DNA of 64,000 nt. Origin: Puerhibacterium puerhi. GTDB lineage: Bacteria; Actinomycetota; Actinomycetes; Actinomycetales; Cellulomonadaceae. The notes below the pieces were generated by a model that worked only from the letters and a program-made list of their open reading frames with translations, made no database searches and was not told the DNA's origin. Location: the NCBI RefSeq assembly GCF_009846865.1, contig NZ_WUWN01000001.1:248001-312000 (forward strand). The letters run 5' to 3'. Shown one piece after another: positions 1 through 64,000 of this stretch. Made by a program: the position numbers and the translations under genes. Within the stretch, counting starts at the first letter, position 1, and every line of letters starts with the position of its first letter.

Positions 1-1131
1 GGTGGGCAGCGCGTCGTCGGTCATGTACGCCCAGGCGTGCGTGGCGACGTGGGGGTCGGCCACCGCCTCGGCGAGCGTGGCGTGCCCGGCCAGTCGCCCG
101 GCGTACGCCAGCAGCGAGTGGGTGCCGTTGAGCATCCGCAGCTTGGCGGCCTCCCACGGCGCGACGTCGTCGACCAGCTCGGCGCCGGCGCGCTCCCAGG
201 CGGGCCGCGGCCCCGCGAAGCGGTCCTCGATCACCCACTGGCTGAACGGCTCGGCGACCACCCCGGCGTCGTCCCGGGCGCCGATCGTCGCCGCGATCCG
301 GGCGAGGACCTCGGGCGTGGTCGCCGGGGTGATGCGGTCGACCATCGAGCTGGGGAACGTGACCGACGCGGCCAGCCACCCGCGCAGGGCGTCGCCGACG
401 GCCCCGGGCAGCGCCGCGTCGACGACCTCGGCCACGAGACGAGCCAGGACCCGGCCGTTGTGGGCCACGTTGTCGCAGCTGAGCACGGTGACGGGGGCGC
501 CGCCGGCGCGGCGGCGGGCCGCGAGGCCCCGCACGAGCAGGCCGAGCGCGCTCGTGGCGGGGCGGGCGTCGTCGGCCACGTCCGCGCGCCCCGCGACCTC
601 CTCGGCGGCGAGCGCCGCGACGTCGTCGGCCACCTGCGCGGCGTCGAGGTGGCCGTCGGGGCGGCGGCAGTAGCCCTTCTCCGTGATGGTCAGGGTGACC
701 ACGTGCGTGGTGGCGGCGGACAGCGCCGCGACCAGGCGCGGCGTCTCGTCGAGCGGCGAGGCGACGTCGACGACGGCGCCGACGACCCGGGCCGAGGCGG
801 CCGGCTCGCCGTCCCCGCCTCCGCCCACCGACAGCACCGTGTAGCGACCGCCCTGCCGGCGCGCGGCGGCGGCGACGGGCGAGGGGCGCCTCATGCCCGC
901 GACGCCGAGGATGCCCCAGCGCAGGTCGCCGGTGGCGGCCATGGCGTCCTCGGTGCACACCGCCTGGTGGGCGCGGTGGAACGCGCCCCAGCCCAGGTGC
1001 ACCAGGCCCACCTGCTCCGGCAGGGCGCGCGGCTCGGCGACGCCGGCGGGCAGCGGCGTGCCCGGGCCCAGGAGGGGCAGGCCGGTCGGCACGTCGGTCG
1101 GCACGTCGACGGGCACGTCGGTCGAGGTCAC
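1..1131 (-). CDS. uxuB: Fructuronate reductase (mannitol dehydrogenase family), 3' end cut by window
   Basis: Translating leftward from the GTG at 1131 gives 377 uninterrupted codons to the window edge; the family is usually about 480-500 residues, so roughly the last 110 are missing. The N-terminal Rossmann segment GWGAFHRAHQ (about residues 48-57), a VTLTITEKGYC strand and the substrate-site KLRMLNGTH (about 330-338) are typical of long-chain mannitol dehydrogenases. In this family the neighbours decide the substrate. Next to uxaC and alpha-glucuronidase the likely reaction is NADH-dependent reduction of D-fructuronate to D-mannonate in the cytoplasm. The GTG start overlaps the TGA of the upstream LacI gene (GTGA), so the two are translationally coupled. 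The first 20 residues contain a degenerate VPVDVPTDVPT repeat. Mannitol dehydrogenase is the alternative. Confidence 0.8.
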   Translation of the reverse strand, partial: MTSTDVPVDVPTDVPTGLPLLGPGTPLPAGVAEPRALPEQVGLVHLGWGAFHRAHQAVCTEDAMAATGDLRWGILGVAGMRRPSPVAAAARRQGGRYTVLSVGGGGDGEPAASARVVGAVVDVASPLDETPRLVAALSAATTHVVTLTITEKGYCRRPDGHLDAAQVADDVAALAAEEVAGRADVADDARPATSALGLLVRGLAARRRAGGAPVTVLSCDNVAHNGRVLARLVAEVVDAALPGAVGDALRGWLAASVTFPSSMVDRITPATTPEVLARIAATIGARDDAGVVAEPFSQWVIEDRFAGPRPAWERAGAELVDDVAPWEAAKLRMLNGTHSLLAYAGRLAGHATLAEAVADPHVATHAWAYMTDDALPT

Positions 1132-2201
1132 GCGTCGTCCCTTCGGGAGGCGCTCGCGGCGGCTCGGGGTACGCTCGGCGTCGGCGCCGGGGCGGTCGAT
1201 CCTCGCACCACGAGCTCGGCGGGCACCAGCACCGGGTCGGCCGGGTCGGCCGGGTCGGCCTCGGGCTGCCCGGGCGCCCCGGTGGGCTCTGCCGGGGCGG
1301 GGCCGAGCGCCTGCACGAGCAGGTCGGTGGCGCGCTCGCCCAGCTCGCGCAGGTCGGTGTGCACCGAGGTCAGCGGCGGCGTGGTCAGCGTGGCGACGAA
1401 CGTGTCGTCGAAGCTGACGACGCTCAGGTCCTGCGGCACCTGCACACCGAGCGCGGCGGCGCGGCGCACCAGGCCCACGGCGACCAGGTCGTTGAAGGTG
1501 ATGACGGCCGTCGCGCCGGAGGCGACCACGACGCCCGCCGCCTCGTGCCCGCCGTCGACGTCGGGCCGGAAGGGGCCCAGCGGCACCAGCTCGAGGCCCT
1601 CCAGGCGCGCCCCGACGGCGGTCAGGCCGGCACGCCGCTGCCCGTCGGACCACGAGCGGGCCGGGCCGCCGACGTAGGCGATGCGACGGTGGCCGAGCGC
1701 GTGCAGGTGCTCGACCGCGAGCTGCACGCCGCCCGCGCCGTCCGAGCCGACGGACAGCGTGCGGGCAGTGCGGTGGTTGACCACGACGACGGGCTTGGTC
1801 CCCAGCACGTCACGGTCCTCGAGCACCGCGCGGGGCGAGCACAGCACGACACCGTCGGTCTGGTGCACCGCCGAGCGCAGCAGCTCGGCCTCGAGGGCCG
1901 GGTCCTCCTCGGAGTCGACGACGAACACGCCGAGCCCGTGCCCCCGCGCCCGCTGCGCGACGCCCTTGGCGACGGCGGCGAAGTACGGGTTCGACAGGTC
2001 CGGCACCAGCAGACCCACGGTGCGCGTGCGCCCGGCGCGCAGCCCGCTGGCCGCGCGGTTGGGCAGGTAGCCGAGCGCGTCGGCGGCGGCGGTGACGCGC
2101 TCCCGCGTGGCCGTCGCCACCTTCTCGGGCGCGGTGAGGGCCCGCGAGACCGTGGAGATCGACACCCCGGCGGCGCGTGCGACGTCGTGCACCGTGACCA
2201 C
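1128..2201 (-). CDS. LacI-family transcriptional regulator of the glucuronate genes
   Basis: A 357-residue protein with an N-terminal LacI helix-turn-helix (TVHDVARAAGVSISTVSRAL, starting at about residue 3) and a periplasmic-binding-protein-like effector domain ending in the usual VVSFDDTFVA and TPPLTSV segments. The reading frame stays open upstream to 2441, but a GTG at 2201 sits behind a GGGAGGGG ribosome-binding site and gives the normal LacI length. It is cotranscribed with the fructuronate reductase (GTGA overlap) and divergent from uxaC. The two TGCAAACGTT operators in the 307-bp gap fit autoregulation plus control of uxaC-aguA. The likely effector is a uronate or aldouronate; this is inferred from context only. 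Confidence 0.88.
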   Translation of the reverse strand: MVTVHDVARAAGVSISTVSRALTAPEKVATATRERVTAAADALGYLPNRAASGLRAGRTRTVGLLVPDLSNPYFAAVAKGVAQRARGHGLGVFVVDSEEDPALEAELLRSAVHQTDGVVLCSPRAVLEDRDVLGTKPVVVVNHRTARTLSVGSDGAGGVQLAVEHLHALGHRRIAYVGGPARSWSDGQRRAGLTAVGARLEGLELVPLGPFRPDVDGGHEAAGVVVASGATAVITFNDLVAVGLVRRAAALGVQVPQDLSVVSFDDTFVATLTTPPLTSVHTDLRELGERATDLLVQALGPAPAEPTGAPGQPEADPADPADPVLVPAELVVRGSTAPAPTPSVPRAAASASRRDDA

Positions 2202-2243
2202 GGCGGCCCCTCCCGCGCTTCGGGCCGCACGAGGCGGCACATG

Positions 2244-2257
2244 TGCAAACGTTCGCA
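2244..2257. promoter_or_regulatory. LacI-type operator 1 (TGCAAACGTTCGCA)
   Basis: A 14-bp near-palindrome centred on ACGT, with one asymmetric base pair per half-site, lying 43 bp upstream of the LacI start. The core AACGTT is the typical actinobacterial LacI half-site junction. A second copy shares the first ten bases. Confidence 0.7.
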
Positions 2258-2377
2258 GCGACTGTACCGCGAGCGCCGACCGCGCAGCGTCATCGCACGC
2301 GGCGTGGACATCGTCGCACGGTGGTGCTCGGCTGCACGGGCGTGGCGCTCGTGGTGCGGCGGTGCGGCGCGCTACGC

Positions 2378-2391
2378 TGCAAACGTTCTCA
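2378..2391. promoter_or_regulatory. LacI-type operator 2 (TGCAAACGTTCTCA)
   Basis: Twelve of 14 bases match operator 1 and the first eleven (TGCAAACGTTC) are identical. It sits about 118 bp before the uxaC start. The pair suggests looping or two-promoter repression by the adjacent LacI protein. Confidence 0.65.
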
Positions 2392-2508
2392 GCCCACCGG
2401 TGCGCGACGGGCGCGCACCAGGCGTCGTCGACGCCGGGCACGACCCCGTCAGCCCCGTGGAGCCCGGCAGGACCGGGAGCGCCGCGGACAGTGGAGGAGC
2501 ACGACGAC

Positions 2509-3999
2509 GTGACCCGGACCCCGGCCGCCGAGGCCGCCCCCTGGACCCTGCACGAGGACCGCGCGCTGCCCGCGGACCCGGCGACCCGGCCGATCGCTCG
2601 CGAGATCTACCGGTCCGTCCGCGACCTGCCGATCGTCTCGATGCACGGCCACGTGCCGGTCGAGTGGTTCGCCGACGACACCCCGTTCGGCGACCCGGCG
2701 CAGCTGCTGGTCGTGCCCGACCACTACCTGCTGCGGCTCCTGGTGTCGCAGGGCGCCACGCTGCCCGAGCTCGGCGTGGGCGCGGTCGACGGCTCCGCGC
2801 CGGCCGAGACCGACCCCCGGGCGGTCTGGCGGCGCTTCTGCGCGGGCTGGAAGCACCTGCGCGGCACGCCCACGCGGTTCTGGCTCGAGACGGAGCTGGT
2901 GGAGATCTTCGGCGTCACCCAGCGCCCGTCCGAGCGGACCGCCGACGCGATCTACGACCGGGTCGCCGCCGCCCTGGCCGACCCGGGCTTCCGCCCCCGC
3001 GCCCTGCTCGACCGCTTCGGCATCGAGGTCATCGCCACGACCGACCCGGCGTGGTCGTCGCTCGAGCACCACCACCGGCTGCGCGCCGACGGCCTGGGCG
3101 AGCGGGTGCTGCCGACGCTGCGGCCCGACGCCGTGCTCGCCCTCGACTCCCCCACCTTCGCAGCCGACGTCGCACGCACGGGTGCCGCGGTCGGCGTCGA
3201 CGTCACCTCCTACGCCGACTACCTGGAGGCGCTGCGCGCCCAGCGGGCACGGTTCCGGGCCGCCGGCGGGCGCGCCACCGACCACGGCCCCCTCCTGCCC
3301 GACACCACGCCGATGGACCACGCCGACGCCGCCCGCCTGTTCGACCGGGCCGTGCGAGCGTCGGCGCACGGCGCGTCCACCGGTTCCCCGGCCGGCCCCG
3401 CGGCCGACCCGGTGACGCCGGCGGAGGCTGCCGCGTTCGGCGCGCACATGCTGTTCCAGACGGCGGCGATGGCCGCCGAGGACCACCTGGTGATGCAGCT
3501 GCACCCGGGCGTCGTCCGGGGGCACGCCACGGCGCAGACCCGGCGCTTCGGGCCGGACAGGGGCTACGACATCCCCGTGGCCGTGGAGTTCACGCGGGCC
3601 CTGCGGCCGATGCTCGACGCGTTCGGCCACCACCCCGGCTTCCGGGCCGTCGTCTTCACCATCGACGAGGACGTCTACAGCCGCGAGCTCGCCCCGCTCG
3701 CCGGCGTCTACCCCGCGCTGCGTCTCGGGGCTCCCTGGTGGTTCCTCGACTCCCCCGACGCGATGCGGCGCTTCCGCGAGGCGGCCACCGAGACCGCCGG
3801 GTTCTCCAACACCGCGGGCTTCGTGGACGACACCCGCGCCTTCTGCTCCATCCCCGCGCGCCACGACCTGGCCCGGCGCATCGACGCCGGCTACCTCGCG
3901 CGCCTCGTCGCGGAGCACCGCCTGGAGCTCGACGAGGCCGTGGAGACCGCCGCGGACCTCGCCTACCACCTGCCCCTCGCCGCGTACGCGGCGGCCTGA
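2509..3999 (+). CDS. uxaC: Glucuronate (uronate) isomerase
   Basis: A 496-residue protein of the uronate isomerase branch of the amidohydrolase superfamily, converting D-glucuronate to D-fructuronate (and galacturonate to tagaturonate). The early SMHGHVPVEWFADDTPFGDP segment carries the H-x-H metal-ligand pair. EVIATTDPAW, LHPGVVRGH and WWFLDSPDAMRRF are conserved UxaC stretches. The GTG at 2509 was chosen because GGAGG lies 11 bases upstream; an in-frame GTG at 2491 would precede that site. The frame stays open to 2092, but the upstream part covers the operator region and lacks homology. It is followed 16 bp later by alpha-glucuronidase, so the two form one operon supplying and consuming glucuronate. 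Confidence 0.92.
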   Translation: MTRTPAAEAAPWTLHEDRALPADPATRPIAREIYRSVRDLPIVSMHGHVPVEWFADDTPFGDPAQLLVVPDHYLLRLLVSQGATLPELGVGAVDGSAPAETDPRAVWRRFCAGWKHLRGTPTRFWLETELVEIFGVTQRPSERTADAIYDRVAAALADPGFRPRALLDRFGIEVIATTDPAWSSLEHHHRLRADGLGERVLPTLRPDAVLALDSPTFAADVARTGAAVGVDVTSYADYLEALRAQRARFRAAGGRATDHGPLLPDTTPMDHADAARLFDRAVRASAHGASTGSPAGPAADPVTPAEAAAFGAHMLFQTAAMAAEDHLVMQLHPGVVRGHATAQTRRFGPDRGYDIPVAVEFTRALRPMLDAFGHHPGFRAVVFTIDEDVYSRELAPLAGVYPALRLGAPWWFLDSPDAMRRFREAATETAGFSNTAGFVDDTRAFCSIPARHDLARRIDAGYLARLVAEHRLELDEAVETAADLAYHLPLAAYAAA

Positions 4000-4015
4000 C
4001 CTGGAAGGACCGACG

Positions 4016-6181
4016 ATGGCCACCCCCGCACCGACCCTGCAGGACAGCACCGGGCTGCCCGTCGTGGGCGCCGCACCGTGCCTGACCGACGGCGGCGCCG
4101 TCCACCCCGCCTGGCTGCCCGACGCGGCATTCGCCCCGCTCGGGCGACGCCGGGTCGCCGTCGTCGTGCCCGGCGGCTCCGGGGAGGACGACGTCGTCGT
4201 GCGCACCGTGCGGGCGGAGGTGGCGGCGGCGACCCGTACGCACGGCGGCGCGGCGCTGGACCGCGTCGACGGCGCCGACGTCGCGCTCGTGCTCGACCCG
4301 GGCGCGGCCGCGCGGCTCGGCGGCCCCGAGGCGTTCGAGGTCGTGCGCGAGGCCGGCACCGTCACGGTGACCGCCGGCGCGGGTGCCGGGCTGATGTACG
4401 GCCTGTTCCACCTCGTGCGGGGCGGCGAGGCCGCGCTGTCGGGCGACGACGTCGTCGCCCGCCACGCGCCCGCGACGGCCCTGCGCATGCTCGACCACTG
4501 GGACAACGTGGCGGTGCACCCGGCGATGGGCCAGGTGGAGCGCGGCTACTCCGGCGGCTCCATCTTCTACGCGGACGGGGCGGTGCGCGCCGACCTGTCC
4601 CGGGTGACGCGCTACGCCCGGCTGCTCGCCGCGGCCGGCGTCAACCGCGTGGCGATCAACAACGTCAACGTCCACCCCCGCGAGGCGCGCCTGCTGACCG
4701 ACGACCTGCCCGAGGTGGCGCGCGTCGCCGCGGCGCTGCGCCCGTACGGCATCCGCACCCACCTGTCCGTGAGCTGGGCCTCGCCGGTCGTGCTGGGCGG
4801 GCTGACCACGTCGGACCCGCTCGACGACGAGGTGCGCGGATGGTGGCGGCGGGCGGCGGCACGGGTCTGGGAGACGATCGAGGACTTCGGCGGCTTCGTG
4901 GTCAAGGCCGACTCGGAGGGGCAGCCCGGACCGTTCGCGTACGGCCGCAGCCACGCCGACGGCGCCAACATGCTGGCCGAGGCGGTGGCACCGCACGGCG
5001 GCCTGGTGCACTGGCGAGCCTTCGTCTACAACCACACGCAGGACTGGCGCGACCGCAGCACGGACCGGGCGCGCGCCGCGTACGACCACTTCGTGCCGCA
5101 CGACGGCGAGTTCGCCGACAACGTGGTCGTCCAGGTCAAGCACGGCCCGATGGACTTCCAGGTGCGCGAGCCGGTGTCGCCGACGTTCGCCGCGATGCCG
5201 CGCACCCGCCTCGCCCTGGAGCTGCAGGTCACGCAGGAGTACACCGGCCAGCAGCGCCACGCGGTCTACCTCGGGCGGGCGTGGAGCCAGGTGCTCGGCT
5301 TCCGGTTCTGGGGCGACGGTTCGCCCACCGTGGCCGACGTCGTCGCCGGGCGCGGGCCCGGCGGTGCCGGCGGGGACGCGGGCGGCGACGGGGACGCGGG
5401 CGGGGACGGAGGCGCCGGCGGGGACGCGGGCGGCGGGACGGCGGGGCGCGAGGGCGGCGTCGCGGCCGTGTCGAACGTCGGGGACGACCGGTTCTGGACC
5501 GGGCACCCGCTCGCGCAGGCCAACCTCTACGCGTTCGGGCGCCTGGCGTGGGACCCCACGCTCGAGCCCGGGGCCGTCCTCGACGAGTGGATCGGGCTGA
5601 CCTTCCCCGGCGCGGACCCGCGCCTGCGCGAGGCGCTGCACGCCGTCCTCGACGAGTCGTGGGAGACGTACGAGATGTACACCGCGCCGCTCGGCGTCGG
5701 GTTCATGGTGCGGCCCCACCACCACTACGGGCCGGACGTCGACGGCTACGAGTACACCCCGTGGGGCACCTACCACTTCGCCGACCGGGACGGCGTCGGC
5801 GTGGACCGCACCCTCGCGACCGGCACCGGCTACGCCGGCCAGTACCCGCAGCCGTGGCGGGACGTGTACGAGGACCTCGCCACGTGCCCGGACGAGCTGC
5901 TGCTGTTCTTCCACCACGTGCCCTACACCCACGTGCTGCACAGGGGCACGACGGTGATCCAGCACGTCTACGACACGCGGTTCGAGGGCCTGGAGCGGGT
6001 GCTGCGCGCCGTGGAGACGTGGCGGTCCGTCGCCGACCTGGTGGACCCCGACGTGGCCGAGCGCGTCGCCGAGCGGTTCGCGGAGCAGGTGCGCTCGGCC
6101 ACCGAGTGGCGCGACGTCGTGAACACCTACTTCTGGCGCAAGTCCGGGATCCCGGACGCCCGGGGCCGCACGATCTACTGA
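4016..6181 (+). CDS. aguA: GH67 alpha-glucuronidase
   Basis: A 721-residue family 67 glycoside hydrolase that removes 4-O-methyl-glucuronic acid from the non-reducing end of aldouronic acids released from glucuronoxylan. The catalytic regions are intact: the acid Glu in KADSEGQPGP (about E301) and the inverting base pair Asp in HGPMDFQVREP (about D380) and Glu in LQVTQEYTG (about E408). RMLDHWDN is also a family signature. There is no signal peptide, so it acts in the cytoplasm on imported oligosaccharides. An unusual Gly/Asp-rich insertion of about 40 residues (coded at about 5348-5460) interrupts the C-terminal half. The ATG follows a GGAAGG site. It lies 16 bp after uxaC, and a long hairpin follows the stop. 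Confidence 0.94.
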   Translation: MATPAPTLQDSTGLPVVGAAPCLTDGGAVHPAWLPDAAFAPLGRRRVAVVVPGGSGEDDVVVRTVRAEVAAATRTHGGAALDRVDGADVALVLDPGAAARLGGPEAFEVVREAGTVTVTAGAGAGLMYGLFHLVRGGEAALSGDDVVARHAPATALRMLDHWDNVAVHPAMGQVERGYSGGSIFYADGAVRADLSRVTRYARLLAAAGVNRVAINNVNVHPREARLLTDDLPEVARVAAALRPYGIRTHLSVSWASPVVLGGLTTSDPLDDEVRGWWRRAAARVWETIEDFGGFVVKADSEGQPGPFAYGRSHADGANMLAEAVAPHGGLVHWRAFVYNHTQDWRDRSTDRARAAYDHFVPHDGEFADNVVVQVKHGPMDFQVREPVSPTFAAMPRTRLALELQVTQEYTGQQRHAVYLGRAWSQVLGFRFWGDGSPTVADVVAGRGPGGAGGDAGGDGDAGGDGGAGGDAGGGTAGREGGVAAVSNVGDDRFWTGHPLAQANLYAFGRLAWDPTLEPGAVLDEWIGLTFPGADPRLREALHAVLDESWETYEMYTAPLGVGFMVRPHHHYGPDVDGYEYTPWGTYHFADRDGVGVDRTLATGTGYAGQYPQPWRDVYEDLATCPDELLLFFHHVPYTHVLHRGTTVIQHVYDTRFEGLERVLRAVETWRSVADLVDPDVAERVAERFAEQVRSATEWRDVVNTYFWRKSGIPDARGRTIY

Positions 6182-6205
6182 CGCGCGGGCCGCCCGCCCC
6201 GCGGG

Positions 6206-6264
6206 CGACGGCTGGAGAACCGGGACGAAACTGATGTCGTTCCGTCCCGGTTCTCCAGCCGTCG
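6206..6264. terminator. 22-bp perfect inverted repeat, probable bidirectional terminator
   Basis: Positions 6206-6227 pair perfectly with 6243-6264 around a 15-base loop. No T-tract follows on either side. It sits between convergent aguA and the DUF624 gene, so it can end both transcripts. Confidence 0.7.
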
Positions 6265-6306
6265 GCGCGAAGGTCGGTGGGCTGCGGCGCGGGGCCGCAC
6301 GAGGGG

Positions 6307-7002
6307 TCAGGGGGTCGTGAACCGGCGGCGTACGTCGTCGAGCATCGGCCGGTCGTTGCGGTACCAGAGCCAGACCCACACCGAGCCGAGGGCGACGAGC
6401 CCGACGTCGGACGCCACCCATGTCACGCCGGCGGCGAATATCAGCAGCGAGAGCAGGCCGATCGTCACGAGCGGCAGCCGCAGGACGTAGTACGCGGCGA
6501 GGCGCGCGACGTCGCGTGCGCGGAACGAGAAGAACGAGGCGATCGCCACCGCGTGCAGCGCCCACAGCAGCACGACGACGGCGAGCACGGCGAGCACCAC
6601 GACGTACGCCGGGGTGAGCCCTGCGGCGCCCGCGTTGGCGAGCACCCACCCCTCGATGCCGAGCACCAGCAGGGCCGGAACCCACACGCGCAGGACGTCG
6701 AGCCCGTTGAGCCGATAGCCCTTCCAGAAGGAGCGCGCCGGGGTGAGCGACTCGGACCGGGAACGGTCCCGGACCGCGTAGAGCGCCGCCGAGAGCGCCG
6801 GCCCGAGCGGGACGGCGGCCAGGACGAGGAACGGCGCGTTGCCGGGCGAACGGTCGAGCAGCAGGAGCAGCACCGCCGTCGGCAGCGCCGCCACGAGGAG
6901 CAGCACCGCGACGACGACGAACCAGTAGACCGCGCCGGTGAGCCGGCCGAGTGGCCCGTGGCCGAAGTCGCCGGGGACGCGCTGGTGGGTCGCCTCAGCC
7001 AC
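6307..7002 (-). CDS. DUF624 (YesL-like) membrane protein
   Basis: A 231-residue polytopic protein with about five hydrophobic segments, starting with VYWFVVVAVLLLVAALPTAV at about residue 26. The sequence between the second and third segments (LGPALSAALYAVRDRSR, then TPARSFWKGYRLN) is the DUF624/YesL signature. The family often accompanies LplABC/YtcQ-type sugar importers, but its molecular role is unknown. Its start overlaps the end of the GH39 gene by 8 bp, placing it last in the xylo-oligosaccharide operon. An accessory role in uptake or in sensing the ABC system is only inference. Confidence 0.85.
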   Translation of the reverse strand: MAEATHQRVPGDFGHGPLGRLTGAVYWFVVVAVLLLVAALPTAVLLLLLDRSPGNAPFLVLAAVPLGPALSAALYAVRDRSRSESLTPARSFWKGYRLNGLDVLRVWVPALLVLGIEGWVLANAGAAGLTPAYVVVLAVLAVVVLLWALHAVAIASFFSFRARDVARLAAYYVLRLPLVTIGLLSLLIFAAGVTWVASDVGLVALGSVWVWLWYRNDRPMLDDVRRRFTTP

Positions 7003-8548
7003 GGTACGGTCCGCGCCCGAGGATGCGGGTGTCGTCGAGCCAGGGCGGCGTCTCGTCGACCACCGGGTCGATCTCCACGAGCGTCACCTCGTGCCGCGCG
7101 AGCGTCAGGTCGAGGTCGACCCGGCCCGCCACCAGCGGCACCGCCGCGTGGGACCGCACCGCCTCCGCGGCCTCCCGCAGCCGGTCGAGCTGGCGCGACG
7201 TCGGGGACAGCGGGCGGCCCATCTGCTGCCAGGCGGTGAACGCGTTGCCCTCGTCGTCGTTGACGACGGACCGGTGCACGTACGCCGTCCCCTGCCCGGC
7301 GACGCCGTGCCGGCCGACCGGGACGGACAGGCGCACCTGGTGCCGCTCCGGCTCCGTCGGGTCGTCGGTGCCGCCCACCGGCTGCCAGGCCAGGACGGTG
7401 ACCCGGCCGGACGCGTCCCTGGTGACGAGGTGGTCGTCGCCCCGGGCCAGGACGTCGGCCCCCATGCGGGCCATGAAGGCGTACAGGTGGTAGGTCGGCT
7501 TCTTGACCTGCCGGTGGGTGAGCATGCCGAACCCGCCGTGGAAGAACGCCGTCGGGACGTTCTCCTCCTCGAAGACGTCACAGAACGTCCAGTACGAGAA
7601 GGAGTCGACGTGGTCGCCGCCCGACGCGAGGACCGGGGCGAGGTAGGCCGCGTTGTACGCGGTGTCGTGCACCGGGTTGTCCGGGCGGTAGCTGGTGTTG
7701 AACTCCGTGACGTGCCGGGGCCTGCCCTCGAGCACGGTGCCGGCCAGCAGCTTCGCCGGCGTCGCGAACTGGTCGAGCAGGCTCTGCGGCCGGCGCAGGG
7801 TCTGGTAGACGCCGAACGGCACGTGCTGGGCCGGGCCCGACGAGTAGGCGTGGAACGAGACGAAGTCCGCCGGCAGGTCCCGCCGGGCCACGAGGTCGGC
7901 GAACGGGGCCCACCAGTCGTCGGCGCCGGGCGAGATCGCCGGGCCGCCCACCTGGAGCTCGGGGTCCACCTCCTTGACGGCGTGGGCGGTGGCCTCGTAG
8001 AGGCGGAAGTAGGCCTGCTGGTCCGCTCCGGCCCAGAAGTGGACGAGGTTCGGCTCGTTCCACACCTCGATCGGCCACGTCCGGACCTCCTCGAGGCCGT
8101 ACCGGTCCACCAGGTGCCGCAGCACGCCCTGCACCAGCGCGGCCCACTCGCGGTGGTCGGCGGGCGGGGTCACGTTGCCCTTCCACCAGAAGACGGTCTG
8201 CTCGCCCGACGCCAGACCCGACGGCATGAACCCGAGCTCCAGGAACGGCTTGATGCCCAGGTCCAGGTAGGCGTCGACCACCTGGTCGACGTACGTGAAG
8301 GCGTGGCGCGTCCCTGACCAGCGGGTCCCGTCGGGCCCCGTCACGTCGTACGGGCGGTGGACGCCGACGTCGTCGTGCAGCAGGCCGTGCCCACGCACGT
8401 GCCGGAAGCCGATCTCGGCCTGCACCAGCGCGAGCGACTCCTGGTAGTCGCGCCGCAGCGCGAGGTTGAACCTCCCCGTACCGACGCACGTGCGCCAGGC
8501 GTCGTCGAGGGTGCCGATCGGTCGGTCGGGCACGTGGGTGCGGGGCAC
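6995..8548 (-). CDS. xynB: GH39 beta-xylosidase
   Basis: A 517-residue family 39 glycoside hydrolase releasing D-xylose from xylo-oligosaccharides with retention of configuration. The acid/base Glu is in VWNEPN (E165) and the nucleophile Glu in HVTEFNTSY (E282). FRHVRGHGLLHDD and SFSYWTFCDVFEE are also family signatures. There is no signal peptide, so it should act on imported substrate. The GTG start at 8548 follows a GGAGGAG site five bases upstream. A strong hairpin separates it from the solute-binding gene upstream, which suggests attenuated read-through: high binding protein, lower enzyme. It pairs functionally with alpha-glucuronidase at the other side of the junction hairpin. Confidence 0.93.
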   Translation of the reverse strand: MPRTHVPDRPIGTLDDAWRTCVGTGRFNLALRRDYQESLALVQAEIGFRHVRGHGLLHDDVGVHRPYDVTGPDGTRWSGTRHAFTYVDQVVDAYLDLGIKPFLELGFMPSGLASGEQTVFWWKGNVTPPADHREWAALVQGVLRHLVDRYGLEEVRTWPIEVWNEPNLVHFWAGADQQAYFRLYEATAHAVKEVDPELQVGGPAISPGADDWWAPFADLVARRDLPADFVSFHAYSSGPAQHVPFGVYQTLRRPQSLLDQFATPAKLLAGTVLEGRPRHVTEFNTSYRPDNPVHDTAYNAAYLAPVLASGGDHVDSFSYWTFCDVFEEENVPTAFFHGGFGMLTHRQVKKPTYHLYAFMARMGADVLARGDDHLVTRDASGRVTVLAWQPVGGTDDPTEPERHQVRLSVPVGRHGVAGQGTAYVHRSVVNDDEGNAFTAWQQMGRPLSPTSRQLDRLREAAEAVRSHAAVPLVAGRVDLDLTLARHEVTLVEIDPVVDETPPWLDDTRILGRGPYRG

Positions 8549-8577
8549 TGTCTCCTCCGGGGTGGTGCGGCGACGTT

Positions 8578-8613
8578 CCGAGGCAGGGGCGCCGCGGGGC
8601 GCCCCTGCCTCGG
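8578..8613. terminator. 16-bp stem hairpin after the solute-binding protein gene
   Basis: Positions 8578-8593 pair with 8598-8613 around a GCGG tetraloop, a very stable GC stem. It lies between the binding-protein stop and the GH39 start on the minus strand. It may be a partial terminator that keeps binding-protein mRNA in excess. Confidence 0.65.
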
Positions 8614-8633
8614 GTTCTCACGGGAGCGGCAGG

Positions 8634-10319
8634 TCAGCCGTCGGCGCCCTCCCCGCCCTCGGCCGCACGCGCGACCGCCTGGGTGGCGAGCTCGACGTAC
8701 TGGGTGCTGCCGGCCGCCTCGAGCTCGGCGACGTAGGCGTCCCACTCGTCGAACGAGCGCTGACCGAGGATGAACGCCGCGGTGTTCTGGTTGACGATGT
8801 CCCCGAGGGTCGTCTGGAGCAGCGACGCCTGCTCCTGCTCCATCTCGTTGAACGGGACGGCGGGCGGCAGCGGCAGCTCCTCCTTCTCGTTCATGCCCTC
8901 GATGAACTCGATCACCTCGGGGCGGAGCATCGACAGGTCGAGGTCCTCGGTCGAGCCGTGCGCGAGCATCCAGACGCCGTTGTGGTAGCCGAAGTCGCGG
9001 CGCAGCTCCTTGGGCGCGCCCGGGTTGAGGCCGTTGACGTCGATGTCGGGCATCAGGGCTCGCTTGCCGTCCGCGTCCTTGGTGTAGGTCTCACCCTCGA
9101 CGCCCCACTTGGCGAACTCGAGGCCCTCGTCCGAGTAGTACAGCCAGTCGACGAACTGCAGCATCGCGACGAAGTGGTCGGACTTGGCCGCCTCGGCGCT
9201 GAAGACGATGCCGGACTCGCGGCGGGTGCCGCCGGCGAGGTTGTTGCCCGCCGGGCCTGCCGGCACCACGATCTGGTGCACCTCGGCCTCGGTGTTGCCC
9301 TGCGACTCGAAGTTCGCCCGGTACTTGATGAGCTCCTGGTCGTTGGACGAGATGGCCAGCGCCTGGCTCGAGGCGAACTTCTCCTCGCCCTCGGCCATCT
9401 CCTGCGTGACCGACTCGGGGTCCATCAGGCCGTCGGCGATCAGCGAGTGGAAGTACTCCAGCAGCGCGCGGTACTCGTCGGTCGCGCCGGTGTAGCGAGC
9501 CTCGGTGCCCTCCTCGTTCCACGTGAGACCGTTGCCGTAGCCCTCGCCGGCCGACGTGCCGAAGTTCGGCGCGGCCGCGTTGAGCGTCTGCTCCATCGGG
9601 CTGTTGATCGACCACTTGTCCGTGTAGGGGTAGGCGGCGTCCGGGTTGGCCGCCTTGATGGTCTCGAGCTGCTCCTTGAACTCGTCCCAGGTCTTCGGGT
9701 CCTCGGTGAGCCCGGCCGCCTCCCAGACGTCCTTGCGGATCGCGATCGAGTACTGCGGCTTGGCGATCTCGTGGATGCCGGGCAGCAGGTAGTACTTGCC
9801 GTCCGCCTGGCGGAGCTGGTCGATCTCCTCCTGCAGGTCCCACCTCTCGATCTTGTCGACGAAGTTGGGCATGTACTCGTCGACGTAGTCCGAGATCGGC
9901 AGCAGCGCGCCGCCGGCCACGAACTGGGTCTCGTCGCCCGCGTAGATGGAGGGCATGATCTCCGGGGCGTCACCGGAGCTGATCAGCACCGAGCGGCGGG
10001 TCTGGAGGTCCGCGAGCGGCACGTTCACCGGGTCGAACGTGACGTTCTGGTTCTCCTGAAGGTGCTTCAGGATCGACCACTCCGAGTTGTACGGGTAGTC
10101 GGGGTGGTCGCGGTACAGGAGGCTGAACTCGACCGGCTCCGTCGCCTTGAAGGTCGTCCCGACCTCGTAGTCCTCCATGTAGCCGACCTGCGACGCCAGG
10201 TCGATCTCGCCGGCGGCGTCGTCCTCGGCCCCGGGGCTCGACGAGCACGCCGTCAGCGTGACCGCCAGGGCGCTCGCCGCGGCGATCCCCGCGACGGCCC
10301 TCCTACGCGTGATCCTCAT
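8634..10319 (-). CDS. Extracellular sugar-binding lipoprotein (LplA/YtcQ type)
   Basis: A 561-residue protein with an n-region MRITRRRAVAG, a short hydrophobic stretch and the lipobox LTAC with lipidated Cys25, so it should be anchored to the outer face of the membrane. The mature part is a long family-1 solute-binding protein (GDAPEIMPSIYAG, KPQYSIAIRKDVWEAAGL, SDHFVAMLQFVDWLYYSDEG). Two LplB/LplC-type permeases lie directly upstream in the same operon and the GH39 xylosidase downstream, which suggests xylo- or aldouronate-oligosaccharides as ligand. The ATG at 10319 follows AAGGAGAA; the frame is open much further upstream, but that part overlaps the permease gene. No ATPase gene is nearby, as is common for this class, which shares an MsiK-like ATPase. 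Confidence 0.92.
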   Translation of the reverse strand: MRITRRRAVAGIAAASALAVTLTACSSSPGAEDDAAGEIDLASQVGYMEDYEVGTTFKATEPVEFSLLYRDHPDYPYNSEWSILKHLQENQNVTFDPVNVPLADLQTRRSVLISSGDAPEIMPSIYAGDETQFVAGGALLPISDYVDEYMPNFVDKIERWDLQEEIDQLRQADGKYYLLPGIHEIAKPQYSIAIRKDVWEAAGLTEDPKTWDEFKEQLETIKAANPDAAYPYTDKWSINSPMEQTLNAAAPNFGTSAGEGYGNGLTWNEEGTEARYTGATDEYRALLEYFHSLIADGLMDPESVTQEMAEGEEKFASSQALAISSNDQELIKYRANFESQGNTEAEVHQIVVPAGPAGNNLAGGTRRESGIVFSAEAAKSDHFVAMLQFVDWLYYSDEGLEFAKWGVEGETYTKDADGKRALMPDIDVNGLNPGAPKELRRDFGYHNGVWMLAHGSTEDLDLSMLRPEVIEFIEGMNEKEELPLPPAVPFNEMEQEQASLLQTTLGDIVNQNTAAFILGQRSFDEWDAYVAELEAAGSTQYVELATQAVARAAEGGEGADG

Positions 10320-10390
10320 GGTTCTCCTTGGTTGTGAACGTCGTCGTTCGCGACTGTCAGGTGGACGGTGGTGGGCACGCGGGACCCGGG

Positions 10391-11320
10391 TCAGCCCTTG
10401 ACGGAGCCGAGCATGACCCCGGACACGAAGTACTTCTGGATGAACGGGTACAGGCAGACGATCGGCAGGACCGTCAGCAGCATCGCGACGGACTGCACGT
10501 TGGAGGCGATCTGGACGGCGTCGCTGCCGAGGCTCTCGGTGGACGTCGCCGCCGCCAGCAGGTTGCGCAGGTACACCGTGACCGGGTAGAGGTCCCGCTG
10601 GTCGAAGTAGAGGTACGCCTGGAACCACGAGTTCCAGAACTGCACCGCGTAGAAGAGGATCATCGTGGCGATGACGGCCTTCGACAGCGGCAGGACGACG
10701 CGGAAGAACACGCCGTAGGTGGTCAGCCCGTCGATCGAGGCCGCCTCCTCGAGCTCCTGCGGGAAGTTGTCGAAGAACGACTTCATCACCAGGAGGTTGA
10801 AGACGTTGATCGCGTTCGGCAGCACGATGGCCCAGATCGTGTTCTTGAAGCCGAGGGCGTTGACCAGCAGGTAGTTCGGGATGAGGCCGCCGGCGTAGAG
10901 CATGGTCACCAGGGCCATGCCGACCAGCAGGCCGCGGCCCTTGAGCTGCGGCTTCGACAGCGCATAGGCGAACGACGTGGTGAGCACCATCGCGATCGCC
11001 GTCGCGACGACGGTGTAGACGACGGTGTTCTTGTAGTTGATCCAGAACATCGGGTCGCTGACCACGCCCTGGAACGTGGTGACGTTGAAGCCGCGCGGGA
11101 AGATGTTCACCTCGCCGGCGGCGATGTATCCCTGCGAGCTGAACGCCTTGGCGACGAGGTTGAGGAACGGGTACAGGGTCAGCAGCCCCACCAGGGTCAG
11201 CGCGACCGTGTTGAGCACGGTGAAGACCCGGTATCCGGTGGTCTCCTTGACGCGCGTGGTGCTGCCGCGGACCGCCGCGAGGTCGGGGCCGGCGCTGACG
11301 GGGTCGAGGACTTCGTTCAC
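10391..11320 (-). CDS. ABC sugar permease, LplC/YtcP type
   Basis: A 309-residue inner-membrane permease with six predicted hydrophobic segments and the EAA loop EAASIDGLTTYGVFFRVVLP that contacts the ATPase. The C-terminal VSGVMLGSVKG is characteristic of the LplC branch. The GTG at 11320 overlaps the TGA of the other permease (GTGA), so the two are coupled. It is the second permease half of the importer fed by the lipoprotein encoded 71 bp downstream. Confidence 0.92.
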   Translation of the reverse strand: MNEVLDPVSAGPDLAAVRGSTTRVKETTGYRVFTVLNTVALTLVGLLTLYPFLNLVAKAFSSQGYIAAGEVNIFPRGFNVTTFQGVVSDPMFWINYKNTVVYTVVATAIAMVLTTSFAYALSKPQLKGRGLLVGMALVTMLYAGGLIPNYLLVNALGFKNTIWAIVLPNAINVFNLLVMKSFFDNFPQELEEAASIDGLTTYGVFFRVVLPLSKAVIATMILFYAVQFWNSWFQAYLYFDQRDLYPVTVYLRNLLAAATSTESLGSDAVQIASNVQSVAMLLTVLPIVCLYPFIQKYFVSGVMLGSVKG

Positions 11321-12297
11321 CACAGGGAGCTCCCGGTGATCCGACGCGAGATCGCGTTGGCGGCAAAGACGAGGACGAGGCCGATGAGCGCCTCGAAGAG
11401 GCCGATCGCGGTGGCGTAGCTCAGCTGCCCGGACGTCAGGCCGACACGGTAGACGTACGTGGACAGCACGTCCGCGGTTGGGTAGGTCAGCGGGTTGTAG
11501 AGGAGGAAGACCTTCTCGAACCCGACCGCCATGAACTGCCCGATGTTGAGGATGAGCAGCACCATCATGGTCGGGCGGATGCCCGGCAGCGTGATGTGCC
11601 ACGTCTGCTTCCACCGGTTGGCGCCGTCGATCCGAGACGCCTCGTAGAGCTGCTCGTCGATCGTCGTGAGCGCCGCGAGGTAGAGGATCGTGCCCCACCC
11701 GACGGTCTGCCAGACCTCCGAGGAGACGTAGATCGTGCGGAACCACTCGGCCCGCTGCATGAACGACACCGGGTCGCCGCCGAGGGCCTCGACGATCTTG
11801 TTGACGGTGCCGTCGAGCGACGTGAGCTCGAAGACGAAGCCCGCCACGATGACCACGGACATGAAGTGCGGCAGGTAGCTGACCGTCTGCACGGCCTTCT
11901 TGAACCAGCGCACCCGCACCTCGTTGAGCATGAGGGCCAGGACGACCGGCAGCGGGAACACCACGACGAGCGTCAGGGCGCCGATGATCGCCGTGTTCGC
12001 GAACGTGTCCCAGAACTTCGGGTCCTGGATGAACCGCTCGACGTAGTAGAGCCCGACCCACTCCTCGCCGAAGATCGAGCCGCCCGGCTGGAAGCGGCGG
12101 AACGCGATGACCGCGCCCGCCATCGGCACGTACTTGAAGATCAGGAAGAACAGCAGCGGGAGCACCGCGAGGCTGTACAGCCGCCAGTCCTTGCGCAGCG
12201 CGCGCGCCCAGCCCTCGCGGCCGGGCTGCGGCCGAGCGGGCGTGGCGACGTCGGGCTGTCCCAGCGGGACGGGAGGCGCAGCGGTCCTCAGTGACAT
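11317..12297 (-). CDS. ABC sugar permease, LplB/YtcQ-partner type
   Basis: A 326-residue permease starting with a 35-residue cytoplasmic tail, then LYSLAVLPLLFFLIFKYVPM and five further hydrophobic segments. The EAA loop is EASRIDGANRWKQTWHITLP. FRRFQPGGSIFGEEWVGL is the usual LplB N-terminal loop. The ATG at 12297 is preceded by GAGAGGA. It is the first gene of the importer operon, divergent from a LacI regulator; the operator-like repeats between them are the likely control point. Confidence 0.92.
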   Translation of the reverse strand: MSLRTAAPPVPLGQPDVATPARPQPGREGWARALRKDWRLYSLAVLPLLFFLIFKYVPMAGAVIAFRRFQPGGSIFGEEWVGLYYVERFIQDPKFWDTFANTAIIGALTLVVVFPLPVVLALMLNEVRVRWFKKAVQTVSYLPHFMSVVIVAGFVFELTSLDGTVNKIVEALGGDPVSFMQRAEWFRTIYVSSEVWQTVGWGTILYLAALTTIDEQLYEASRIDGANRWKQTWHITLPGIRPTMMVLLILNIGQFMAVGFEKVFLLYNPLTYPTADVLSTYVYRVGLTSGQLSYATAIGLFEALIGLVLVFAANAISRRITGSSLW

Positions 12298-12352
12298 CGT
12301 CGTCCTCTCGAGCGACGACGCCGGGCGGAGACCCCCACGTCGTCGTGCGTTT

Positions 12353-12363
12353 CGAAAGTTTCG
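12353..12363. promoter_or_regulatory. Operator-like palindrome CGAAAGTTTCG
   Basis: A perfect 11-bp palindrome around a central G, 56 bp upstream of the permease start. A near copy (12538-12548) lies by the LacI start. Confidence 0.6.
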
Positions 12364-12425
12364 GCCTCTGTGCCGATTGCTACCAGGACCGTAGGGGGCC
12401 CGGATCGAGGGGTCAACCGTCAATG

Positions 12426-12437
12426 CGAACGTTTTCG
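12426..12437. promoter_or_regulatory. LacI-type operator CGAACGTTTTCG
   Basis: A 12-bp near-palindrome with the ACGT centre typical of LacI-family sites, in the middle of the divergent region. It differs from the other two sites here by one extra central base pair. Confidence 0.6.
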
Positions 12438-12537
12438 GTCACGGAATGGTCACGGTCCGAAGCGCCTGGACCCAAGGTCGGAGCGTCGTGCGGTCGGTGC
12501 TCGCAGCGCGGCAGCGCGCGGAGTACGGTCGAGGCAT

Positions 12538-12548
12538 CGAAAGTTGCG
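12538..12548. promoter_or_regulatory. Operator-like copy CGAAAGTTGCG
   Basis: Ten of 11 bases match the site at 12353. It lies 49 bp before the LacI start, so the regulator could repress itself as well as the importer. Confidence 0.55.
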
Positions 12549-12596
12549 GAGCCTCTCGAGGCGCCACGACACCCCGCCGACCCCCGGACAGCAACG

Positions 12597-13685
12597 ATGA
12601 CGTCGCAGACCACCGCGGAGATCGCCGCCGAGCCCGCCGCCCCCGCGGGCACGCCACCCGACGTGCCGGAGCGCTCCGGGCCGGTCGGCCCCACTATCGC
12701 CCAGATCGCGAGCGAGCTCGGGGTCTCGGTGCCCACCGTCTCGAAGGTGCTCAACGGCCGCGCCGACGTCGCGCCTGCCACCCGGGCTCGCGTCGAGGAG
12801 GCGCTCCAGCGGCACCGCTACCGGCGCCGGCCGTCGCGCCGGCCCGCCGGCACCGGCCTGGTGGACCTCGCGTTCCACGAGCTGGGGTCGATGTGGTCGA
12901 TGGAGATCATCCGCGGGGTCGAGGACGCCGCGGCGCGGCGCCGGACGAGCGTCATCCTGTCCGACCTGTCCGGTTCCCACCGCCCGCCGCGCACATGGCT
13001 CGAGACGACGCTCGCGCGCCCGCCGCTCGGTGTGCTGCTCGTGGCCGCCCAGCTCGAGCCGGGCCAGCAGCGCCGCCTCGTGAGCCGCTCGATCCCCGTC
13101 GTCGTCATCGACACCGACGGAGAGCCGCCGGCGGACGTGCCGACCGTCGGCTCCGACAACTGGAACGGCGGCCTGGCCGCGTCCCGGCACCTGCTGCAGC
13201 TCGGGCACCGCCGCGTCGCCGCGATCAGCGGCCCGTCGGACATGCTGTGCTCCCGCGCCCGCATGGACGGGTTCCGCAGCGCCCATGCCGAGGCCGGCGT
13301 CTCGCTCGACCCCACGTTCGTGCGCGAGGGCAACTTCAACCTCGAGGGCGGCTACGCCCAGGCCCTCGACCTGCTACGACGCCGGGACCGCCCCACCGCC
13401 ATCTTCGCGGGCTCCGACCTGCAGGCGCTCGGCGTGCTGCGCGCCGCCCGCGAGCTCGGCCTGTGCGTGCCCGAGGATCTGTCGGTGGTGGGCTACGACG
13501 ACCTGCCCATCGTGGAGTGGACGGCGCCGCGTCTGACCACGGTGCGCCAGCCGCTGGCCGACATGGGGGCGCTGGCCACCTCGATGCTGCTCGACCTCGT
13601 CGACGGCCGGACGCCGGCCACGCTGCGGGTCAACCTCGCCACCGAGCTGGTCGTCCGGGAGTCGACGGCCCCGCCTGCGGCGTGA
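12597..13685 (+). CDS. LacI-family transcriptional regulator of the xylo-oligosaccharide importer
   Basis: A 362-residue LacI protein whose helix-turn-helix (TIAQIASELGVSVPTVSKVL) begins at about residue 34 after an Ala/Pro-rich leader, followed by the sugar-binding domain (IFAGSDLQALGVLRAA, DLSVVGYDDLPIVEWTAPRL). It is divergent from the LplABC-type importer and three operator-like sites occupy the 299-bp gap. The ATG at 12597 has only a weak ribosome-binding site (CCCGGACAG), and the long leader before the helix-turn-helix suggests the true start could lie a little further in. The effector is probably a xylo-oligosaccharide; this is inference. Confidence 0.88.
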   Translation: MTSQTTAEIAAEPAAPAGTPPDVPERSGPVGPTIAQIASELGVSVPTVSKVLNGRADVAPATRARVEEALQRHRYRRRPSRRPAGTGLVDLAFHELGSMWSMEIIRGVEDAAARRRTSVILSDLSGSHRPPRTWLETTLARPPLGVLLVAAQLEPGQQRRLVSRSIPVVVIDTDGEPPADVPTVGSDNWNGGLAASRHLLQLGHRRVAAISGPSDMLCSRARMDGFRSAHAEAGVSLDPTFVREGNFNLEGGYAQALDLLRRRDRPTAIFAGSDLQALGVLRAARELGLCVPEDLSVVGYDDLPIVEWTAPRLTTVRQPLADMGALATSMLLDLVDGRTPATLRVNLATELVVRESTAPPAA

Positions 13686-13744
13686 CGCGCGGCGCGCGCC
13701 GCGACGCCGGGCGCGGACCCGCGGCTCGGTCCACGATGGGCACC

Positions 13745-14749
13745 ATGACCACACGGAGCCCCAAGTCGATCCTGTTCGTCGGCGGCAGCGGCGTCATCAG
13801 CCACGCGAGCGTCGCCCGCGCCGTCGCGCTCGGCCACCGCGTCACCCTGCTCAACCGCGGCCGCTCCTCGCAGCGACCGCTGCCCGACGACGTCGAGACA
13901 CTCGTCGCCGACGCCACCGACCACGACGCCGTGGACGCCGCCCTGGCGGGGCGGGAGTTCGACGTCGTCGCGCAGTTCCGGGCCTTCACGCCGGACCACG
14001 TCTCGCGCGACGTGCTGCGCTTCGCCGGGCGCACCGGCCAGTACGTGTTCATCAGCTCGGCGTCGGCCTACCAGACGCCGCCAGCGCGGGTGCCCGTCAC
14101 CGAGTCGACCCCGCTGGCCAACCCGTTCTGGCAGTACTCGCGGGACAAGATCGCCTGCGAGGAGGTGCTCGTGCGGGCCTCGCGCGAGAACGGCTTCCCG
14201 ATGACGATCGTGCGGCCGTCGCACACCTACGACCGCACGCTGATCCCCACCACCGGCGGGTGGACCGACGTCGCGCGGCTGCGCGCCGGGCGCCCCGTCG
14301 TCGTGCACGGCGACGGCACGACGCAGTGGACGCTGACACACACCGAGGACTTCGCCGTCGGGTTCGTCGGCCTGCTCGGCAACCCGCTCGCCGTCGGCGA
14401 CAGCTTCCACATCACCGGCTCGCACGCGCCGACCTGGGACCAGGTCTACCGCTGGCTCGCCGCGGCCGCCGGAGTCGACGAGCCGGAGCTGGTGCACGTG
14501 GCCAGCGAGACGATCGCGAAGGTGCTGCCCGACGTCGGGCCGGGCCTGCTGGGCGACAAGGCGCACTCGATGACGTTCGACACCTCGAAGCTCGCGGCGC
14601 TCGTGCCGGAGTTCCGCACCACCATCACCTACGACGAGGCCGCCGTCGAGCAGGTGGCCTGGTACGACGCGCACCCCGAGGCCCAGCAGGTGGACGCAGC
14701 TCTCGACGCCGGGTTCGACAAGCTCGTGGAGCACGCCCGGTCGCTGTGA
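13745..14749 (+). CDS. NAD-dependent epimerase/dehydratase (extended SDR)
   Basis: A 334-residue Rossmann protein with the nucleotide-binding strand ILFVGGSGVISHASV near the N-terminus, the catalytic SSASAYQTP serine/tyrosine region and a second conserved YSRDKIACEEVL (Tyr-x-x-x-Lys). This is the extended short-chain dehydrogenase architecture found in sugar epimerases. It follows the LacI gene by about 60 bp on the same strand. Two starts compete: ATG 13736 and ATG 13745. The second has a CACGAT box seven bases upstream, which matches the leaderless pattern seen throughout the window, so I chose it. The substrate is unknown; a nucleotide sugar or an aldose is possible. Confidence 0.8.
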   Translation: MTTRSPKSILFVGGSGVISHASVARAVALGHRVTLLNRGRSSQRPLPDDVETLVADATDHDAVDAALAGREFDVVAQFRAFTPDHVSRDVLRFAGRTGQYVFISSASAYQTPPARVPVTESTPLANPFWQYSRDKIACEEVLVRASRENGFPMTIVRPSHTYDRTLIPTTGGWTDVARLRAGRPVVVHGDGTTQWTLTHTEDFAVGFVGLLGNPLAVGDSFHITGSHAPTWDQVYRWLAAAAGVDEPELVHVASETIAKVLPDVGPGLLGDKAHSMTFDTSKLAALVPEFRTTITYDEAAVEQVAWYDAHPEAQQVDAALDAGFDKLVEHARSL

Positions 14750-14760
14750 GGCCGGGCGCC

Positions 14761-14800
14761 CGTGCTGCGCGCCGGCCGTCCGGGCGGCTGGCGCAGCACG
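14761..14800. terminator. Hairpin between SDR and HAD genes
   Basis: Positions 14761-14770 (CGTGCTGCGC) pair perfectly with 14791-14800, with further partial pairing of the GC-rich interior. It ends one base before the TAGCCT box of the next gene and probably insulates it. Confidence 0.5.
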
Positions 14801-14806
14801 TAGCCT
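14801..14806 (+). promoter_or_regulatory. Leaderless-type -10 box TAGCCT of the HAD gene
   Basis: TAGCCT lies six bases before the ATG at 14813, so transcription would begin at or next to the start codon. No ribosome-binding site precedes that ATG. Confidence 0.5.
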
Positions 14807-14812
14807 GCCGGT

Positions 14813-15484
14813 ATGACCTCCCCCGCTCCCCTGGTGCTTCTCGACCTCGACGGCACGCTGACCGACTCGGCGCCCGGCATCACGGCGTCGGTGGCCCACG
14901 CCTACACGTCGCTGGGGCTGCCGGTGCCGGACGCCGCGACGCTGCGATCGTTCGTCGGCCCGCCGATCACCGACTCGTTCCCGCGCCACGGCGTGCCGGC
15001 CGAGCGGGTGGCGGAGGCGATCGCCGCCTACCGGGCGCGGTTCGCCGAGTCGGGCATGTGGGAGAACTCGGTGTTCGACGGCGTCCCCGAGGTGCTGCGC
15101 GAGCTGCGCGCGGCCGGCTGCGTGCTGGCCGTGGCGACGTCCAAGCCGGAGGTGTTCGCCCGGCCGATCACCGAGCGGTTCGGCCTCGCCGCGCTGGTCG
15201 ACGGCGTGTTCGGCGCGCCGCTGGACGAGTCCTCCACCAAGGCCGACGTCATCGCCGCGGCCCTGGCCACGCTCGGGCGCACGGCGGGCGACGCGCCGAC
15301 GGTCATGGTCGGCGACCGCGAGCACGACGTGCACGGTGCCGCGGCCCACGGCATCGACTGCCTGGGCGTGTCCTGGGGGTACGCCGCGCCGGGCGAGCTC
15401 GCGGCGGCGGGCGCCGTCGCCGTCGTCGACGACGTCGCCAAGCTGGCCGACGCGATCCTGACCCGCCTCGGCCTCCCCGCCTGA
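14813..15484 (+). CDS. HAD-superfamily phosphatase (phosphoglycolate phosphatase-like)
   Basis: A 223-residue HAD hydrolase. Motif I is DLDGTLTDS (nucleophile D11, acid D13), motif II lies around VATSKP, the motif III lysine is in SSTKAD, and motif IV is MVGDREHDVHGA. The helical cap between residues 20 and 85 is subclass I. The usual annotation for this arrangement is phosphoglycolate phosphatase or pyrophosphatase PpaX; the true substrate cannot be read from the sequence. The start appears leaderless (TAGCCT box). It is convergent with clpC, separated by a complex hairpin region. Confidence 0.85.
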   Translation: MTSPAPLVLLDLDGTLTDSAPGITASVAHAYTSLGLPVPDAATLRSFVGPPITDSFPRHGVPAERVAEAIAAYRARFAESGMWENSVFDGVPEVLRELRAAGCVLAVATSKPEVFARPITERFGLAALVDGVFGAPLDESSTKADVIAAALATLGRTAGDAPTVMVGDREHDVHGAAAHGIDCLGVSWGYAAPGELAAAGAVAVVDDVAKLADAILTRLGLPA

Positions 15485-15486
15485 CG

Positions 15487-15580
15487 CCGAGATAGAGACC
15501 CCTCCCGCCGAGTTAGAGAGGGGACCTCTCTAACTCGGCGGGAGGGGTCTCTATCTCGCGGGAAGGGGTCTCTATCTCGG
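15487..15580. repeat. Nested inverted repeat with a perfect 34-bp stem plus a third partial arm
   Basis: Positions 15488-15521 pair perfectly with 15525-15558 around a three-base loop. Inside the stem is a second 15-bp palindrome unit built on GAGTTAGAGAG; the outer arm is built on GAGATAGAGACC. A third copy of the outer arm (15563-15580) follows, so two alternative long stems are possible. It sits between convergent HAD and clpC genes. It may be a bidirectional terminator or a small mobile repeat (REP/MITE-like). Confidence 0.75.
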
Positions 15581-15590
15581 CGGGGACGGC

Positions 15591-15628
15591 GAAGGGCCCC
15601 GGCCTCCTTGCGGAGACCGGGGCCCTTC
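15591..15628. terminator. clpC terminator hairpin
   Basis: GAAGGGCCCCGG at 15591-15602 pairs with its complement at 15617-15628, with four more pairs after one mismatch, closed by a short loop. It starts 40 bp past the clpC stop on the minus strand. No T-tract follows. Confidence 0.7.
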
Positions 15629-15667
15629 GTGTGCGGTCGGCAGACCGGGTCGATCAGCTCCCGACGA

Positions 15668-18232
15668 TCAGCCGGCCTGGGCGCTCAGCCCACCCGTGGG
15701 CGGGAGGTCGCTGCCCGTCGAGCGCGGCACGTCCGGCGCCGCGGCGGCACCGACGGCGACCGGCTCGGCCGGGTGGTCGGCCTTGTCCTCGCCGCGGAAG
15801 GTGAACTCGCCGAGGATGCCCTCGCCCTGGCCGTCGACGACCACGACCTGGCCCGGCTTGAGCTCGCCGAACAGGATCTTCTCGGACAGGACGTCCTCGA
15901 TCTCCCGCTGGATCGCCCGCTTGAGCGGACGGGCACCGAGCACCGGGTCGTAACCCTTCTCGGCCAGCAGCACCTTGGCGGGCTGCGTGAGCTCGAGGCC
16001 CATGTCCTTGTCGCGCAGGCGGCGGTCCAGCTTGGCGATCTCCAGGTCGACGATCTGCACGATCTCGTCCTGCGTCAGCTGCGGGAACACCACCACGTCG
16101 TCGACGCGGTTGAGGAACTCCGGCCGGAAGTGCTGCTTGAGCTCCTCGTTGACCTTGGCCTTCATGCGCGAGTACGACGTCGTGGTGTCGCCGGTCGCGT
16201 TGAAGCCCGTGGGCACGCCCTTGGCGATGTCCCGGGTGCCGAGGTTCGTGGTCATGATGATCACGGTGTTCTTGAAGTCGACCACCCGACCCTGCGAGTC
16301 GGTGAGGCGACCGTCCTCGAGCACCTGCAGCAGCGAGTTGAAGATGTCCGCGTGGGCCTTCTCCACCTCGTCGAACAGGACCACGGAGAACGGCTTGCGG
16401 CGCACCTTCTCGGTGAGCTGGCCGCCCTCGTCGTAGCCGACGTACCCGGGCGGGGAGCCGAACAGCCGCGAGACGGTGTGCTTCTCCGAGAACTCCGACA
16501 TGTCGAGCTGGATCAGCGCGTCCTCGTCCCCGAAGAGGAACTCGGCGAGCGCCTTGGCCAGCTCGGTCTTGCCGACGCCCGTGGGGCCGGCGAAGATGAA
16601 CGACCCACCGGGGCGCTTGGGGTCCTTGAGGCCGGCCCGCGTGCGGCGGATGGCCTGCGACAGCGCCTTGATCGCGGCCTCCTGGCCGACGACGCGCTTG
16701 TGCAGCTCCTGCTCCATGTGCAGCAGGCGGCTGGACTCCTCCTCGGTCAGCTTGACGACCGGGATGCCCGTGGACATCGCCAGCACCTCGGCGACGAGCT
16801 CCTCGTCCACCGTGGCGACGGTGTCCAGGTCACCCGACTTCCAGGCCTTCTCGCGGTCCGCGCGCTTGGCAGTGAGCTGCTTCTCCTTGTCGCGCAGCCC
16901 GGCGGCCTTCTCGAAGTCCTGCTCGTCGATCGCCGACTCCTTCTCCCGGCGCGCCTCGGCGATCTCCTCGTCGAGGACCTTGAGCTCCGGCGGAGCCGTC
17001 ATGCGACGGATGCGCAGGCGCGCACCGGCCTCGTCGATCAGGTCGATCGCCTTGTCCGGCAGGTACCGGTCGTTGATGTACCGGTCGGCGAGCGTCGCGG
17101 CGGAGACCAGCGCACCGTCCGTGATGGACACGCGGTGGTGCGCCTCGTACTTGTCGCGCAGGCCCTTGAGGATCTCGATGGCGTGCTGCAGCGACGGCTC
17201 GGCCACCTGGATCGGCTGGAAGCGACGCTCCAGGGCCGGGTCCTTCTCGACGTACTTGCGGTACTCGTCGAGCGTGGTGGCACCGATGGTCTGCAGCTCG
17301 CCGCGGGCGAGCATCGGCTTGAGGATGCTGGCGGCGTCGATCGCGCCCTCGGCGGCACCCGCCCCGACGAGGGTGTGGATCTCGTCGATGAACAGGATGA
17401 TGTCGCCGCGGGTGCGGATCTCCTTGAGCACCTTCTTCAGGCGCTCCTCGAAGTCACCGCGGTAGCGCGAGCCGGCCACCAGGGCGCCCAGGTCCAGCGT
17501 GTAAAGCTGCTTGTCCTTGAGCGTCTCCGGCACGTCGCCGCGCACGATGTCCTGCGCGAGGCCCTCGACGACGGCGGTCTTGCCGACGCCGGGCTCACCG
17601 ATCAGGACCGGGTTGTTCTTGGTGCGGCGGGACAGGACCTGCATGACGCGCTCGATCTCCGTCGAGCGGCCGATGACCGGGTCCAGCTTGCCCTCGCGCG
17701 CCGCCTGCGTCAGGTTGCGGCCGAACTGGTCCAGGACGGCCGAGCCGGACGGCTGGCCCTCCTGCGGGCCGCCGGCGGACACGGGCTCCTTGCCCTGGTA
17801 GCCGCTCAGCAGCTGGATGACCTGCTGGCGCACCTTGTTGAGGTCGGCGCCCATCTTGGTGAGCACCTGCGCGGCCACGCCCTCACCCTCGCGGATGAGG
17901 CCGAGGAGGATGTGCTCGGTGCCGATGTAGTTGTGGCCGAGCTGCAGCGCCTCGCGCAGCGACAGCTCCAGCACCTTCTTGGCACGCGGCGTGAACGGGA
18001 TGTGCCCGCTCGGGGCCTGCTGGCCCTCGCCGATGATCTCCGTGACCTGCGTGCGCACGCCGTCGAGCGAGATGCCCAGCGACTCCAGCGCCTTGGCGGC
18101 CACGCCCTCGCCCTCGTGGATGAGGCCGAGGAGGATGTGCTCCGTGCCGATGTAGTTGTGGTTGAGCATCCTCGCCTCTTCCTGGGCGAGGACGACGACC
18201 CGACGGGCTCGGTCCGTAAAACGTTCGAACAT
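15668..18232 (-). CDS. clpC: ATP-dependent Clp protease ATPase subunit ClpC
   Basis: An 854-residue Hsp100 unfoldase that feeds proteins to ClpP. It has two N-terminal Clp repeats (about residues 1-145), the first AAA+ module with Walker A GEPGVGKT (212-219), a UVR-type coiled middle segment (about 425-460), the second AAA+ module with Walker A GPTGVGKT, and the C-terminal D2-small domain. The ATG at 18232 begins the canonical [20 protein letters not shown] and follows GAGGGAGC. The 20 residues after the D2 domain are variable and Pro/Gly-rich. The frame is open further upstream without homology. It is monocistronic, with hairpins downstream. Housekeeping; codon use matches its neighbours. 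Confidence 0.97.
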
Positions 18233-18477
18233 GTGCTGCTCCCTCACGAGCGGCGTACCTGCACCCCGCCGGATTCCCGTGGCCTCTCGGTGGCCACTCG
18301 GCGACGACAGCCTGACCGCTACGACTCTATGCGTTGCCAACCAGGCGGGTGGCCGAGTTCTGCCCATGTTCGCCAGGGGCGTGACGGCGCGTTGGATTGC
18401 CGGGCCGGGCAGGTGCGGGCACGCTCGAGGCATGCCCGGCACGACGGGCACGCGGGACCGCCGGGAGGGGGAGGCCC

Positions 18478-19179
18478 ATGGAGAACGACGACCACCCGCA
18501 GCACCGGTCGTGGGAGCAGCTCGTCGCACGCTTCGCGCGGTCCTCGGGCGTGGTGGGCGAGGTGGACGACCCGCTCACCTGGGGCCTGGACCTGGAGGAG
18601 GAGACCGTCACGGGCTCCGACCACCGCGACGACCCGACCGCGGAGCGGTTCCTGCGGGCCTACCGCACCTTCGCCGGCGAGGCGCTCGAGGTGGAGACGC
18701 TGCACGAGCCGTGCCCGCCCGAGCTGGTCGACGACGTCGTGCGCGCCGCGTGCAGCGGGGCGCTCGCCGCGCCGCTGCACGCCGACCTGCGCTCCCCCGT
18801 CGAGCAGCCCGGCCCCGGGACCGGCCCCGACGCGCCGGACGCCGCCGGCGAGGTGCCCGACTTCGCCGAGGACTACGCGGACTACCGCAGCGCGATGCGC
18901 GCCATCGTCGAGGCCGTGGACGAGGTGCCGCTGGAGGAGGGCACGTTCGTCGTCGACGGCTCGCTCGCGCCGAGCACGCGCGTGGTGGTGCGCGACGTCG
19001 TCGCCGTCTACGTGCCGGTGGCCGACCGCGCGCTCGTGGTGACCGGGCCGGCCGACCTCGTCGACCGCGTCGACGTGGTGACGCGGCCGGTGCGGACGCT
19101 GCTGCACGGCGAGGAGGAGCACGGCGAGGAGGAGCACGGCGAGGCGGAGCACGGCGACGCCGGCCGCGGCCGGGACTGA
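18478..19179 (+). CDS. Hypothetical acidic protein with C-terminal HGEEE repeats
   Basis: A 233-residue protein I do not recognise. It is acidic, has no signal peptide or membrane segment, and a central stretch (about residues 100-130) is Pro/Gly-rich. The ATG at 18478 has a very strong GGGAGGGGGAGG site. The C-terminus is built from tandem HGEEE-type repeats coded by a 15-bp DNA repeat (about 19107-19160). It lies between clpC (divergent, 245 bp) and a universal stress protein (same strand, 196 bp). A stress-related role is only suggested by position. Confidence 0.65.
   Translation: MENDDHPQHRSWEQLVARFARSSGVVGEVDDPLTWGLDLEEETVTGSDHRDDPTAERFLRAYRTFAGEALEVETLHEPCPPELVDDVVRAACSGALAAPLHADLRSPVEQPGPGTGPDAPDAAGEVPDFAEDYADYRSAMRAIVEAVDEVPLEEGTFVVDGSLAPSTRVVVRDVVAVYVPVADRALVVTGPADLVDRVDVVTRPVRTLLHGEEEHGEEEHGEAEHGDAGRGRD
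19107..19160 (+). repeat. 15-bp in-frame tandem repeat in the hypothetical gene
   Basis: The unit ACGGCGAGGAGGAGC is repeated about three and a half times with single-base changes, coding HGEEE units at the C-terminus. The length is a multiple of three, so copy-number change would alter length and not frame. Confidence 0.7.
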
Positions 19180-19226
19180 GCGCCCGCGGCACGGCTGGCC
19201 CCCGGGCGGGCGGGGACGGGCGTCCC

Positions 19227-19232
19227 TAGGCT
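19227..19232 (+). promoter_or_regulatory. Candidate -10 box TAGGCT ahead of the universal stress gene
   Basis: TAGGCT lies about 144 bp before the universal stress protein start. If used, the mRNA leader would contain the 13-bp repeats. Support is sequence likeness only. Confidence 0.35.
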
Positions 19233-19251
19233 GCCGGGAGGAGCTGCCGGG

Positions 19252-19342
19252 CGAGGCGGCACGGCGAGGCGGCACGGCGAGGCGGCACGGCGAGGCGGCA
19301 CGGCGAGGCGGCACGGCGAGGCGGCCGGGCGAGGTGGCCGGG
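19252..19342 (+). repeat. 13-bp tandem repeats upstream of the universal stress gene
   Basis: Five identical copies of CGAGGCGGCACGG (from 19252, 19265, 19278, 19291 and 19304) are followed by two degenerate copies to 19342. The unit is not a multiple of three and contains no start codon, so it is non-coding or leader DNA. It could vary by slippage and alter leader structure or spacing. Confidence 0.85.
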
Positions 19343-19375
19343 CGAGGTGCAGGGCGACGGAGGGGCGTGGGCGCG

Positions 19376-20260
19376 ATGCGGGGCGTCGTGGTGGGAGTCA
19401 GCGGTTCGGCGGAGTCGGACGAGGCCCTCGACTGGGCCCTGCACGAGGCGCAGTGGCGGGGACTGCCGCTCGTGGCCGTCTACGTCTGGCCGGGCCGGCG
19501 CGGGATGCAGCCGGACGAGTACGCCGAGGAGGTCGAGCGGCGCCGCGAGCAGGTGCTGGGGATCCTCGACGCCGCGCGCCGGCGCACCGGCGCGCGGGTC
19601 GAGGCGTCGGTCGAGCTCGCCGAGGGTGGGGCGACCGACGCGCTGCTGGAGGCCGCGGCGGACGCGGAGATGCTGGTGCTCGGCCGGCGACGGCGCGGGC
19701 GGATCGGCCGGCTGGTGCTCGGCTCGGTGTCCTCCGAGGTGGTCGAGCGCGTCGAGGTGCCCGTGACGGTGGTGCGCAAGGACCGGCCGCACCCGCCGGA
19801 GGAGCCGGCGCCGCCGACCGACCGGCCGGGCCGCATCGTCGTCGGCGTCGACACCTCGTCGGCCAGCGCCGCGGCGCTGTGCCACGGCCTGCAGGTGGCC
19901 GCGACGGTCGGCTGCGTGCTCGAGGCGGTGTTCGCCTGGCAGATCACCACGCTGGCGCCGCTGCCCGGGTCGTGGGGGTACGCGCCGCCGATCGACGAGT
20001 ACGAGAAGTTCGCGGCCGCGCGGCTCGACGAGCTGGTCGAGCGGGCGCTGGCGAAGACCGGCGTCACGCTGCCGGCCGACCGCCTGGTGCGCACCGTCGT
20101 GCACGCCCCGGCGGCCAAGGCGCTCGTCGAGGAGTCGGCGACGGCCGGCCGCGTGGTGGTGGGGGCCCGCGGGATGGGCGGGTTCGACCGCCTGCTGCTG
20201 GGCTCCACGAGCCGGCAGGTGCTGGAGTACGCGGCCTGCCCGGTCACGGTGGTCCGCTGA
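19376..20260 (+). CDS. Tandem universal stress protein (two UspA domains)
   Basis: A 294-residue cytoplasmic protein with two UspA folds: residues about 1-138 and 150-294. Each ends in the ATP-binding signature, GRRRRGRIGRLVLGSVSSEV in the first and GARGMGGFDRLLLGSTSRQV in the second (G-2x-G-9x-G-S/T), followed by the VPVTVVR / CPVTVVR strand. Such tandem Usp proteins in actinobacteria bind ATP and respond to hypoxia or stationary phase. The ATG at 19376 follows GGAGGGGCG; an in-frame GTG at 19334 would read into the repeat region and adds no homology. The upstream 13-bp repeats may affect expression. Confidence 0.93.
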   Translation: MRGVVVGVSGSAESDEALDWALHEAQWRGLPLVAVYVWPGRRGMQPDEYAEEVERRREQVLGILDAARRRTGARVEASVELAEGGATDALLEAAADAEMLVLGRRRRGRIGRLVLGSVSSEVVERVEVPVTVVRKDRPHPPEEPAPPTDRPGRIVVGVDTSSASAAALCHGLQVAATVGCVLEAVFAWQITTLAPLPGSWGYAPPIDEYEKFAAARLDELVERALAKTGVTLPADRLVRTVVHAPAAKALVEESATAGRVVVGARGMGGFDRLLLGSTSRQVLEYAACPVTVVR

Positions 20261-20342
20261 GGGTCTCCTCTCGGTCGGTGACGCCACCGTGCCAGCCGTC
20301 CCGGACAGCAGGCGTCCTCGATCGTGACGGCGGACGGCGCGC

Positions 20343-20370
20343 GGGGCCGCACCCTGGTGGGTGCGGCCCC
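20343..20370. terminator. 12-bp stem terminator between Usp and MFS genes
   Basis: GGGGCCGCACCC pairs perfectly with 20359-20370 around a TGGT loop. It sits between convergent genes, so it may serve both. Confidence 0.75.
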
Positions 20371-20403
20371 GTCAGGACGTGCCGGCGGAGCAGGCCCGCG
20401 CCG

Positions 20404-21771
20404 TCAGCGACCGCTGGCCACCGGGTCGGCGGACGCGACCGGCACGTCGTCGCGCGCCGGGCCGCCGCCGGCCGCCCCGTCGACGCCACCGGTCAGGGCG
20501 TGGTGCCGGTCGTCGCGCATGATCAGCGCCGCCACCACCGTGACCGCGGCGATCACCACGGCCATGATCAGGTAGGTGTGGCCGAAGCCGATCGCGTCGT
20601 AGGCGAAGCCGAACACCGCCGAGAAGATGACGATGCCCACCTGCTTGGCCATGTTGAAGCCGATCATGTAGGCCGTCGCGGAGATGCGGACGTCGAACAT
20701 CCGGGTGATGTACTTCATCACCGAGATGAGCATGAACGGCATCTCGACGGCGGCGAGCAGGCGCCACACGATCAGCAGGCTGGTGTGCGTGAAGAGCGCC
20801 GAGCCCAGCACGCGCACCACGAGGATCGCGCCGAAGACCATGAGGCCGTTCTTCGCGCCGATCTTGTTGATGATGAACGGCGTGACGACCATGATCAGCG
20901 CCTCGGCGAGGATCTGGACGAACACGATGCGGGAGAACAGCACCTGCGGGTCGAGGTCGCCGGTGACGAACCGGGCGAAGTAGTTCGGGAACTGCTGGTC
21001 GAACACGTCGTACAGCGCGGCGGTGCCGAACATCAGCACCATGAACCCGACGAACGAGCGGTTCGTCAGCAGCTGCCGGACGGTCGCCATGCTCACGCGC
21101 GTCTTCGGCTCCTGTGCCGCCGGCCCGCCGGCGGCCTCCGCCGCCTGCTGGGTCCTCGGGGTGCGCGCGACGAGCAGGAGCACGCCGAGCACGACGGCGG
21201 AGAACGAGCCGGCCCACCACACGTTGTCCGGGTCGGAGGCCCAGATGAAACCACCGACGAGGGAGGCGAGGGCGCCGGCGACCGAGCCGAACAGCCGCAC
21301 GTGGCCGTACTCGAAGCCGAGGGCGCGCGAGCTGCGCTCGTTGAACGCCTCGACGATGCCGACGCCCGCGTTGAGGGACAGCGACAGGAAGGTGCCGCCG
21401 ACGACGGCGCCGAGGTACTCGTTGGCCTGCGCGACCGGGACGAAGACGAAGGCGAAGAACGGGCCGGTCAGCGCGCCCATGAGCACGACGAAGGCGAAGA
21501 GGTTCTTGCGCAGCCCGAGGCGGTCCTGGATGTAGCCGTAGAACGGCTGCAGGCAGAACGCGGTCAGGGCCATCACCGAGCTGACGAGGCCGCGGGCGCC
21601 CGAGCCCATGCCGGCCTCGGTCTCGAGCCAGCGCGGCAGGAAGGTGAAGGCCAGCTGCCAGATCGCGAAGTAGAAGAAGAACAGGCCGCCGAAGTTCCAG
21701 AAGGAGGGCTTCGTCAGCGAGGCCCGCGCGCTCGGCGGGGTGGCAGCGGTGGCGGGAGCAGCGTCGCTCAT
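20404..21771 (-). CDS. MFS oligosaccharide:H+ symporter (LacY/OHS type)
   Basis: A 455-residue major facilitator with twelve predicted membrane segments. The start FWNFGGLFFFYFAIWQLAFT and GYIQDRLGLRKNLF (the loop 2-3 D-R-x-G motif) match the oligosaccharide:H+ symporter family, and SSRALGFEYGHVRLFGSVAG corresponds to the LacY GxxRxxGS region. The start ATG at 21771 overlaps the stop of the GH43 gene (ATGA), so import and cleavage are coupled. The substrate is probably arabino-oligosaccharide or arabinoxylo-oligosaccharide; this is inference from the partner. Confidence 0.88.
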   Translation of the reverse strand: MSDAAPATAATPPSARASLTKPSFWNFGGLFFFYFAIWQLAFTFLPRWLETEAGMGSGARGLVSSVMALTAFCLQPFYGYIQDRLGLRKNLFAFVVLMGALTGPFFAFVFVPVAQANEYLGAVVGGTFLSLSLNAGVGIVEAFNERSSRALGFEYGHVRLFGSVAGALASLVGGFIWASDPDNVWWAGSFSAVVLGVLLLVARTPRTQQAAEAAGGPAAQEPKTRVSMATVRQLLTNRSFVGFMVLMFGTAALYDVFDQQFPNYFARFVTGDLDPQVLFSRIVFVQILAEALIMVVTPFIINKIGAKNGLMVFGAILVVRVLGSALFTHTSLLIVWRLLAAVEMPFMLISVMKYITRMFDVRISATAYMIGFNMAKQVGIVIFSAVFGFAYDAIGFGHTYLIMAVVIAAVTVVAALIMRDDRHHALTGGVDGAAGGGPARDDVPVASADPVASGR

Positions 21772-22787
21772 CAGAATCGTCCACACGGGTCGAGCACCTC
21801 GGTCGAGGTGGGGGTGGGTCGGGTGTTCGCCAGCGGGGTGCCCCACACCGGGTCGCCGTCGGCGTCGAACGGCAGCACCTGGGCGCAGGCGTGGCGGTTG
21901 GGGTCGTACAGCGGGTCGCCGGTGATCTCGGTGTAGGTCCGCGAGTGGTAGACGAGGACGACGCCGCCGTCCGGGGACTCGGTGAACGAGTTGTGGCCGG
22001 GGCCGTACTGGCCGGCCGCCGGGTCGCTGACGAAGACGGGCTCGGGGCTCTTGGCCCACGACGCCGGGTCCAGCAGGTCGGCGTCGGCGTCGGCGGTGAG
22101 CAGGCCCATGGCGTAGTCGATCCCCGTGGCCGAGCCGGAGTACGTCAGGTACAGCCGCCCGTCGCGCTGCAGCACCGACGGGCCCTCGTTGACCCAGAAG
22201 CCCTGGGTCTCCCAGTCGAACTCCGGCCGGCTGAGCAGCACCGCCGGCGTGGCGAGCGTCCACGGGTTCGCCATGCTGGCGATGTAGAGGTTCGAGTGCC
22301 CCTTGATCTCGGCGTCCTGCTGCGCCCACACGAGGTACTGCACGCCGTCGCGCACGAAGCTCGTGGCGTCGAGGGCGAACGACTCCCAGCCGGTGTCGAC
22401 CTGTCCGCGCTCCACCCACGTGCCGGTGAGCGGGTCGGCGTCGGCGCACTCCAGGACGAAGACCCGGTGGTTGAACGTGTCGTCCGAGCCCGGCACGTCG
22501 ACCGTGACGGCGTCGTCGGGCGCGGCGGCGAAGTAGACGTACCACCTCCCGTCGACCCGGTGGATCTCCGGGGCCCAGATCAGGTGGGACTGCGGCCCGG
22601 ACTCGTGACGGCGCCAGATCGTCACCTCCGGCGCCGCCTGGAGATCCTCGAGCCGCTCCGCACGCCGCAGGACGATGCGGTCGTAGAGCGGGTAGGAGCC
22701 GGTGAAGTAGTACTGCCCGTCGTGGCGCAGCACGCACGGGTCGGCGCGCTGGAGCACGATCGGGTTCGCACCGATCTGATCAGTCAT
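21771..22787 (-). CDS. GH43 alpha-L-arabinofuranosidase (exo-arabinanase-like)
   Basis: A 338-residue five-bladed beta-propeller of glycoside hydrolase family 43. The general base Asp is in RADPCVLRHDGQYYFTGS (about D16), the pKa-modulating Asp in ALDATSF, and the general acid Glu in WVNEGPSVL. Length and motifs fit the GH43_26 group of exo-alpha-1,5-arabinofuranosidases. There is no signal peptide, so it is cytoplasmic. The ATG at 22787 has GAGGGG 12 bases upstream. It is the first gene of a two-gene operon with the MFS symporter. A LacI-type operator lies 118 bp upstream, but no regulator gene adjoins it. Confidence 0.88.
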   Translation of the reverse strand: MTDQIGANPIVLQRADPCVLRHDGQYYFTGSYPLYDRIVLRRAERLEDLQAAPEVTIWRRHESGPQSHLIWAPEIHRVDGRWYVYFAAAPDDAVTVDVPGSDDTFNHRVFVLECADADPLTGTWVERGQVDTGWESFALDATSFVRDGVQYLVWAQQDAEIKGHSNLYIASMANPWTLATPAVLLSRPEFDWETQGFWVNEGPSVLQRDGRLYLTYSGSATGIDYAMGLLTADADADLLDPASWAKSPEPVFVSDPAAGQYGPGHNSFTESPDGGVVLVYHSRTYTEITGDPLYDPNRHACAQVLPFDADGDPVWGTPLANTRPTPTSTEVLDPCGRF

Positions 22788-22904
22788 CGATCAATGTCCC
22801 CTCGTCGGGAGGCCCCACCACGGCGTGGAAGGCGAGGCACGATGGTGTGCAACGCGCTCAAGGTAATCGATGTAAACGGCGCGATCCCGCCGGACCGGGG
22901 CGAA

Positions 22905-22918
22905 TGTGAGCGTTCACA
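22905..22918. promoter_or_regulatory. LacI-type operator TGTGAGCGTTCACA
   Basis: A 14-bp near-palindrome with perfect five-base arms (TGTGA/TCACA) in the divergent region before the GH43-MFS operon. Its arms differ from both LacI operator classes elsewhere in the window. Confidence 0.6.
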
Positions 22919-22992
22919 CACCGCGGTGTCAGCATCGGTCCGGCCGCTGCGGGCGGCGGCCGGCGCGCCGTCCGGGACGGCAGACTGGGCGC

Positions 22993-23571
22993 ATGCCCGC
23001 AGCCCCGACCGGCTCCCCCGCCGGCCTCGTCCTCACGCCCGGCGCCGGCGCCGGCCGCGACCACCACACCCTCGTCGCGGTCGAGGCCGCCGTCGCGCCC
23101 CTGCCCACCGAGCGCCTCGACTTCCCCTACCGCCTCGCCGGCAAGCGGGTGCCGGACCGCCCGCCCGTCGCGGTCGCGCACCTCGAGCGGGAGGCGGGGC
23201 GGTTCGCGCGGTCGCTCGGCGTGGGCACCCGGCACCTGCTGCTCGGCGGGCGGTCCTACGGCGGGCGCATGTGCTCGATGGCGGTGGCGCAGGGGCTCCC
23301 CGCGGCCGGGCTGGTGCTGCTGAGCTACCCGCTGCACCCCCCGGGCAAGCCGGAGCGCCTGCGCGTCGAGCACTTCGGGGACCTGCGGGTGCCGGTGCTC
23401 TTCGTCTCCGGCGACCGGGACCCCTTCGGCAGCCCCGAGGAGCTGGCGCAGCACGCGGAGGCGATCCCCGGGCCCGTCACGCGGGTGACCCTGCCCGGCG
23501 CCCACGACGTGCGCGGGCGCGACGCCGAGGTGGCCGACGCCGTCGCCGCCTGGGTGCGCGGCCTCGGCTGA
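22993..23571 (+). CDS. Alpha/beta hydrolase, KANL3/Tex30-like
   Basis: A 192-residue compact alpha/beta hydrolase. The oxyanion segment LVLTPGAGAGRDHH, the nucleophile elbow GGRSYGGR (serine), the acid region VSGDRDPFGS and the histidine in LPGAHDVRG complete a catalytic triad. The family (dienelactone-hydrolase-like/Tex30) is widespread in actinobacteria with unknown substrates. The ATG at 22993 is preceded by CAGACT six bases upstream and no ribosome-binding site, so it looks leaderless. It is convergent with peptide deformylase, 17 bp apart. Confidence 0.8.
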   Translation: MPAAPTGSPAGLVLTPGAGAGRDHHTLVAVEAAVAPLPTERLDFPYRLAGKRVPDRPPVAVAHLEREAGRFARSLGVGTRHLLLGGRSYGGRMCSMAVAQGLPAAGLVLLSYPLHPPGKPERLRVEHFGDLRVPVLFVSGDRDPFGSPEELAQHAEAIPGPVTRVTLPGAHDVRGRDAEVADAVAAWVRGLG

Positions 23572-23588
23572 GGCCGGCCGCGACCCGG

Positions 23589-24275
23589 TCAGCGACCGCC
23601 GGCGGGCTGCTCCGGGTACTCGGCGGGCTTCTTGCCGAGCTCGACGGCGATCTCGTGGCGCGCCGCCAGGACGTGCGGGCGCTCCTCGTCGCGCTGGCGC
23701 AGGGCGTCGGCCTGGTGCTCGGGCGCCAGGTGGTCCCAGTACAGGGTGCCGTCCAGGTGCTGCGACTCGTGGATGAAGCAGCGGGCCAGGAAGCCGACCC
23801 CCTCCAGCTCCACCGGCGCCCCGTGCTGGTCCACGCCGCGCACCCGCGCCACGCTCGGGCGCGCCAGCGGCTCGTAGGCGCCCGGCACCGACAGGCAGCC
23901 CTCGTCCTCCGTCTCCAGGTCGGACTCCAGGTCCATCTCGAGGACGGGGTTGACCACGTGACCCACGTGCCGGTCGCCGCGCTCGTCGGTGAGGTCGTAG
24001 ACGAACACCCGCAGGTCGACCCCGACCTGCGGCGCCGCGAGGCCCACGCCCTCGGCCACCTCCATCGTGGCGAACATGTCGTCGATCAGGCGCGCCAGCT
24101 CGGGCGTCGAGAACGCGGTGACCTCGCGCGCCGGCGTGTGCAGCACGGGCTCGCCGATCTCGGTGATGCGCAGCACGCGCCCGCGCCGGGCCTCCGGGGG
24201 CTGGGCCGGGTACGGGTCGACCGGCTGGCCCAGCAGGTACGTGACGGGCCGACGACGACCGAAGCTCCACCCCAT
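23589..24275 (-). CDS. def: Peptide deformylase
   Basis: A 228-residue metalloenzyme that removes the N-formyl group from nascent proteins. All three motifs are present: GVGLAAPQVG (76-85), EGCLS (125-129, metal ligand C127) and HESQH (169-173, two metal His plus catalytic Glu). A 30-residue N-terminal extension and a C-terminal tail rich in charged residues are usual for actinobacterial type I enzymes. The ATG at 24275 is preceded, on its strand, by TAGGCT seven bases upstream, so the mRNA is probably leaderless. The frame is open to 24521 but that part covers the divergent udgX promoter. Confidence 0.95.
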   Translation of the reverse strand: MGWSFGRRRPVTYLLGQPVDPYPAQPPEARRGRVLRITEIGEPVLHTPAREVTAFSTPELARLIDDMFATMEVAEGVGLAAPQVGVDLRVFVYDLTDERGDRHVGHVVNPVLEMDLESDLETEDEGCLSVPGAYEPLARPSVARVRGVDQHGAPVELEGVGFLARCFIHESQHLDGTLYWDHLAPEHQADALRQRDEERPHVLAARHEIAVELGKKPAEYPEQPAGGR

Positions 24276-24282
24276 GCGGCCG

Positions 24283-24288
24283 AGCCTA
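24283..24288 (-). promoter_or_regulatory. Leaderless-type -10 box TAGGCT of def
   Basis: Reads TAGGCT on the minus strand, ending seven bases before the deformylase ATG. Confidence 0.55.
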
Positions 24289-24384
24289 CCGGCGGCGAAC
24301 GGCCCGATGACCTGGTGGGCTGGCCCCGACGGCGTCCGCGGGGACGGCCGGCGGACCCGAGGGAGCACCCGAGGAGGACGAGGA

Positions 24385-25071
24385 GTGGCGACGACGAACG
24401 CACGGACCCCGGCGCCCGAGCGGCCCGGCGCGCAGGAGTGGGTGCCGGCGGACGCCGACGTGCCCGCGCTGGCGCAGGCGGCCCGCGCCTGCCGCGGCTG
24501 CGAGCTGTGGGCGCCCGCCACGCAGGTGGTGTTCTCGGACGGCCCGCCCGACGCGCCGCTGGTGCTGGTCGGCGAGCAGCCGGGCGACTCCGAGGACCGC
24601 GAGGGCGAGCCGTTCGTCGGGCCGGCGGGCCGCGTGCTGCACGACGCCCTCGCCGCCGCCGGCGTCGCGCCCGACGCCGTCTACGTGACCAACGCCGTCA
24701 AGCACTTCCGCTTCGAGGAGCGCGGGAAGCGGCGCCTGCACAAGACGCCCGACGTCGCGCACGTGCACGCCTGCCTGCCGTGGCTGAGCGCGGAGCTGGC
24801 CGCCGTGCGACCGCGCGTCGTCGTGGCGCTCGGCGCCACCGCGGCCCGCGCCGTCCTGGGCAGGGCGGTCCGGGTGACCCAGCTGCGCGGCCGGCTGCTC
24901 GACGACGCGCCGGACGTCGGCGGGGCGCCGGCCGCCGTCCTCGTCACCACCCACCCGTCGGCGCTGCTGCGCCTGCGCGGCAAGGGCGGCTGGGACGAGG
25001 CGTTCGACGCGCTGGTGGCCGACCTGCGGACGGCGGCGCGCGCCGCCGGCCTGGTGGCCGGCGGCGCGTGA
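24385..25071 (+). CDS. UDGX-type uracil-DNA glycosylase (covalent uracil-DNA binder)
   Basis: A 228-residue member of the uracil-DNA glycosylase superfamily. Motif GEQPGDSEDREGEPFVGPAG (63-82) is the family-4/UDGX catalytic loop. The insertion KRRLH (115-119), followed by KTPDV, matches the R-loop that defines UDGX; in characterised UDGX the corresponding His attacks the abasic carbon and leaves a covalent protein-DNA bond, so H119 is the predicted nucleophile. Iron-sulfur cysteines C36, C39 (CRGC) and C130 are visible; a fourth ligand is not obvious. THPSALLRLRGK is the C-terminal motif. The GTG at 24385 follows GGAGGACGAGGA. It is divergent from def (109 bp). Confidence 0.9.
   Translation: MATTNARTPAPERPGAQEWVPADADVPALAQAARACRGCELWAPATQVVFSDGPPDAPLVLVGEQPGDSEDREGEPFVGPAGRVLHDALAAAGVAPDAVYVTNAVKHFRFEERGKRRLHKTPDVAHVHACLPWLSAELAAVRPRVVVALGATAARAVLGRAVRVTQLRGRLLDDAPDVGGAPAAVLVTTHPSALLRLRGKGGWDEAFDALVADLRTAARAAGLVAGGA
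25039..25068. terminator. 13-bp stem hairpin overlapping the udgX 3' end
   Basis: CGCGCCGCCGGCC at 25039-25051 pairs perfectly with 25056-25068 around a TGGT loop; the udgX stop follows at once. It also faces the end of the convergent MFS gene. The same TGGT loop occurs in the hairpin at 20343. Confidence 0.55.
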
Positions 25072-25120
25072 GCGGCGGGCACGTCCCGGGGGTCTCCCGG
25101 CGGCCCGGGACGCGCTGCGC

Positions 25121-26482
25121 TCAGGCCTGCGCGAGCTCCGGCTGCCCGGCGGCCTCCGCCAGGCGGCGCCGGCGGGTGGCCGGGCCGAAGATCGCCAGCG
25201 CCAGCGCGCCCACGACCCAGGTGCCGGCGATGAAGAAGAAGACGCTGCGGTACCCGGAGCCGGTGTACAGGCCCGCGATGACCAGCGGGCCGACGGCGTT
25301 GGACAGCCGGCCCAGGCCGTAGGAGACGCTGGTGCCGAGCGAGCGGCCGTGGGTGTCGTACAGCTCCGGCGAGTAGGCGTACGCGAGGGCCGTGTAGCCG
25401 CGCTCGAACAGGTTGACCATGAACCCGAACACCACGATGAGCACAGGGTGGAAGGTCAGGCCGTACAGCAGGCCGCTGACGGCGATGACCAGGCCGAAGA
25501 CCACCAGGCACCACTTGCGCTCGAACCGGTCGGTCACGACGGACGCCAGGAACGAGCCGAGCGGGGCGCCGACCGTCGTCAGCGCGATGTAGAAGATCGA
25601 GTCCTCCACGCTGATGCCCTCGGCGGCCAGCAGTGTCGGCGCCCAGCTCGAGTACCCGAAGAACCCGATGGTCTGGGTGATCCACAGGACCGACAGCAGG
25701 ATCGTCGGGAACAGGTACTTCTTCTGCAGCAGCAGCGACACCGACGCCTTGGGCCGTGGCGGCTCGACGACGGGGGCGGCGGCCGGCGCCAGCTCGACGC
25801 CGGCCTCGCGTGCCACGCGCGCCTCGATCCGGCGCAGCACGGCGTCGGCCTCCTCGACGCGACCGCGGCTCTCGTACCACTGCGGGGACTCCTCGAGCCT
25901 GCCGACGAAGAGCAGGAAGAACACACCGAGCGCGCCCCACAGGTACACCAGGCGCCACGACCAGTCGGTCAGCGGCACCACGAAGGAGGCGATGAGGTTC
26001 GTGACCGGCGTGCCGCAGATGCCGATGACGATGGCGTAGGCCTGGTACTTGCCGCGCGCGCGGCGGGGGTAGAGCTCGTTGATGTAGACGACGGCCACGA
26101 CGGTCATCGCCGACAGGCCGGCCGAGGTCAGCACACGGAAGGCGCCGAGCGAGGCCATGTCCCACGCGAAGACCGACGCGAACGAGAACAGCGCGAACCA
26201 CAGCGTCGTGATGGTCAGCGTGCGCTTGCGGCCCAGCCGGTCGGCCAGCCCGCCCGCCACGACCGAGCCGATGAACATGCCCACGAAGGACAGCGACGTC
26301 ACGTAGGCGATGTGGTTGACGTCCGAGCCCCACAGCTCGCGCACGCGCGGGGCCGTGATGGCAAAGGTGTTGATGTCCGCGAACTCGAAGAAGTACGCGA
26401 ACGCGACCGCCACGAGTGTGACCTTGTGGAACCGGGTGAGCGGCAGCCGGTCGAGCCGGTTCGCCGCGTTGGAGTGCTGCAC
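25121..26482 (-). CDS. MFS transporter, aromatic acid/metabolite:H+ symporter type
   Basis: A 453-residue major facilitator with twelve predicted membrane segments and a long central loop (about residues 195-255). GGLADRLGRKRTLTITTLW is the loop 2-3 motif and ESPQWYESRGR after segment 6 is typical of the sugar/aromatic-acid symporter group. The GTG at 26482 follows AAGGAG. It is the last gene of the pyrone-catabolic operon, 21 bp after ligI, so its likely cargo is 2-pyrone-4,6-dicarboxylate or a gallate-like acid. That assignment rests on context only. Confidence 0.85.
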   Translation of the reverse strand: MQHSNAANRLDRLPLTRFHKVTLVAVAFAYFFEFADINTFAITAPRVRELWGSDVNHIAYVTSLSFVGMFIGSVVAGGLADRLGRKRTLTITTLWFALFSFASVFAWDMASLGAFRVLTSAGLSAMTVVAVVYINELYPRRARGKYQAYAIVIGICGTPVTNLIASFVVPLTDWSWRLVYLWGALGVFFLLFVGRLEESPQWYESRGRVEEADAVLRRIEARVAREAGVELAPAAAPVVEPPRPKASVSLLLQKKYLFPTILLSVLWITQTIGFFGYSSWAPTLLAAEGISVEDSIFYIALTTVGAPLGSFLASVVTDRFERKWCLVVFGLVIAVSGLLYGLTFHPVLIVVFGFMVNLFERGYTALAYAYSPELYDTHGRSLGTSVSYGLGRLSNAVGPLVIAGLYTGSGYRSVFFFIAGTWVVGALALAIFGPATRRRRLAEAAGQPELAQA

Positions 26483-26503
26483 TGCGAGCTCCTTCGAGAG
26501 GGG

Positions 26504-27424
26504 TCAGGCGTCCTCGCCCGGCCAGTAGAGGCGCATGGGGTTGTCGACCAGCAGGCGCCGCTGCTGGTCCGCGGTGGTCGCGATCTGCGGGACGTAGTCG
26601 ACGAGCAGCCCGTCGTCGGGCATGTGGTCCGTGAGGTTGGGGTGCGGCCAGTCGGTGCCCCAGAGCACGCGGTCGCCGAACTCCTCGACGACGGTGCGCG
26701 CGAACGGCACCACGTCGCGGTAGGGCCGGCGCTCGCCGTCGAGCGCGCGCGGGCCGGTCGCGGAGAGGCGCTCGGGGCACGAGACCTTGACCCAGACGTC
26801 GTTCGCCTCCACGAACCGCAGGAACCGCGCGAACTGGGGCCCGTCCACGGGCTGGGCGACGTCGGGCCGACCCATGTGGTCGACGACCAACGGCGTGGGC
26901 AGCGAGGCGAAGAAGGGGGCGAGCTCCGCCAGGTCGGCGGCCTCGAAGTAGATCACCACGTGCCAGCCCAGGGGCGCGATCCTGCGGGCGATCGTGGCCA
27001 GCGCGTCCGTGGGCGCGGCGTCCACGAGCCGGCGCACGAAGTTGAAGCGGACGCCCCGCACGCCGGCGTCGTGCAGGCGACGCAGCTCGGCCTCGGGGAC
27101 GTCGGGGCGCACCGTCGCCACGCCACGGGCGCGGCCGCCGGCGGCCTGCAGCGCGTCGACCATGGCGCTGTTGTCGGCACCGTGGCAGGTGGCCTGCACG
27201 ATGACGTTGCGGCTGACCCCCAGGTGGTCACGCAGGGCGAACAGGTCGTCCTTGGACGCGTCGGTGGGGGTGTACTTGCGCTCCGGCGCGTACGGGAAGC
27301 GCGCCGCTGGGCCGAAGACGTGGCAGTGCGCGTCCACGGTGCCCTCGGGCAGCACGAACTGCGGCGTGCTCGGCCCGTGGTACCAGTCGAGCCAGCCGGG
27401 CGTGACCTGGGTGGCGGTGGTCAT
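26504..27424 (-). CDS. ligI: 2-pyrone-4,6-dicarboxylate hydrolase
   Basis: A 306-residue amidohydrolase-2 protein that opens the lactone of 2-pyrone-4,6-dicarboxylate to 4-oxalomesaconate. VDAHCHVFGP (D31, H33, H35) gives the N-terminal His pair. QATCHGADNSAMVDAL, VVDHMGRPD and the catalytic Asp in LWGTDWPHPN are the characteristic LigI motifs; KYTPTDAS is also typical. The ATG at 27424 follows GAGGGGAGGA. It lies 11 bp after ligK. Enzymes of this family do not need a bound metal; that is family knowledge. No PDC-forming dehydrogenase (ligC) is present in the window. Confidence 0.88.
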   Translation of the reverse strand: MTTATQVTPGWLDWYHGPSTPQFVLPEGTVDAHCHVFGPAARFPYAPERKYTPTDASKDDLFALRDHLGVSRNVIVQATCHGADNSAMVDALQAAGGRARGVATVRPDVPEAELRRLHDAGVRGVRFNFVRRLVDAAPTDALATIARRIAPLGWHVVIYFEAADLAELAPFFASLPTPLVVDHMGRPDVAQPVDGPQFARFLRFVEANDVWVKVSCPERLSATGPRALDGERRPYRDVVPFARTVVEEFGDRVLWGTDWPHPNLTDHMPDDGLLVDYVPQIATTADQQRRLLVDNPMRLYWPGEDA

Positions 27425-27435
27425 CGGTCCTCCCC

Positions 27436-28119
27436 TCAGTCGACGTAGCGCAGGCCGGCGGCGGCCAGCGGCTCGCGCATCGCGTACATGTCCAGGCCCA
27501 GCTCGCCGGCGGCGAACCGGGCTCGCTTGCCCTCCTCGGCGGCCTCGCGCCGCGCCGAGGCCGCGGCCACCTCGGCGGCCCGGGCGGAGGGCACGACGAC
27601 GACGCCGTCGGCGTCGGCGACGACGACGTCGCCGGGCGTGACCAGCGCGTTGGCGCACACCACCGGGACGTTGACCGAGCCCAGGGTGGCCTTGACGGTG
27701 CCCTTGGCGTTGATCGCGCGGGAGAACACCGGAAAGTCCATCTCCCGCAGGGCGTCGACGTCGCGGCAGCCGCCGTCGATGACCAGGCCGGCGGCGCCGC
27801 GCGCGCGCAGCGACGTGGCGAGCAGCTCGCCGAAGAACCCGTCCTCGCTCTCGGTGGTGCACGCCGCGACGACGACGTCGCCCGGCTGCACCTGCTCGGC
27901 CGCCACGTGCAGCATCCAGTTGTCGCCCGGCTGCAGCAGGACGGTCACGGCGGTCCCGCAGAGGCGGGCGCCTGCGTAGACGGGACGCAGGTACGGGCGC
28001 ATGAGGCCCAGCCGGCCCATCGCCTCGTGGACGGTGGCGACCCCGAAGGGCCGCAGCGCCTCGACCGCCTCGCGGTCGGCGCGGGTGATCTTCTGGTGGA
28101 CGACGCCCAGCTCGTGCAC
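27436..28119 (-). CDS. ligK: 4-carboxy-4-hydroxy-2-oxoadipate (CHA/HMG) aldolase
   Basis: A 227-residue RraA-fold class II aldolase that splits 4-carboxy-4-hydroxy-2-oxoadipate to pyruvate and oxaloacetate. [47 protein letters not shown] and [14 protein letters not shown] (with the Arg-Asp of the metal and pyruvate site) are all conserved; [20 protein letters not shown] is a signature separating these aldolases from RraA. The GTG at 28119 follows AGGAG. It is 17 bp downstream of ligJ and 11 bp upstream of ligI in one operon. Confidence 0.9.
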
Positions 28120-28136
28120 GTCGGGCTCCTTCCTGC

Positions 28137-29162
28137 TCAGCGGCCCTGGCGGGCCAGTCGGGCGTCGAGGCGCGGGTAGACCGCCCTCGCGTTGCGCTCC
28201 TGCACCGCCACCAGGTCCTGCGGCGACAGCCCGGCCTTCTCGACGTAGCGGCGGGTGTCGTCGAAGTGGTGGCCGGTGCGCGGGTCGACGCCGCGGACGG
28301 CGCCGATCATCTCCGAGGCGAACAGCACGTTCGTCGCCGGGATCACGTCCAGCAGCAGGTCGATGCCGGGCTGGTGGTAGACGCACGTGTCGAAGAAGAC
28401 GTTCCCCAGCAGGTGCTCCTCCGGCTCCGGCTTGCCGAGCGCCTGCGCCAGCCCGCGGAAGCGACCCCAGTGGTAGGGCACCGCGCCGCCGCCGTGCGGC
28501 ACCACGAGCCGCAGCGTGGGGAAGTCGGCGAACAGGTCGCCCTGCAGCAGCTGCATGAACGCCGTGGTGTCGGCGTTGAGGTAGTGCGCGCCCGTGGTGT
28601 GGAAGGCGGCGTTGCAGCTGGTGGAGACGTGCACCATGCCGGGCACGTCGAGCTCGACCATCGTCTCGTAGAGCGGGTACCAGGAGCGGTCCGTCAGCGG
28701 CGGCGAGGTCCAGTGCCCACCCGAGGGGTCCGGGTTGAGGTTCACGGCCACGGCGCCGAGCTCGGTCACGGCCCGCTCCAGCTCTGCCACGCTCGTGGCC
28801 GGGTCGGCGCCCGGCGACTGCGGCAGCATCGCGGCGGGGGCGAACCGGTCGGGGTACAGCTCGGCGACGCGGTGGCACAGGTCGTTGCAGATGCGGGCCC
28901 AGGCCGTCGAGGTCGCCAGGTCGCCCACGTGGTGGGCCATGAACGACGCGCGGGGCGAGAACACCGTGACGTCGATGCCGCGCTCGTCCATCTGGCGCAG
29001 CTGGTTGGCCTCGATGCTCTCGCGGATCTGGTCGTCGCTGATGCGCGGCCCGGCCGGGTCGGGCGCCCGCGTGGGGTCGCCCAGCGCGGCCACCTGGGCG
29101 TCGCGCCACGCGGCGAGCGGCGCGGGCGCGGTCGTGTAGTGGCCGTGGACGTCGATGATCAT
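28137..29162 (-). CDS. ligJ: 4-oxalomesaconate hydratase
   Basis: A 341-residue amidohydrolase-2 protein that hydrates 4-oxalomesaconate to 4-carboxy-4-hydroxy-2-oxoadipate. It begins [20 protein letters not shown], a LigJ hallmark (H6 and H8 as metal ligands), and retains [32 protein letters not shown] and [15 protein letters not shown]. The ATG at 29162 overlaps the stop of galD (ATGA), so translation is coupled. It is unrelated to the Pseudomonas GalB hydratase, which does the same step. The upstream in-frame extension is a shadow of the galD region. Confidence 0.88.
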
Positions 29163-30364
29163 GCGAGGACCTCCGGGGTGGTGCGGGTGGCGGCGGCGTC
29201 GGCGCCCGGGTCCCACACGGCCCGGGGGACGAGCACCTCGCCGACCATGAGCAGGCGGGCGGTGCGCAGCAGCGCGGAGCGGACGACCCGCTGCGGGTCG
29301 GCGGGGTCGAGGCCGAGCGTGACGGAGAACTCGCCCGACGGGTGCTCGACCGAGACGGTGACCTCCGTGCCCTCCACGGGCGTGGCGACGTCGCGCGCCA
29401 CGCTGCCCTCCAGCACGCACGCTGTGGCGGCAGTGACGGCGGCCAGCACGCCGATGGACTGGTGGGCGACGTGCGGGATGAGCGAGCGCGTGGCGATGGT
29501 CCCGCCCGCCCGGGGTGGCGCCACGAGCGTCATCTTCGGATAGTTCCTCGCTCTCACGTCGCCGAGGCCCATGGCCCGCCCGCAGACGAGCCGCAGCCGT
29601 TCGACCCGGTCCCTGAGCCGGTCGTCGGCGTCGATCTCGGCCGGGGTCTCGTAGCCCGTGGCCCCCAGGCGCTCGGCCGCCACGACGACCAGCGGCTGAC
29701 CGTTGTCGATGAGCGTCACGTCGACGTCTCCCAGCCCGTCGACCGCGACGGTGTCCCGCACCCGGCCGGTCGGCAGCAGCGCCCCCGCGACCGATCCCGC
29801 GGTGTCCAGGAAGGCGATCTCGACGGGTGCCGCCGTGCCGGGAACGCCGTCGATGCGGGCGCCACCGCCGTACGCGACGTGCCGCCGAGCGTCCTCCCCC
29901 ACCGGCGTGCGCACGGTGACCTCGGCGACCATCCCCGTGTTGCGCGTCAGCACGCGGGCGGTGGTGGTGTCGCCGCCCGGCGTCACCATCCCGGTCTCGA
30001 TGGCGAACGGCAGCACGGCAGCGAGCATGTTGCCGCAGTTCGGGGTGGTGTCGACCACGTCACCGACGGGCTGCACCTGACCGAACTGCCACTCGACGTC
30101 GACGCCCGGCACGGTGCCGGGACGCACCAGGCCGACCTTGCTCGTCAGCGGGTGGGCTCCGCCCAGGCCGTCGATCTGCCGCGCGTCGGGCGAGCCGAGC
30201 GCGGCGAGCAGGACCGCGTCGCGCGCGGCCGGGTCCGGGGGCAGCAGGCGAGCGTCGAAGAACGGCCCGCGGGACGTGCCTCCGCGCATGAACAGGCACG
30301 GCACGGCGGTCTGGTCGCCGCGCCTGCGGGGCACGGCCACACCGTCCACGGCGTCGGTGGTCAT
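29159..30364 (-). CDS. galD: 4-oxalomesaconate tautomerase (PrpF family)
   Basis: A 401-residue PrpF-type isomerase with two diaminopimelate-epimerase-like halves. The N-terminal [14 protein letters not shown], the catalytic Cys region [17 protein letters not shown] and the C-terminal [20 protein letters not shown] are conserved. In this operon it should interconvert the keto and enol forms of 4-oxalomesaconate between LigI and LigJ. It is the first gene of the five-gene operon and starts at the ATG 30364, with an AGGAGGAA site upstream. Methylaconitate isomerase (PrpF proper) is the alternative, but no methylcitrate genes are near. Confidence 0.85.
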
Positions 30365-30401
30365 CGGTTCCTCCTCGGTGAGGTGACTGGCGTCACGCTA
30401 A

Positions 30402-30435
30402 TCGTCGACGAGATTGTTGACAAGAAAGTCGACAA
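30402..30435. promoter_or_regulatory. Three GTYGAC-centred palindromes spaced exactly 12 bp
   Basis: TCGTCGACGA (30402-30411), TTGTTGACAA (30414-30423) and AAGTCGACAA (30426-30435) are 10-bp full or near palindromes whose centres are 12 bp apart. TTGTNGACAA-like sites are usual for GntR proteins of the FCD class. The array starts 38 bp upstream of galD and 91 bp before the GntR gene, so it is probably the operator for both. Confidence 0.7.
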
Positions 30436-30525
30436 ACTGTGAGACGACCGGGCAGGTGGCCGACAGGACAGTACGCTCGTGCCGGCGCGACAGCGCGCGA
30501 GCACCGACCCACGGAAGGAGCCGAG

Positions 30526-31188
30526 GTGACGGCTGTGCGGCTCACCGGAGCCGAGGGGCGCCGCAAGGTGGGCGCGCAGATCCGCCAGGCCTTGCGCGTC
30601 GGGGACCTCGCGCCGGGTCAACGGCTGGTGGAGCAGGACCTGGCCGACGACTACGGGGTGACCCGCAGCGCCGTCCGCGAGGCCCTGATGGACCTCGCCG
30701 CGGACGACCTCGTCGAGCTCGTGCCGCGGCGCGGCGCGCGCGTGCGCGTGGTCTCGGTCGCCGAGGCGGTGCAGATCACCGAGTGCCGCGCGGCGCTCGA
30801 GCGGCTCTGCGCCCGGAAGGCCGCGGTGCTCGCGTCGCCCGCGCAGCGCGAGGAGCTCGTCCAGATCGGCGCACAGATGAGGGATGCGGTGGCCGCCGGC
30901 GCGGTGGACACGTACTCCGGCCTCAACCGGCGCCTGCACGAGCTGGTGGTGCAGGCGAGCGGGCAGGAGGTGGCCCGTCGCCAGCTCGAGCGTCTCAACG
31001 GCCAGATGGTCCGCTACCAGTTCCGGCTCGCGCTCCGGCCGGGGCGCCCGGCGCAGTCGCTGCCCCAGCACCTGGCCATCATCGACGGCGTCGTGGCGGG
31101 TGACCCCGATGCCGCCGAGGCCGCCGTCGCCGCGCACCTGGACTCCGTCGTCGAACAGCTGCAGGCCGCGGACCCGCGCCCGAGCTGA
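30526..31188 (+). CDS. GntR-family (FCD) regulator of the pyrone operon
   Basis: A 220-residue regulator with an N-terminal winged helix-turn-helix (PGQRLVEQDLADDYGVTRSA, about residues 30-49, then VREALMDLAADDLVELVPRR) and a C-terminal all-helical FCD ligand domain (about 80-215) with metal-binding-type residues in GLNRRLHELVV and LPQHLAIIDGVVAGD. The GTG at 30526 follows GGAAGGAG. It is divergent from galD-ligJ-ligK-ligI-MFS, with three phased operator-like sites between, so it is probably the dedicated repressor, with a pathway dicarboxylate as effector. It is not joined to the carotenoid operon that follows 125 bp later. Confidence 0.9.
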   Translation: MTAVRLTGAEGRRKVGAQIRQALRVGDLAPGQRLVEQDLADDYGVTRSAVREALMDLAADDLVELVPRRGARVRVVSVAEAVQITECRAALERLCARKAAVLASPAQREELVQIGAQMRDAVAAGAVDTYSGLNRRLHELVVQASGQEVARRQLERLNGQMVRYQFRLALRPGRPAQSLPQHLAIIDGVVAGDPDAAEAAVAAHLDSVVEQLQAADPRPS

Positions 31189-31275
31189 CCTCGCCCGCCG
31201 GGCTGGTCACCGACCCCTGAGCCGGGCGGGCAAGGGCACCGGTCCGCCCCGGGTGCGGACGGGGCCACCCCGAGG

Positions 31276-31281
31276 TAGGGT
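31276..31281 (+). promoter_or_regulatory. Candidate -10 box TAGGGT of the carotenoid operon
   Basis: TAGGGT lies 32 bp before the idi start, leaving a short leader that contains GAGGAG. No convincing -35 element was seen. Confidence 0.4.
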
Positions 31282-31313
31282 GGACGGAGGTCCGGCCCGA
31301 GGAGTACTTCCCA

Positions 31314-31907
31314 GTGACGCAGACCGCTGACAGCACCGACGCCGTGGTCCTGCTCTCCGACGAGGGCATGCCCGTCGGGACGGCGCCGCGCGCCACGGTC
31401 CACGACGCCACCACGCCGCTCCACCTGGCGTTCTCCTGCTACCTGCACGACGACGACGGCCGCGTGCTGGTGACCCGCCGCGCGCTGACCAAGCGGACCT
31501 GGCCCGGGGTGTGGACGAACTCCTTCTGCGGGCACCCGCGTCCGCAGGAGGACGTCGAGGACGCCGTCCACCGGTACGCCGACCGGGAGCTGGGCACCAG
31601 CATCACCGGGCTGACCTGCCTGCTGCCGGCCTTCCGCTACCGCGCCGTCGACCCGAGCGGCGTCGTGGAGAACGAGCTGTGCCCCGTGTACGCCGCCCGG
31701 GTGGACGCGGAGATCCGGCCGAACCCGGAGGAGCTCGTGGACCACCGCTGGGTGGACGCCACCGACCTGGTGCGCGCGGTCGCGGGCGCCCCGTGGGCGC
31801 TGAGCCCGTGGATGGTCGAGCAGGTGGCCGAGCTGGTCGGCCTCGGGCACGAGACGGCGGGCGCCCCGCTGCCCGCCTGGCCCTTCGCCGGAGCGCGGTC
31901 ACGATGA
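31314..31907 (+). CDS. idi: Isopentenyl-diphosphate delta-isomerase, type I
   Basis: A 197-residue NUDIX-fold isomerase interconverting isopentenyl and dimethylallyl diphosphate. The metal and catalytic segments TWPGVWTNSFCGHPRPQE (catalytic Cys and His ligand) and VENELCPVYAA (catalytic Glu) are intact. The GTG at 31314 is preceded by GAGGAG. It is the first gene of an eight-gene carotenoid operon and overlaps crtE by the ATGA arrangement, ensuring C5 precursor balance for C50 synthesis. Confidence 0.95.
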   Translation: MTQTADSTDAVVLLSDEGMPVGTAPRATVHDATTPLHLAFSCYLHDDDGRVLVTRRALTKRTWPGVWTNSFCGHPRPQEDVEDAVHRYADRELGTSITGLTCLLPAFRYRAVDPSGVVENELCPVYAARVDAEIRPNPEELVDHRWVDATDLVRAVAGAPWALSPWMVEQVAELVGLGHETAGAPLPAWPFAGARSR

Positions 31908-32956
31908 CGCAGCAGGCCGGGTCGAGGGCGAGGCAGGCCGGGTCGAAGGCGGAGCAGGCCCTCACGCGCGCGCTCGCGACCGGCCGCACGCCCGACGGGA
32001 CCGCGGACCACGATGCGCTGCAGGACGCGCTCGACACCGCTGCCACCGGCGGCAAGCGCGTGCGCCCGCACCTGCTGACCACCGTCTACGAGGCGCTCGG
32101 CGGCACGCAGCCGCAGGTCGCGGCCGAGGTCGCGGCGGGCGTCGAGCTGCTGCACACCGCGCTGGTCACCCACGACGACGTCGTGGACGGCGACACCGTC
32201 CGACGCGGCCGGCCGAACGTCTCCGGGACCTTCGCCGCGCGGGCCCTGGCCGACGGCGCCGACGCCCGGCGCTCGGCGCGCTACGGCGACGCCGCGGGCA
32301 TCCTCGTCGGTGACCTCGCCCTCGCCGGCGCGGTGCGCACCGTGGCGCTGTGCGGCGCGGAGCCCGCGGTCGTCTACCGCCTGCTCGAGGCGCTGGACCG
32401 CGCCCTGTGCGTCACCGTGGCCGGGGAGCTCACCGACGTCCGGCTCGCGCTCGGCGGACGGCACGACGTCACCGAGGCCCTGCGCATGGCCGAGCACAAG
32501 ACGGCCGTCTACTCCTTCCAGCTGCCCCTCGAGCTCGCCGCGCTGCTGGCCGAGGCCCCGGAGGGCGTCGTCGACGCCCTGTCGCGGTACGGGGCCCTCC
32601 TCGGGCTGGCCTACCAGCTGCGCGACGACGTCGACGAGCTGTACGGGGACCACGGGGGCACCGGCAAGGACCCCGCGTCCGACCTGCGCGAGGGCAGGTA
32701 CACGCCGCTCGTCGCCTACGCCCGCTCGACGCCGGCCTGGCCCGAGATCGCCCCCGTGGTGGGGGACCCGACCGCCGGGCTGGCGGAGCTGGAGCGCGTG
32801 CGCGACCTCATGATCGAGTGCGGCGCCCGGCAGTACGTCGAGGACCTCGTCGCCGACCTGGTGCGGGAGGCGCGCGAGACCGTGGCGCACCTGCCCGTGG
32901 CCCCCGTGCTCGAGCAGTGGGCCGACACCGTCGCCCTCGTCGGGCGCGACGCATGA
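31904..32956 (+). CDS. crtE: Geranylgeranyl diphosphate synthase
   Basis: A 350-residue all-helical trans-prenyltransferase. The first aspartate-rich motif is DDVVD (91-95) and the second is DDVDE (241-245), where the last Asp is replaced by Glu. KRVRPHL (51-57) is the substrate-binding region and GKDPASDLREGRYT the C-terminal lid. It condenses isopentenyl diphosphate onto allylic primers to the C20 diphosphate used by CrtB. The start overlaps idi and the end overlaps crtB, both by ATGA. Chain length is inferred from the operon. Confidence 0.93.
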   Translation: MTQQAGSRARQAGSKAEQALTRALATGRTPDGTADHDALQDALDTAATGGKRVRPHLLTTVYEALGGTQPQVAAEVAAGVELLHTALVTHDDVVDGDTVRRGRPNVSGTFAARALADGADARRSARYGDAAGILVGDLALAGAVRTVALCGAEPAVVYRLLEALDRALCVTVAGELTDVRLALGGRHDVTEALRMAEHKTAVYSFQLPLELAALLAEAPEGVVDALSRYGALLGLAYQLRDDVDELYGDHGGTGKDPASDLREGRYTPLVAYARSTPAWPEIAPVVGDPTAGLAELERVRDLMIECGARQYVEDLVADLVREARETVAHLPVAPVLEQWADTVALVGRDA

Positions 32957-33825
32957 CGCTCGTCGCCCCGCGCGCGGGGCGCCCGGCCGCGACCCGGTAC
33001 GACCGCGTGGCCAGCGCCAGCGCCGCGGCGGTGATCCGCGGGTACTCGACGTCGTTCGGCTGGGCGTGCCGCCTGCTCGCCGAGCCCGTGCGCACGCACG
33101 TGCGCAACGTCTACGCGCTCGTGCGGCTCGCCGACGAGATCGTCGACGAACCGGGCGGGTGGGCCGACGACGCGCGCGGCGCGGCGCTCGACGCCCTGGA
33201 GGCCGAGACGTACACGGCCCTGCGCACGGGCCGCAGCGCCAACCTCGTGGTCCACGCCTTCGCCGGCACGGCCCGGCACGCCGGCATCGAGCGCGCGCTG
33301 ATCGAGCCGTTCTTCCGGTCGATGCGCGCCGACCTCACCGTCACGACGCACGACCCGCAGAGCTACCGCGAGTACGTGCACGGGTCGGCCGAGGTGGTGG
33401 GCCTGATGTGCCTGCGCGTCTTCGTCGACGGCGACGGCGCCGCCTACGAGCGGCTCGCGCCGGCCGCCGCCCGCCTCGGCGCGGCGTTCCAGAAGCTCAA
33501 CTTCCTGCGCGACGTCGCCGAGGACCACGGGGTGCGCGGCCGGTCGTACCTGCCGGGCGTGGACTGCGCGCGGCTCACCGACGCCGACCGGGACGGCGTC
33601 CTCGACGACGTCGACGACGACCTCGCGGTCGCCGCCGCCGCCCTGCCGGACCTGCCGCCGTCCAGCCGCGTGGCGGTGGCGGCGGCGCACGGCCTGTTCG
33701 CCGAGCTCGCGCGGCGCCTGCGCAGCACACCGGCGGACGTGATCCGCCGCGAGCGCGTGCGGGTGCCCGACCGGGTCAAGGCCGCCGTGCTGGCGCGCGT
33801 GCTCGTCACCGGCGGGCGCGGGTGA
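32953..33825 (+). CDS. crtB: Phytoene synthase
   Basis: A 290-residue squalene/phytoene synthase. It has two aspartate-rich regions: VRLADEIVDEP in the N-terminal part and LNFLRDVAEDHGVRGRSYLP (canonical QxxNxxRDVxED with two binding Asp). YVHGSAEVVGLMCLRVF is also conserved. It joins two C20 diphosphates head to head to give 15-cis-phytoene at the membrane surface. ATGA overlap with crtE and GTGA overlap with crtI. Confidence 0.95.
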   Translation: MTLVAPRAGRPAATRYDRVASASAAAVIRGYSTSFGWACRLLAEPVRTHVRNVYALVRLADEIVDEPGGWADDARGAALDALEAETYTALRTGRSANLVVHAFAGTARHAGIERALIEPFFRSMRADLTVTTHDPQSYREYVHGSAEVVGLMCLRVFVDGDGAAYERLAPAAARLGAAFQKLNFLRDVAEDHGVRGRSYLPGVDCARLTDADRDGVLDDVDDDLAVAAAALPDLPPSSRVAVAAAHGLFAELARRLRSTPADVIRRERVRVPDRVKAAVLARVLVTGGRG

Positions 33826-35510
33826 GCGCCGAACGGTCCGCCGTCGTCGTCGGCGGCGGCGTCGCCGGCCTGGCCACGGCGGCCCTGCTGGCCCGGGACG
33901 GCTGGAGCGTGGACGTGCTGGAGCGGTCCGACGCCGTGGGCGGCCGCGCCGGGACGTGGGAGTCCGGCGGGTTCCGCTTCGACACCGGACCGTCGTGGCT
34001 GCTCATGCCCGAGGTGTTCGAGCGGTTCTTCGCCGAGGCCGGCACCACGCTGGCCGAGCGCCTCGACCTGGTGACGCTGGACCCCGCCTACCGGGTGCTG
34101 TTCGAGGACGGCGACCCGCTGGAGGTCGTGGCGGACCGCGCGGCCAACCTCGCGACGTTCGAGGCGGCCGAGCCGGGCGCCGGCGCCGCGCTGGACCGGT
34201 ACCTGCGCTCGGCGCGCAGCACCTACGAGACCGCGCTGCGCCGCTTCCTCTACACGAGCTTCGACACGCCGGGCGGGCTGCTGCACCCGGAGGTGGCGCT
34301 GCAGGGGCACCGGCTCGCTCCCCTGCTGCTGCGGTCGCTCGAGTCCTTCGTCGCCCGCCGGTTCCGCGAGCCGCGGCTGCGGCAGGTGCTCGGCTACCCG
34401 GCGGTGTTCCTGGGCACCTCCCCCGACCGCGCGCCGAGCATGTACCACCTGATGAGCGCCCTCGACCTCGAGGGCGGCGTCCGCTACCCGCGCGGCGGCT
34501 TCGGCCGCCTCGTGGACGCGCTCGCCGACGTCGCGCGGGAGGCCGGCGCGCGGCTGCGCACCGGCTGGGAGGTCACGGCCGTCACGACGCGCGCCACCGG
34601 CGCGGGTGCCGCCGGCGCGGGTGCCGAGGGCGCGGGTGCCGAGGGCGCGGGTGCCGAGGGCGCCCGCCCGGGCCGGGCGGGCCGCCACGCCGCGGTGACC
34701 GGCGTGCGCTGCACCGACCCCGGCGGCGTCGAGCGCCACCTGCCCGCCGCCCTGGTGGTGGGCGCCGCCGACCTGCACCACGTCGAGACCCGGCTGCTGC
34801 CGCCGGCGCTGCAGACCTATCCCGAGGCCTGGTGGCGCCGGCGCGACCCGGGCCCCGGCGGCGTGCTGGCGATGCTCGGCGTGCGCGGGCGGGTGCCGCA
34901 GCTGGCCCACCACACCCTGCTGTTCACCCGCGACTGGCGGCGCAACTTCGCCGACATCGCCGCCGGCGTCGTCCCCGAGCCCGCCTCCGCGTACGTGTGC
35001 GCGCCGTCCCGCACCGACCCGACGGTGGCGCCGCCGGACCACGAGAACCTCTTCGTGCTGGTCCCGGTGCCCGCCGACCCGGGCCTCGGGCGCGGGGGCG
35101 TCGACGGCCGCGGCGCCCCGGCCGTCGAGCGCGTGGCCGACGCGGCGATCGACCAACTCGCGCGCTGGGCCGGCGTGCCCGACCTGGCGGAGCGGGTCGT
35201 GGTGCGCCGCACGGTCGGGCCCGGCGACTTCGCCGCCGACCTGCACGCCTGGCGCGGCGGCATGCTCGGGCCCGGGCACACCCTGCGCCAGAGCGCGTTC
35301 CTCCGCGCCGGGAACGCCTCGCGCAAGGTCGCCGGGCTCTACTACGCCGGCTCGGGCACCATCCCCGGCGTCGGGCTGCCGATGTGCCTGATCAGCGCGG
35401 AGATCCTGCGCGACCGGGTGCGCCGGGAGGTCGGCGCCCCGGGCGCGGCGGGCCGCGCCGGCTCGCGCGCCCCCACCCGGGCGCGCCGGCCGCGGGTGGG
35501 GGCGCCGTGA
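33822..35510 (+). CDS. crtI: Phytoene desaturase (lycopene-forming)
   Basis: A 562-residue CrtI-type FAD flavoenzyme converting phytoene to lycopene. The dinucleotide-binding fold VVVGGGVAGLATAALLARDG is at residues about 6-25. FDTGPSWLLMPEVFERFF, the SPDRAPSMYHLMSALDLEGG region and the C-terminal YYAGSGTIPGVGLPMCLISA are family signatures. The GTG at 33822 overlaps the crtB stop. Odd point: a Gly/Ala/Glu-rich insertion coded by four 15-bp repeats (34601-34660) interrupts the FAD domain after the WEVTAV strand. The last 30 residues are Arg/Pro-rich. Confidence 0.94.
   Translation: MSAERSAVVVGGGVAGLATAALLARDGWSVDVLERSDAVGGRAGTWESGGFRFDTGPSWLLMPEVFERFFAEAGTTLAERLDLVTLDPAYRVLFEDGDPLEVVADRAANLATFEAAEPGAGAALDRYLRSARSTYETALRRFLYTSFDTPGGLLHPEVALQGHRLAPLLLRSLESFVARRFREPRLRQVLGYPAVFLGTSPDRAPSMYHLMSALDLEGGVRYPRGGFGRLVDALADVAREAGARLRTGWEVTAVTTRATGAGAAGAGAEGAGAEGAGAEGARPGRAGRHAAVTGVRCTDPGGVERHLPAALVVGAADLHHVETRLLPPALQTYPEAWWRRRDPGPGGVLAMLGVRGRVPQLAHHTLLFTRDWRRNFADIAAGVVPEPASAYVCAPSRTDPTVAPPDHENLFVLVPVPADPGLGRGGVDGRGAPAVERVADAAIDQLARWAGVPDLAERVVVRRTVGPGDFAADLHAWRGGMLGPGHTLRQSAFLRAGNASRKVAGLYYAGSGTIPGVGLPMCLISAEILRDRVRREVGAPGAAGRAGSRAPTRARRPRVGAP
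34601..34660 (+). repeat. 15-bp in-frame tandem repeat inside crtI
   Basis: Four copies of CGCGGGTGCCGAGGG (the first with GCCGG in place of GAGGG) begin at 34601, 34616, 34631 and 34646. They encode AGAEG units in a surface loop, and changes in copy number would keep the frame. Confidence 0.85.
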
Positions 35511-35878
35511 CCGGGCTGGCGTACCTCGCGGCGCTGGTCGTCGCGCTCGCGTGCATGGCGCTGCTCGACCACCGCTACCGCCTGGTGCTGTGGGCGGACG
35601 CGCGGCGCGGCGTGGCGGTGCTCGCGGTCGGCGTCGCGTTCTTCCTGGTGTGGGACGTGGTGGCGATCGACGCCGGGTTCTACGAGCGCGGCGGCAGCGC
35701 GGGGACGACCGGCGTGATGCTGGCGCCGGAGCTGCCGCTCGAGGAGCTCTTCTTCATCACGTTCCTGTGCTACCTCACGCTGGTGGCGCACGGCCTGGCC
35801 CGCCGCGCGCTCGCCGCGCGCCGCCCGCGCGGCGCGCGGCGGGGGGCCGCGGGCGCCCCGGGGAGGGGGCGGCGATGA
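35507..35878 (+). CDS. crtYe: C50 carotenoid cyclase subunit (CrtYe/CrtYc-like)
   Basis: A 123-residue lycopene-cyclase-domain protein with three predicted membrane segments and the signature PELPLEELFFITFLCYLTLV near residue 73. Such small subunits act as a heterodimer with the next gene product, cyclising lycopene or its C50 derivatives. The GTG at 35507 overlaps the crtI stop and the end overlaps crtYf by ATGA. Whether the ring is epsilon, beta or gamma cannot be read from the sequence. Confidence 0.88.
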   Translation: MTGLAYLAALVVALACMALLDHRYRLVLWADARRGVAVLAVGVAFFLVWDVVAIDAGFYERGGSAGTTGVMLAPELPLEELFFITFLCYLTLVAHGLARRALAARRPRGARRGAAGAPGRGRR

Positions 35879-36204
35879 CCTACCTCGGGCTGGCGCTGGT
35901 CTTCGTCGCGGGCGCCGCCGCGCTCGCCGTCGTCGCCGCCGTGGCGCGGCGCCCCGGCCGGCGCTGGTGGGCGGCCACCGCTGCCGTGGCCGCGGCGCTG
36001 CTGGTGCTGACCGCCGTCTTCGACAGCCTGATGATCCTGGCCGACCTGTTCCGCTACGACGAGGCAGCGCTCGCCGGGGCGCGCATCTGGCTGGCGCCGG
36101 TCGAGGACCTCGCGTGGCCGGTGGCCGCCGTCCTCCTGCTGCCGGCGCTGTGGGAGCTGCTGGGCGGGCACGAGGACGTGGCCGACGAGAGGACGCAGCG
36201 ATGA
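35875..36204 (+). CDS. crtYf: C50 carotenoid cyclase subunit (CrtYf/CrtYd-like)
   Basis: A 109-residue protein with three hydrophobic segments and the partner-subunit motif VFDSLMILADLFRYDEAALA followed by WLAPVEDLAWPVAAVLLLP. It is the second half of the heterodimeric cyclase. ATGA overlaps on both sides place it tightly between crtYe and crtEb. Confidence 0.88.
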   Translation: MTYLGLALVFVAGAAALAVVAAVARRPGRRWWAATAAVAAALLVLTAVFDSLMILADLFRYDEAALAGARIWLAPVEDLAWPVAAVLLLPALWELLGGHEDVADERTQR

Positions 36205-37085
36205 CCGCGGCCGCCGCCCCCGCCACGTCGGCGGTCCGCCAGCTGCTGGGCGCCTCGCGCCCGGTGAGCTGGGTGAACACCGCCTACCCCTTCGGGGCGG
36301 CGTACCTGATGGCGGGCGGCGGCGTCGACGCCACGTTCGTGCTGGGGACGCTGTACTTCCTGGTGCCGTACAACCTGCTGATGTACGGGCTCAACGACGT
36401 CTTCGACTACGAGTCCGACCTGCGCAACCCGCGCAAGGGCGGCATCGAGGGCGTGGTGCTGTCCCGCCGCTGGCACCGCCTGACTGTCCTCGCCGCCGTC
36501 GTGGCGAACGTGCCCTTCCTGGCCTACCTCGTGGCCGTGGGGAGCGCGGGCTCGACGGCGGTGCTGGCGGTGAGCGTGTTCGCGGTGGTCGCCTACTCCG
36601 CCCCGCGGCTGCGGTTCAAGGAGCGGCCGCTGCTGGACTCGGTCACCTCCAGCACGCACTTCGTCAGCCCCGCCGTCTTCGGCCTGGTGCTGGCCGGGGG
36701 CGAGCCCTCGCGGGCGGCCGTGGCGGCGCTGGCGGGCTTCTTCCTGTGGGGGATGGCGTCCCAGGCGTTCGGGGCGGTGCAGGACGTCGAGGCCGACCGG
36801 GCCGCCGGGATCGCGTCGGTGGCCACGTGGCTGGGCGCGGCGCGCACCGTGCGCCTGGCGATGGCGCTCTACGCCGCCGCCGGTGTCGTCGTCGCGCTGG
36901 CCGGCTGGCCCGGCGGGCTCGCCGGCCTGCTCGCGCTGCCGTACCTGGCGAGCGTCGCGCCGTACCGGTCGCTGGCCGACGCCGACTGCGAGCGCGCCCA
37001 CGCCGGGTGGCAGCGGTTCCTGTGGCTCAACTTCGTCACCGGGTTCCTGGTGACGCAGCTGCTCATCTGGGTAGCGCTGCGGTGA
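36201..37085 (+). CDS. crtEb: Lycopene elongase (UbiA-type prenyltransferase)
   Basis: A 294-residue polytopic UbiA-family prenyltransferase. The first Asp-rich motif NDVFDYESDLRNPRKGG and the second, QDVEADRAAGIAS, are present with about eight membrane segments. SRPVSWVNTAYPFGAAYLMA is typical of CrtEb. It adds two C5 units to lycopene, which commits the pathway to C50 carotenoids such as decaprenoxanthin, sarcinaxanthin or C.p.450. ATGA overlap with crtYf, GTGA overlap with the glycosyltransferase. Confidence 0.92.
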   Translation: MTAAAAPATSAVRQLLGASRPVSWVNTAYPFGAAYLMAGGGVDATFVLGTLYFLVPYNLLMYGLNDVFDYESDLRNPRKGGIEGVVLSRRWHRLTVLAAVVANVPFLAYLVAVGSAGSTAVLAVSVFAVVAYSAPRLRFKERPLLDSVTSSTHFVSPAVFGLVLAGGEPSRAAVAALAGFFLWGMASQAFGAVQDVEADRAAGIASVATWLGAARTVRLAMALYAAAGVVVALAGWPGGLAGLLALPYLASVAPYRSLADADCERAHAGWQRFLWLNFVTGFLVTQLLIWVALR

Positions 37086-37840
37086 GCCCCGGCCCGCGAC
37101 GGACGCTGCCGACGGTGAGCGTCGTCGTCCCCGCGCGCGACGACGCCCGCGCGCTGCGCCGGTGCCTGCGCGCGCTCGCCGCGCAGACCGTGGCCCCGGC
37201 GGAGGTGATCGTGGTCGACAACGCCTCGCGCGACGACACGGCCGCCGTCGCCCGCGCGCACGGCGCGCGCGTGGTGGCCGAGCCGCGCCCGGGCATCCCG
37301 GCCGCCGCGGCCGCCGGGTACGACGCCGCGACCGGCGACGTCGTCGGCCGCCTGGACGCCGACTCCGTGCCCGGCCCGCGCTGGGTGGAGCAGGCCGCCA
37401 CCGCGCTCGCGGAGCCGGGGGTGGTCGCCGTCACGGGCACCGGCCGCTTCGCCGAGCACGGCGCGCTGGGCGGCGCGACGGCCGGCGCCTACCTGGGGGC
37501 GTACTACGGCCTGTGCTTCCTGGCGCTGGCGCACCTGCCGGTGTGGGGCTCGAGCATGGCGGTGCGCCGGACGGCGTGGCTGGCCGTGCGCGACCGCGTG
37601 CACCGCCACGACCCGGAGCTGCACGACGACCTCGACCTGGCGTTCCTGCTGACCCCGCTGGGCCCGGTGCGGCTCGACCGGTCGTTGCGGGTCGACGTCT
37701 CGGCGCGGTCCCTGCGCGGCGCCGCCCAGCTGCGCCGGCGGTTCCGCCGTGCCTTCCGCACCCTGGCGGTGAACTGGCGCGACGCGCCGCCGTGGGAGCG
37801 CTGGTCGGCGCGCCTGGGCGCCGGGCAGCGGGCAGGCTAG
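37082..37840 (+). CDS. Family 2 glycosyltransferase, possibly carotenoid glucosylating
   Basis: A 252-residue GT-A fold enzyme. TVSVVVPARDDARALRRCLR and VIVVDNASRDDT form the nucleotide-binding part, GRLDADSVPGPRW holds the DxD-type metal site (D-A-D), and HDDLDLAFLL is a likely acceptor/base region. There is a short hydrophobic stretch (AYYGLCFLALAHLPVWG) near residue 140. The GTG start overlaps the crtEb stop, so it is part of the carotenoid operon. C50 carotenoids are often glucosylated, so a CrtX-like role is plausible but unproven; it is not homologous to classical CrtX. Confidence 0.8.
   Translation: MSPGPRRTLPTVSVVVPARDDARALRRCLRALAAQTVAPAEVIVVDNASRDDTAAVARAHGARVVAEPRPGIPAAAAAGYDAATGDVVGRLDADSVPGPRWVEQAATALAEPGVVAVTGTGRFAEHGALGGATAGAYLGAYYGLCFLALAHLPVWGSSMAVRRTAWLAVRDRVHRHDPELHDDLDLAFLLTPLGPVRLDRSLRVDVSARSLRGAAQLRRRFRRAFRTLAVNWRDAPPWERWSARLGAGQRAG
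37833..37838 (+). promoter_or_regulatory. Leaderless-type -10 box CAGGCT
   Basis: CAGGCT overlaps the end of the glycosyltransferase gene and lies six bases before the ATG at 37845. Confidence 0.4.
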
Positions 37841-37844
37841 GCGG

Positions 37845-38294
37845 ATGCGTCTCTGGTCCTTGCACCCGCGGTACCTCGACCGGCAGGGGCTCACGGCGTG
37901 CTGGCGCGAGGGGCTCCTCGCCCAGGCCGTGCTCCTCGACCGCACCAAGGGCTACCGCAACCACCCCCAGCTCGAGCGCTTCCGCGCGCAGCCCGACCCC
38001 GCCGCGGCGGTCGGGGCGTACCTCGTGGCCGTGGCCGCGGAGGCGGGCGAGCGCGGCTACCGGTTCGACCTCGCCCGGGTGGAGCGCCCGGGCACCGTCG
38101 AGCCGATCCCCGTGACGGCGGGCCAGGTGGCGCACGAGTGGCAGCACCTGACCGCCAAGCTGCAGGCGCGCTCGCCCGACCGCGCGGCGGCGCTGGAGGG
38201 GGTGCTCACCCCCGAGCCGCACCCGCTGTTCCACGTGGTGCCCGGCGACGTCGAGACCTGGGAGCGCGCCACGGACAGCAGGCCCGCCCGCTAG
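37845..38294 (+). CDS. Pyrimidine-dimer DNA glycosylase / endonuclease V-like protein
   Basis: A 149-residue protein of the Pyr_excise family. The N-terminal MRLWSLHPRYLDRQGLTACW, then EGLLAQAVLLDRTKGYRNHP and the VAHEWQHLTAKLQARSPDR segment are characteristic of bacterial proteins annotated as T4 endonuclease V-like glycosylases. Those act on UV-induced pyrimidine dimers, but few bacterial members have been tested. It lies five bases after the carotenoid operon, with its own CAGGCT box. The pairing of UV repair with photoprotective pigments is suggestive. Confidence 0.75.
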   Translation: MRLWSLHPRYLDRQGLTACWREGLLAQAVLLDRTKGYRNHPQLERFRAQPDPAAAVGAYLVAVAAEAGERGYRFDLARVERPGTVEPIPVTAGQVAHEWQHLTAKLQARSPDRAAALEGVLTPEPHPLFHVVPGDVETWERATDSRPAR

Positions 38295-38297
38295 CGT
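38292..38297 (+). promoter_or_regulatory. Leaderless-type -10 box TAGCGT of the DUF2809 gene
   Basis: TAGCGT overlaps the stop codon of the preceding gene and lies seven bases before the ATG at 38305. Confidence 0.5.
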
Positions 38298-38304
38298 GCG
38301 GCGG

Positions 38305-38700
38305 ATGACCTCCCGCCCGGCCGCCGGCCTCGCCGCCGCCGTCGTCGTCCTCGCCGGCCTCGGCGCGCGGGCGGGGCTGCCGCCCGCGCTCGGCGACCCG
38401 CTCGGCGACGCGCTGTACGCGACGCTCGTCGTGCTGCTCGTGGTGCTCCTGCGGCCGCGCACCGCCCCGGCGTCGGCGGCCCTCGCCGGCCTGACACTGT
38501 GCGCCGCCGTCGAGCTGTTCCAGCTCACCGGGGTGCCCGCGGAGCTGGCCGCGCGGTGGCCGCTGGTGCGCCTGGCGCTCGGCACCACGTTCTGGGCGCC
38601 GGACCTGCTGCGGTACGCGGTCGGGGCCGCGCTCGGGTGGGGGCTGTGCGCCGCCCTGCGCGCGGCGGCGGGCAGGAACCGGTCGCGGACCGCAGGATAG
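38305..38700 (+). CDS. DUF2809 membrane protein
   Basis: A 131-residue, very hydrophobic protein with about four membrane segments. GLGARAGLPPALGDPLGDAL, CAAVELFQLTGVPAELAAR and WAPDLLRYAVGAALGWGLCA match the DUF2809 family, whose function is unknown. An in-frame GTG at 38296 would add three residues; the ATG at 38305 fits the TAGCGT leaderless box better. Its stop codon lies inside the IdeR-type box of the heme oxygenase gene. Confidence 0.8.
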   Translation: MTSRPAAGLAAAVVVLAGLGARAGLPPALGDPLGDALYATLVVLLVVLLRPRTAPASAALAGLTLCAAVELFQLTGVPAELAARWPLVRLALGTTFWAPDLLRYAVGAALGWGLCAALRAAAGRNRSRTAG

Positions 38701-38710
38701 GCATACCTAA
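38692..38710. promoter_or_regulatory. IdeR/DtxR-type iron box
   Basis: Read on the minus strand, the 19-mer TTAGGTATGCCTATCCTGC matches the DtxR consensus TTAGGTTAGCCTAACCTAA at 14 of 19 positions. It overlaps the last codons of the DUF2809 gene and lies 82 bp upstream of heme oxygenase. A TAGCGT box (38721-38726) follows, so repression by iron-loaded IdeR/DtxR is expected. Confidence 0.7.
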
Positions 38711-38736
38711 CTTCGGCTGCTAGCGTGAGCCAGAGC

Positions 38737-38751
38737 CTGACGGATCGTCAG
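38737..38751. promoter_or_regulatory. Palindrome CTGACG-GAT-CGTCAG in the heme oxygenase leader
   Basis: A perfect six-base-pair inverted repeat with a three-base spacer, 41 bp before the heme oxygenase ATG. It could be a second regulator site (heme-responsive) or a small hairpin in the leader. Confidence 0.4.
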
Positions 38752-38792
38752 GTCGGTCCCGCTCCTGTCCTCCCCCTCCGATCGGAGGCACC

Positions 38793-39443
38793 ATGACCGC
38801 CACGTCCGTCGCCGCCCCCACCCTGTCGACCCGGCTGCGCGAGGGCACCCGCGCCGAGCACCGGGCCGCCGAGTCCCAGGGCTTCGTGGAGCAGCTGCTC
38901 TCGGGCCGCCTCGACGTCGCCGCCTACGCCGACCTGGCCGCCCAGCAGCTCGAGGTCTACCGGGCGCTGGAGGAGGCGAGCGCGCTGGCGCGGCGCGACC
39001 CGCGCGGCGCCGGCCTCGTCTTCGACGAGCTCGAGCGCGTGCCGTCGATCGAGCGCGACCTGGCCCACCTCTACGGCGCCGGCTGGCGCGACGAGGTGCG
39101 CATCCTGCCTGCCACGCGCCTCTACGCGGCCCGCCTGCGCGACGTCGGCGCCCGGCTGCCGGAGTACGCGGCGCACGCCTACACCCGCTACCTCGGCGAC
39201 CTGTCCGGCGGGCAGGTCGTCAAGCGGATGATGCAGCGGCACTACGGCATGGGTGCCGAGGGCCTCGCGTTCTACGACTTCCCGGAGATCCCCCGGGCCA
39301 AGCCGTTCAAGGACCTCTACCGCGAGCGCCTCGACGCCCTCGAGCTGGACGCGGCGGAGACCGCCCGCGCCGTCGCCGAGGCCCAGGAGGCGTTCCGCCT
39401 CAACCGGGCGATGTTCGTCGCGCTGGGCGCCGCCCACCACTGA
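38793..39443 (+). CDS. hmuO: Heme oxygenase (biliverdin-producing)
   Basis: A 216-residue helical heme oxygenase that opens heme to biliverdin, carbon monoxide and iron. The proximal heme-ligand His is H23 in REGTRAEHRAAESQGF, and the distal-helix glycine motif is RYLGDLSGGQVVKRMM. LERVPSIERDLAHLYG and AHAYTRYLGDL are also conserved. The ATG at 38793 follows CGGAGG. It is a single gene behind an IdeR-type box, so it should be induced when iron is scarce and used to take iron from heme; no heme importer is beside it. Confidence 0.94.
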   Translation: MTATSVAAPTLSTRLREGTRAEHRAAESQGFVEQLLSGRLDVAAYADLAAQQLEVYRALEEASALARRDPRGAGLVFDELERVPSIERDLAHLYGAGWRDEVRILPATRLYAARLRDVGARLPEYAAHAYTRYLGDLSGGQVVKRMMQRHYGMGAEGLAFYDFPEIPRAKPFKDLYRERLDALELDAAETARAVAEAQEAFRLNRAMFVALGAAHH

Positions 39444-39473
39444 CCCCGCACCGTCGTCGATACGGATGCGGGT

Positions 39474-39517
39474 ACAGGACACGCCGGGCGACCCGCGGAT
39501 CGCCCGGCGCGTCCTGT
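39474..39517 (-). terminator. 21-bp stem terminator between hmuO and apnO
   Basis: Positions 39474-39494 pair with 39497-39517 with only two non-Watson-Crick positions. In minus-strand RNA both become G-U pairs, giving an unbroken 21-bp stem, so it is best suited to end the apionate operon. Confidence 0.7.
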
Positions 39518-39572
39518 GCCCACGGCCGAGGGGTGGCCCCCGGCGGGGGCGGCGGGCGCAGGGCCCGGAGGC

Positions 39573-40451
39573 TCAGCGGCGCACCGCGTCGATCTTGAGC
39601 ATCTTGGCGATCACCGTGTCGAGCTCGGTGTCGTCGAAGATCTGCTTCCAGTCCTCCTTGATGATCTTCTCGCGGCCGTAGCCCATCGCGATGTGGCAGG
39701 CGTCCGAGAAGGGGTTCGAGCCGCGCAGGCCGTTGGTCAGCGCGATCCAGGTGTGGCCCCAGAGCATGGCGCGGGCGGCCTCGCGCGGCACGCCGACCGT
39801 GTTCACGGTCTCCTCGAGGGCCTCGTTGAGGAAGTCGCCGATCATGCAGGCGATGGTCTCGACCAGCGTCGGCTCGAGCACGGCGAGCTGCTTGACGGTG
39901 ACCCAGTGCACCTGGATGACCGGCGCGTACATCGTGGAGATGACGCCCTCGGCGATCGCGCGGACCTCGTCGGAGCCGTTCTCCAGGGCGGCGACGACCT
40001 CCTGCGGGGCGGCGATGCCGCCGAACGTGTCGTCCCACTCCTCCTTGGTGGTGCGCTCGAGGAACACCGACGGGTGGCACGGGTGCGCCACGGCGTAGTG
40101 GATGTCCTCGCGCTGGGCCAGCAGGCCCGCGTAGGCGGCGGCCGGGTCGAGCGTGAGCACGATGGCGCCCGGCTTCATGACCGGCACGACGTCCTCGGAG
40201 ACCGCGCCCAGGACGACGTCCGGCACGGCGAGGATGACGACGTCGGCGGCGCGGGCGGCCTCCAGCGTGTCGGTCACGGTGCGGCCCAGACCCTCGATGC
40301 GCTCGCGGCCGGCCGGGGACGCCTCGGCGTAGAGCGTCGTGTAGTCCTCGCTCTTGGCGAAGTTGTTCGAGACGCGGGTGCCCATCTTGCCGCCGGCGCC
40401 GATCACGGCGACGGTCAGCTGGCCGGTCTCGGTGGGAAGGGTGTCGGTCAT
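39573..40451 (-). CDS. apnO: D-apionate oxidoisomerase
   Basis: A 292-residue NAD-dependent enzyme with an N-terminal Rossmann motif VAVIGAGGKMGTRVSNNFAK and a C-terminal phosphogluconate-dehydrogenase-like (PGDH_C) domain including HPCHPSVF, TVKQLAVLEPTLVE and the GHTWIALTNGL helix. Proteins of this architecture include ApnO, which oxidises and isomerises D-apionate to 3-oxo-isoapionate. The co-encoded decarboxylase and L-erythrulose enzymes support this. The ATG at 40451 overlaps oiaC by ATGA. It is the last gene of the operon. Another beta-hydroxyacid dehydrogenase role is the alternative. Confidence 0.8.
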   Translation of the reverse strand: MTDTLPTETGQLTVAVIGAGGKMGTRVSNNFAKSEDYTTLYAEASPAGRERIEGLGRTVTDTLEAARAADVVILAVPDVVLGAVSEDVVPVMKPGAIVLTLDPAAAYAGLLAQREDIHYAVAHPCHPSVFLERTTKEEWDDTFGGIAAPQEVVAALENGSDEVRAIAEGVISTMYAPVIQVHWVTVKQLAVLEPTLVETIACMIGDFLNEALEETVNTVGVPREAARAMLWGHTWIALTNGLRGSNPFSDACHIAMGYGREKIIKEDWKQIFDDTELDTVIAKMLKIDAVRR

Positions 40452-41293
40452 GACCTGCTCCTGAGGTACTCGATGGTGAGGGTGGTCCACTCCTGCTCGG
40501 TGCGGACCGTGGTCTCGGCGTCGGTCTCGCCGGCGGCGGCGTCCTGCCACGGCAGCCAGAACTCGATCACCTGGTTGATGCCGCGCTCGGCGGGGCGCAG
40601 CACCCGGCGGATGCCGGCGTAGTCCAGCCGGCCCGTGCCGGTCGGGACGCCGGTGTAGTGGAACCCGACCCACCCGTCGGTGCGGGTGAAGCCGAAGTCC
40701 TTGACGTGCCAGCTCCTCGTCCACGGCGCGCAGCGGGCCACGACGTCGTCGGGGTGCTCGAGGTTGGCGACGGTGTTGGCCGGGTCCAGGCAGATGCCCA
40801 GCGCCGGCGAGTCGATCTGCGCCACCAGGTCGACGAGCTCGGCGGAGGAGACCTGCTCGTAGGTCTCCAGCGCGAGGGTCACGCCGGCGGCCTCGTACCG
40901 CGGCAGCACCGCCCGCAGGCGGCGGCGCTGCTCGGCGGCGTCCGGGCGGTCGTCGCCGCTGGTCCACATGGAGCGCACGAGCGTGGCGCCGAGGGCCTCG
41001 GCGACGTGCAGGTACCGCTCCAGGTGGTCCTCGCGGGTGCCGCGGGTGCCGACCTCGAGGGTGATGCCGAGGTCGTCGGCCAGCGCCCGGATCTCGGCCA
41101 GCCGCTCGTCGGACGCGGTGTCGAGCGGCAGGTGGTCGCACACCTGGAACAGCGTCACGCCCTGGGCGGCGGTGTCCCGCAGGACGTCGTCGAGGGTCAT
41201 GGGCGCGGGAGCACGCTCGGACATGCGCCAGAAGTAGGCGTAGGTGCTCAGGCCGATGTCGCTGCCGGTCGCCGTCGCGGGCTGGACGCTCAT
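40448..41293 (-). CDS. oiaC: 3-oxo-isoapionate decarboxylase (AP endonuclease 2 / TIM-barrel)
   Basis: A 281-residue sugar-isomerase-like TIM barrel. Metal ligands of the family are visible in LALETYEQVSS (Glu), GICLDPANTVAN (Asp) and SWHVKDFGFTR (His, Asp); GFHYTGVPTGTGRLDY precedes the final Glu in NQVIEFWLPWQD. Homologues in apionate clusters decarboxylate 3-oxo-isoapionate to L-erythrulose. The ATG at 41293 overlaps the lerI stop and the end overlaps apnO, both by four bases. Without the context it would be called a sugar phosphate isomerase/epimerase. Confidence 0.75.
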   Translation of the reverse strand: MSVQPATATGSDIGLSTYAYFWRMSERAPAPMTLDDVLRDTAAQGVTLFQVCDHLPLDTASDERLAEIRALADDLGITLEVGTRGTREDHLERYLHVAEALGATLVRSMWTSGDDRPDAAEQRRRLRAVLPRYEAAGVTLALETYEQVSSAELVDLVAQIDSPALGICLDPANTVANLEHPDDVVARCAPWTRSWHVKDFGFTRTDGWVGFHYTGVPTGTGRLDYAGIRRVLRPAERGINQVIEFWLPWQDAAAGETDAETTVRTEQEWTTLTIEYLRSRS

Positions 41294-42108
41294 GCGGCCA
41301 CCCCTTCGAGCGCGAGGGCCTCGTCGAGGATCGCGGCGACCGCGGCCGGGTCGTGCGCGAACCGGCCGAGGAACAGGCCGCGGACGCGCCCGGCGCCGCG
41401 GGTCAGCAGGCCCGGGCCGGCGCTGCCGCCGTAGATCACGCGGCTGCCGGCCAGCTCGGGCCGGGCGTCGAGCCAGGCCCGCAGCCCGTCGAGCACGCCG
41501 GCGATGTGCGCGTCGGGGGCCGGGGCCGGGGTGCCGATCGCCCAGACCGGCTCGTACGCCACCAGCACGGGGCCGAGGGCGCCGGCCGCCGCGGCGGCCG
41601 ACAGGTCCGACTCGAGCTGGGCGGTGACGGCGGCCAGGGCCGCGGCCACGGCGCCGTCGGGGACGGCCGGCGCGCTCGCCTCGCCGACGCACAGCAGCGG
41701 CGTCAGGCCGTTGCGCAGGGCGGCGTGGACCTTGTCGGCCACGACCCGGTCGTCCTCGCCGAACAGGCGGCGACGCTCGGCGTGGCCGACCTCGACGAGG
41801 TCGCAGCCGACTTCGCGCAGCTCGCGCCCGGACACCTCGCCGGTGAACGCGCCCTCGTCGGCCCAGGCCAGGTCCTGCGCACCGAGGTGCACCCCGGTGC
41901 CGGCCAGCGCCTCGCGGACGCCCACCAGCGACGGGAACGTCGGCACGACGAACAGGTCGACCAGGCCGCCGGTGACGGCGGGGTGTGCGCGGGCGACGTC
42001 GGCGACGGCGCGGGCCCACTCCAGGGTGCGGGCGTGGCCGAAGTACATCTTCAGCGACACCCCGACCGTGAGGGTCGGCGCGCCGACGGAGGGCCCCGGG
42101 GTCAGCAC
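41290..42108 (-). CDS. lerI: L-erythrulose-1-phosphate isomerase (TIM homologue)
   Basis: A 272-residue triose-phosphate-isomerase fold protein with complete catalytic residues: Lys in [11 protein letters not shown], His in [15 protein letters not shown] and Glu in [11 protein letters not shown]. The usual N-W-K-M is replaced by S-L-K-M, typical of the LerI/EryH branch rather than glycolytic TpiA. It should convert L-erythrulose 1-phosphate to D-erythrulose 4-phosphate. The GTG at 42108 overlaps the derI stop by 7 bp. It lies in the apionate operon, so a housekeeping tpiA must be elsewhere. Confidence 0.85.
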
Positions 42109-42623
42109 GACGCCGCACCCCCGGCGGCGGCCCGCTCCGCCGTCGCGCCGCGCGCGGCCTCGTAGTCGGAGAGCACCTGCACCTTGGCGGCCGAGGCGCT
42201 GGCGGGGTCGAACCGGTAGGTCAGCCACTCGCGCACGAGCCGGCGGGCCAGCTCGAGGCCGACCACCCGCTGGCCCAGGCACAGCACCTGCGCGTCGTTC
42301 GACAGGATCGAGCGCTCGACGGAGAACGAGTCGTGCGCGGTCACAGCCCGGATGCCGGGCACCTTGTTGGCGCTGATCGCCACGCCCAGGCCCGTGCCGC
42401 ACACCAGGACCGCGCGGTCGGCCTCGCCGCGGGCCACCATCTCGGCCGCGGCGATCGCCACCGACGGGTAGGGCGTGTGCGACTCGGCGTCCACGCCCAC
42501 GTCGGCCACCGAGGCGACACCGGCGTGCGCGAGCAGGTCGGCCTTGATGGCCTCCTTGTAGTCGAAGCCGGCGTCGTCCGAGCCGACGACGATCCTGAGC
42601 TGATCGGTCTGGTTGTCGGTCAT
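42102..42623 (-). CDS. derI: D-erythrulose-4-phosphate isomerase (RpiB homologue)
   Basis: A 173-residue RpiB/LacAB-type isomerase. The N-terminal [16 protein letters not shown], the catalytic Cys in [17 protein letters not shown] and [14 protein letters not shown] are conserved. Homologues in erythritol and apionate pathways (EryI/DerI) make D-erythrose 4-phosphate, which enters the pentose phosphate pathway. The ATG at 42623 follows AGGAGGAG, the best ribosome-binding site in the operon, 62 bp after lerK. Plain ribose-5-phosphate isomerase B is the alternative. Confidence 0.85.
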
Positions 42624-42685
42624 GGAGCTCCTCCTGGGGTGATGGCTCGGGTGCGTGGCCCGGGCGGGACTGCTGCGGGCGCCGC

Positions 42686-44407
42686 TCAGGCCGGGACGGC
42701 GAGCGTGTCCAGCACCGCGGCGGTGACGAGCGCGAACGACACGGCACCGGCGTCGGGCGTGCCGACGGCGTGCTCGGCGTGGGTGCGGGCGCGGCCCATC
42801 CGCGGCAGCAGGTCCGCCGTGCCGTCGGCGGCCGCACGGGCCGCGGCGGCGGCGGCGGTCCAGGCGGCGACGAGGTCGTCGCCGGCCTCGACGCGGGCGG
42901 TCAGGGTGGTGTCGAACGGCACCAGGGCGTCGACCATGGTCTTGTCGCCCACCGTGGCGCCGAACGCTCCGATCGCCTCGGTGGCGGCGTGCACGCCGCG
43001 GGCGACGGTTGCGGCGTCGGGCTGCTCGTCGTCCCCGACGACGCGGCCGAGCGCCGCCAGCGCGGCGCCCCACAGGGCCCCGGAGGTGCCGCCGGCCTTG
43101 TCCGACCAGGCGTCGCCGGCCACGGTCAGCACGGTGCCCGCCCCGGCGCCGCGCGCCAGGGCGTCGGCGGTGGCGGCGTCGGCGGCGTGGACGCCGCGCT
43201 GCATGCCGATGCCGTGGTCGCCGTCGCCGGCGACGGCGTCGATCCGGCCCAGCTCGTCGACGTGCTCGTCGATGGTGGCGCGCGCGGCGGCGATCGCCGC
43301 GGCGACCCGGGCGGCGGCCTCGCGCGAGGCGTCCGACGCCGGCGGGATCGGCGTCGCGGCGTCCGCGGCGAGGGTCTCGGCGTCGACGCGCTCGGCCGGC
43401 GCGGCGGCGCCCTTGCGGTAGGCCGGGGCGTCGGCGGGTGCCGCCCACAGCTCCTCGAGCTCGGCGTCCGGCCAGAACAGCGTCAGGGAGACGCCGGCCA
43501 TGTCGAAGCTGGTGACCAGCTCGCCGACCTCGGGCTCGACGACGACCACGCCGGCCGCCTCGAGCAGCTGCTGCACCCGGCGGAAGACGACGAAGAGCTC
43601 CTCGTACTTCACCGAGCCCAGGCCGTTGAGGATCGGCACGACGTGCGCGCCGGGCACCTCGACGCCGTCGGGCACCTCGTCCAGGAGGCGGCCGACCAGC
43701 AGCTCGGCGAGCTCGTCCGCGCTGGGCACGTCGGTCTCGTCGATGCCGCGCTCGCCGTGGATGCCCATGCCCACGGCCATGCGCCCCTCGGGCACGGTGA
43801 ACAGCGGCTCGTCGGCGCCCGGCAGCGAGCAGCCGGAGAAGGCCACGCCGAACGACCGGGTGCGCTCGTTGGCGCGCTCGGCGACGGCGGCGACCTCGTC
43901 GAGGCTGCGGCCCTGCTCGGCCGCCGCGCCGGCGGTCTTGAAGACGCACAGATCCCCGGCGATGCCGCGGCGCTTGTGCCGCTCGTCCACCCCGGCGCTG
44001 GCGACGTCGTCGGTCACCCGGACCGTGCGCACCGCGATGCCCTCGGCCTCCAGCGCGCGCTGGGCGGCGTCGAAGTTCAGCACGTCGCCGGCGTAGTTGC
44101 CGTAGGACAGCAGCACGCCGCCGCCGTGGTGGCTCGCCTTGGCCACCGCGGTGACCTGCTGCGCCGACGGGCTGGCGAAGAGGTTGCCCATCGCGGCGCC
44201 GGCCGCGAGGCCGTGGCCCACGAGGCCGCCGAAGGCCGGGTAGTGGCCCGAGCCACCGCCGATCACGAGGGCGACGGTCCCGGGGGCCGACGTCGTGGCC
44301 CGGGCGACGCCGCCGTGCACGCGCCGCACCCAGCGGCCGTTGGCGGCGACGAACCCGTCGACCATCTCGTCGGCGAACTGCGCCGGGTCGTTGAACAGGC
44401 GCGTCAT
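42686..44407 (-). CDS. lerK: L-erythrulose 1-kinase (fused DhaK-DhaL)
   Basis: A 573-residue single-chain dihydroxyacetone-kinase family enzyme. The DhaK part (1-330) has GGGSGH (50-55) and the covalent substrate-binding His H217 in GMGIHGERG. The DhaL ATP domain (about 360-573) has the metal-binding GDGDHG (394-399) and [16 protein letters not shown]. Next to LerI and DerI homologues the substrate should be L-erythrulose rather than dihydroxyacetone. The ATG at 44407 overlaps the stop of the MFS gene (ATGA). Confidence 0.85.
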
Positions 44408-45786
44408 GCCCGGACCTCCGCGGGGACGTGCTCCTCCTGCGCCGGGCCGGCCGTGGGGTCGTCGGCACGGCCGCGGCGGGCCAGCACGGCCATCAGCACG
44501 GCGGACAGCAGCATGAAGAAGCCGACGATGAACATGGGCGCCTGGTAGCCGCCCGTCCAGTCGCTCACGGCGCCGGTGACGTACGGGGCGGCGAAGCCGG
44601 CCAGGTTGCCGAGGGTGTTGATCAGCGCCACGCCCGCCGCGGCGGCGGCGCCGGTGAGGAACCGGGTGGGCACGGTCCAGAAGTTCGGCAGGGCCGCGAA
44701 GATGGCGCAGGCGGTGACGGCCACCACGGCGATGGTGGCGGCGGGCGACCCCATGAACAGCGCGACCGGGATGCTCACGCCGCCGGCGACGGCGGGGATC
44801 ACGATGTGCCAGGTGCGCAGGCCGCGGCGCGAGGCGTCGCGGGACCAGAACCACAGCACGATCGCCGCGGGCACGTACGGGATCGCCGTGACCAGGCCCT
44901 TCTCGAACAGGTCGAAGGTGGTGCCGAACTGCTCCTGGAAGCCGTCGATGATCGTCGGCAGGAAGAAGCTCAGGGCGTACAGGCCGTAGATGAAGCCGAA
45001 GTACACGAACGCGAGCATCCACACGCGGCCGCTGCCGAACGCGATCTTCAGGCCGCCCTTGGCGTGGTCGCTGCCCGCCTTGCCGGCGTTCTCGGCGGCC
45101 AGCTCGGTCTCGAGCCAGGTCTTCTCCTCGGCGGTCAGCCAGCTCACCTGCGAGGGCTTGTCCTTGAGCACGAAGAGCGTCAGCACGCCGACGACGATGG
45201 CCGGGACGGAGACGCACAGGAACATGAAGCGCCAGCCCTCGAGGCCCAGGGCGGCGTCGTGGGTCATGAGCCAGCCGGCCAGCGGGGAGCCGATGACGTT
45301 GGTCAGCGGCTGGGCCAGGTAGAACAGCGCGAGCATCTTGCCGCGGTGGCGGGCCGGGACCCACATCGACAGGAACAGGATCGCGCCGGGGAAGAACCCG
45401 GCCTCGGCGACGCCGAGCAGGAAGCGCAGGCCCACCAGCTGCGGGTAGTTCTGCACCCACGTGAACAGCAGCGAGACGACGCCCCAGGTGATCATGATCC
45501 GGGCCAGCCAGACGCGGGCCCCGAACCTGTGCAGCGCCAGGTTGGAGGGCACCTCCAGCAGGATGTAGCCGATGAAGAACACGCCCGAGGCGAAGCCGAA
45601 CTGGGCGGCGCTCAGCGCGAGGTCGGCCTCGAGGCCGTTCGGCGCGGCGAAGCCGATCGCGGTGCGGTCGAGGAAGTTGATGAAGAACATCAGGGCCACG
45701 AACGGCACGATGCGGAGCGAGATCTTGCGGATCGTCGACTGCTCGACGGCGGAGGTCTGACGGCCTCCGGGGGCGGGGATGTCCAC
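44404..45786 (-). CDS. MFS transporter, anion:cation symporter type (apionate uptake candidate)
   Basis: A 460-residue twelve-segment major facilitator of the ACS family. [40 protein letters not shown] and [20 protein letters not shown] are family signatures; members import sugar acids (glucarate, galactonate, tartrate). The GTG at 45786 follows GCAGGAG; the frame is open to 45852 without homology. It is the first gene of the operon, coupled by ATGA to the kinase, so it probably imports D-apionate. Confidence 0.86.
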
Positions 45787-45879
45787 GGTGACTCCTGCTT
45801 CAGGTGAACGACGCTGCTCGGGACTCAGCGCTACGACTGTGGCGCGCGGCACCGATCTTGGGTGCGCGACCCCGGACTT

Positions 45880-45893
45880 GTCAACCGGTTGAC
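45880..45893. promoter_or_regulatory. GntR operator, perfect palindrome GTCAACCGGTTGAC
   Basis: A 14-bp perfect palindrome, flanked by TT on the left and CAA on the right, between the apionate operon and its divergent FadR-type regulator. GntR proteins of this class usually bind such GT-N-AC palindromes, so repression in both directions is likely. Confidence 0.75.
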
Positions 45894-45923
45894 CAATCGC
45901 CCTCTCAAAGCATGGGCGCCCGG

Positions 45924-45929
45924 TACGCT
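45924..45929 (+). promoter_or_regulatory. Leaderless-type -10 box TACGCT
   Basis: TACGCT lies six bases before the ATG at 45936 of the FadR-type regulator. Confidence 0.5.
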
Positions 45930-45935
45930 TCCGCC

Positions 45936-46685
45936 ATGCCGGTGTTCAGGGACGACGACCCGCTGAACGTCCGACTCGAGCTCGAGTCGGTGCCCAGCGG
46001 CTCCCCCGCGTCCGTCGTCGCGCGTCAGCTCGTCCAGCTGCTCACCGACGGCGAGCTCGCGCCGGGCTCGCGGCTGCCCTCCGAGCGGCTGCTCGCCGAG
46101 CGCCTCGGCGTCGGCCGCTCGGCCGTGCGGGAGGCCCTCGCCGCGCTCGAGATCCTCGGCATCGTGCACGTGCGGCCCGGGTCCGGGACCTACCTGCAGG
46201 GCGGCACGTCCGACCTGCTGCCCACGACGCTGAGCTGGGGCCTCATGCTGGCCGCGGACCGCACCCGCGAGCTGCTCGAGGTGCGCTCCTCGCTGGAGTG
46301 CACGGCAGCGGTCCTGGCCACTCAGCACGCCACGGACGAGGAGCTGGACCGGCTCACGCACTACCTCGAGCAGCAGGCCGCCAACCTCGACGACCCCGAG
46401 GCGTTCATCGACGCCGACATCCGCTTCCACGTCCAGATCGCCCGGTCGGCGCGCAACGAGGTGCTGGCCGACCTGCTGCAGAGCATGCGCTCCCTGCTGC
46501 GGGTGTGGGTGGACCGCGGCGTGCGCACGCGCGAGAGCACCGAGGCCGCCTACGAGGAGCACCGGCGGGTGCTGGAGGCCATGCGCACGCGCGACCCGGC
46601 AGCGACCGAGGCGGCCATGGGCAGCCACATGGCCACCGCGAGCGCCCGCATCCGCGCGGTCGAGGCGGGCGCCGTCAGCGACTGA
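45936..46685 (+). CDS. FadR/GntR-family regulator of the apionate operon
   Basis: A 249-residue regulator with a winged helix-turn-helix (LPSERLLAERLGVGRSAVRE, followed by LAALEILGIVHVRPGSGTYL) and a C-terminal FCD domain (about 115-245) with the metal-binding residues in AFIDADIRFHVQIARSARNE and EEHRRVLEAMRTRD. The ATG at 45936 was chosen because of the TACGCT box and the absence of a ribosome-binding site. It is divergent from the MFS-led operon and is probably its dedicated repressor, with apionate or a downstream acid as inducer. Confidence 0.9.
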   Translation: MPVFRDDDPLNVRLELESVPSGSPASVVARQLVQLLTDGELAPGSRLPSERLLAERLGVGRSAVREALAALEILGIVHVRPGSGTYLQGGTSDLLPTTLSWGLMLAADRTRELLEVRSSLECTAAVLATQHATDEELDRLTHYLEQQAANLDDPEAFIDADIRFHVQIARSARNEVLADLLQSMRSLLRVWVDRGVRTRESTEAAYEEHRRVLEAMRTRDPAATEAAMGSHMATASARIRAVEAGAVSD

Positions 46686-46755
46686 CCGTTGTGGCGGCGC
46701 GTGGCGGCCGCGCCGACAGGCGGCCGGTGCGCGCGGCCGGTGCGACGCTGAGGCG

Positions 46756-47586
46756 ATGACCGCACCGCGCTTGACCACCCTGCACCGCGGCCGGCTCACG
46801 TTCGCCGTGCACGACGCCGGGCCCGCGGACGGCCCGCCGGTCGTGCTGCTGCACGGCTTCCCGGAGGACTCCTCGTCCTGGTCACGCGTCGCCCGGCTGC
46901 TGCACGACGCCGGGCTGCGCACGGTCGCGCTCGACCAGCGCGGCTACTCTCCCGCCGCGCGGCCGGCCGCCCGGGCCGCCTACCGGCTGGAGCACCTCGT
47001 CGCCGACGTCGGCGCGCTGCTGGGCGCCCTCGGCCTGGCGCACGTCGTCGGGCACGACTGGGGTGGCAACGTGGCGTGGGCGCTGGCGGCGTGGGCGCCC
47101 GAGCGGGTGCGCAGCCTCACCGTCCTGTCCACGCCGCACCCGCGCGCGCTGGCCCGCTCGCTGCCGCGCTCCGACCAGGCGCTGCGCTCGGCCTACGTCG
47201 CGTTCTTCCAGCTGCCCGCGGTGCCCGAGGCGGTCCTGGGCCGCTGGCTCGCGCCCGGCCTGGAGCGCACCGGGCTGCCGGCGCCCGACGCGGCGCGCTA
47301 CGCCGCCCGCCTGGGCGACCCGGCCACCCTGCGCGGGATCCTCGGCTGGTACCGGGCGCTGCCGCTGGCGCGCACCCCCGTGGGCGACGTCGAGGTGCCG
47401 ACGACGTACGTCTGGGGTGCGCAGGACGTGGCGCTGGGCCGGGTGGCCGCGGAGGCGACCGAGCGCCACGTGCGGGCGCCGTACCGGTTCGTCGCGCTCG
47501 ACGCGAACCACTGGCTGCCGGAGACCCAGCCCGACGAGGTGGCCGCCGCGGTGGTCCGGCAGGTCGCCGCCGCCTCGCCGGCCTAG
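46756..47586 (+). CDS. Alpha/beta hydrolase, epoxide-hydrolase-like
   Basis: A 276-residue alpha/beta hydrolase. LLHGFPEDSSSW carries the oxyanion HGFP motif, VVGHDWGGNVAWALA gives an Asp nucleophile (as in epoxide hydrolases and dehalogenases), and ALDANHWLPETQPDEVA holds the catalytic His. DQRGYSPAARP matches the D-x-R-G-Y-x-x-S motif of epoxide hydrolases. GACGCT six bases before the ATG suggests another leaderless start. It is not part of the apionate operon. The substrate is unknown. Confidence 0.8.
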   Translation: MTAPRLTTLHRGRLTFAVHDAGPADGPPVVLLHGFPEDSSSWSRVARLLHDAGLRTVALDQRGYSPAARPAARAAYRLEHLVADVGALLGALGLAHVVGHDWGGNVAWALAAWAPERVRSLTVLSTPHPRALARSLPRSDQALRSAYVAFFQLPAVPEAVLGRWLAPGLERTGLPAPDAARYAARLGDPATLRGILGWYRALPLARTPVGDVEVPTTYVWGAQDVALGRVAAEATERHVRAPYRFVALDANHWLPETQPDEVAAAVVRQVAAASPA

Positions 47587-47676
47587 TCGCCGGCCTCGCA
47601 GGTTCGCCGGGCGAGGGTCGCCCGACCGGGTGACGGTGGTGGCACCGGACCCCGTCACCGACCTCAGGAGAGTGCC

Positions 47677-49527
47677 ATGGACCACCGTCGTTCCATCCGG
47701 CGCCGGCCGTCACCCCGTCCGCTCGCCGCCGCCCTCGTCGCGACCGGCCTCGCGGTCGCCGGCGCCGTGCCCGCGCTCGCACCCGCCGCCGCCGACCCGC
47801 GTCAGCAGGAACCCTCCCCGCTGGCCGTGGGCACCGGCGGGGCGATCAGCACCGTCGACCCCGAGGCCAGCCGCGTCGGGCTGGAGGTGCTGCGGCGCGG
47901 CGGCAACGCCGTCGACGCCGCCGTCGCCGCCGCCGCGGCGCTCGGCGTCACCGAGCCGTACAGCGCCGGGATCGGCGGCGGCGGGTACTTCCTGCACTAC
48001 GACGCCGAGACCGGCGTCGTGGAGACCATCGACGGCCGCGAGACCGCCCCGCAGGCGATGCCGCACGACGCGTTCGTCGACCCGGCCACCGGCGAGCCGT
48101 ACAACTTCACCCCCGAGCTGGTGACCAGCGGCGTGTCGGTCGGCACGCCGGGCACGCCCGCGACGTGGGACCTGGCGCTCGAGCGCTGGGGCACCCTCTC
48201 GCTCGCCGAGGCCCTCAGGCCCGCCACGCAGCTGGCCCGGCGCGGGTTCGTCGTCGACGAGACGTTCCGCAGCCAGACGCTCGACAACGCCGAGCGGTTC
48301 GCGGCGTTCCCCGCCACCGCCGAGCTGTTCCTGCCCGGCGGGGACGCCCCGGCCGTCGGCAGCGTGTTCCGCAACCGGGACCTGGCCGACACCTACAGCC
48401 TGCTGGCCAAGCACGGCGTCGAGGCGTTCTACGGCGGCCGCCTGGCGCAGGAGATGGTCGACGCCGTGCAGCACCCGGTCACCGACCCCGCCACCGACCT
48501 GCCCGTGCCGCCCGGCTACCTCGAGCTCGAGGACCTGGCCGGCTACGAGGCGCTGGTGCGGGAGCCGACCCGCGTCGACTACCGGGGCCTGGACGTCTAC
48601 GGCATGGCGCCGTCGTCGAGCGGCGGCTCCACCGTCGGCGAGGCGCTGAACATCCTCGAGCGCTTCGACCTCGCCGGGATGTCCGACGCCGAGTACCTGC
48701 ACCACTACCTCGAGGCCAGCGCGCTGGCCTTCGCCGACCGGGGCGCCGCCGTCGGCGACCCGGCCTACGTCGACGTCCCGCTCAAGACGCTGCTGTCCGA
48801 CGAGTACGCCGCCGAGCGCGCCTGCCTGATCGACCCCGCGAAGGCGCTGCCCAAGCCGCTGCCGCCGGGCGACCTCACCGCCGACGGCGAGCCGTGCACG
48901 GCGGCCGCGCCGGTCGAGGACCCGGACACCGAGAACGTCTCGACGACGAACCTCACCGTCGTCGACGCCTCCGGCGACGTCGTGGAGTACACGCTCACCA
49001 TCGAGCAGACGGGCGGCTCCGGCATCGTGGTGCCCGGCCGCGGGTTCCTGCTGAACAACGAGCTGACGGACTTCACCGCGGTGTGGGACGAGGCCGACCC
49101 CAACCGGATCGAGCCGGGCAAGCGGCCCCGGTCGTCGATCTCGCCCACGCTCGTGATGCAGGACGGCGCGCCGGTGCTCGCGCTGGGCTCCCCCGGCGGC
49201 TCGACGATCATCACCACGGTGCTGCAGACGCTGACGAACCGGATCGACCGGGGCATGCCGATCGGCGAGGCGCTCGCCGCGCCGCGGGCCGCGCAGCGCA
49301 ACACCGCGACGGTGACGGCCGAGCCGGCCTTCATCGAGGCCTACGGGCCGGCGCTCGAGGCGTACGGGCACACGCTCGAGGCGTCCGGCGACGCCTTCTC
49401 CAGCGCGGCGGAGATCGGCGCGGCCACGGCGATCGAGATCGGCCCGGACGGGCTTCTCACCGCCGTCGCCGAGCCGCAGCGTCGCGGCGGCGGCGCGGCG
49501 CTCGTCGTGGACCCGGTGCGGCACTGA
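47677..49527 (+). CDS. ggt: Gamma-glutamyltransferase
   Basis: A 616-residue exported N-terminal-nucleophile hydrolase that cleaves gamma-glutamyl bonds, for example of glutathione or mycothiol-like conjugates. A twin-arginine-free signal peptide (about residues 1-38: basic head, then ALVATGLAVAGAVPALAPAA) precedes the mature protein. The autocleavage site is before T423 in VSTTNLTVVD; the usual TTH is changed to TTN. GGGGYFLHYD, TPGTPATWDLALERWG and PRSSISPTLV (with SPGGSTI) are conserved. The ATG follows CAGGAGAG. A 24-bp hairpin follows the gene. Confidence 0.93.
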   Translation: MDHRRSIRRRPSPRPLAAALVATGLAVAGAVPALAPAAADPRQQEPSPLAVGTGGAISTVDPEASRVGLEVLRRGGNAVDAAVAAAAALGVTEPYSAGIGGGGYFLHYDAETGVVETIDGRETAPQAMPHDAFVDPATGEPYNFTPELVTSGVSVGTPGTPATWDLALERWGTLSLAEALRPATQLARRGFVVDETFRSQTLDNAERFAAFPATAELFLPGGDAPAVGSVFRNRDLADTYSLLAKHGVEAFYGGRLAQEMVDAVQHPVTDPATDLPVPPGYLELEDLAGYEALVREPTRVDYRGLDVYGMAPSSSGGSTVGEALNILERFDLAGMSDAEYLHHYLEASALAFADRGAAVGDPAYVDVPLKTLLSDEYAAERACLIDPAKALPKPLPPGDLTADGEPCTAAAPVEDPDTENVSTTNLTVVDASGDVVEYTLTIEQTGGSGIVVPGRGFLLNNELTDFTAVWDEADPNRIEPGKRPRSSISPTLVMQDGAPVLALGSPGGSTIITTVLQTLTNRIDRGMPIGEALAAPRAAQRNTATVTAEPAFIEAYGPALEAYGHTLEASGDAFSSAAEIGAATAIEIGPDGLLTAVAEPQRRGGGAALVVDPVRH

Positions 49528-49560
49528 GCCGCCCCGACTGAGCCGCCCCGACGACCGTTG

Positions 49561-49614
49561 TGGGCACAGGGCACGCCGGCCGTTCTCCGGAACGGCCGGC
49601 GTGCCCTGTGCCCA
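49561..49614. terminator. 24-bp perfect stem, probable bidirectional terminator
   Basis: Positions 49561-49584 pair perfectly with 49591-49614 around a six-base loop (CTCCGG). It lies between convergent ggt and rhaS, with no T-tract on either side. Confidence 0.8.
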
Positions 49615-49623
49615 CTGGCGGGT

Positions 49624-50685
49624 TCAGAAGTCGAAGTCGCCGATGTTGTCCTTGTCGAACACGAACGGGTCGCCGAGGACCACGACGCCGTCCGGCCCCA
49701 CGGTGTACTCCCCGAGCTTGCCGGCCTCGAACGTGTCGCCCTCCTTGCCCGTGATCTCGCCGTTGACCAGCGCCGCCGTGGCGTAGGTGGCGAGGTAGCC
49801 CAGGTCGCCCGGGTTCCACAGGGCGAACGACGTGACCGTGCCGTCCTCGACGTACGGCCGCATCTGGTTGGGGGTGCCCAGCCCCGTCAGGGCGACCTTG
49901 CCCTTGTACTGCGAGTTCTGCAGGTACCGGGCGGCGGCGGCGATGCCCACCGTGGTGGGCGAGACGATGCCCTTGAGGTTCGGGTGGTTCTGCAGCAGCG
50001 CCTCGGTCTCGTCGAAGGACTTCTGGTCCTCGTCGTCGCCGTACACGGTGTCGACGAGCTGGATGTTCGCGTAGTCGGGGTTGTTCTTCAGCTCGTCCTC
50101 CATCATCGCGATCCAGGCGTTCTGGTTGGTCGCGTTGGCGCTGGCGGACAGGATGGCGATCTCGCCCTCGCCGCCGATCTGCTCGGAGATGAGCTCGAGC
50201 TGCTTGGACGCGATGCCCTCGGCCGTGGCCTGGTTGACGAACAGGTCGCGGCAGTCGGGGCTCGTGTCGGAGTCGAAGGTGACCACCTTCGTCCCGGCGT
50301 CGCGCGCCTCGTCGATCGCGTCGCAGATCGCCGTCGGGTCGTTCGCCGAGACGATCAGGCCGCCGACGCCCTGCTGGGCGGCGGTGTTGATGTACTGCAC
50401 CTGGGCGTCCGGGCTGGCCTGCTCGGGCCCGACCTGCTCGATGGACGCGCCCAGCTCCCCGGCCGCCTCCTCCGCCCCGGCCGTGCTGACGTCGAAGTAC
50501 GGGTTGCCGAGGTTCTTCGGGAGCATCGTCAGGGTCAGGTCGCCGCCGCTCTGGCCGCCGCCCGCCCCCGTGGCCTCGCCCCCGCCGCCACCGCCGTCGT
50601 CCCCGCCACCGCAGGCGGCCAGGGTCAGGGCGGCGCTGAGCGTCACGGCGACGAGCGCCGCGCTGCGCTGGGTGTGGAACTTCAT
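49624..50685 (-). CDS. rhaS: Rhamnose-binding lipoprotein of ABC importer
   Basis: A 353-residue type I sugar-binding lipoprotein: signal with lipobox LAAC (Cys25), then a Gly-rich linker of about 25 residues. The mature protein keeps RhaS landmarks: KNLGNPYFDVSTAGAEEAA, GGLIVSANDPTAICDA, ILSASANATNQNAWIAMM, IVSPTTVGIAAAARYLQ, FALWNPGDLGYLATYA and GDPFVFDKDNI. It is the last gene of a four-gene importer, 20 bp after the second permease. LsrB-like autoinducer-2 binding is the nearest alternative. Confidence 0.88.
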   Translation of the reverse strand: MKFHTQRSAALVAVTLSAALTLAACGGGDDGGGGGGEATGAGGGQSGGDLTLTMLPKNLGNPYFDVSTAGAEEAAGELGASIEQVGPEQASPDAQVQYINTAAQQGVGGLIVSANDPTAICDAIDEARDAGTKVVTFDSDTSPDCRDLFVNQATAEGIASKQLELISEQIGGEGEIAILSASANATNQNAWIAMMEDELKNNPDYANIQLVDTVYGDDEDQKSFDETEALLQNHPNLKGIVSPTTVGIAAAARYLQNSQYKGKVALTGLGTPNQMRPYVEDGTVTSFALWNPGDLGYLATYATAALVNGEITGKEGDTFEAGKLGEYTVGPDGVVVLGDPFVFDKDNIGDFDF

Positions 50686-50705
50686 CGTTCTCCCTCTCGC
50701 CTGAG

Positions 50706-51773
50706 TCAGGCGCCGGCGGACGCCGCGCGCCGGGACGAGGTCTCGGGCGCCTCCGCGGAGGACCCGGGCCTCGGACGTCGGAGCCGACCCGACACGTAGG
50801 CCACCAGGGCGCCGGAGACGACCGAGACGATCAGCAGCACCCCGATGACGATGTTAGTGACGTTGACGGTCACGCCCTCGAGCCGCAGCGCGCTGGCGAT
50901 CACGCCGATGAGCACGACGCCCGCGAGCACGCCGTGCAGCCGGCCGCGGCCGCCGAAGATCGACACCCCGCCGAGCAGCACCGCGGCGATCACCTGCAGC
51001 TCCAGGCCGGTGGCGTTGTCGCCGCGGGCGCTGCCGAACCGCAGCGTGAAGTACAGGCCCGCGAACGCCGACACCACCCCGGACAGGACGAACAGCACGA
51101 GCTTCGTGCGCGCCACGTGCACCCCGCTGAACCGGGCGGCCTCCCCGTTCAGGCCGATGTCGTAGACGCCGCGGCCGAACGGGGAGAAGTGCAGCAGCAG
51201 CGTGAACACGACGACCAGCGCCGCGAACGGGACCATGACGAGCGGGACGCTGCTCTCCCCCACGGTGCCGGTGGCCAGGTCGGTCCAGGCCTCGGGGAAG
51301 TCGGTCACGGCGGTGGTCCCCAGCAGCCCGACGGCGACGCCGCGGAAGAGCGCCAGCGTGCCGATCGTCACGGCCAGCGACGGCAGGCCCACGTACGCCA
51401 CGAGGACGCCGTTGAGCGTGCCGCAGGCGGCCCCGACCAGCAGCGCGACGGCGCCGGCGGCGGGGACCGACATCCCGCCCTGGTGCAGCACGCCGAGCAG
51501 CACGCTGCTGAGCCCCACGATGCTCGCCACCGACAGGTCGATCTCCCCGGTGATGATGACCAGCGTCATCGGCAGCGCGATGAGCAGGATCGGCGCGGTG
51601 TCCTGCAGCAGGTACTTCAGGGTGAGCGGGCCGTCGAAGTTCGGCACGGCGGCGAGCGCCCAGCAGATGACCACGACGGTCAGCGCGATGATCGCGGACT
51701 CGCGGGTCAGCAACACCCGCTTCCACAGCGGCTGCGAGTAGGGGGCGTAGGCCCGGGTCGGGGTGCTGCTCAT
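50706..51773 (-). CDS. rhaQ: Rhamnose ABC permease 2
   Basis: A 355-residue permease of the RbsC/RhaQ class with about ten membrane segments. LPMTLVIITGEIDLSVASIV is the typical GxxDLS motif, VLLGGVSIFGGRGRLHGVLA the C-terminal conserved region that contacts the ATPase. It overlaps the other permease by ATGA. The 30-residue C-terminal tail is Ser/Arg/Ala-rich. Confidence 0.85.
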   Translation of the reverse strand: MSSTPTRAYAPYSQPLWKRVLLTRESAIIALTVVVICWALAAVPNFDGPLTLKYLLQDTAPILLIALPMTLVIITGEIDLSVASIVGLSSVLLGVLHQGGMSVPAAGAVALLVGAACGTLNGVLVAYVGLPSLAVTIGTLALFRGVAVGLLGTTAVTDFPEAWTDLATGTVGESSVPLVMVPFAALVVVFTLLLHFSPFGRGVYDIGLNGEAARFSGVHVARTKLVLFVLSGVVSAFAGLYFTLRFGSARGDNATGLELQVIAAVLLGGVSIFGGRGRLHGVLAGVVLIGVIASALRLEGVTVNVTNIVIGVLLIVSVVSGALVAYVSGRLRRPRPGSSAEAPETSSRRAASAGA

Positions 51774-52846
51774 GCGACGTCCCTCGCTCGGACGAGCCTG
51801 CGCGCCTGGCGTGCCGCCAGCACGCGGTCCAGCACGATCGCGCCCAGGATCAGGGCGCCCCACACGGCGCGCTGCCAGAAGTCGGCGATGCCGAGGCTCG
51901 GCAGCGCCCGGTTGATGGTCACCAGCAGGAACGCGCCGATCGCGGCGCCCCACACGGTGCCGCTGCCGCCGAAGATGGCCACGCCGCCGATGACGACGGC
52001 GGCCACCGCCTGCAGCTCGAACCCGGAGCCGACGCTCGAGCTCACCGTGCCGTAGCGGGCCGTGTACACCACGCCGGCGAGCCCGGCGAGCGCCCCGCTG
52101 AGCACGAACGCGGCCATCACGCGGCGCCGGACGCCCAGGCCGTACAGCAGCGCGGCGTCGGGGTCCGACCCGATGGCGTACAGCTCCCGCCCGCCGCGGG
52201 CGGTGTACAGGTAGTAGCCGACGACGGCGAGCACGGCCAGCGCCACGAGCGTGAGCACCGGGACGGTCAGCACCGACCGGTTGGCCAGCGCGAGGAACCC
52301 GGCCGGCAGGTCGCCGGCGTTGATCCGCTCGCTGCCGGCCCAGGTCAGCATGATGCCGCGGTAGGCGTACAGCGTGCCCAGGGTGATGACGAGCGACGGC
52401 ACCCGGGCGAGCGAGACGAGCACGCCGTTGACGAGCCCGAGCAGCGCCCCGGCGGCCAGGCCGGCGGCGAAGACGACGACGACCGGGATGCCGGGCACGT
52501 CGATGAACAGCCGCCCGGTGAGGTAGGCCGTCAGGGCCATCACCGAGCCGACGGACAGGTCGACGTTGCGGGTGATGATCACCGTGGCCTGCCCGACGGC
52601 GAGCAGCAGCAGGATCGAGGGGTTGAGCAGGAAGTTGCGCCAGCCGTCGGCGCTGAACAGGAAGCCGCTGTTGCGGGCGGTGGCGGCGACGACGACGGCG
52701 ACCAGCACGAGGAAGATCGACAGCTCGCGCGAGCGCAGCACCACCCCCAGCACCCGGCGTCCGCGCGAGAGCCTGCTGGGCTCGACGAGCAGCGCCTCGG
52801 AGGTCGACGCCTCGGCGCCCTCGTCGTGCCGCAGGGGCTGGCTCAT
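51770..52846 (-). CDS. rhaP: Rhamnose ABC permease 1
   Basis: A 358-residue RbsC-class permease. AVGQATVIITRNVDLSVGSV is the DLS motif and VIGGVAIFGGSGTVWGAAIG the conserved C-terminal segment. The first 40 residues are cytoplasmic and acidic/Ser-rich. ATGA overlaps join it to the ATPase upstream and to permease 2 downstream; together the two form the membrane channel. Confidence 0.85.
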   Translation of the reverse strand: MSQPLRHDEGAEASTSEALLVEPSRLSRGRRVLGVVLRSRELSIFLVLVAVVVAATARNSGFLFSADGWRNFLLNPSILLLLAVGQATVIITRNVDLSVGSVMALTAYLTGRLFIDVPGIPVVVVFAAGLAAGALLGLVNGVLVSLARVPSLVITLGTLYAYRGIMLTWAGSERINAGDLPAGFLALANRSVLTVPVLTLVALAVLAVVGYYLYTARGGRELYAIGSDPDAALLYGLGVRRRVMAAFVLSGALAGLAGVVYTARYGTVSSSVGSGFELQAVAAVVIGGVAIFGGSGTVWGAAIGAFLLVTINRALPSLGIADFWQRAVWGALILGAIVLDRVLAARQARRLVRARDVA

Positions 52847-54417
52847 GACGCGGCCTCCGTGGGTGCGACGTCGGACGGCCGGTGCCCCTGCAGCCCGGCC
52901 GCGTGGTGCCCCGGGTGCTGCGTCGCGGCGAGCATGACCGCCTCGGGGGTGGCCTCCTCGCGCGCCAGGTCGGCCGTGATGCGCCCCTCCGCCACGACGA
53001 GCACCCGGTCGGCCATGCCGAGCACCTCGGGCAGCTCGGACGAGATCATGAGGATGGCGATCCCGCGCCCGGCCAGCTCCGACAGCAGCCGGTGGACCTC
53101 CGCCTTGGTGCCGACGTCGATCCCGCGGGTGGGCTCGTCGATGATCAGCAGCCGCGGCTCGGTGGCCAGCCACTTGGCGATGACCACCTTCTGCTGGTTG
53201 CCGCCGCTCATCGTGGTCGCGTGCATGTCGAGCGCGCCCGTCTTGACCTCGAGCCGCGAGGCCCACGGCGCGGCGGCGGCGTTCTCGGCGCGCGCCGTGA
53301 GCAGGCCCAGCCGGGCCAGGCTCCCGCGGATCACCCCGGCGACGTTGCGGGACACGGACGCGTCGATCACCAGGCCCTGGCGGCGGCGGTCCTCGGGCAC
53401 GAACGCCATGCCGGCCTCGATGGCCGCGCGCGGGCTGCCGGGCGGCACGGGTTTGCCGGCCAGGCGCACCGACCCGGCGTCGTAGCGGTCGACGCCGAAG
53501 ACGGCCCGGGCGATCTCGCTGCGCCCGGCCCCGACCAGCCCGGCGAGGCCGACGATCTCGCCGGCCCGGACGGTGAAGGACACGTCCTGGAACACCCCGG
53601 CCGAGGTCAGCCCCTGCACCTCGAGCACCGGGTCCCCGAGCGCGGCGGGCGTCTTGGGGAACAGCTCGGCGACGTCCCGCCCCACCATCGCCGCGACGAT
53701 CCGGTCCACCGACGTGCTGGCGGTCGGGTGCGTGGCGACGTACTCGCCGTCGCGCATCACGGTGACCGTGTCGCACAGCGCGAACACCTCGTCGAACCGG
53801 TGGGAGATGAACACCAGCGCCCGGCCCTCGTCGCGCAGGCTGCGGGCGACGGCGAACAGGCGCTCGACCTCGACGCCGCTGAGCGCCGCGGTCGGCTCGT
53901 CCATGATCAGCAGGCGCGCGTCGAGGGAGATGGCCTTGGCGATCTCGATGATCTGCTGGTCGGCGATCGACAGGCCCTCGGCCTTGCGGCGGGGGTCGAT
54001 GCGCACCCCGAGGCGCTCGAAGAGCCGGGCCGCCTCGGCGTACATCGCGGCGCGGTCGATCCGGCGCAGGGCGCCGAGCGGGTGGCGGCCCATGAAGATG
54101 TTCTCGGTGACCGACAGGTCGGGGAAGAGCGTGGGCTCCTGGTATATCACCGCCACGCCGTGCGCCTTGGACTCCGCCGTCGAGCCGAAGTCGACGGGCC
54201 GCCCGTCGAGCAGCAGCTCGCCGCCGTCGCGCCGGTACACCCCGGCCACGATCTTCACGAGGGTCGACTTGCCCGCACCGTTCTCCCCCACCAGGGCGTG
54301 GATGGAGCCGGGCGCGACGACGAGCGTGCCGGACCGCAGGGCGACCACCGGTCCGAACGCCTTGCGCACGCCACGCAGCTCCAGCGTGGGCACCACGTCA
54401 GCGGGGTGCTCCGCCAT
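52843..54417 (-). CDS. rhaT: Rhamnose ABC ATPase (two nucleotide-binding domains)
   Basis: A 524-residue sugar ABC ATPase with two cassettes. The first has Walker A VGENGAGKSTLVKI, signature LSIADQQIIEIAKA and Walker B LLIMDEPTAAL. The second has a degenerate Walker A (GLVGAGRSEIARAV), signature TMSGGNQQKVVIAKW and LLIIDEPTRGID, as usual in the RbsA/RhaT class. The ATG at 54417 follows GGGAGGGG; it heads the operon. The C-terminal 25 residues are His/Pro-rich. Confidence 0.9.
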   Translation of the reverse strand: MAEHPADVVPTLELRGVRKAFGPVVALRSGTLVVAPGSIHALVGENGAGKSTLVKIVAGVYRRDGGELLLDGRPVDFGSTAESKAHGVAVIYQEPTLFPDLSVTENIFMGRHPLGALRRIDRAAMYAEAARLFERLGVRIDPRRKAEGLSIADQQIIEIAKAISLDARLLIMDEPTAALSGVEVERLFAVARSLRDEGRALVFISHRFDEVFALCDTVTVMRDGEYVATHPTASTSVDRIVAAMVGRDVAELFPKTPAALGDPVLEVQGLTSAGVFQDVSFTVRAGEIVGLAGLVGAGRSEIARAVFGVDRYDAGSVRLAGKPVPPGSPRAAIEAGMAFVPEDRRRQGLVIDASVSRNVAGVIRGSLARLGLLTARAENAAAAPWASRLEVKTGALDMHATTMSGGNQQKVVIAKWLATEPRLLIIDEPTRGIDVGTKAEVHRLLSELAGRGIAILMISSELPEVLGMADRVLVVAEGRITADLAREEATPEAVMLAATQHPGHHAAGLQGHRPSDVAPTEAAS

Positions 54418-54433
54418 CGCCCCTCCCAGGAGT

Positions 54434-54518
54434 GAACCGATACAGCGGATCTGCGCACCGTAGGTTCCCCGGTCCCGCGGCGTCAATGATCGCGCCGGTC
54501 ACGGCTCTGTACCGGTTC
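54434..54518. promoter_or_regulatory. Inverted pair of operator-like sites upstream of the rhamnose importer
   Basis: GAACCGATACAG (54434-54445) and, inverted, GAACCGGTACAG (54507-54518 read on the other strand) match at 11 of 12 positions and lie 61 bp apart. They bracket the presumed promoter of the importer. No regulator gene adjoins the operon, so control is by a distant (DeoR/LacI-type) protein. Confidence 0.55.
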
Positions 54519-54524
54519 GGGATT

Positions 54525-54563
54525 CCACCCGCCGGGCCGCCGCTGTGGCGGCCCGGCGGGTGG
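54525..54563. terminator. 17-bp perfect stem terminator of the VOC gene
   Basis: Positions 54525-54541 pair perfectly with 54547-54563 around GCTGT. It starts about 30 bp past the VOC stop on the minus strand and insulates the importer promoter. Confidence 0.7.
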
Positions 54564-54593
54564 CGCCGGCGGAGTGCTCCGGCAGCCCGGCCG

Positions 54594-55013
54594 TCAGGAC
54601 CAGGAGGCCTCGACGTCGAGCACCCACGTCACGCCGAAGCGGTCGGTGAGCATCCCGTACAGCGGTGCCCAGGCGGACGGGGCCAGCGGCGCGACGACGG
54701 TGGCGCCGTCGGCGAGCCGCTCCCAGTAGCGGGAGATCTCCGCGGCGTCCGCTCCCCGCACGGAGGCGAAGAATGGGATGACGCCCGGCTCCCAGGCCGT
54801 CGCGGCCGGCACGTCGTAGGCCATCACGCGGAAGCCGGCCTCCGAGGCGACCTGGCCCCACATGACCTGGTCGGCGGCGGCGGGGTCGGTGACGGCCCCG
54901 GCGTCCTGGTACGTGATGACCGCGAGCTCGCCGCCGAACACGGACCGGTAGAACTCCAGGGCCGCGCGGGCGTCGCCGCGGAAGTTGAGGTGAGGGGTGA
55001 CGGTGACGGACAT
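54594..55013 (-). CDS. VOC-superfamily protein (PhnB/3-demethylubiquinone-like)
   Basis: A 139-residue glyoxalase-fold protein of the PhnB-like group. TPHLNFRGDARAALEFYRSV and the C-terminal LTDRFGVTWVLDVEASW are signatures; the usual metal ligands are mostly lost, as is common in this group, whose function is unknown. The ATG at 55013 follows AGGAG. It is divergent from a WYL regulator, an arrangement often seen for DNA-binding WYL proteins and their VOC targets. Confidence 0.82.
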   Translation of the reverse strand: MSVTVTPHLNFRGDARAALEFYRSVFGGELAVITYQDAGAVTDPAAADQVMWGQVASEAGFRVMAYDVPAATAWEPGVIPFFASVRGADAAEISRYWERLADGATVVAPLAPSAWAPLYGMLTDRFGVTWVLDVEASWS

Positions 55014-55132
55014 GGGTGTGCTCCTCGTGCTCGGGCCTGCGCGGTCGCGCGCGGCCGTCCGGACGCCGGACGTCCCCGGCGCTGACGCCACGCTCCCAGC
55101 AGAAGCGGTCAGATCGTGGCCGCTACCGTGCC

Positions 55133-55138
55133 TAGGCT
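55133..55138 (+). promoter_or_regulatory. Leaderless-type -10 box TAGGCT of the WYL gene
   Basis: TAGGCT lies exactly six bases before the ATG at 55145. Confidence 0.55.
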
Positions 55139-55144
55139 CGGGAC

Positions 55145-56128
55145 ATGACCGACGCGACCTCCCGGCTGCTGCGGCTGCTGTCCCTGCTGCAGACGCCCCG
55201 CGACTGGCCCGGTGCCGCGCTGGCCGAGCGGCTCGGGGTCAGCCCGCGCACGCTGCGCCGCGACGTCGACCGCCTGCGCGCGCTGGGCTACCGCGTCCGG
55301 GCGGTCAAGGGGCCCGACGGCGGGTATCGGCTCGACGCCGGCGCCGAGCTGCCGCCGCTGCTGTTCGACGACGAGCAGGCCGTGGCGCTCGCCGTCGCCC
55401 TGCGCACGCAGGCCGGCGCCGCCGGCGGCCTCGGCGAGGCCGCCGCCGGCGCCCTGGCCACCATGCGGCAGGTGCTGCCCGCGCGGCTGCGCCACCGGCT
55501 GGACGCGCTGCGGTTCGCGGTGCTGCCCGCCGGGCCGGCGGCGAGCGCCGCCGTCGAGCCCGCCACGCTGCTCGCGCTGACCGCGGCGATCGACCGCCGG
55601 GAGGTGCTGCGGTTCGACCACGCGGGCGCCGGGGCGCCGGCCGGCGGGCCGCCGCGCCGGGTCGAGCCGCACCACCTGGTGACGCGCGGCGGCCTGTGGT
55701 ACCTCGTCGCCTGGGACCTCGACCGCGACGACTGGCGCACCTTCCGTGCCGACCGCGTCACGCCGCGCACGCCGACCGGGCCGCGCTTCGCCCGGCGGGA
55801 GGTCCCGGGCGGGGACGTCGGCGCCTTCGTGGCGGAGCGGTTCCGGGGCGGCCCGGGCGACGCCGGCGGCGGCTGGCCGTGCCGGGGCGAGGCCGTGCTG
55901 GCGCTGCCCGCGGCCGAGGTCGCGCCGTTCGCCGGCGACGCCGTCGTCGAGGCGGTCGGCCCCGGCCGCAGCCGCGTGCTGGCCGGGTCCTGGTCGTGGC
56001 CGGCGCTGGCGGCGTGGCTGGGCCGCTTCGACGCCGAGATCGAGGCGGTGAGCCCGCCGGAGCTGTCCGACGCGTTCGCCGCGCTCGCCGCCCGGTACGC
56101 CCGGGCGGCGACGCCGCGCGGCGCGTGA
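55145..56128 (+). CDS. WYL-domain transcriptional regulator (YafY/DeoR type)
   Basis: A 327-residue regulator. The N-terminal HTH_11 domain (AALAERLGVSPRTLRRDVDR, about residues 24-43, then ALGYRVRAVKGPDGGYRLD) is followed by the WYL ligand-sensing domain (about 135-210, with HHLVTRGGLWYLVAWDLDRD and TFRADRVT) and a C-terminal WCX extension. It starts at a leaderless-type ATG. It is divergent from a PhnB-like VOC gene (131 bp) that may be its target. The ligand is unknown. Confidence 0.88.
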   Translation: MTDATSRLLRLLSLLQTPRDWPGAALAERLGVSPRTLRRDVDRLRALGYRVRAVKGPDGGYRLDAGAELPPLLFDDEQAVALAVALRTQAGAAGGLGEAAAGALATMRQVLPARLRHRLDALRFAVLPAGPAASAAVEPATLLALTAAIDRREVLRFDHAGAGAPAGGPPRRVEPHHLVTRGGLWYLVAWDLDRDDWRTFRADRVTPRTPTGPRFARREVPGGDVGAFVAERFRGGPGDAGGGWPCRGEAVLALPAAEVAPFAGDAVVEAVGPGRSRVLAGSWSWPALAAWLGRFDAEIEAVSPPELSDAFAALAARYARAATPRGA

Positions 56129-56135
56129 CGTGGCG

Positions 56136-56149
56136 CCGGCCGCGGCCGG
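56136..56149. terminator. 14-bp perfect palindrome between WYL and HNH genes
   Basis: CCGGCCGCGGCCGG lies in the 41-bp gap between convergent genes. It could be the core of a shared terminator; alone it is short and weakly supported. Confidence 0.3.
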
Positions 56150-56169
56150 TGGTCGCCGACGGCGGCGCC

Positions 56170-56580
56170 TCAGCCCCCGTACGCCGCCGGCCCCGCCCGC
56201 CGGCGCTCCAGCCGGCGCCGCTGCGCCGCGACGTAGGCGCGGGCCCGGCGCTGCCCGCCCCGCTCTGCGATCGCGCGGTCCAGGGCGTCGAGCGCCCGGA
56301 CGACAGCGGCCTCGTCCGGGCGCCAGCCGCGCCGCTCGCACTCCTCGAGCCACTCGACGACGCCGCGGTGCCCGCGCTCGGAGTTGCAGCGCCGGCACGC
56401 CGGGACCTCGTTCTCCAGCCACGACGGGCCGCCGCGGGCCCGCGGCACGAGGTGGTCGCGCGTCGGGGGCACGAGCGGGGCGAACGCGCGCCCGCACCAC
56501 ACGCACCGCGGCCCGTCCCGCTCGACGGCGAGCCGGAGCCGCTGCGCGCGCGCCGCCTGCCGGGGCTCGTCGGGGCTCAC
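56170..56580 (-). CDS. HNH endonuclease-domain protein
   Basis: A 136-residue protein with a classic HNH module: two CxxC zinc pairs (CVWC at about residue 26 and CRRC at about 63), the RDHLVPRARGGPSWLENEV segment with the first H, and NSERGH closing it. The C-terminal 65 residues are helical and Arg-rich. No partner of a restriction or phage system is nearby, so a stand-alone nuclease of unknown role. The GTG start at 56580 is preceded by TAGCGT seven bases upstream. Confidence 0.85.
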   Translation of the reverse strand: MSPDEPRQAARAQRLRLAVERDGPRCVWCGRAFAPLVPPTRDHLVPRARGGPSWLENEVPACRRCNSERGHRGVVEWLEECERRGWRPDEAAVVRALDALDRAIAERGGQRRARAYVAAQRRRLERRRAGPAAYGG

Positions 56581-56587
56581 CCCGCCG

Positions 56588-56593
56588 ACGCTA
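56588..56593 (-). promoter_or_regulatory. Leaderless-type -10 box TAGCGT of the HNH gene
   Basis: Reads TAGCGT on the minus strand, seven bases before the GTG start. Confidence 0.5.
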
Positions 56594-56642
56594 CGTCCGC
56601 CGCGCGCCGCTCGGGCCGGCGACGGGGGCCGGCTGCGGACGG

Positions 56643-56687
56643 GCGAAGGCCCCGGGTCCCTCGTCGAGGAGGGCCAGGGGCCTTCGC
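56643..56687. terminator. Hairpin after the PP2C-family gene
   Basis: GCGAAGGCCCC at 56643-56653 pairs with 56677-56687, with some inner pairing. It lies in the 227-bp gap between the phosphatase and HNH genes (both minus strand), about 120 bp past the former's stop. The rest of that gap shows nothing clear. Confidence 0.6.
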
Positions 56688-56807
56688 ATGTCCCGGCGAC
56701 GCTGCCAGGACCTCGGCCGCGCCGCAGCGCCGCCGAAGTTCGTCGTCGGTTTGAGCCTGGCCGGAGGCCGGGGCGGGCGGGGTCCCCCGAAACGGGTGAT
56801 CCTCGGC

Positions 56808-58913
56808 TCACCAGCCGAACGACGCCCACACGACCTTGCCGCCGCCCGGGGTGGCGTGCCAGCCCCAGGCGCGCGAGACCCGGTCGACGATGTGCAGCCC
56901 GTGCCCGCCGGGCAGCCCGGCGCGTCCCGAGCGCGGCTGCGGCCCGGCGGTGTCGCGGTCGCACACCTCGACCCGGATCGCCGGGCCCTCGCCGCGGAAC
57001 CGCAGCACGATGGTCCGCGTGCTGACCGCGTGACGCACGGCGTTGGTCACCAGCTCGCTCGTCGCCATCTCCACGGCCGCGAGCACGGCCGCCGGCGCGC
57101 CGCGCTCCGCGGCCCGCGCACGCACCCAGTGCCGCGCCTGGGCGACCGACGCCAGCTCCGCGGCGAGCCGGCACTCCGCCTCGACGCCGTCGTCGGCCGG
57201 CGCGGGCGCCAGGGTCGTGACTGGCGCCGCGCCGCTCGGGCGCACCGCCACCATGGCGATGTCGTCGTCGGCCGCGTGCGGGACCATCTGCCCCAGGACG
57301 GAGTCGGCCAAGTGGTCGAGGTCGCGCTCGTGCGCCCCGGCCAGCGCGTGCGTCAGCTCGACCAGCCGCTCCTGGAGGCCCACCCGGCGCTGCTCGACGA
57401 GGCCGTCCGTGTAGAGCATGAAGGTGTCGCCGACGGCGATCTCGACGGCGTGGTCGGTCCGGGCCCGCTCCGTGCCCAGGCCGAGCGGGAGGTCGTTGCG
57501 CCGCCAGAGGATCTCGACCTCGCCGTCGGCCCGCACCACGACGGGCGGCGGGTGACCGGCCGACGACCAGCGCAGCGTCCGCACGCTGCGCTCGTCGGCG
57601 ACCTGCTCGATGCGCGCGACGATCACCGTGGACAGGGCGTCCACCCCCAGGCTCAGCCCCTGCACGGCGTCGTCGACTCGGCGCAGGACCTCGGCCGGCG
57701 TCCCGTCGTGGTCGTAGGCGAGCGCGCGGACCAGGCCGCGGATCTGGCTCATCGTGACGGCCGCGTACAGGTCGTGCCCGACGACGTCGCCGATCACCAG
57801 CACCGTGGCGCCGTCGCGGGTGACGAAGGCGTCGTACCAGTCGCCGCCGATCTTCAGGTCGTCGGCGGCCGGCTGGTAGCGCACCGCGAGCTGCAGGTGG
57901 TCCGGCTCCGGGGGCGTGCTGAGCACCGCCTGCTGCAGGGCCAGCGACGTGGCGCGCTCTCGGGCGGCCTCCCGCTCCAGGCGGTTCGCGCGCTCGCGCA
58001 GCGCCGCGACCACCTCCCGCTGGGCGAGCGTGCTGCGCAGCCCGGAGGCGACGGTGGCGCCGACGACCGAGAGGAACCGCAGGTACTCGTCGCCCAGGGG
58101 CAGGCGCGGGGACGCCTCGAGCACCAGGGCCCCGACGACTCCCTGGCGGCCGCCCTGCAGCGGGGTGACGACCGTCGCGCCCGCCACCACCGGCTCGCCG
58201 CCGTGCGCCGCCTCCCCCACCAGGCCGTGCTCGACGTCCGGCTGCGTGGCCGCCGCCGTCTCGGCGAGCAGGTCGAACCCGTGGTCGGCCTTGACGTAGA
58301 ACGCCGCCCTCGCCACGTCGACGCTCGCGTCCAGGACCTTCACCACGGCCGTGCCGAGCGTCTGGATGCTCTCGACGTGCGCGCCGGTGGCGACGTGCAG
58401 CTCGTCGAGCACCGCGAGGCGGCGGGCCGCGCGCACCTGCTGCGTCGTCTCGGTCGAGATGTCGAGGACGCCGGCGATGCTGCCGTCGTCGTCCAGCAGC
58501 GGGCTGTAGGAGAAGGTGAACACGCCCTCCTCGACGAACCCGGAGCGGTTGAAGTAGAGGACCTTGTCCTCGGTCCAGGTCGGCTCGCCGGTGCGCAGGA
58601 CGTGGTCGAACAGCGGCCCGACCTCGTCCCACAGCTCCGCCCACACCTCGGCCGCCGGCGCGCCGAGCGCCCCCGCCCGGTGCTTCACCTCGCCGAGGAT
58701 GTCGCGGTAGGCGTCGTTGTAGATGAGCGTGAGGTCCGGCCCCCACACGAGCATCACCGGGAACCGCGTCGAGAAGCACAGCTGCACGACGTGACGCAGC
58801 GCCGTCGACCAGGTCTCGGGCGCTCCCAGGGGCGTGCGGTCCCACGCGACGTCGCGCGCCTCGCGGCCTACGTCGCTGAGCTCGGTCGCCGCCACGAACC
58901 ATGCTGCGGTCAC
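56808..58913 (-). CDS. PAS-GAF-PP2C (SpoIIE)-HATPase signalling phosphatase
   Basis: A 701-residue cytoplasmic multi-domain protein. In order: PAS (about 20-130, LIYNDAYRDILGEVKHRAGA), GAF (about 145-290), a linker, SpoIIE/PP2C phosphatase (about 320-510, GGDWYDAF, VIGDVVGHDLYAA, LYTDGLVEQR) and an anti-sigma-type HATPase (about 565-700, ATSELVTNAVRHA and GGHGLHIVDRVSRAWGW). This combines an RsbU-like phosphatase and an RsbW-like kinase in one chain, as in many actinobacterial stress regulators. GTG 58913 was chosen: TACGAT lies six bases before it, giving a leaderless start. No sigma factor or antagonist gene is adjacent. Confidence 0.9.
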   Translation of the reverse strand: MTAAWFVAATELSDVGREARDVAWDRTPLGAPETWSTALRHVVQLCFSTRFPVMLVWGPDLTLIYNDAYRDILGEVKHRAGALGAPAAEVWAELWDEVGPLFDHVLRTGEPTWTEDKVLYFNRSGFVEEGVFTFSYSPLLDDDGSIAGVLDISTETTQQVRAARRLAVLDELHVATGAHVESIQTLGTAVVKVLDASVDVARAAFYVKADHGFDLLAETAAATQPDVEHGLVGEAAHGGEPVVAGATVVTPLQGGRQGVVGALVLEASPRLPLGDEYLRFLSVVGATVASGLRSTLAQREVVAALRERANRLEREAARERATSLALQQAVLSTPPEPDHLQLAVRYQPAADDLKIGGDWYDAFVTRDGATVLVIGDVVGHDLYAAVTMSQIRGLVRALAYDHDGTPAEVLRRVDDAVQGLSLGVDALSTVIVARIEQVADERSVRTLRWSSAGHPPPVVVRADGEVEILWRRNDLPLGLGTERARTDHAVEIAVGDTFMLYTDGLVEQRRVGLQERLVELTHALAGAHERDLDHLADSVLGQMVPHAADDDIAMVAVRPSGAAPVTTLAPAPADDGVEAECRLAAELASVAQARHWVRARAAERGAPAAVLAAVEMATSELVTNAVRHAVSTRTIVLRFRGEGPAIRVEVCDRDTAGPQPRSGRAGLPGGHGLHIVDRVSRAWGWHATPGGGKVVWASFGW

Positions 58914-58919
58914 CGGGAG

Positions 58920-58925
58920 ATCGTA
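58920..58925 (-). promoter_or_regulatory. Leaderless-type -10 box TACGAT of the phosphatase gene
   Basis: Reads TACGAT on the minus strand, six bases before the GTG start at 58913. Confidence 0.5.
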
Positions 58926-58986
58926 CGAGGAGCCGGCCCGCTTCACCTGCGGTCGGGCCGGGCCGGGAGCCCGGCGCCGGCTCCCC

Positions 58987-58992
58987 TAGGCT
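58987..58992 (+). promoter_or_regulatory. Leaderless-type -10 box TAGGCT of the GNAT gene
   Basis: TAGGCT lies six bases before the ATG at 58999. Confidence 0.55.
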
Positions 58993-58998
58993 CCGACG

Positions 58999-59538
58999 AT
59001 GGACTTCTCCGCGCGGGTCGACGACGACATCGAGCTGGTGCTGGCGGACGAGCGGGCCGCGCCGGTCCTGCACCGGCTGATCCTCGAGAACCTCGACCAC
59101 CTGCGGCCGTGGGAGGAGCTCGCCCGCGACGGTCTCACGCTCGCCGAGATGGCCGACGACCTGCGGGCGGGGCGCCGCGCGTGGGCGGAGGGCCGCTCGA
59201 TCCCCACCGCGATCCGGTACCGCGGGCACGTCGTCGGGGCGGCGGGCGCCCGCCTGGCGCCCGAGGTGGCCCGCGCGGAGATCGGCTACTGGATCGACGC
59301 CGCCCACCAGGGCCGCGGGATCATCACGCGCGCGGTCGGCACGCTCGTGCACGCGCTGTTCGAGGACCACGGGACGCACCGCGTCGAGCTGCGGACGGCG
59401 GCGGACAACCACCGCAGCCGTGCGGTCGCCGAGCGGCTCGGGTTCACCCTGGAGGGGACGCTCCGCGAGGCGTACCCGATCGCCGGCCGGCGGCACGACC
59501 TGTGCGTCTACGGCCTGCTGCGCGGCGACCGGCGCTGA
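58999..59538 (+). CDS. GNAT N-acetyltransferase (RimJ/RimL type)
   Basis: A 179-residue acetyl-CoA-dependent transferase. AEIGYWIDAAHQGRGIITRA holds the Q-x-x-G-x-G/A acetyl-CoA loop; VELRTAADNHRSRAVAERLG and FTLEGTLREAYPIAGR are RimJ/RimL signatures. LENLDHLRPW near residue 34 is also typical. The target may be a ribosomal protein N-terminus or a small amine. It is divergent from the phosphatase gene. Confidence 0.88.
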   Translation: MDFSARVDDDIELVLADERAAPVLHRLILENLDHLRPWEELARDGLTLAEMADDLRAGRRAWAEGRSIPTAIRYRGHVVGAAGARLAPEVARAEIGYWIDAAHQGRGIITRAVGTLVHALFEDHGTHRVELRTAADNHRSRAVAERLGFTLEGTLREAYPIAGRRHDLCVYGLLRGDRR

Positions 59539-59579
59539 CCGGGGCCTCAGCTGACCGGGCCTCAGCTGACCGGGTCTGG
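59534..59579 (+). repeat. 15/16-bp direct repeat, three copies
   Basis: GCTGACCGGGGCCTCA, GCTGACCGGGCCTCA and a partial third copy follow one another across the GNAT stop codon (TGA at 59536-59538) in a convergent junction. The copies differ by one inserted G and by end changes. Confidence 0.6.
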
Positions 59580-59589
59580 CTGGCCCGGT

Positions 59590-60375
59590 CTACCCGGGCA
59601 CGGACCCCGACCCCACGAGCGCGGTCGACGGCAGCGCGAGCAGACCGCCCGGGCGGTCGGCGGTGAGGGCGTCGTACGCCGCTCGCATCGCCCGCCGCGT
59701 CGCCGCGTCCTGGGCCCGGTAGGTCTGCCCGATCGTGGCGAGCCCGGCCTCGACGCCTGCCCACAGGTCGGCCGGGGCGATGCTGAACGTCCAGGACACC
59801 TTCCGCACCGTGGCGCCGTCGAGCCCGGCCCCGGTCAGCAGCCCCGCGAGGCCCTCGGCGTCGCGGGCGAAGTCGTCCTCGGGCGGCAGCCGCGTCCCGG
59901 CCGGCGGCCGGGCCCCGGACCGCTCGACGACCGCTGCCCACAGCAGGCTCAGGGGCGACGCGGGCGCGCCGGGCCAGATGCTGACCCGGACCGTTCCTCC
60001 AGGCCGCACCACCCGCGCGAGCTCCCGCACCGCGCGGCGCGGCCGCTCGACGTGGTTGACGACGAAGCCGGCGACCGCGGCGTCGAAGGCGTCGTCGGCG
60101 AACGGCAGGTCCGGCAGGGCGGCGTGCACGAAGGTGACGTCGGGCCGGCGGACCGCCGCGAGCTCGATCATGGTGGGCTCGGCGTCCACGGCCGTGACCC
60201 GGTGCCCGGCGTCGGCCAGCGCCGCCGCAAGCGTGCCGGTGCCCGTCCCGGCGTCGAGCACCCGCGCCGGCGTCACGTCGGACAGCCCCCGCACCATCGC
60301 CGGGGCCGCCCCGGCGCACAGCCGCCCGAACGAGCGGTCGTAGACGGCCGCCACGCCGTGCCACCGGGTCGCCAC
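59590..60375 (-). CDS. Class I SAM-dependent methyltransferase
   Basis: A 261-residue methyltransferase of the UbiE/Methyltransf_11 type. Motif I is VLDAGTGTGTLAAALADAGH, motif II AVDAEPTMIEL, and LPDLPFADDAFDAAVAGFVV with VNHVERPRRAVRELARVVRP follow. The acceptor is unknown. The GTG start at 60375 has TACGGT six bases upstream on its strand. It is divergent from nhaA (108 bp). Confidence 0.85.
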   Translation of the reverse strand: MATRWHGVAAVYDRSFGRLCAGAAPAMVRGLSDVTPARVLDAGTGTGTLAAALADAGHRVTAVDAEPTMIELAAVRRPDVTFVHAALPDLPFADDAFDAAVAGFVVNHVERPRRAVRELARVVRPGGTVRVSIWPGAPASPLSLLWAAVVERSGARPPAGTRLPPEDDFARDAEGLAGLLTGAGLDGATVRKVSWTFSIAPADLWAGVEAGLATIGQTYRAQDAATRRAMRAAYDALTADRPGGLLALPSTALVGSGSVPG

Positions 60376-60381
60376 ACGGCG

Positions 60382-60387
60382 ACCGTA
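60382..60387 (-). promoter_or_regulatory. Leaderless-type -10 box TACGGT of the methyltransferase gene
   Basis: Reads TACGGT on the minus strand, six bases before the GTG start. Confidence 0.45.
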
Positions 60388-60483
60388 CAGCGCGCGGCCG
60401 CGCCGAGGCGCGAGCCCGAGGAAGCGACGGGCGCGCCGCGGTGTTGTCGCTCACACCTGGCGGCACCCCGACGGAGGAGTCCC

Positions 60484-62388
60484 ATGTCGTTGCCTGTCGT
60501 GATCGAGCAGTCCCCGAACCCGGAGCACCCCGACCCGGCCGCCGCGCGCGGTCCGTCGATCGCCGCCCTGGTGCGCCAGATCGGCCCGCCCCGGGCGGGG
60601 GCGCTGCTGCTCGTGCTCGGCACGGTGCTGGCGATCGTGTGGGCGAACGCGGCCCACGACTCCTACGAGGCGTTCTGGGACACCCACCTGACGATCGGTG
60701 TCGGCGGCGACCTGAGCCTGGACGTCACGCTCCACGCCCTGGTCAACGACGCCCTGATGGCGATCTTCTTCTTCACCGTCGGCCTCGAGGTGCGGCGCGA
60801 GTTCGCGATCGGCGAGCTGACCAGCTGGTCGCGGGCGGTCGTGCCGATGGTCGCCGCGCTGTGCGGGCTGGCGGTGCCGAGCCTGCTGTACCTGCTGCTC
60901 GCGAGCGGGTCCGGGTGGGAGCACGCCTGGGGGGTGGTGATCTCCACCGACACCGCGTTCCTCGTGAGCGGGCTGGCCCTGGTCGGGCCGCGCGCCGGCG
61001 GGCGCCTGCGGGTGTTCCTCCTGGCGCTCGCCGTCGTCGACGACATCGGTGCGCTGAGCATCATCGCGCTGGTCTACACCGCGGACTTCGACCCCCTGCC
61101 GCTGCTGGTCGCGGCGGTGGGCCTGGCCGGGATCTGGTGCACGCGGTACGTCCCCACGGGGCGCGGCCCGATCTACGCGACGCTGGCGATCGTCGTCTGG
61201 CTCGCCTTCCTCGCCTCCGGGGTGCACCCGACGCTCGCCGGCGTCGCCGTCGCGCTGCTGGTCCCGGTGTACCGCCCGAGCCGGCGCGACGTGGAGCACG
61301 CGCTGGCGCTGGCCCGCACCTTCCGGCAGTCCCCCAGCAGCCAGTACGCGCGGGCGGCGGCCAACTCCCTGCGCGAGTCGATCTCCGTCAACGAGCGGCT
61401 GCCGTCCGCGTACGCCCCGTACGTCGCCTTCGTGATCCTGCCCGTGTTCGCGCTCGCCAACGCGGGCGTCGAGGTCTCGCCCGCGGTCCTGGCCGCGGCC
61501 GCGACGTCCCCGGTGACCTGGGGCGTCGTCGTCGGCCTGGTGGTCGGCAAGCTCGTCGGTGTGCTCGGCTCGACGACGCTGCTGCGCGTGATGCGCCTCG
61601 GCGAGCTGGGCCCCGGCCTGACGACCGGGCGCCTCGCCGGCGGCGCGGCCCTGTGCGGCGTCGGGTTCACGCTGTCGCTGTTCATCGTGGACCTGGCGAT
61701 CGACGACCCGGCGGTGCAGAACGAGGCGCGGGTGGGCGTGCTGCTCGCCTCGGTGCTGGCGTTCGCGCTGGCCACGGTGACGTTCCGCGCGGCCGAGCCG
61801 AGGGTGCCGGACCACGAGCCCGGCAGCGTCCTGGAGCGACCCGTCGACCTGGAGCGCGACCACGTCTACGGCCCGCCGGACGCCCCGCTCACCCTGGTGG
61901 AGTACGGCGACTTCCAGTGCGGCTTCTGCCTCAAGACCGCCGGCACGATCCAGGAGGTCGTCGACGAGCTCGGCGGCCGGCTGCGGTACGTGTGGCGGCA
62001 CGCGCCGCTGGTGCGCTTCCACCCCAACGCCGTCGCCGCGGCGGAGGCCTCGGAGGCGGCGGCCCTGCAGGGCCGGTTCTTCGAGTTCGAGCGCGCGCTC
62101 TTCGCGGACCAGGAGCACCAGCAGCCGGCCGACATCCTGCGGCGGGCGGAGGAGCTCGGGCTGGATCTCGAGCAGTTCGAGAAGGACCTGACCTCGCCGG
62201 CGGTCGCCGCCCGGGTCCGCGACGACATGCTCGACGCCGAGGCCATGGACATCACCGCCGTGCCCACGCTGTTCGTCAACGGCGTCCGCCACACGGGCCC
62301 GCACGATGCGCGCTCGCTGATCGAGGCGCTGGAGCGGACGGCGCCCGCGGACGCCGCCGCCGCGGAGCCCAGCCCCCGGCTGGCATGA
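60484..62388 (+). CDS. nhaA: Na+/H+ antiporter NhaA fused to a DsbA-like thioredoxin domain
   Basis: A 634-residue fusion. Residues about 20-425 are NhaA with eleven or twelve membrane segments; the transport aspartates are in LALAVVDDIGALSIIALVY, and FFFTVGLEVRREF and GGAALCGVGFTLSLFI are family signatures. Residues about 445-620 form a Thioredoxin_4/DsbA-like domain with the CGFC active site in VEYGDFQCGFCLKT and the cis-proline region ITAVPTLFVNGV. Plain NhaA proteins are about 400 residues. The ATG at 60484 follows GGAGGAG. The fusion is known in actinobacteria; the purpose of the redox domain is unclear. Confidence 0.94.
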   Translation: MSLPVVIEQSPNPEHPDPAAARGPSIAALVRQIGPPRAGALLLVLGTVLAIVWANAAHDSYEAFWDTHLTIGVGGDLSLDVTLHALVNDALMAIFFFTVGLEVRREFAIGELTSWSRAVVPMVAALCGLAVPSLLYLLLASGSGWEHAWGVVISTDTAFLVSGLALVGPRAGGRLRVFLLALAVVDDIGALSIIALVYTADFDPLPLLVAAVGLAGIWCTRYVPTGRGPIYATLAIVVWLAFLASGVHPTLAGVAVALLVPVYRPSRRDVEHALALARTFRQSPSSQYARAAANSLRESISVNERLPSAYAPYVAFVILPVFALANAGVEVSPAVLAAAATSPVTWGVVVGLVVGKLVGVLGSTTLLRVMRLGELGPGLTTGRLAGGAALCGVGFTLSLFIVDLAIDDPAVQNEARVGVLLASVLAFALATVTFRAAEPRVPDHEPGSVLERPVDLERDHVYGPPDAPLTLVEYGDFQCGFCLKTAGTIQEVVDELGGRLRYVWRHAPLVRFHPNAVAAAEASEAAALQGRFFEFERALFADQEHQQPADILRRAEELGLDLEQFEKDLTSPAVAARVRDDMLDAEAMDITAVPTLFVNGVRHTGPHDARSLIEALERTAPADAAAAEPSPRLA

Positions 62389-62440
62389 GCCGGGGCGCGG
62401 CTCGCCCGCGCGGGCGGTCGCCGGCGGCGGATGGCCGCCG

Positions 62441-62851
62441 TCAGTCGGCGTCCCCGCCCTCGAACCCGACGAGCCAGTGCACGCCGTAGCGGTCGACGAC
62501 CTGCCCGTCGGAGGCTCCCCACGGCCGCGCCTGCAGGTCGTCCACGACCCGGCCGCCCCGCGCGAGACCCGAGAACCACGCGCGCAGCGTGGCGGGCGGC
62601 GCCGTGCCGAGCAGCGCGAGCATCATGCCCTCGCTCCGGAACGCCGGCTCGTCGCCCGTCGCGTCAGCGGCGAAGAGGGCGACCGGCCCGTCGACCAGGT
62701 AGCCGTGGCCGACGGCGTCGGCCGGGCCGTCGTCCCGGCCGAGCTCGGCGAGGGTGTGCAGCCGCACCGCGCAGCCGAAGACCTCGCCGTAGAAGGTCAG
62801 GGCCTCGCGGGCGGTGCCCGGGAGCTTCAGGTAGGGCGTGGGGTCCGTCAT
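62441..62851 (-). CDS. VOC-superfamily protein (PhnB-like)
   Basis: A 136-residue glyoxalase-fold protein: TPYLKLPGTAREALTFYGEV, then PVALFAADATGDEPAF and VVDRYGVHWLVGFEGGDAD. Function unknown. The ATG at 62851 overlaps the stop of the NUDIX gene (ATGA), and TAGCAT seven bases upstream on its strand could also allow separate leaderless transcription. Only distantly similar to the VOC protein at 54594. Confidence 0.82.
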   Translation of the reverse strand: MTDPTPYLKLPGTAREALTFYGEVFGCAVRLHTLAELGRDDGPADAVGHGYLVDGPVALFAADATGDEPAFRSEGMMLALLGTAPPATLRAWFSGLARGGRVVDDLQARPWGASDGQVVDRYGVHWLVGFEGGDAD

Positions 62852-63300
62852 CCGGCCGATGCTAGGGGCCCCCACCCCGGCCCGGACAGGGGTTCGATCG
62901 CGCCGGGGCGCTCGCCGCTCGCGAGGCGCGCGGCGGCGAGGATCGTCCTGGTGTACCCGGCGGGCATGTCGAGGCCGGCCACCTCGTCGACGGAGAAGAA
63001 GCGCAGCTGCGCGTGCTCGTCGCTCGTCACGAGCTCCGCGTCCCCGTCCAGGTGCGCCAGGTAGCTGGCCACCGCGACCCTCCCCGCGCCGGGGACGTCG
63101 TAGTACCAGATGTCCACCAGCTCGCCGATGCGGACGGCGATGCCGGCCTCCTCGGCGAGCTCACGAGCGATCGTGGCGTGCGGGTCCGGGTCGCCCGGGT
63201 CGGCGCGACCGCCGAGCAGCTCCCACTCGTCGCGCGGGTTCCTCCCCACGAGCACACGGCCCGCGGCGTCGAGCACCACGGCCTTGAACGAGACGTCCAC
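62848..63300 (-). CDS. NUDIX hydrolase
   Basis: A 150-residue NUDIX protein starting VDVSFKAVVLDAAGRVLVGR. The Nudix box reads GGRADPGDPDPHATIARELA followed by EEAG; the REL-x-EE core is intact, but Asp replaces the first conserved Glu. The substrate (a nucleoside diphosphate derivative) cannot be told. The GTG at 63300 follows GAGAGGGGGA; the frame continues to a GTG at 63372, which would add 24 residues. It is coupled to the VOC gene by ATGA. Confidence 0.82.
   Translation of the reverse strand: MDVSFKAVVLDAAGRVLVGRNPRDEWELLGGRADPGDPDPHATIARELAEEAGIAVRIGELVDIWYYDVPGAGRVAVASYLAHLDGDAELVTSDEHAQLRFFSVDEVAGLDMPAGYTRTILAAARLASGERPGAIEPLSGPGWGPLASAG
62859..62864 (-). promoter_or_regulatory. Leaderless-type -10 box TAGCAT of the VOC gene
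   Basis: Reads TAGCAT on the minus strand, seven bases before the ATG at 62851, inside the NUDIX coding end. Confidence 0.4.
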
Positions 63301-63446
63301 CGGTCGGTCCCCCTCTCGGGCCCGGGCGTCGGTCGCGGCCCGGACCGCCCACGCGAGCACGGTAGGAGGCACGGTACGAGGCGCCCCCGGCGGACACGCC
63401 GCGGGCGCGCCGGCGGGTGCCCGCTGCTGCGCGGAGCGCAGAACGA

Positions 63447-63480
63447 CCAGGGCCCGGCACCGGGGCGGTGCCGGGCCTGG
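63447..63480. terminator. Hairpin terminator of the ABC ATPase gene
   Basis: CCAGGGCCCGGCACC at 63447-63461 pairs with 63467-63480 with a single bulged G. It lies about 45 bp past the stop of the minus-strand ATPase gene. Confidence 0.7.
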
Positions 63481-63525
63481 TCGGCGAGGTGCATCCGGAG
63501 CGGTCCATGCCCCGGGCGTGGTCGG

Positions 63526-64000
63526 TCAGTCCACGTCCCCCTGGTGGATGAGCGCGAGGATCTCCCGCACGACGTGCTGGAACTCCGGCGTCGCGATCAT
63601 CTCCGGGTGTCGCGGGCGCGGCAGGTCGATGTCGAACTCCTGCCGGATGCGGCCGGGGCGCGGGCTCATCACGACCACGCGGTCCGACGTGTAGACCGCC
63701 TCCTCGATGTCATGGGTGATCAGCATGACCGTCATCCGGTGGTGCTCCCACACCTCGGTCAGCCACTCCTGCATCGTGCGGCGGGTCAGCGCGTCGAGCG
63801 CTCCGAACGGCTCGTCCATCAGCAGCACGGACGGCCCGTAGGACAGCGAGCGGGCCAGCGCGACGCGTTGCTGCATGCCGCCGGAGAGCTGCGACGGGTA
63901 GGCGTCGCCGAACCCCGCGAGCCCGACCTGCTCGAGCGCCTCCTGGGCGCGGGTGCGGCGCTCGCCGGCCGACAGCCCCTCGCCCCGGAGCGCGAACTCC
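63526..64000 (-). CDS. ABC transporter ATPase, nitrate/sulfonate/taurine type, 5' end cut by window
   Basis: Only the last 158 codons are in the window. The signature LSGGMQQRVALARSL, Walker B VLLMDEPFGALDALTR and the switch His in MLITHDIEEAVYTSD are intact, followed by VVVMSPRPGRIRQEFDIDLP, which is typical of the NrtD/SsuB/TauB branch. Walker A lies beyond the edge. It would drive import of a nitrogen or sulfur compound or a thiamine precursor; the substrate genes are outside the window. A hairpin follows the stop. Confidence 0.88.
   Translation of the reverse strand, partial: EFALRGEGLSAGERRTRAQEALEQVGLAGFGDAYPSQLSGGMQQRVALARSLSYGPSVLLMDEPFGALDALTRRTMQEWLTEVWEHHRMTVMLITHDIEEAVYTSDRVVVMSPRPGRIRQEFDIDLPRPRHPEMIATPEFQHVVREILALIHQGDVD

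Follow-up and report, generated by a model that had tools for sequence, protein, structure and literature searches.

The MetaCyc entry 'D-apionate degradation I, xylose isomerase family decarboxylase' represents a route through ApnO, OiaC, LerK, LerI and DerI, a D-apionate pathway reportedly described by Carter and colleagues in 2018. Its substrate, apionate, is the acid made from apiose, a sugar of plant cell walls. Here, we analysed a window of 64,000 nucleotides from the actinobacterium Puerhibacterium puerhi (contig NZ_WUWN01000001.1, positions 248,001 to 312,000), in which all five enzyme families of this route were found in one operon together with a transporter and a regulator. Judging the reactions and the substrate from what is known of these families, we read the locus as a D-apionate catabolic operon, probably horizontally acquired and without the apiose-oxidising half (probability about 0.82).

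Gene order and enzyme families of the locus

The locus comprises seven genes, six on the minus strand between 39573 and 45747 and one divergent gene on the plus strand. The operon genes overlap by 4, 4, 7 and 4 bp, with one gap of 62 bp. The features are as follows:

39573..40451, minus strand: ApnO-like D-apionate oxidoisomerase (putative), Rossmann + PGDH_C, 292 aa; PF16896, 203 bits
40448..41293, minus strand: OiaC-like 3-oxo-isoapionate decarboxylase (predicted), xylose-isomerase-like TIM barrel, 281 aa; PF01261
41290..42108, minus strand: LerI-like L-erythrulose-1-phosphate isomerase (putative), TIM homologue, 272 aa, GTG start; PF00121
42102..42623, minus strand: DerI-like D-erythrulose-4-phosphate isomerase (putative), RpiB homologue, 173 aa; PF02502
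42686..44407, minus strand: LerK-like L-erythrulose kinase (putative), DhaK-DhaL fusion, 573 aa; PF02733 and PF02734
44404..45747, minus strand: MFS transporter; PF07690; the gene may start further upstream, up to 45852
45880..45893, no strand: operator-like palindrome GTCAACCGGTTGAC, 14 bp, between the FadR gene and the operon
45936..46685, plus strand: divergent FadR/GntR-FCD regulator; PF07729 and PF00392

All Pfam matches of the operon and the regulator exceed the gathering scores. The six overlapping or closely spaced genes of the preliminary description are confirmed, as are its FadR-type regulator and palindromic operator.

The ApnO-like protein is the sole match to PF16896 in the whole genome and has, at family level, the Rossmann and PF16896 domains that the OiaC/L-erythrulose route requires of this enzyme. 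It adjoins a xylose-isomerase-family protein, for which the OiaC decarboxylase role is predicted. None of the NCBIfam models names either protein, and a literature search on names such as oiaC and apnO returned, among the matches listed, titles that look unrelated. The LerK-like protein, a DhaK-DhaL family kinase as expected for the route, scored 725 bits, over the cut-off, with NF011049 'dihydroxyacetone kinase family protein'. The LerI-like protein is a TIM homologue distinct from the glycolytic enzyme: Ser replaces Asn11 in its active site, with Lys, His and Glu retained. The S-L-K-M motif noted earlier at this site was borne out, as Ser occupies the catalytic Asn11 position in 74 of 75 aligned TIM proteins (the window protein, two others of its genome and those of 72 loci with >80% coverage); the only Asn11 protein is the genome's own separate, canonical TIM on another contig. 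The DerI candidate, one of four RpiB homologues in the genome, passes three curated models of the ribose-5-phosphate isomerase/RpiB type (TIGR02133 ribose-5-phosphate isomerase, 210 bits, cut-off 168) but misses the DerI model NF051858 (144 bits, cut-off 240), so its assignment rests on context. Homologues of LerK, LerI and DerI also occur in a parallel operon of the same genome, joined to a different dehydrogenase and a different TIM barrel; we therefore do not regard this second TIM/RpiB set as a simple copy of the apionate operon. The MFS protein, whose best NCBIfam match is the D-galactonate transporter model TIGR00893 (275 bits, under the cut-off of 395), is 66% identical to the Cupriavidus necator MFS beside ApnO-OiaX-OiaK and, from this sequence comparison, is the probable apionate uptake protein.

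Operator and apiose genes among relatives

From 246 loci in an OiaC profile scan, 80 relatives were retained (24 of them Curtobacterium), 66 of which were covered adequately for partner counts. All five partners of OiaC are present in 51 of these 66, and one or more are missing in 15. In 78 of the 80 loci, OiaC has ApnO no more than 9 kb away; L032 and L087 are the exceptions. A FadR homologue at ≥45% identity was found in 53 of the 66 covered relatives. The palindrome, which in exact form occurs only once in the 3.9-Mb genome, precedes the FadR gene exactly in 34, and with at most two mismatches in 46, of the 56 relatives having this gene.

A homologue of the D-apionate lactonase ApnL is present within the fetched stretch in 38 of the 80 relatives; three of them, scanned with the D-apionate lactonase model NF049900, scored 181, 219 and 395 bits, far under its cut-off of 750. 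In 19 of these 38 loci, the palindrome precedes the ApnL/SDR genes, and in the other half it is missing there; of 20 shuffled palindromes used as controls, 19 had no hit and one had a single hit. None of the Erwiniaceae or Halomonadaceae loci examined has the palindrome, and some actinobacterial loci lack it too. The genome itself shows no enrichment of the 10-base operator core (two places, the second on contig C6, versus two for the reversed control). A one-mismatch copy on contig C31 was discarded as a second regulon member because it falls inside a reading frame read as UDP-galactopyranose mutase.

Because ApnL homologues occur in these relatives, these homologues frequently have the same operator as FadR, and the C. 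necator MFS/ApnO pair lies beside OiaX/OiaK, we favour apionate as the substrate. Together with the enzyme families and gene order, this supports the apionate route first proposed for the locus, and the operon very probably takes up apionate and converts it to a central sugar phosphate. That an apiose dehydrogenase and a lactonase are lacking had been suggested from the window; the search was extended to the whole genome, and neither was detected. The ApnL query, run on six genomes, gave matches in four carriers and none in the P. puerhi genome or in one other (G003), and a Gfo/Idh ApsD-type query of the P. puerhi genome, which had no positive control, gave 33% at best. The ApnL-linked SDR has no close copy there (38-43%, versus 66-72% in carriers as the positive control). 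The complete D-apiose pathway with ApsD and ApnL was hence not found in this genome, and since both ApnL and a close copy of the SDR are absent, apionate is the likely entry point, as proposed before.

A literature search for 'apiose dehydrogenase' found no papers. The position of the SDR near ApnL (L022:13438-14181 in Curtobacterium) makes it a candidate for this enzyme. Somewhat short of even odds, in our estimate, is a broader scheme in which the apiose dehydrogenase of actinobacteria is of the SDR type, has no relation to the Gfo/Idh-type ApsD and is encoded near a diverged ApnL, often under the FadR operator of the apionate operon; the lineage of the window would have taken only the lower half horizontally and would scavenge apionate released by others in a plant-degrading community. 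In Halotalea and Salinicola, OiaC-ApnO of the window type lies near ApnL homologues and a Gfo/Idh protein 55% identical to that of Salipiger. As to the plant-cell-wall theme ascribed to the window, such genes are present, but they are of the xylan type (GH67, GH39, GH43) and not specific to rhamnogalacturonan II. An ABC transporter at 49624-54486 was rejected as an apiose importer, since its binding protein shares only 21-26% identity with the presumed apiose-binding proteins that relatives encode close to ApnL or ApsD-type genes.

Alternative substrates and activities

Identity between the window ApnO and its homologues in C. necator, S. medicae and Salipiger is only 41-43%, and a long branch divides OiaC-linked from OiaK-linked ApnO in the phylogeny. 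The chain of PDB 5t57 matches the window protein at 216 bits (phmmer) and the C. necator homologue beside OiaX/OiaK at 610 bits. The low identity across this branch could mean that a different branched or linear sugar acid, for instance a related C5 acid or another stereoisomer of apionate, is degraded through the same oxidation, decarboxylation and erythrulose steps; the parallel operon points the same way, as the erythrulose module may therefore serve other acids. We consider this unlikely, however, as H123, H126, H182, E193, E198 and H233 of ApnO are conserved in at least 87 of 88 proteins, including three from the other clade, and as the operator-linked ApnL homologues of relatives and the MFS of the same type beside OiaX/OiaK speak for apionate.

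A second alternative concerns the OiaC-like protein. Its AF2 model (pLDDT 92.4, alignment of 24 rows) has isomerases and ketose 3-epimerases as its nearest solved folds (isomerase Art22, best Z 28.1; D-tagatose/D-psicose 3-epimerases, Z about 25), and E143, D170, H196 and E244, presumably the four usual metal ligands of this fold, are conserved in 88 of 88 sequences. As the fold is shared with isomerases and epimerases, it gives no proof of decarboxylation, and the protein might be one of these, with CO2 lost from the 3-oxo acid spontaneously or on ApnO. This appears quite improbable: passing a C5 acid into a C4 kinase/isomerase set requires decarboxylation, and ApnO directly follows OiaC in 73 of the 80 relatives, also where LerK/LerI/DerI are not nearby.

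LerK, LerI and DerI steps are also described for erythritol-type compounds, and LerI matches PDB 11ef 'L-erythrulose-1-phosphate isomerase' (3e-38), second to 3s6d 'putative triosephosphate isomerase', but a role of the operon in erythritol or L-erythrulose use, in which the PGDH_C protein would be the polyol dehydrogenase, is very improbable, given that no polyol kinase family is among the operon genes and that three loci (L078, L085, L091) have ApnO-OiaC near an ApnL homologue with LerK/LerI/DerI not nearby.

Proposed route and comparison with described systems

In the apionate route that we favour, the MFS protein would import apionate, and ApnO would oxidise it with NAD and shift a hydroxymethyl group to give 3-oxo-isoapionate, which OiaC, probably metal-dependent, would decarboxylate to L-erythrulose. 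LerK would form L-erythrulose 1-phosphate, and LerI and DerI would convert this via D-erythrulose 4-phosphate to D-erythrose 4-phosphate, which enters the pentose phosphate pathway. It is likely that the FadR-type protein acts as a repressor at the palindrome and is released by a pathway compound. Because the window ApnO nests among Microbacteriaceae in the phylogeny, the operon was probably acquired through horizontal transfer.

The chemistry is already known, and only its acid-degrading half is present here; the present analysis adds the operator and, as a candidate actinobacterial apiose dehydrogenase, the SDR near ApnL. A recently described plant-sugar pathway is thereby extended to a large set of actinobacteria, and the predicted operator and regulon make the substrate directly testable. 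The findings also suggest that microbes on plant cell walls may exchange apionate as well as apiose.

Among described systems, the OiaK-OiaX (RuBisCO-like) branch has an ApnO homologue 42-43% identical to that of the window. On C. necator N-1 pBB1, where the ApnO homologue is 42% identical, the kinase OiaK (768 bits, cut-off 700) and the RuBisCO-like OiaX (443 bits, cut-off 700) replace the OiaC-LerK-LerI-DerI of the window; Salipiger profundus pTPRO1, also scanned, has OiaK and ApnL homologues. The plasmid-borne MFS-LerK-LerI-OiaC-ApnO-SorC operon of Pantoea sp. At-9b pPAT9B04 and Erwinia sp. E602, with a divergent RpiB gene, contains all six proteins of the window (ApnO 64-67% and OiaC 50-51% identical), but its RpiB is only 46-47% identical. 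In comparison with the ApnO-OiaC-LerK-LerI-DerI pathway, the window operon is actinobacterial, its genome has no detectable apiose dehydrogenase or lactonase, and its regulator is of the FadR/GntR type instead of the SorC type of Erwiniaceae.

Operon layout, enzymes and conservation

The span 39573-46685 holds seven genes, all of which exceeded their Pfam gathering scores.

Genes of the putative apionate operon, in transcription order, and its regulator (window positions)
44404-45747, minus strand, MFS transporter (first)
42686-44407, minus strand, DhaK-DhaL fusion, LerK-like (second)
42102-42623, minus strand, RpiB homologue, DerI-like (third)
41290-42108, minus strand, TIM homologue, LerI-like (fourth)
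40448-41293, minus strand, xylose-isomerase-like TIM barrel, OiaC-like (fifth)
39573-40451, minus strand, PGDH_C dehydrogenase, ApnO-like (sixth, last)
45936-46685, opposite direction to the operon, GntR/FCD (FadR-type) regulator

Adjacent operon genes overlap by 4-7 bp, with a 62-bp gap as the single exception. Given these coordinates and Pfam families, the preliminary description of a tightly ordered gene set with a divergent regulator was therefore correct. Its reading of S-L-K-M at the TIM active site also held: in LerI, Ser replaces Asn11 while Lys, His and Glu are kept, as in all 74 TIM proteins aligned (loci with <80% coverage, such as L071 of Nesterenkonia, excluded) besides the genome's canonical TIM. 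The ApnO comparison comprised 88 proteins, three of them from the clade that includes C. necator, S. medicae and Salipiger; 61 positions, among them H123, H126, H182, E193, E198 and H233, are conserved in 87 or more of the 88. The ApnO N-terminus weakly resembles ketol-acid reductoisomerases, a likeness which, purely as a suggestion, would fit an oxidation coupled to carbon-group migration. The predicted OiaC model (pLDDT 92.4) has its closest structural matches in the isomerase Art22 and ketose 3-epimerases (Z 24-28). At the four positions where the xylose-isomerase-like fold usually has its metal ligands, E143, D170, H196 and E244 are kept in 88 of 88 proteins. The curated models do not separate DerI of the window from ribose-5-phosphate isomerase, and the kinase is an ordinary DhaKL fusion.

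A profile scan of genome contigs for OiaC confirmed 246 loci, and the best 80 of these 246 (24 from Curtobacterium) were analysed. ApnO (at least 50% identity) was located within 9 kb of OiaC in 78 of the 80 loci, and immediately after it on the same strand in 73. In contrast to those 78, the OiaC relatives of Betaproteobacteria bacterium MS502-56 and Curtobacterium MCBD17_013 had no ApnO within 9 kb. Sixty-six loci extended at least 5.9 kb upstream of OiaC and at least 1 kb downstream; in these, LerI, DerI and LerK were each found in 59, the MFS gene in 56 and FadR (at least 45% identity) in 53; ApnO, LerI, DerI, LerK and MFS occurred all together in 51, with at least one absent in 15. LerK, LerI and DerI, for instance, were absent from the covered loci of Halotalea, Salinicola and three Microbacterium. 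Erwinia and Pantoea plasmids share six operon proteins with the window, but their regulator is SorC-type. At E 1e-30, OiaC was detected in 3 of 150 genomes of the window's family and 4 of 396 in a phylum sample, its own genome included in both; the congeneric genome G003 has OiaC.

Evidence linking the operon to apionate

Apionate appears to be a well-supported substrate, because of ApnL homologues, operator sites, the OiaX/OiaK neighbourhood in C. necator, and the Gfo/Idh and ApnL genes of Halotalea and Salinicola. An ApnL homologue was present anywhere in the fetched sequence (up to 10 kb per side) in 38 of the 80 loci; the three of these 38 that were scanned scored 181, 219 and 395 bits against the NCBIfam D-apionate lactonase model (curated cut-off 750), and the Salipiger protein used as the first ApnL query scored 633. 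Of 56 loci, 46 have the palindrome GTCAACCGGTTGAC upstream of the FadR gene with at most 2 mismatches, 34 of them without any, which upholds the proposed palindromic operator as a predicted site. Among the 38 ApnL loci, 19 (15 Curtobacterium, 3 Rathayibacter and 1 other Microbacteriaceae) also carry it upstream of ApnL or of the dehydrogenase gene found near ApnL in relatives (SDR). Nineteen of 20 shuffled-half control palindromes gave 0 loci and the other gave 1; 35 exact copies were counted in 1.46 Mb of relative loci, versus 0 for 12 shuffled controls. The palindrome was not found in the Erwiniaceae and Halomonadaceae loci examined.

The C. necator plasmid pBB1 consecutively carries a FadR-type gene, an MFS gene (66% identity to that of the window), an ApnO homologue (42%), an OiaX-type RuBisCO-like protein and OiaK; the last two score 443 and 768 bits, respectively, against model cut-offs of 700 each. 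This ApnO homologue matches PDB 5t57, deposited as 'semialdehyde dehydrogenase NAD-binding protein', with 610 bits over 276 residues. Two apionate branches that diverge after 3-oxo-isoapionate would therefore have their transporter and first enzyme in common. In Halotalea and Salinicola, the window-type OiaC-ApnO pair lies near ApnL homologues and a Gfo/Idh protein (55% identity to that of Salipiger), the family to which the apiose dehydrogenase ApsD presumably belongs. No NCBIfam model names the Gfo/Idh proteins of Halotalea, Salinicola and Salipiger apiose dehydrogenase. PMC11747546 describes a Rhodobacteraceae strain that grows on D-apiose and has an annotated cluster of apionolactonase, apiose dehydrogenase, apionate oxidoisomerase, 3-oxo-isoapionate kinase and phosphate decarboxylase.

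Upper pathway and origin of the operon

The claimed absence of apiose dehydrogenase and lactonase extended genome-wide in three queries against the window's own assembly (94 contigs, rated 100% complete). A Curtobacterium ApnL homologue had no match there or in G003, and matched 4 of 4 carriers among six searched genomes; an ApsD-type Gfo/Idh query reached at most 33% identity in a search without positive control; and the SDR query reached 38-43%, versus 66-72% in carriers. Since upper-step genes were not found, the likely entry point would be apionate or a compound oxidised by another enzyme. The SDR (at least 60% identity) occurred in 32 of the 80 loci (e.g. L022:13438-14181), always together with an ApnL homologue in the fetched sequence, and six loci had ApnL without it. 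It usually adjoins ApnL, at a distance of up to about 3 kb in L088, and is not bound to it genome-wide, as the copy of G547 is on a different contig and G546 has an additional one elsewhere. ApsD-type Gfo/Idh genes (at least 45% identity) were found in just 2 of 80 loci. We infer that the SDR may be the best candidate for an actinobacterial apiose dehydrogenase.

The ApnO tree (31 rows) grouped the window with Isoptericola variabilis JZ7, two Curtobacterium and an Actinomycetales MAG (L015; support 99/97), and placed ApnO of G076, from the window's family, with Microbacterium. Uniting the three same-family rows was rejected (p 6e-70), as was uniting 14 Microbacteriaceae rows without the window, I. 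variabilis, G076 and the MAG (p 2e-42); these tests concern a single gene and groups picked after viewing the tree, and the MAG may itself be Microbacteriaceae. The simplest reading would be at least two horizontal acquisitions of the operon within the family.

Related gene clusters and known pathways

A parallel operon built on similar logic lies 12-18 kb ahead of the window start (L110:5555-12002, equal to G000:C1:229555-236002), comprising genes for an MFS transporter, a 3-hydroxyacyl-CoA-dehydrogenase-family dehydrogenase, a Ser-type TIM, RpiB, DhaKL and a 309-aa xylose-isomerase-like TIM barrel. It is a candidate for converting a different C5 sugar acid to erythrulose via 3-oxidation and decarboxylation; its dehydrogenase and TIM barrel passed no curated NCBIfam cut-off. 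In Nesterenkonia sp. F, an ApnO-OiaC pair is followed after about 5.5 kb by genes for relatives of these two proteins (68% and 61%; L071:17183-19142), and this 20.8-kb locus has one LerK/LerI/DerI set only, as if two acids used one common erythrulose module. Shinella and Paracoccus plasmids (L130, L131) show yet another combination, with relatives of the parallel operon's TIM barrel (52-53%) beside a dihydroxyacetone-kinase-family gene, a PdxA-annotated dehydrogenase and a tripartite tricarboxylate transporter.

The plant-cell-wall theme proposed for the window stood in part: GH67 (4016-6181), GH39 (6995-8548) and GH43 (21771-22787) genes are present, but the set is xylan-type rather than directed at rhamnogalacturonan II. 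Consecutive MFS, amidohydrolase (PF04909), RraA-like and PrpF genes at 25121-30364 are possibly an aromatic-acid catabolic cluster. Close to the operon lies an ABC transporter with a Peripla_BP_4 binding protein (49624-54486); as a candidate apiose importer it was rejected, its binding protein being only 21-26% identical to those near ApnL or ApsD-type genes in relatives.

A search of the apiose/apionate literature, with most subscription papers outside its scope, found no account of the window operon. PMC6302742 cites and briefly describes Carter et al. 2018 (Nat Chem Biol 14:696). Overall, the pathway is already known, and the operon reads as a further case of it, with a predicted operator and one promising candidate for a missing enzyme.
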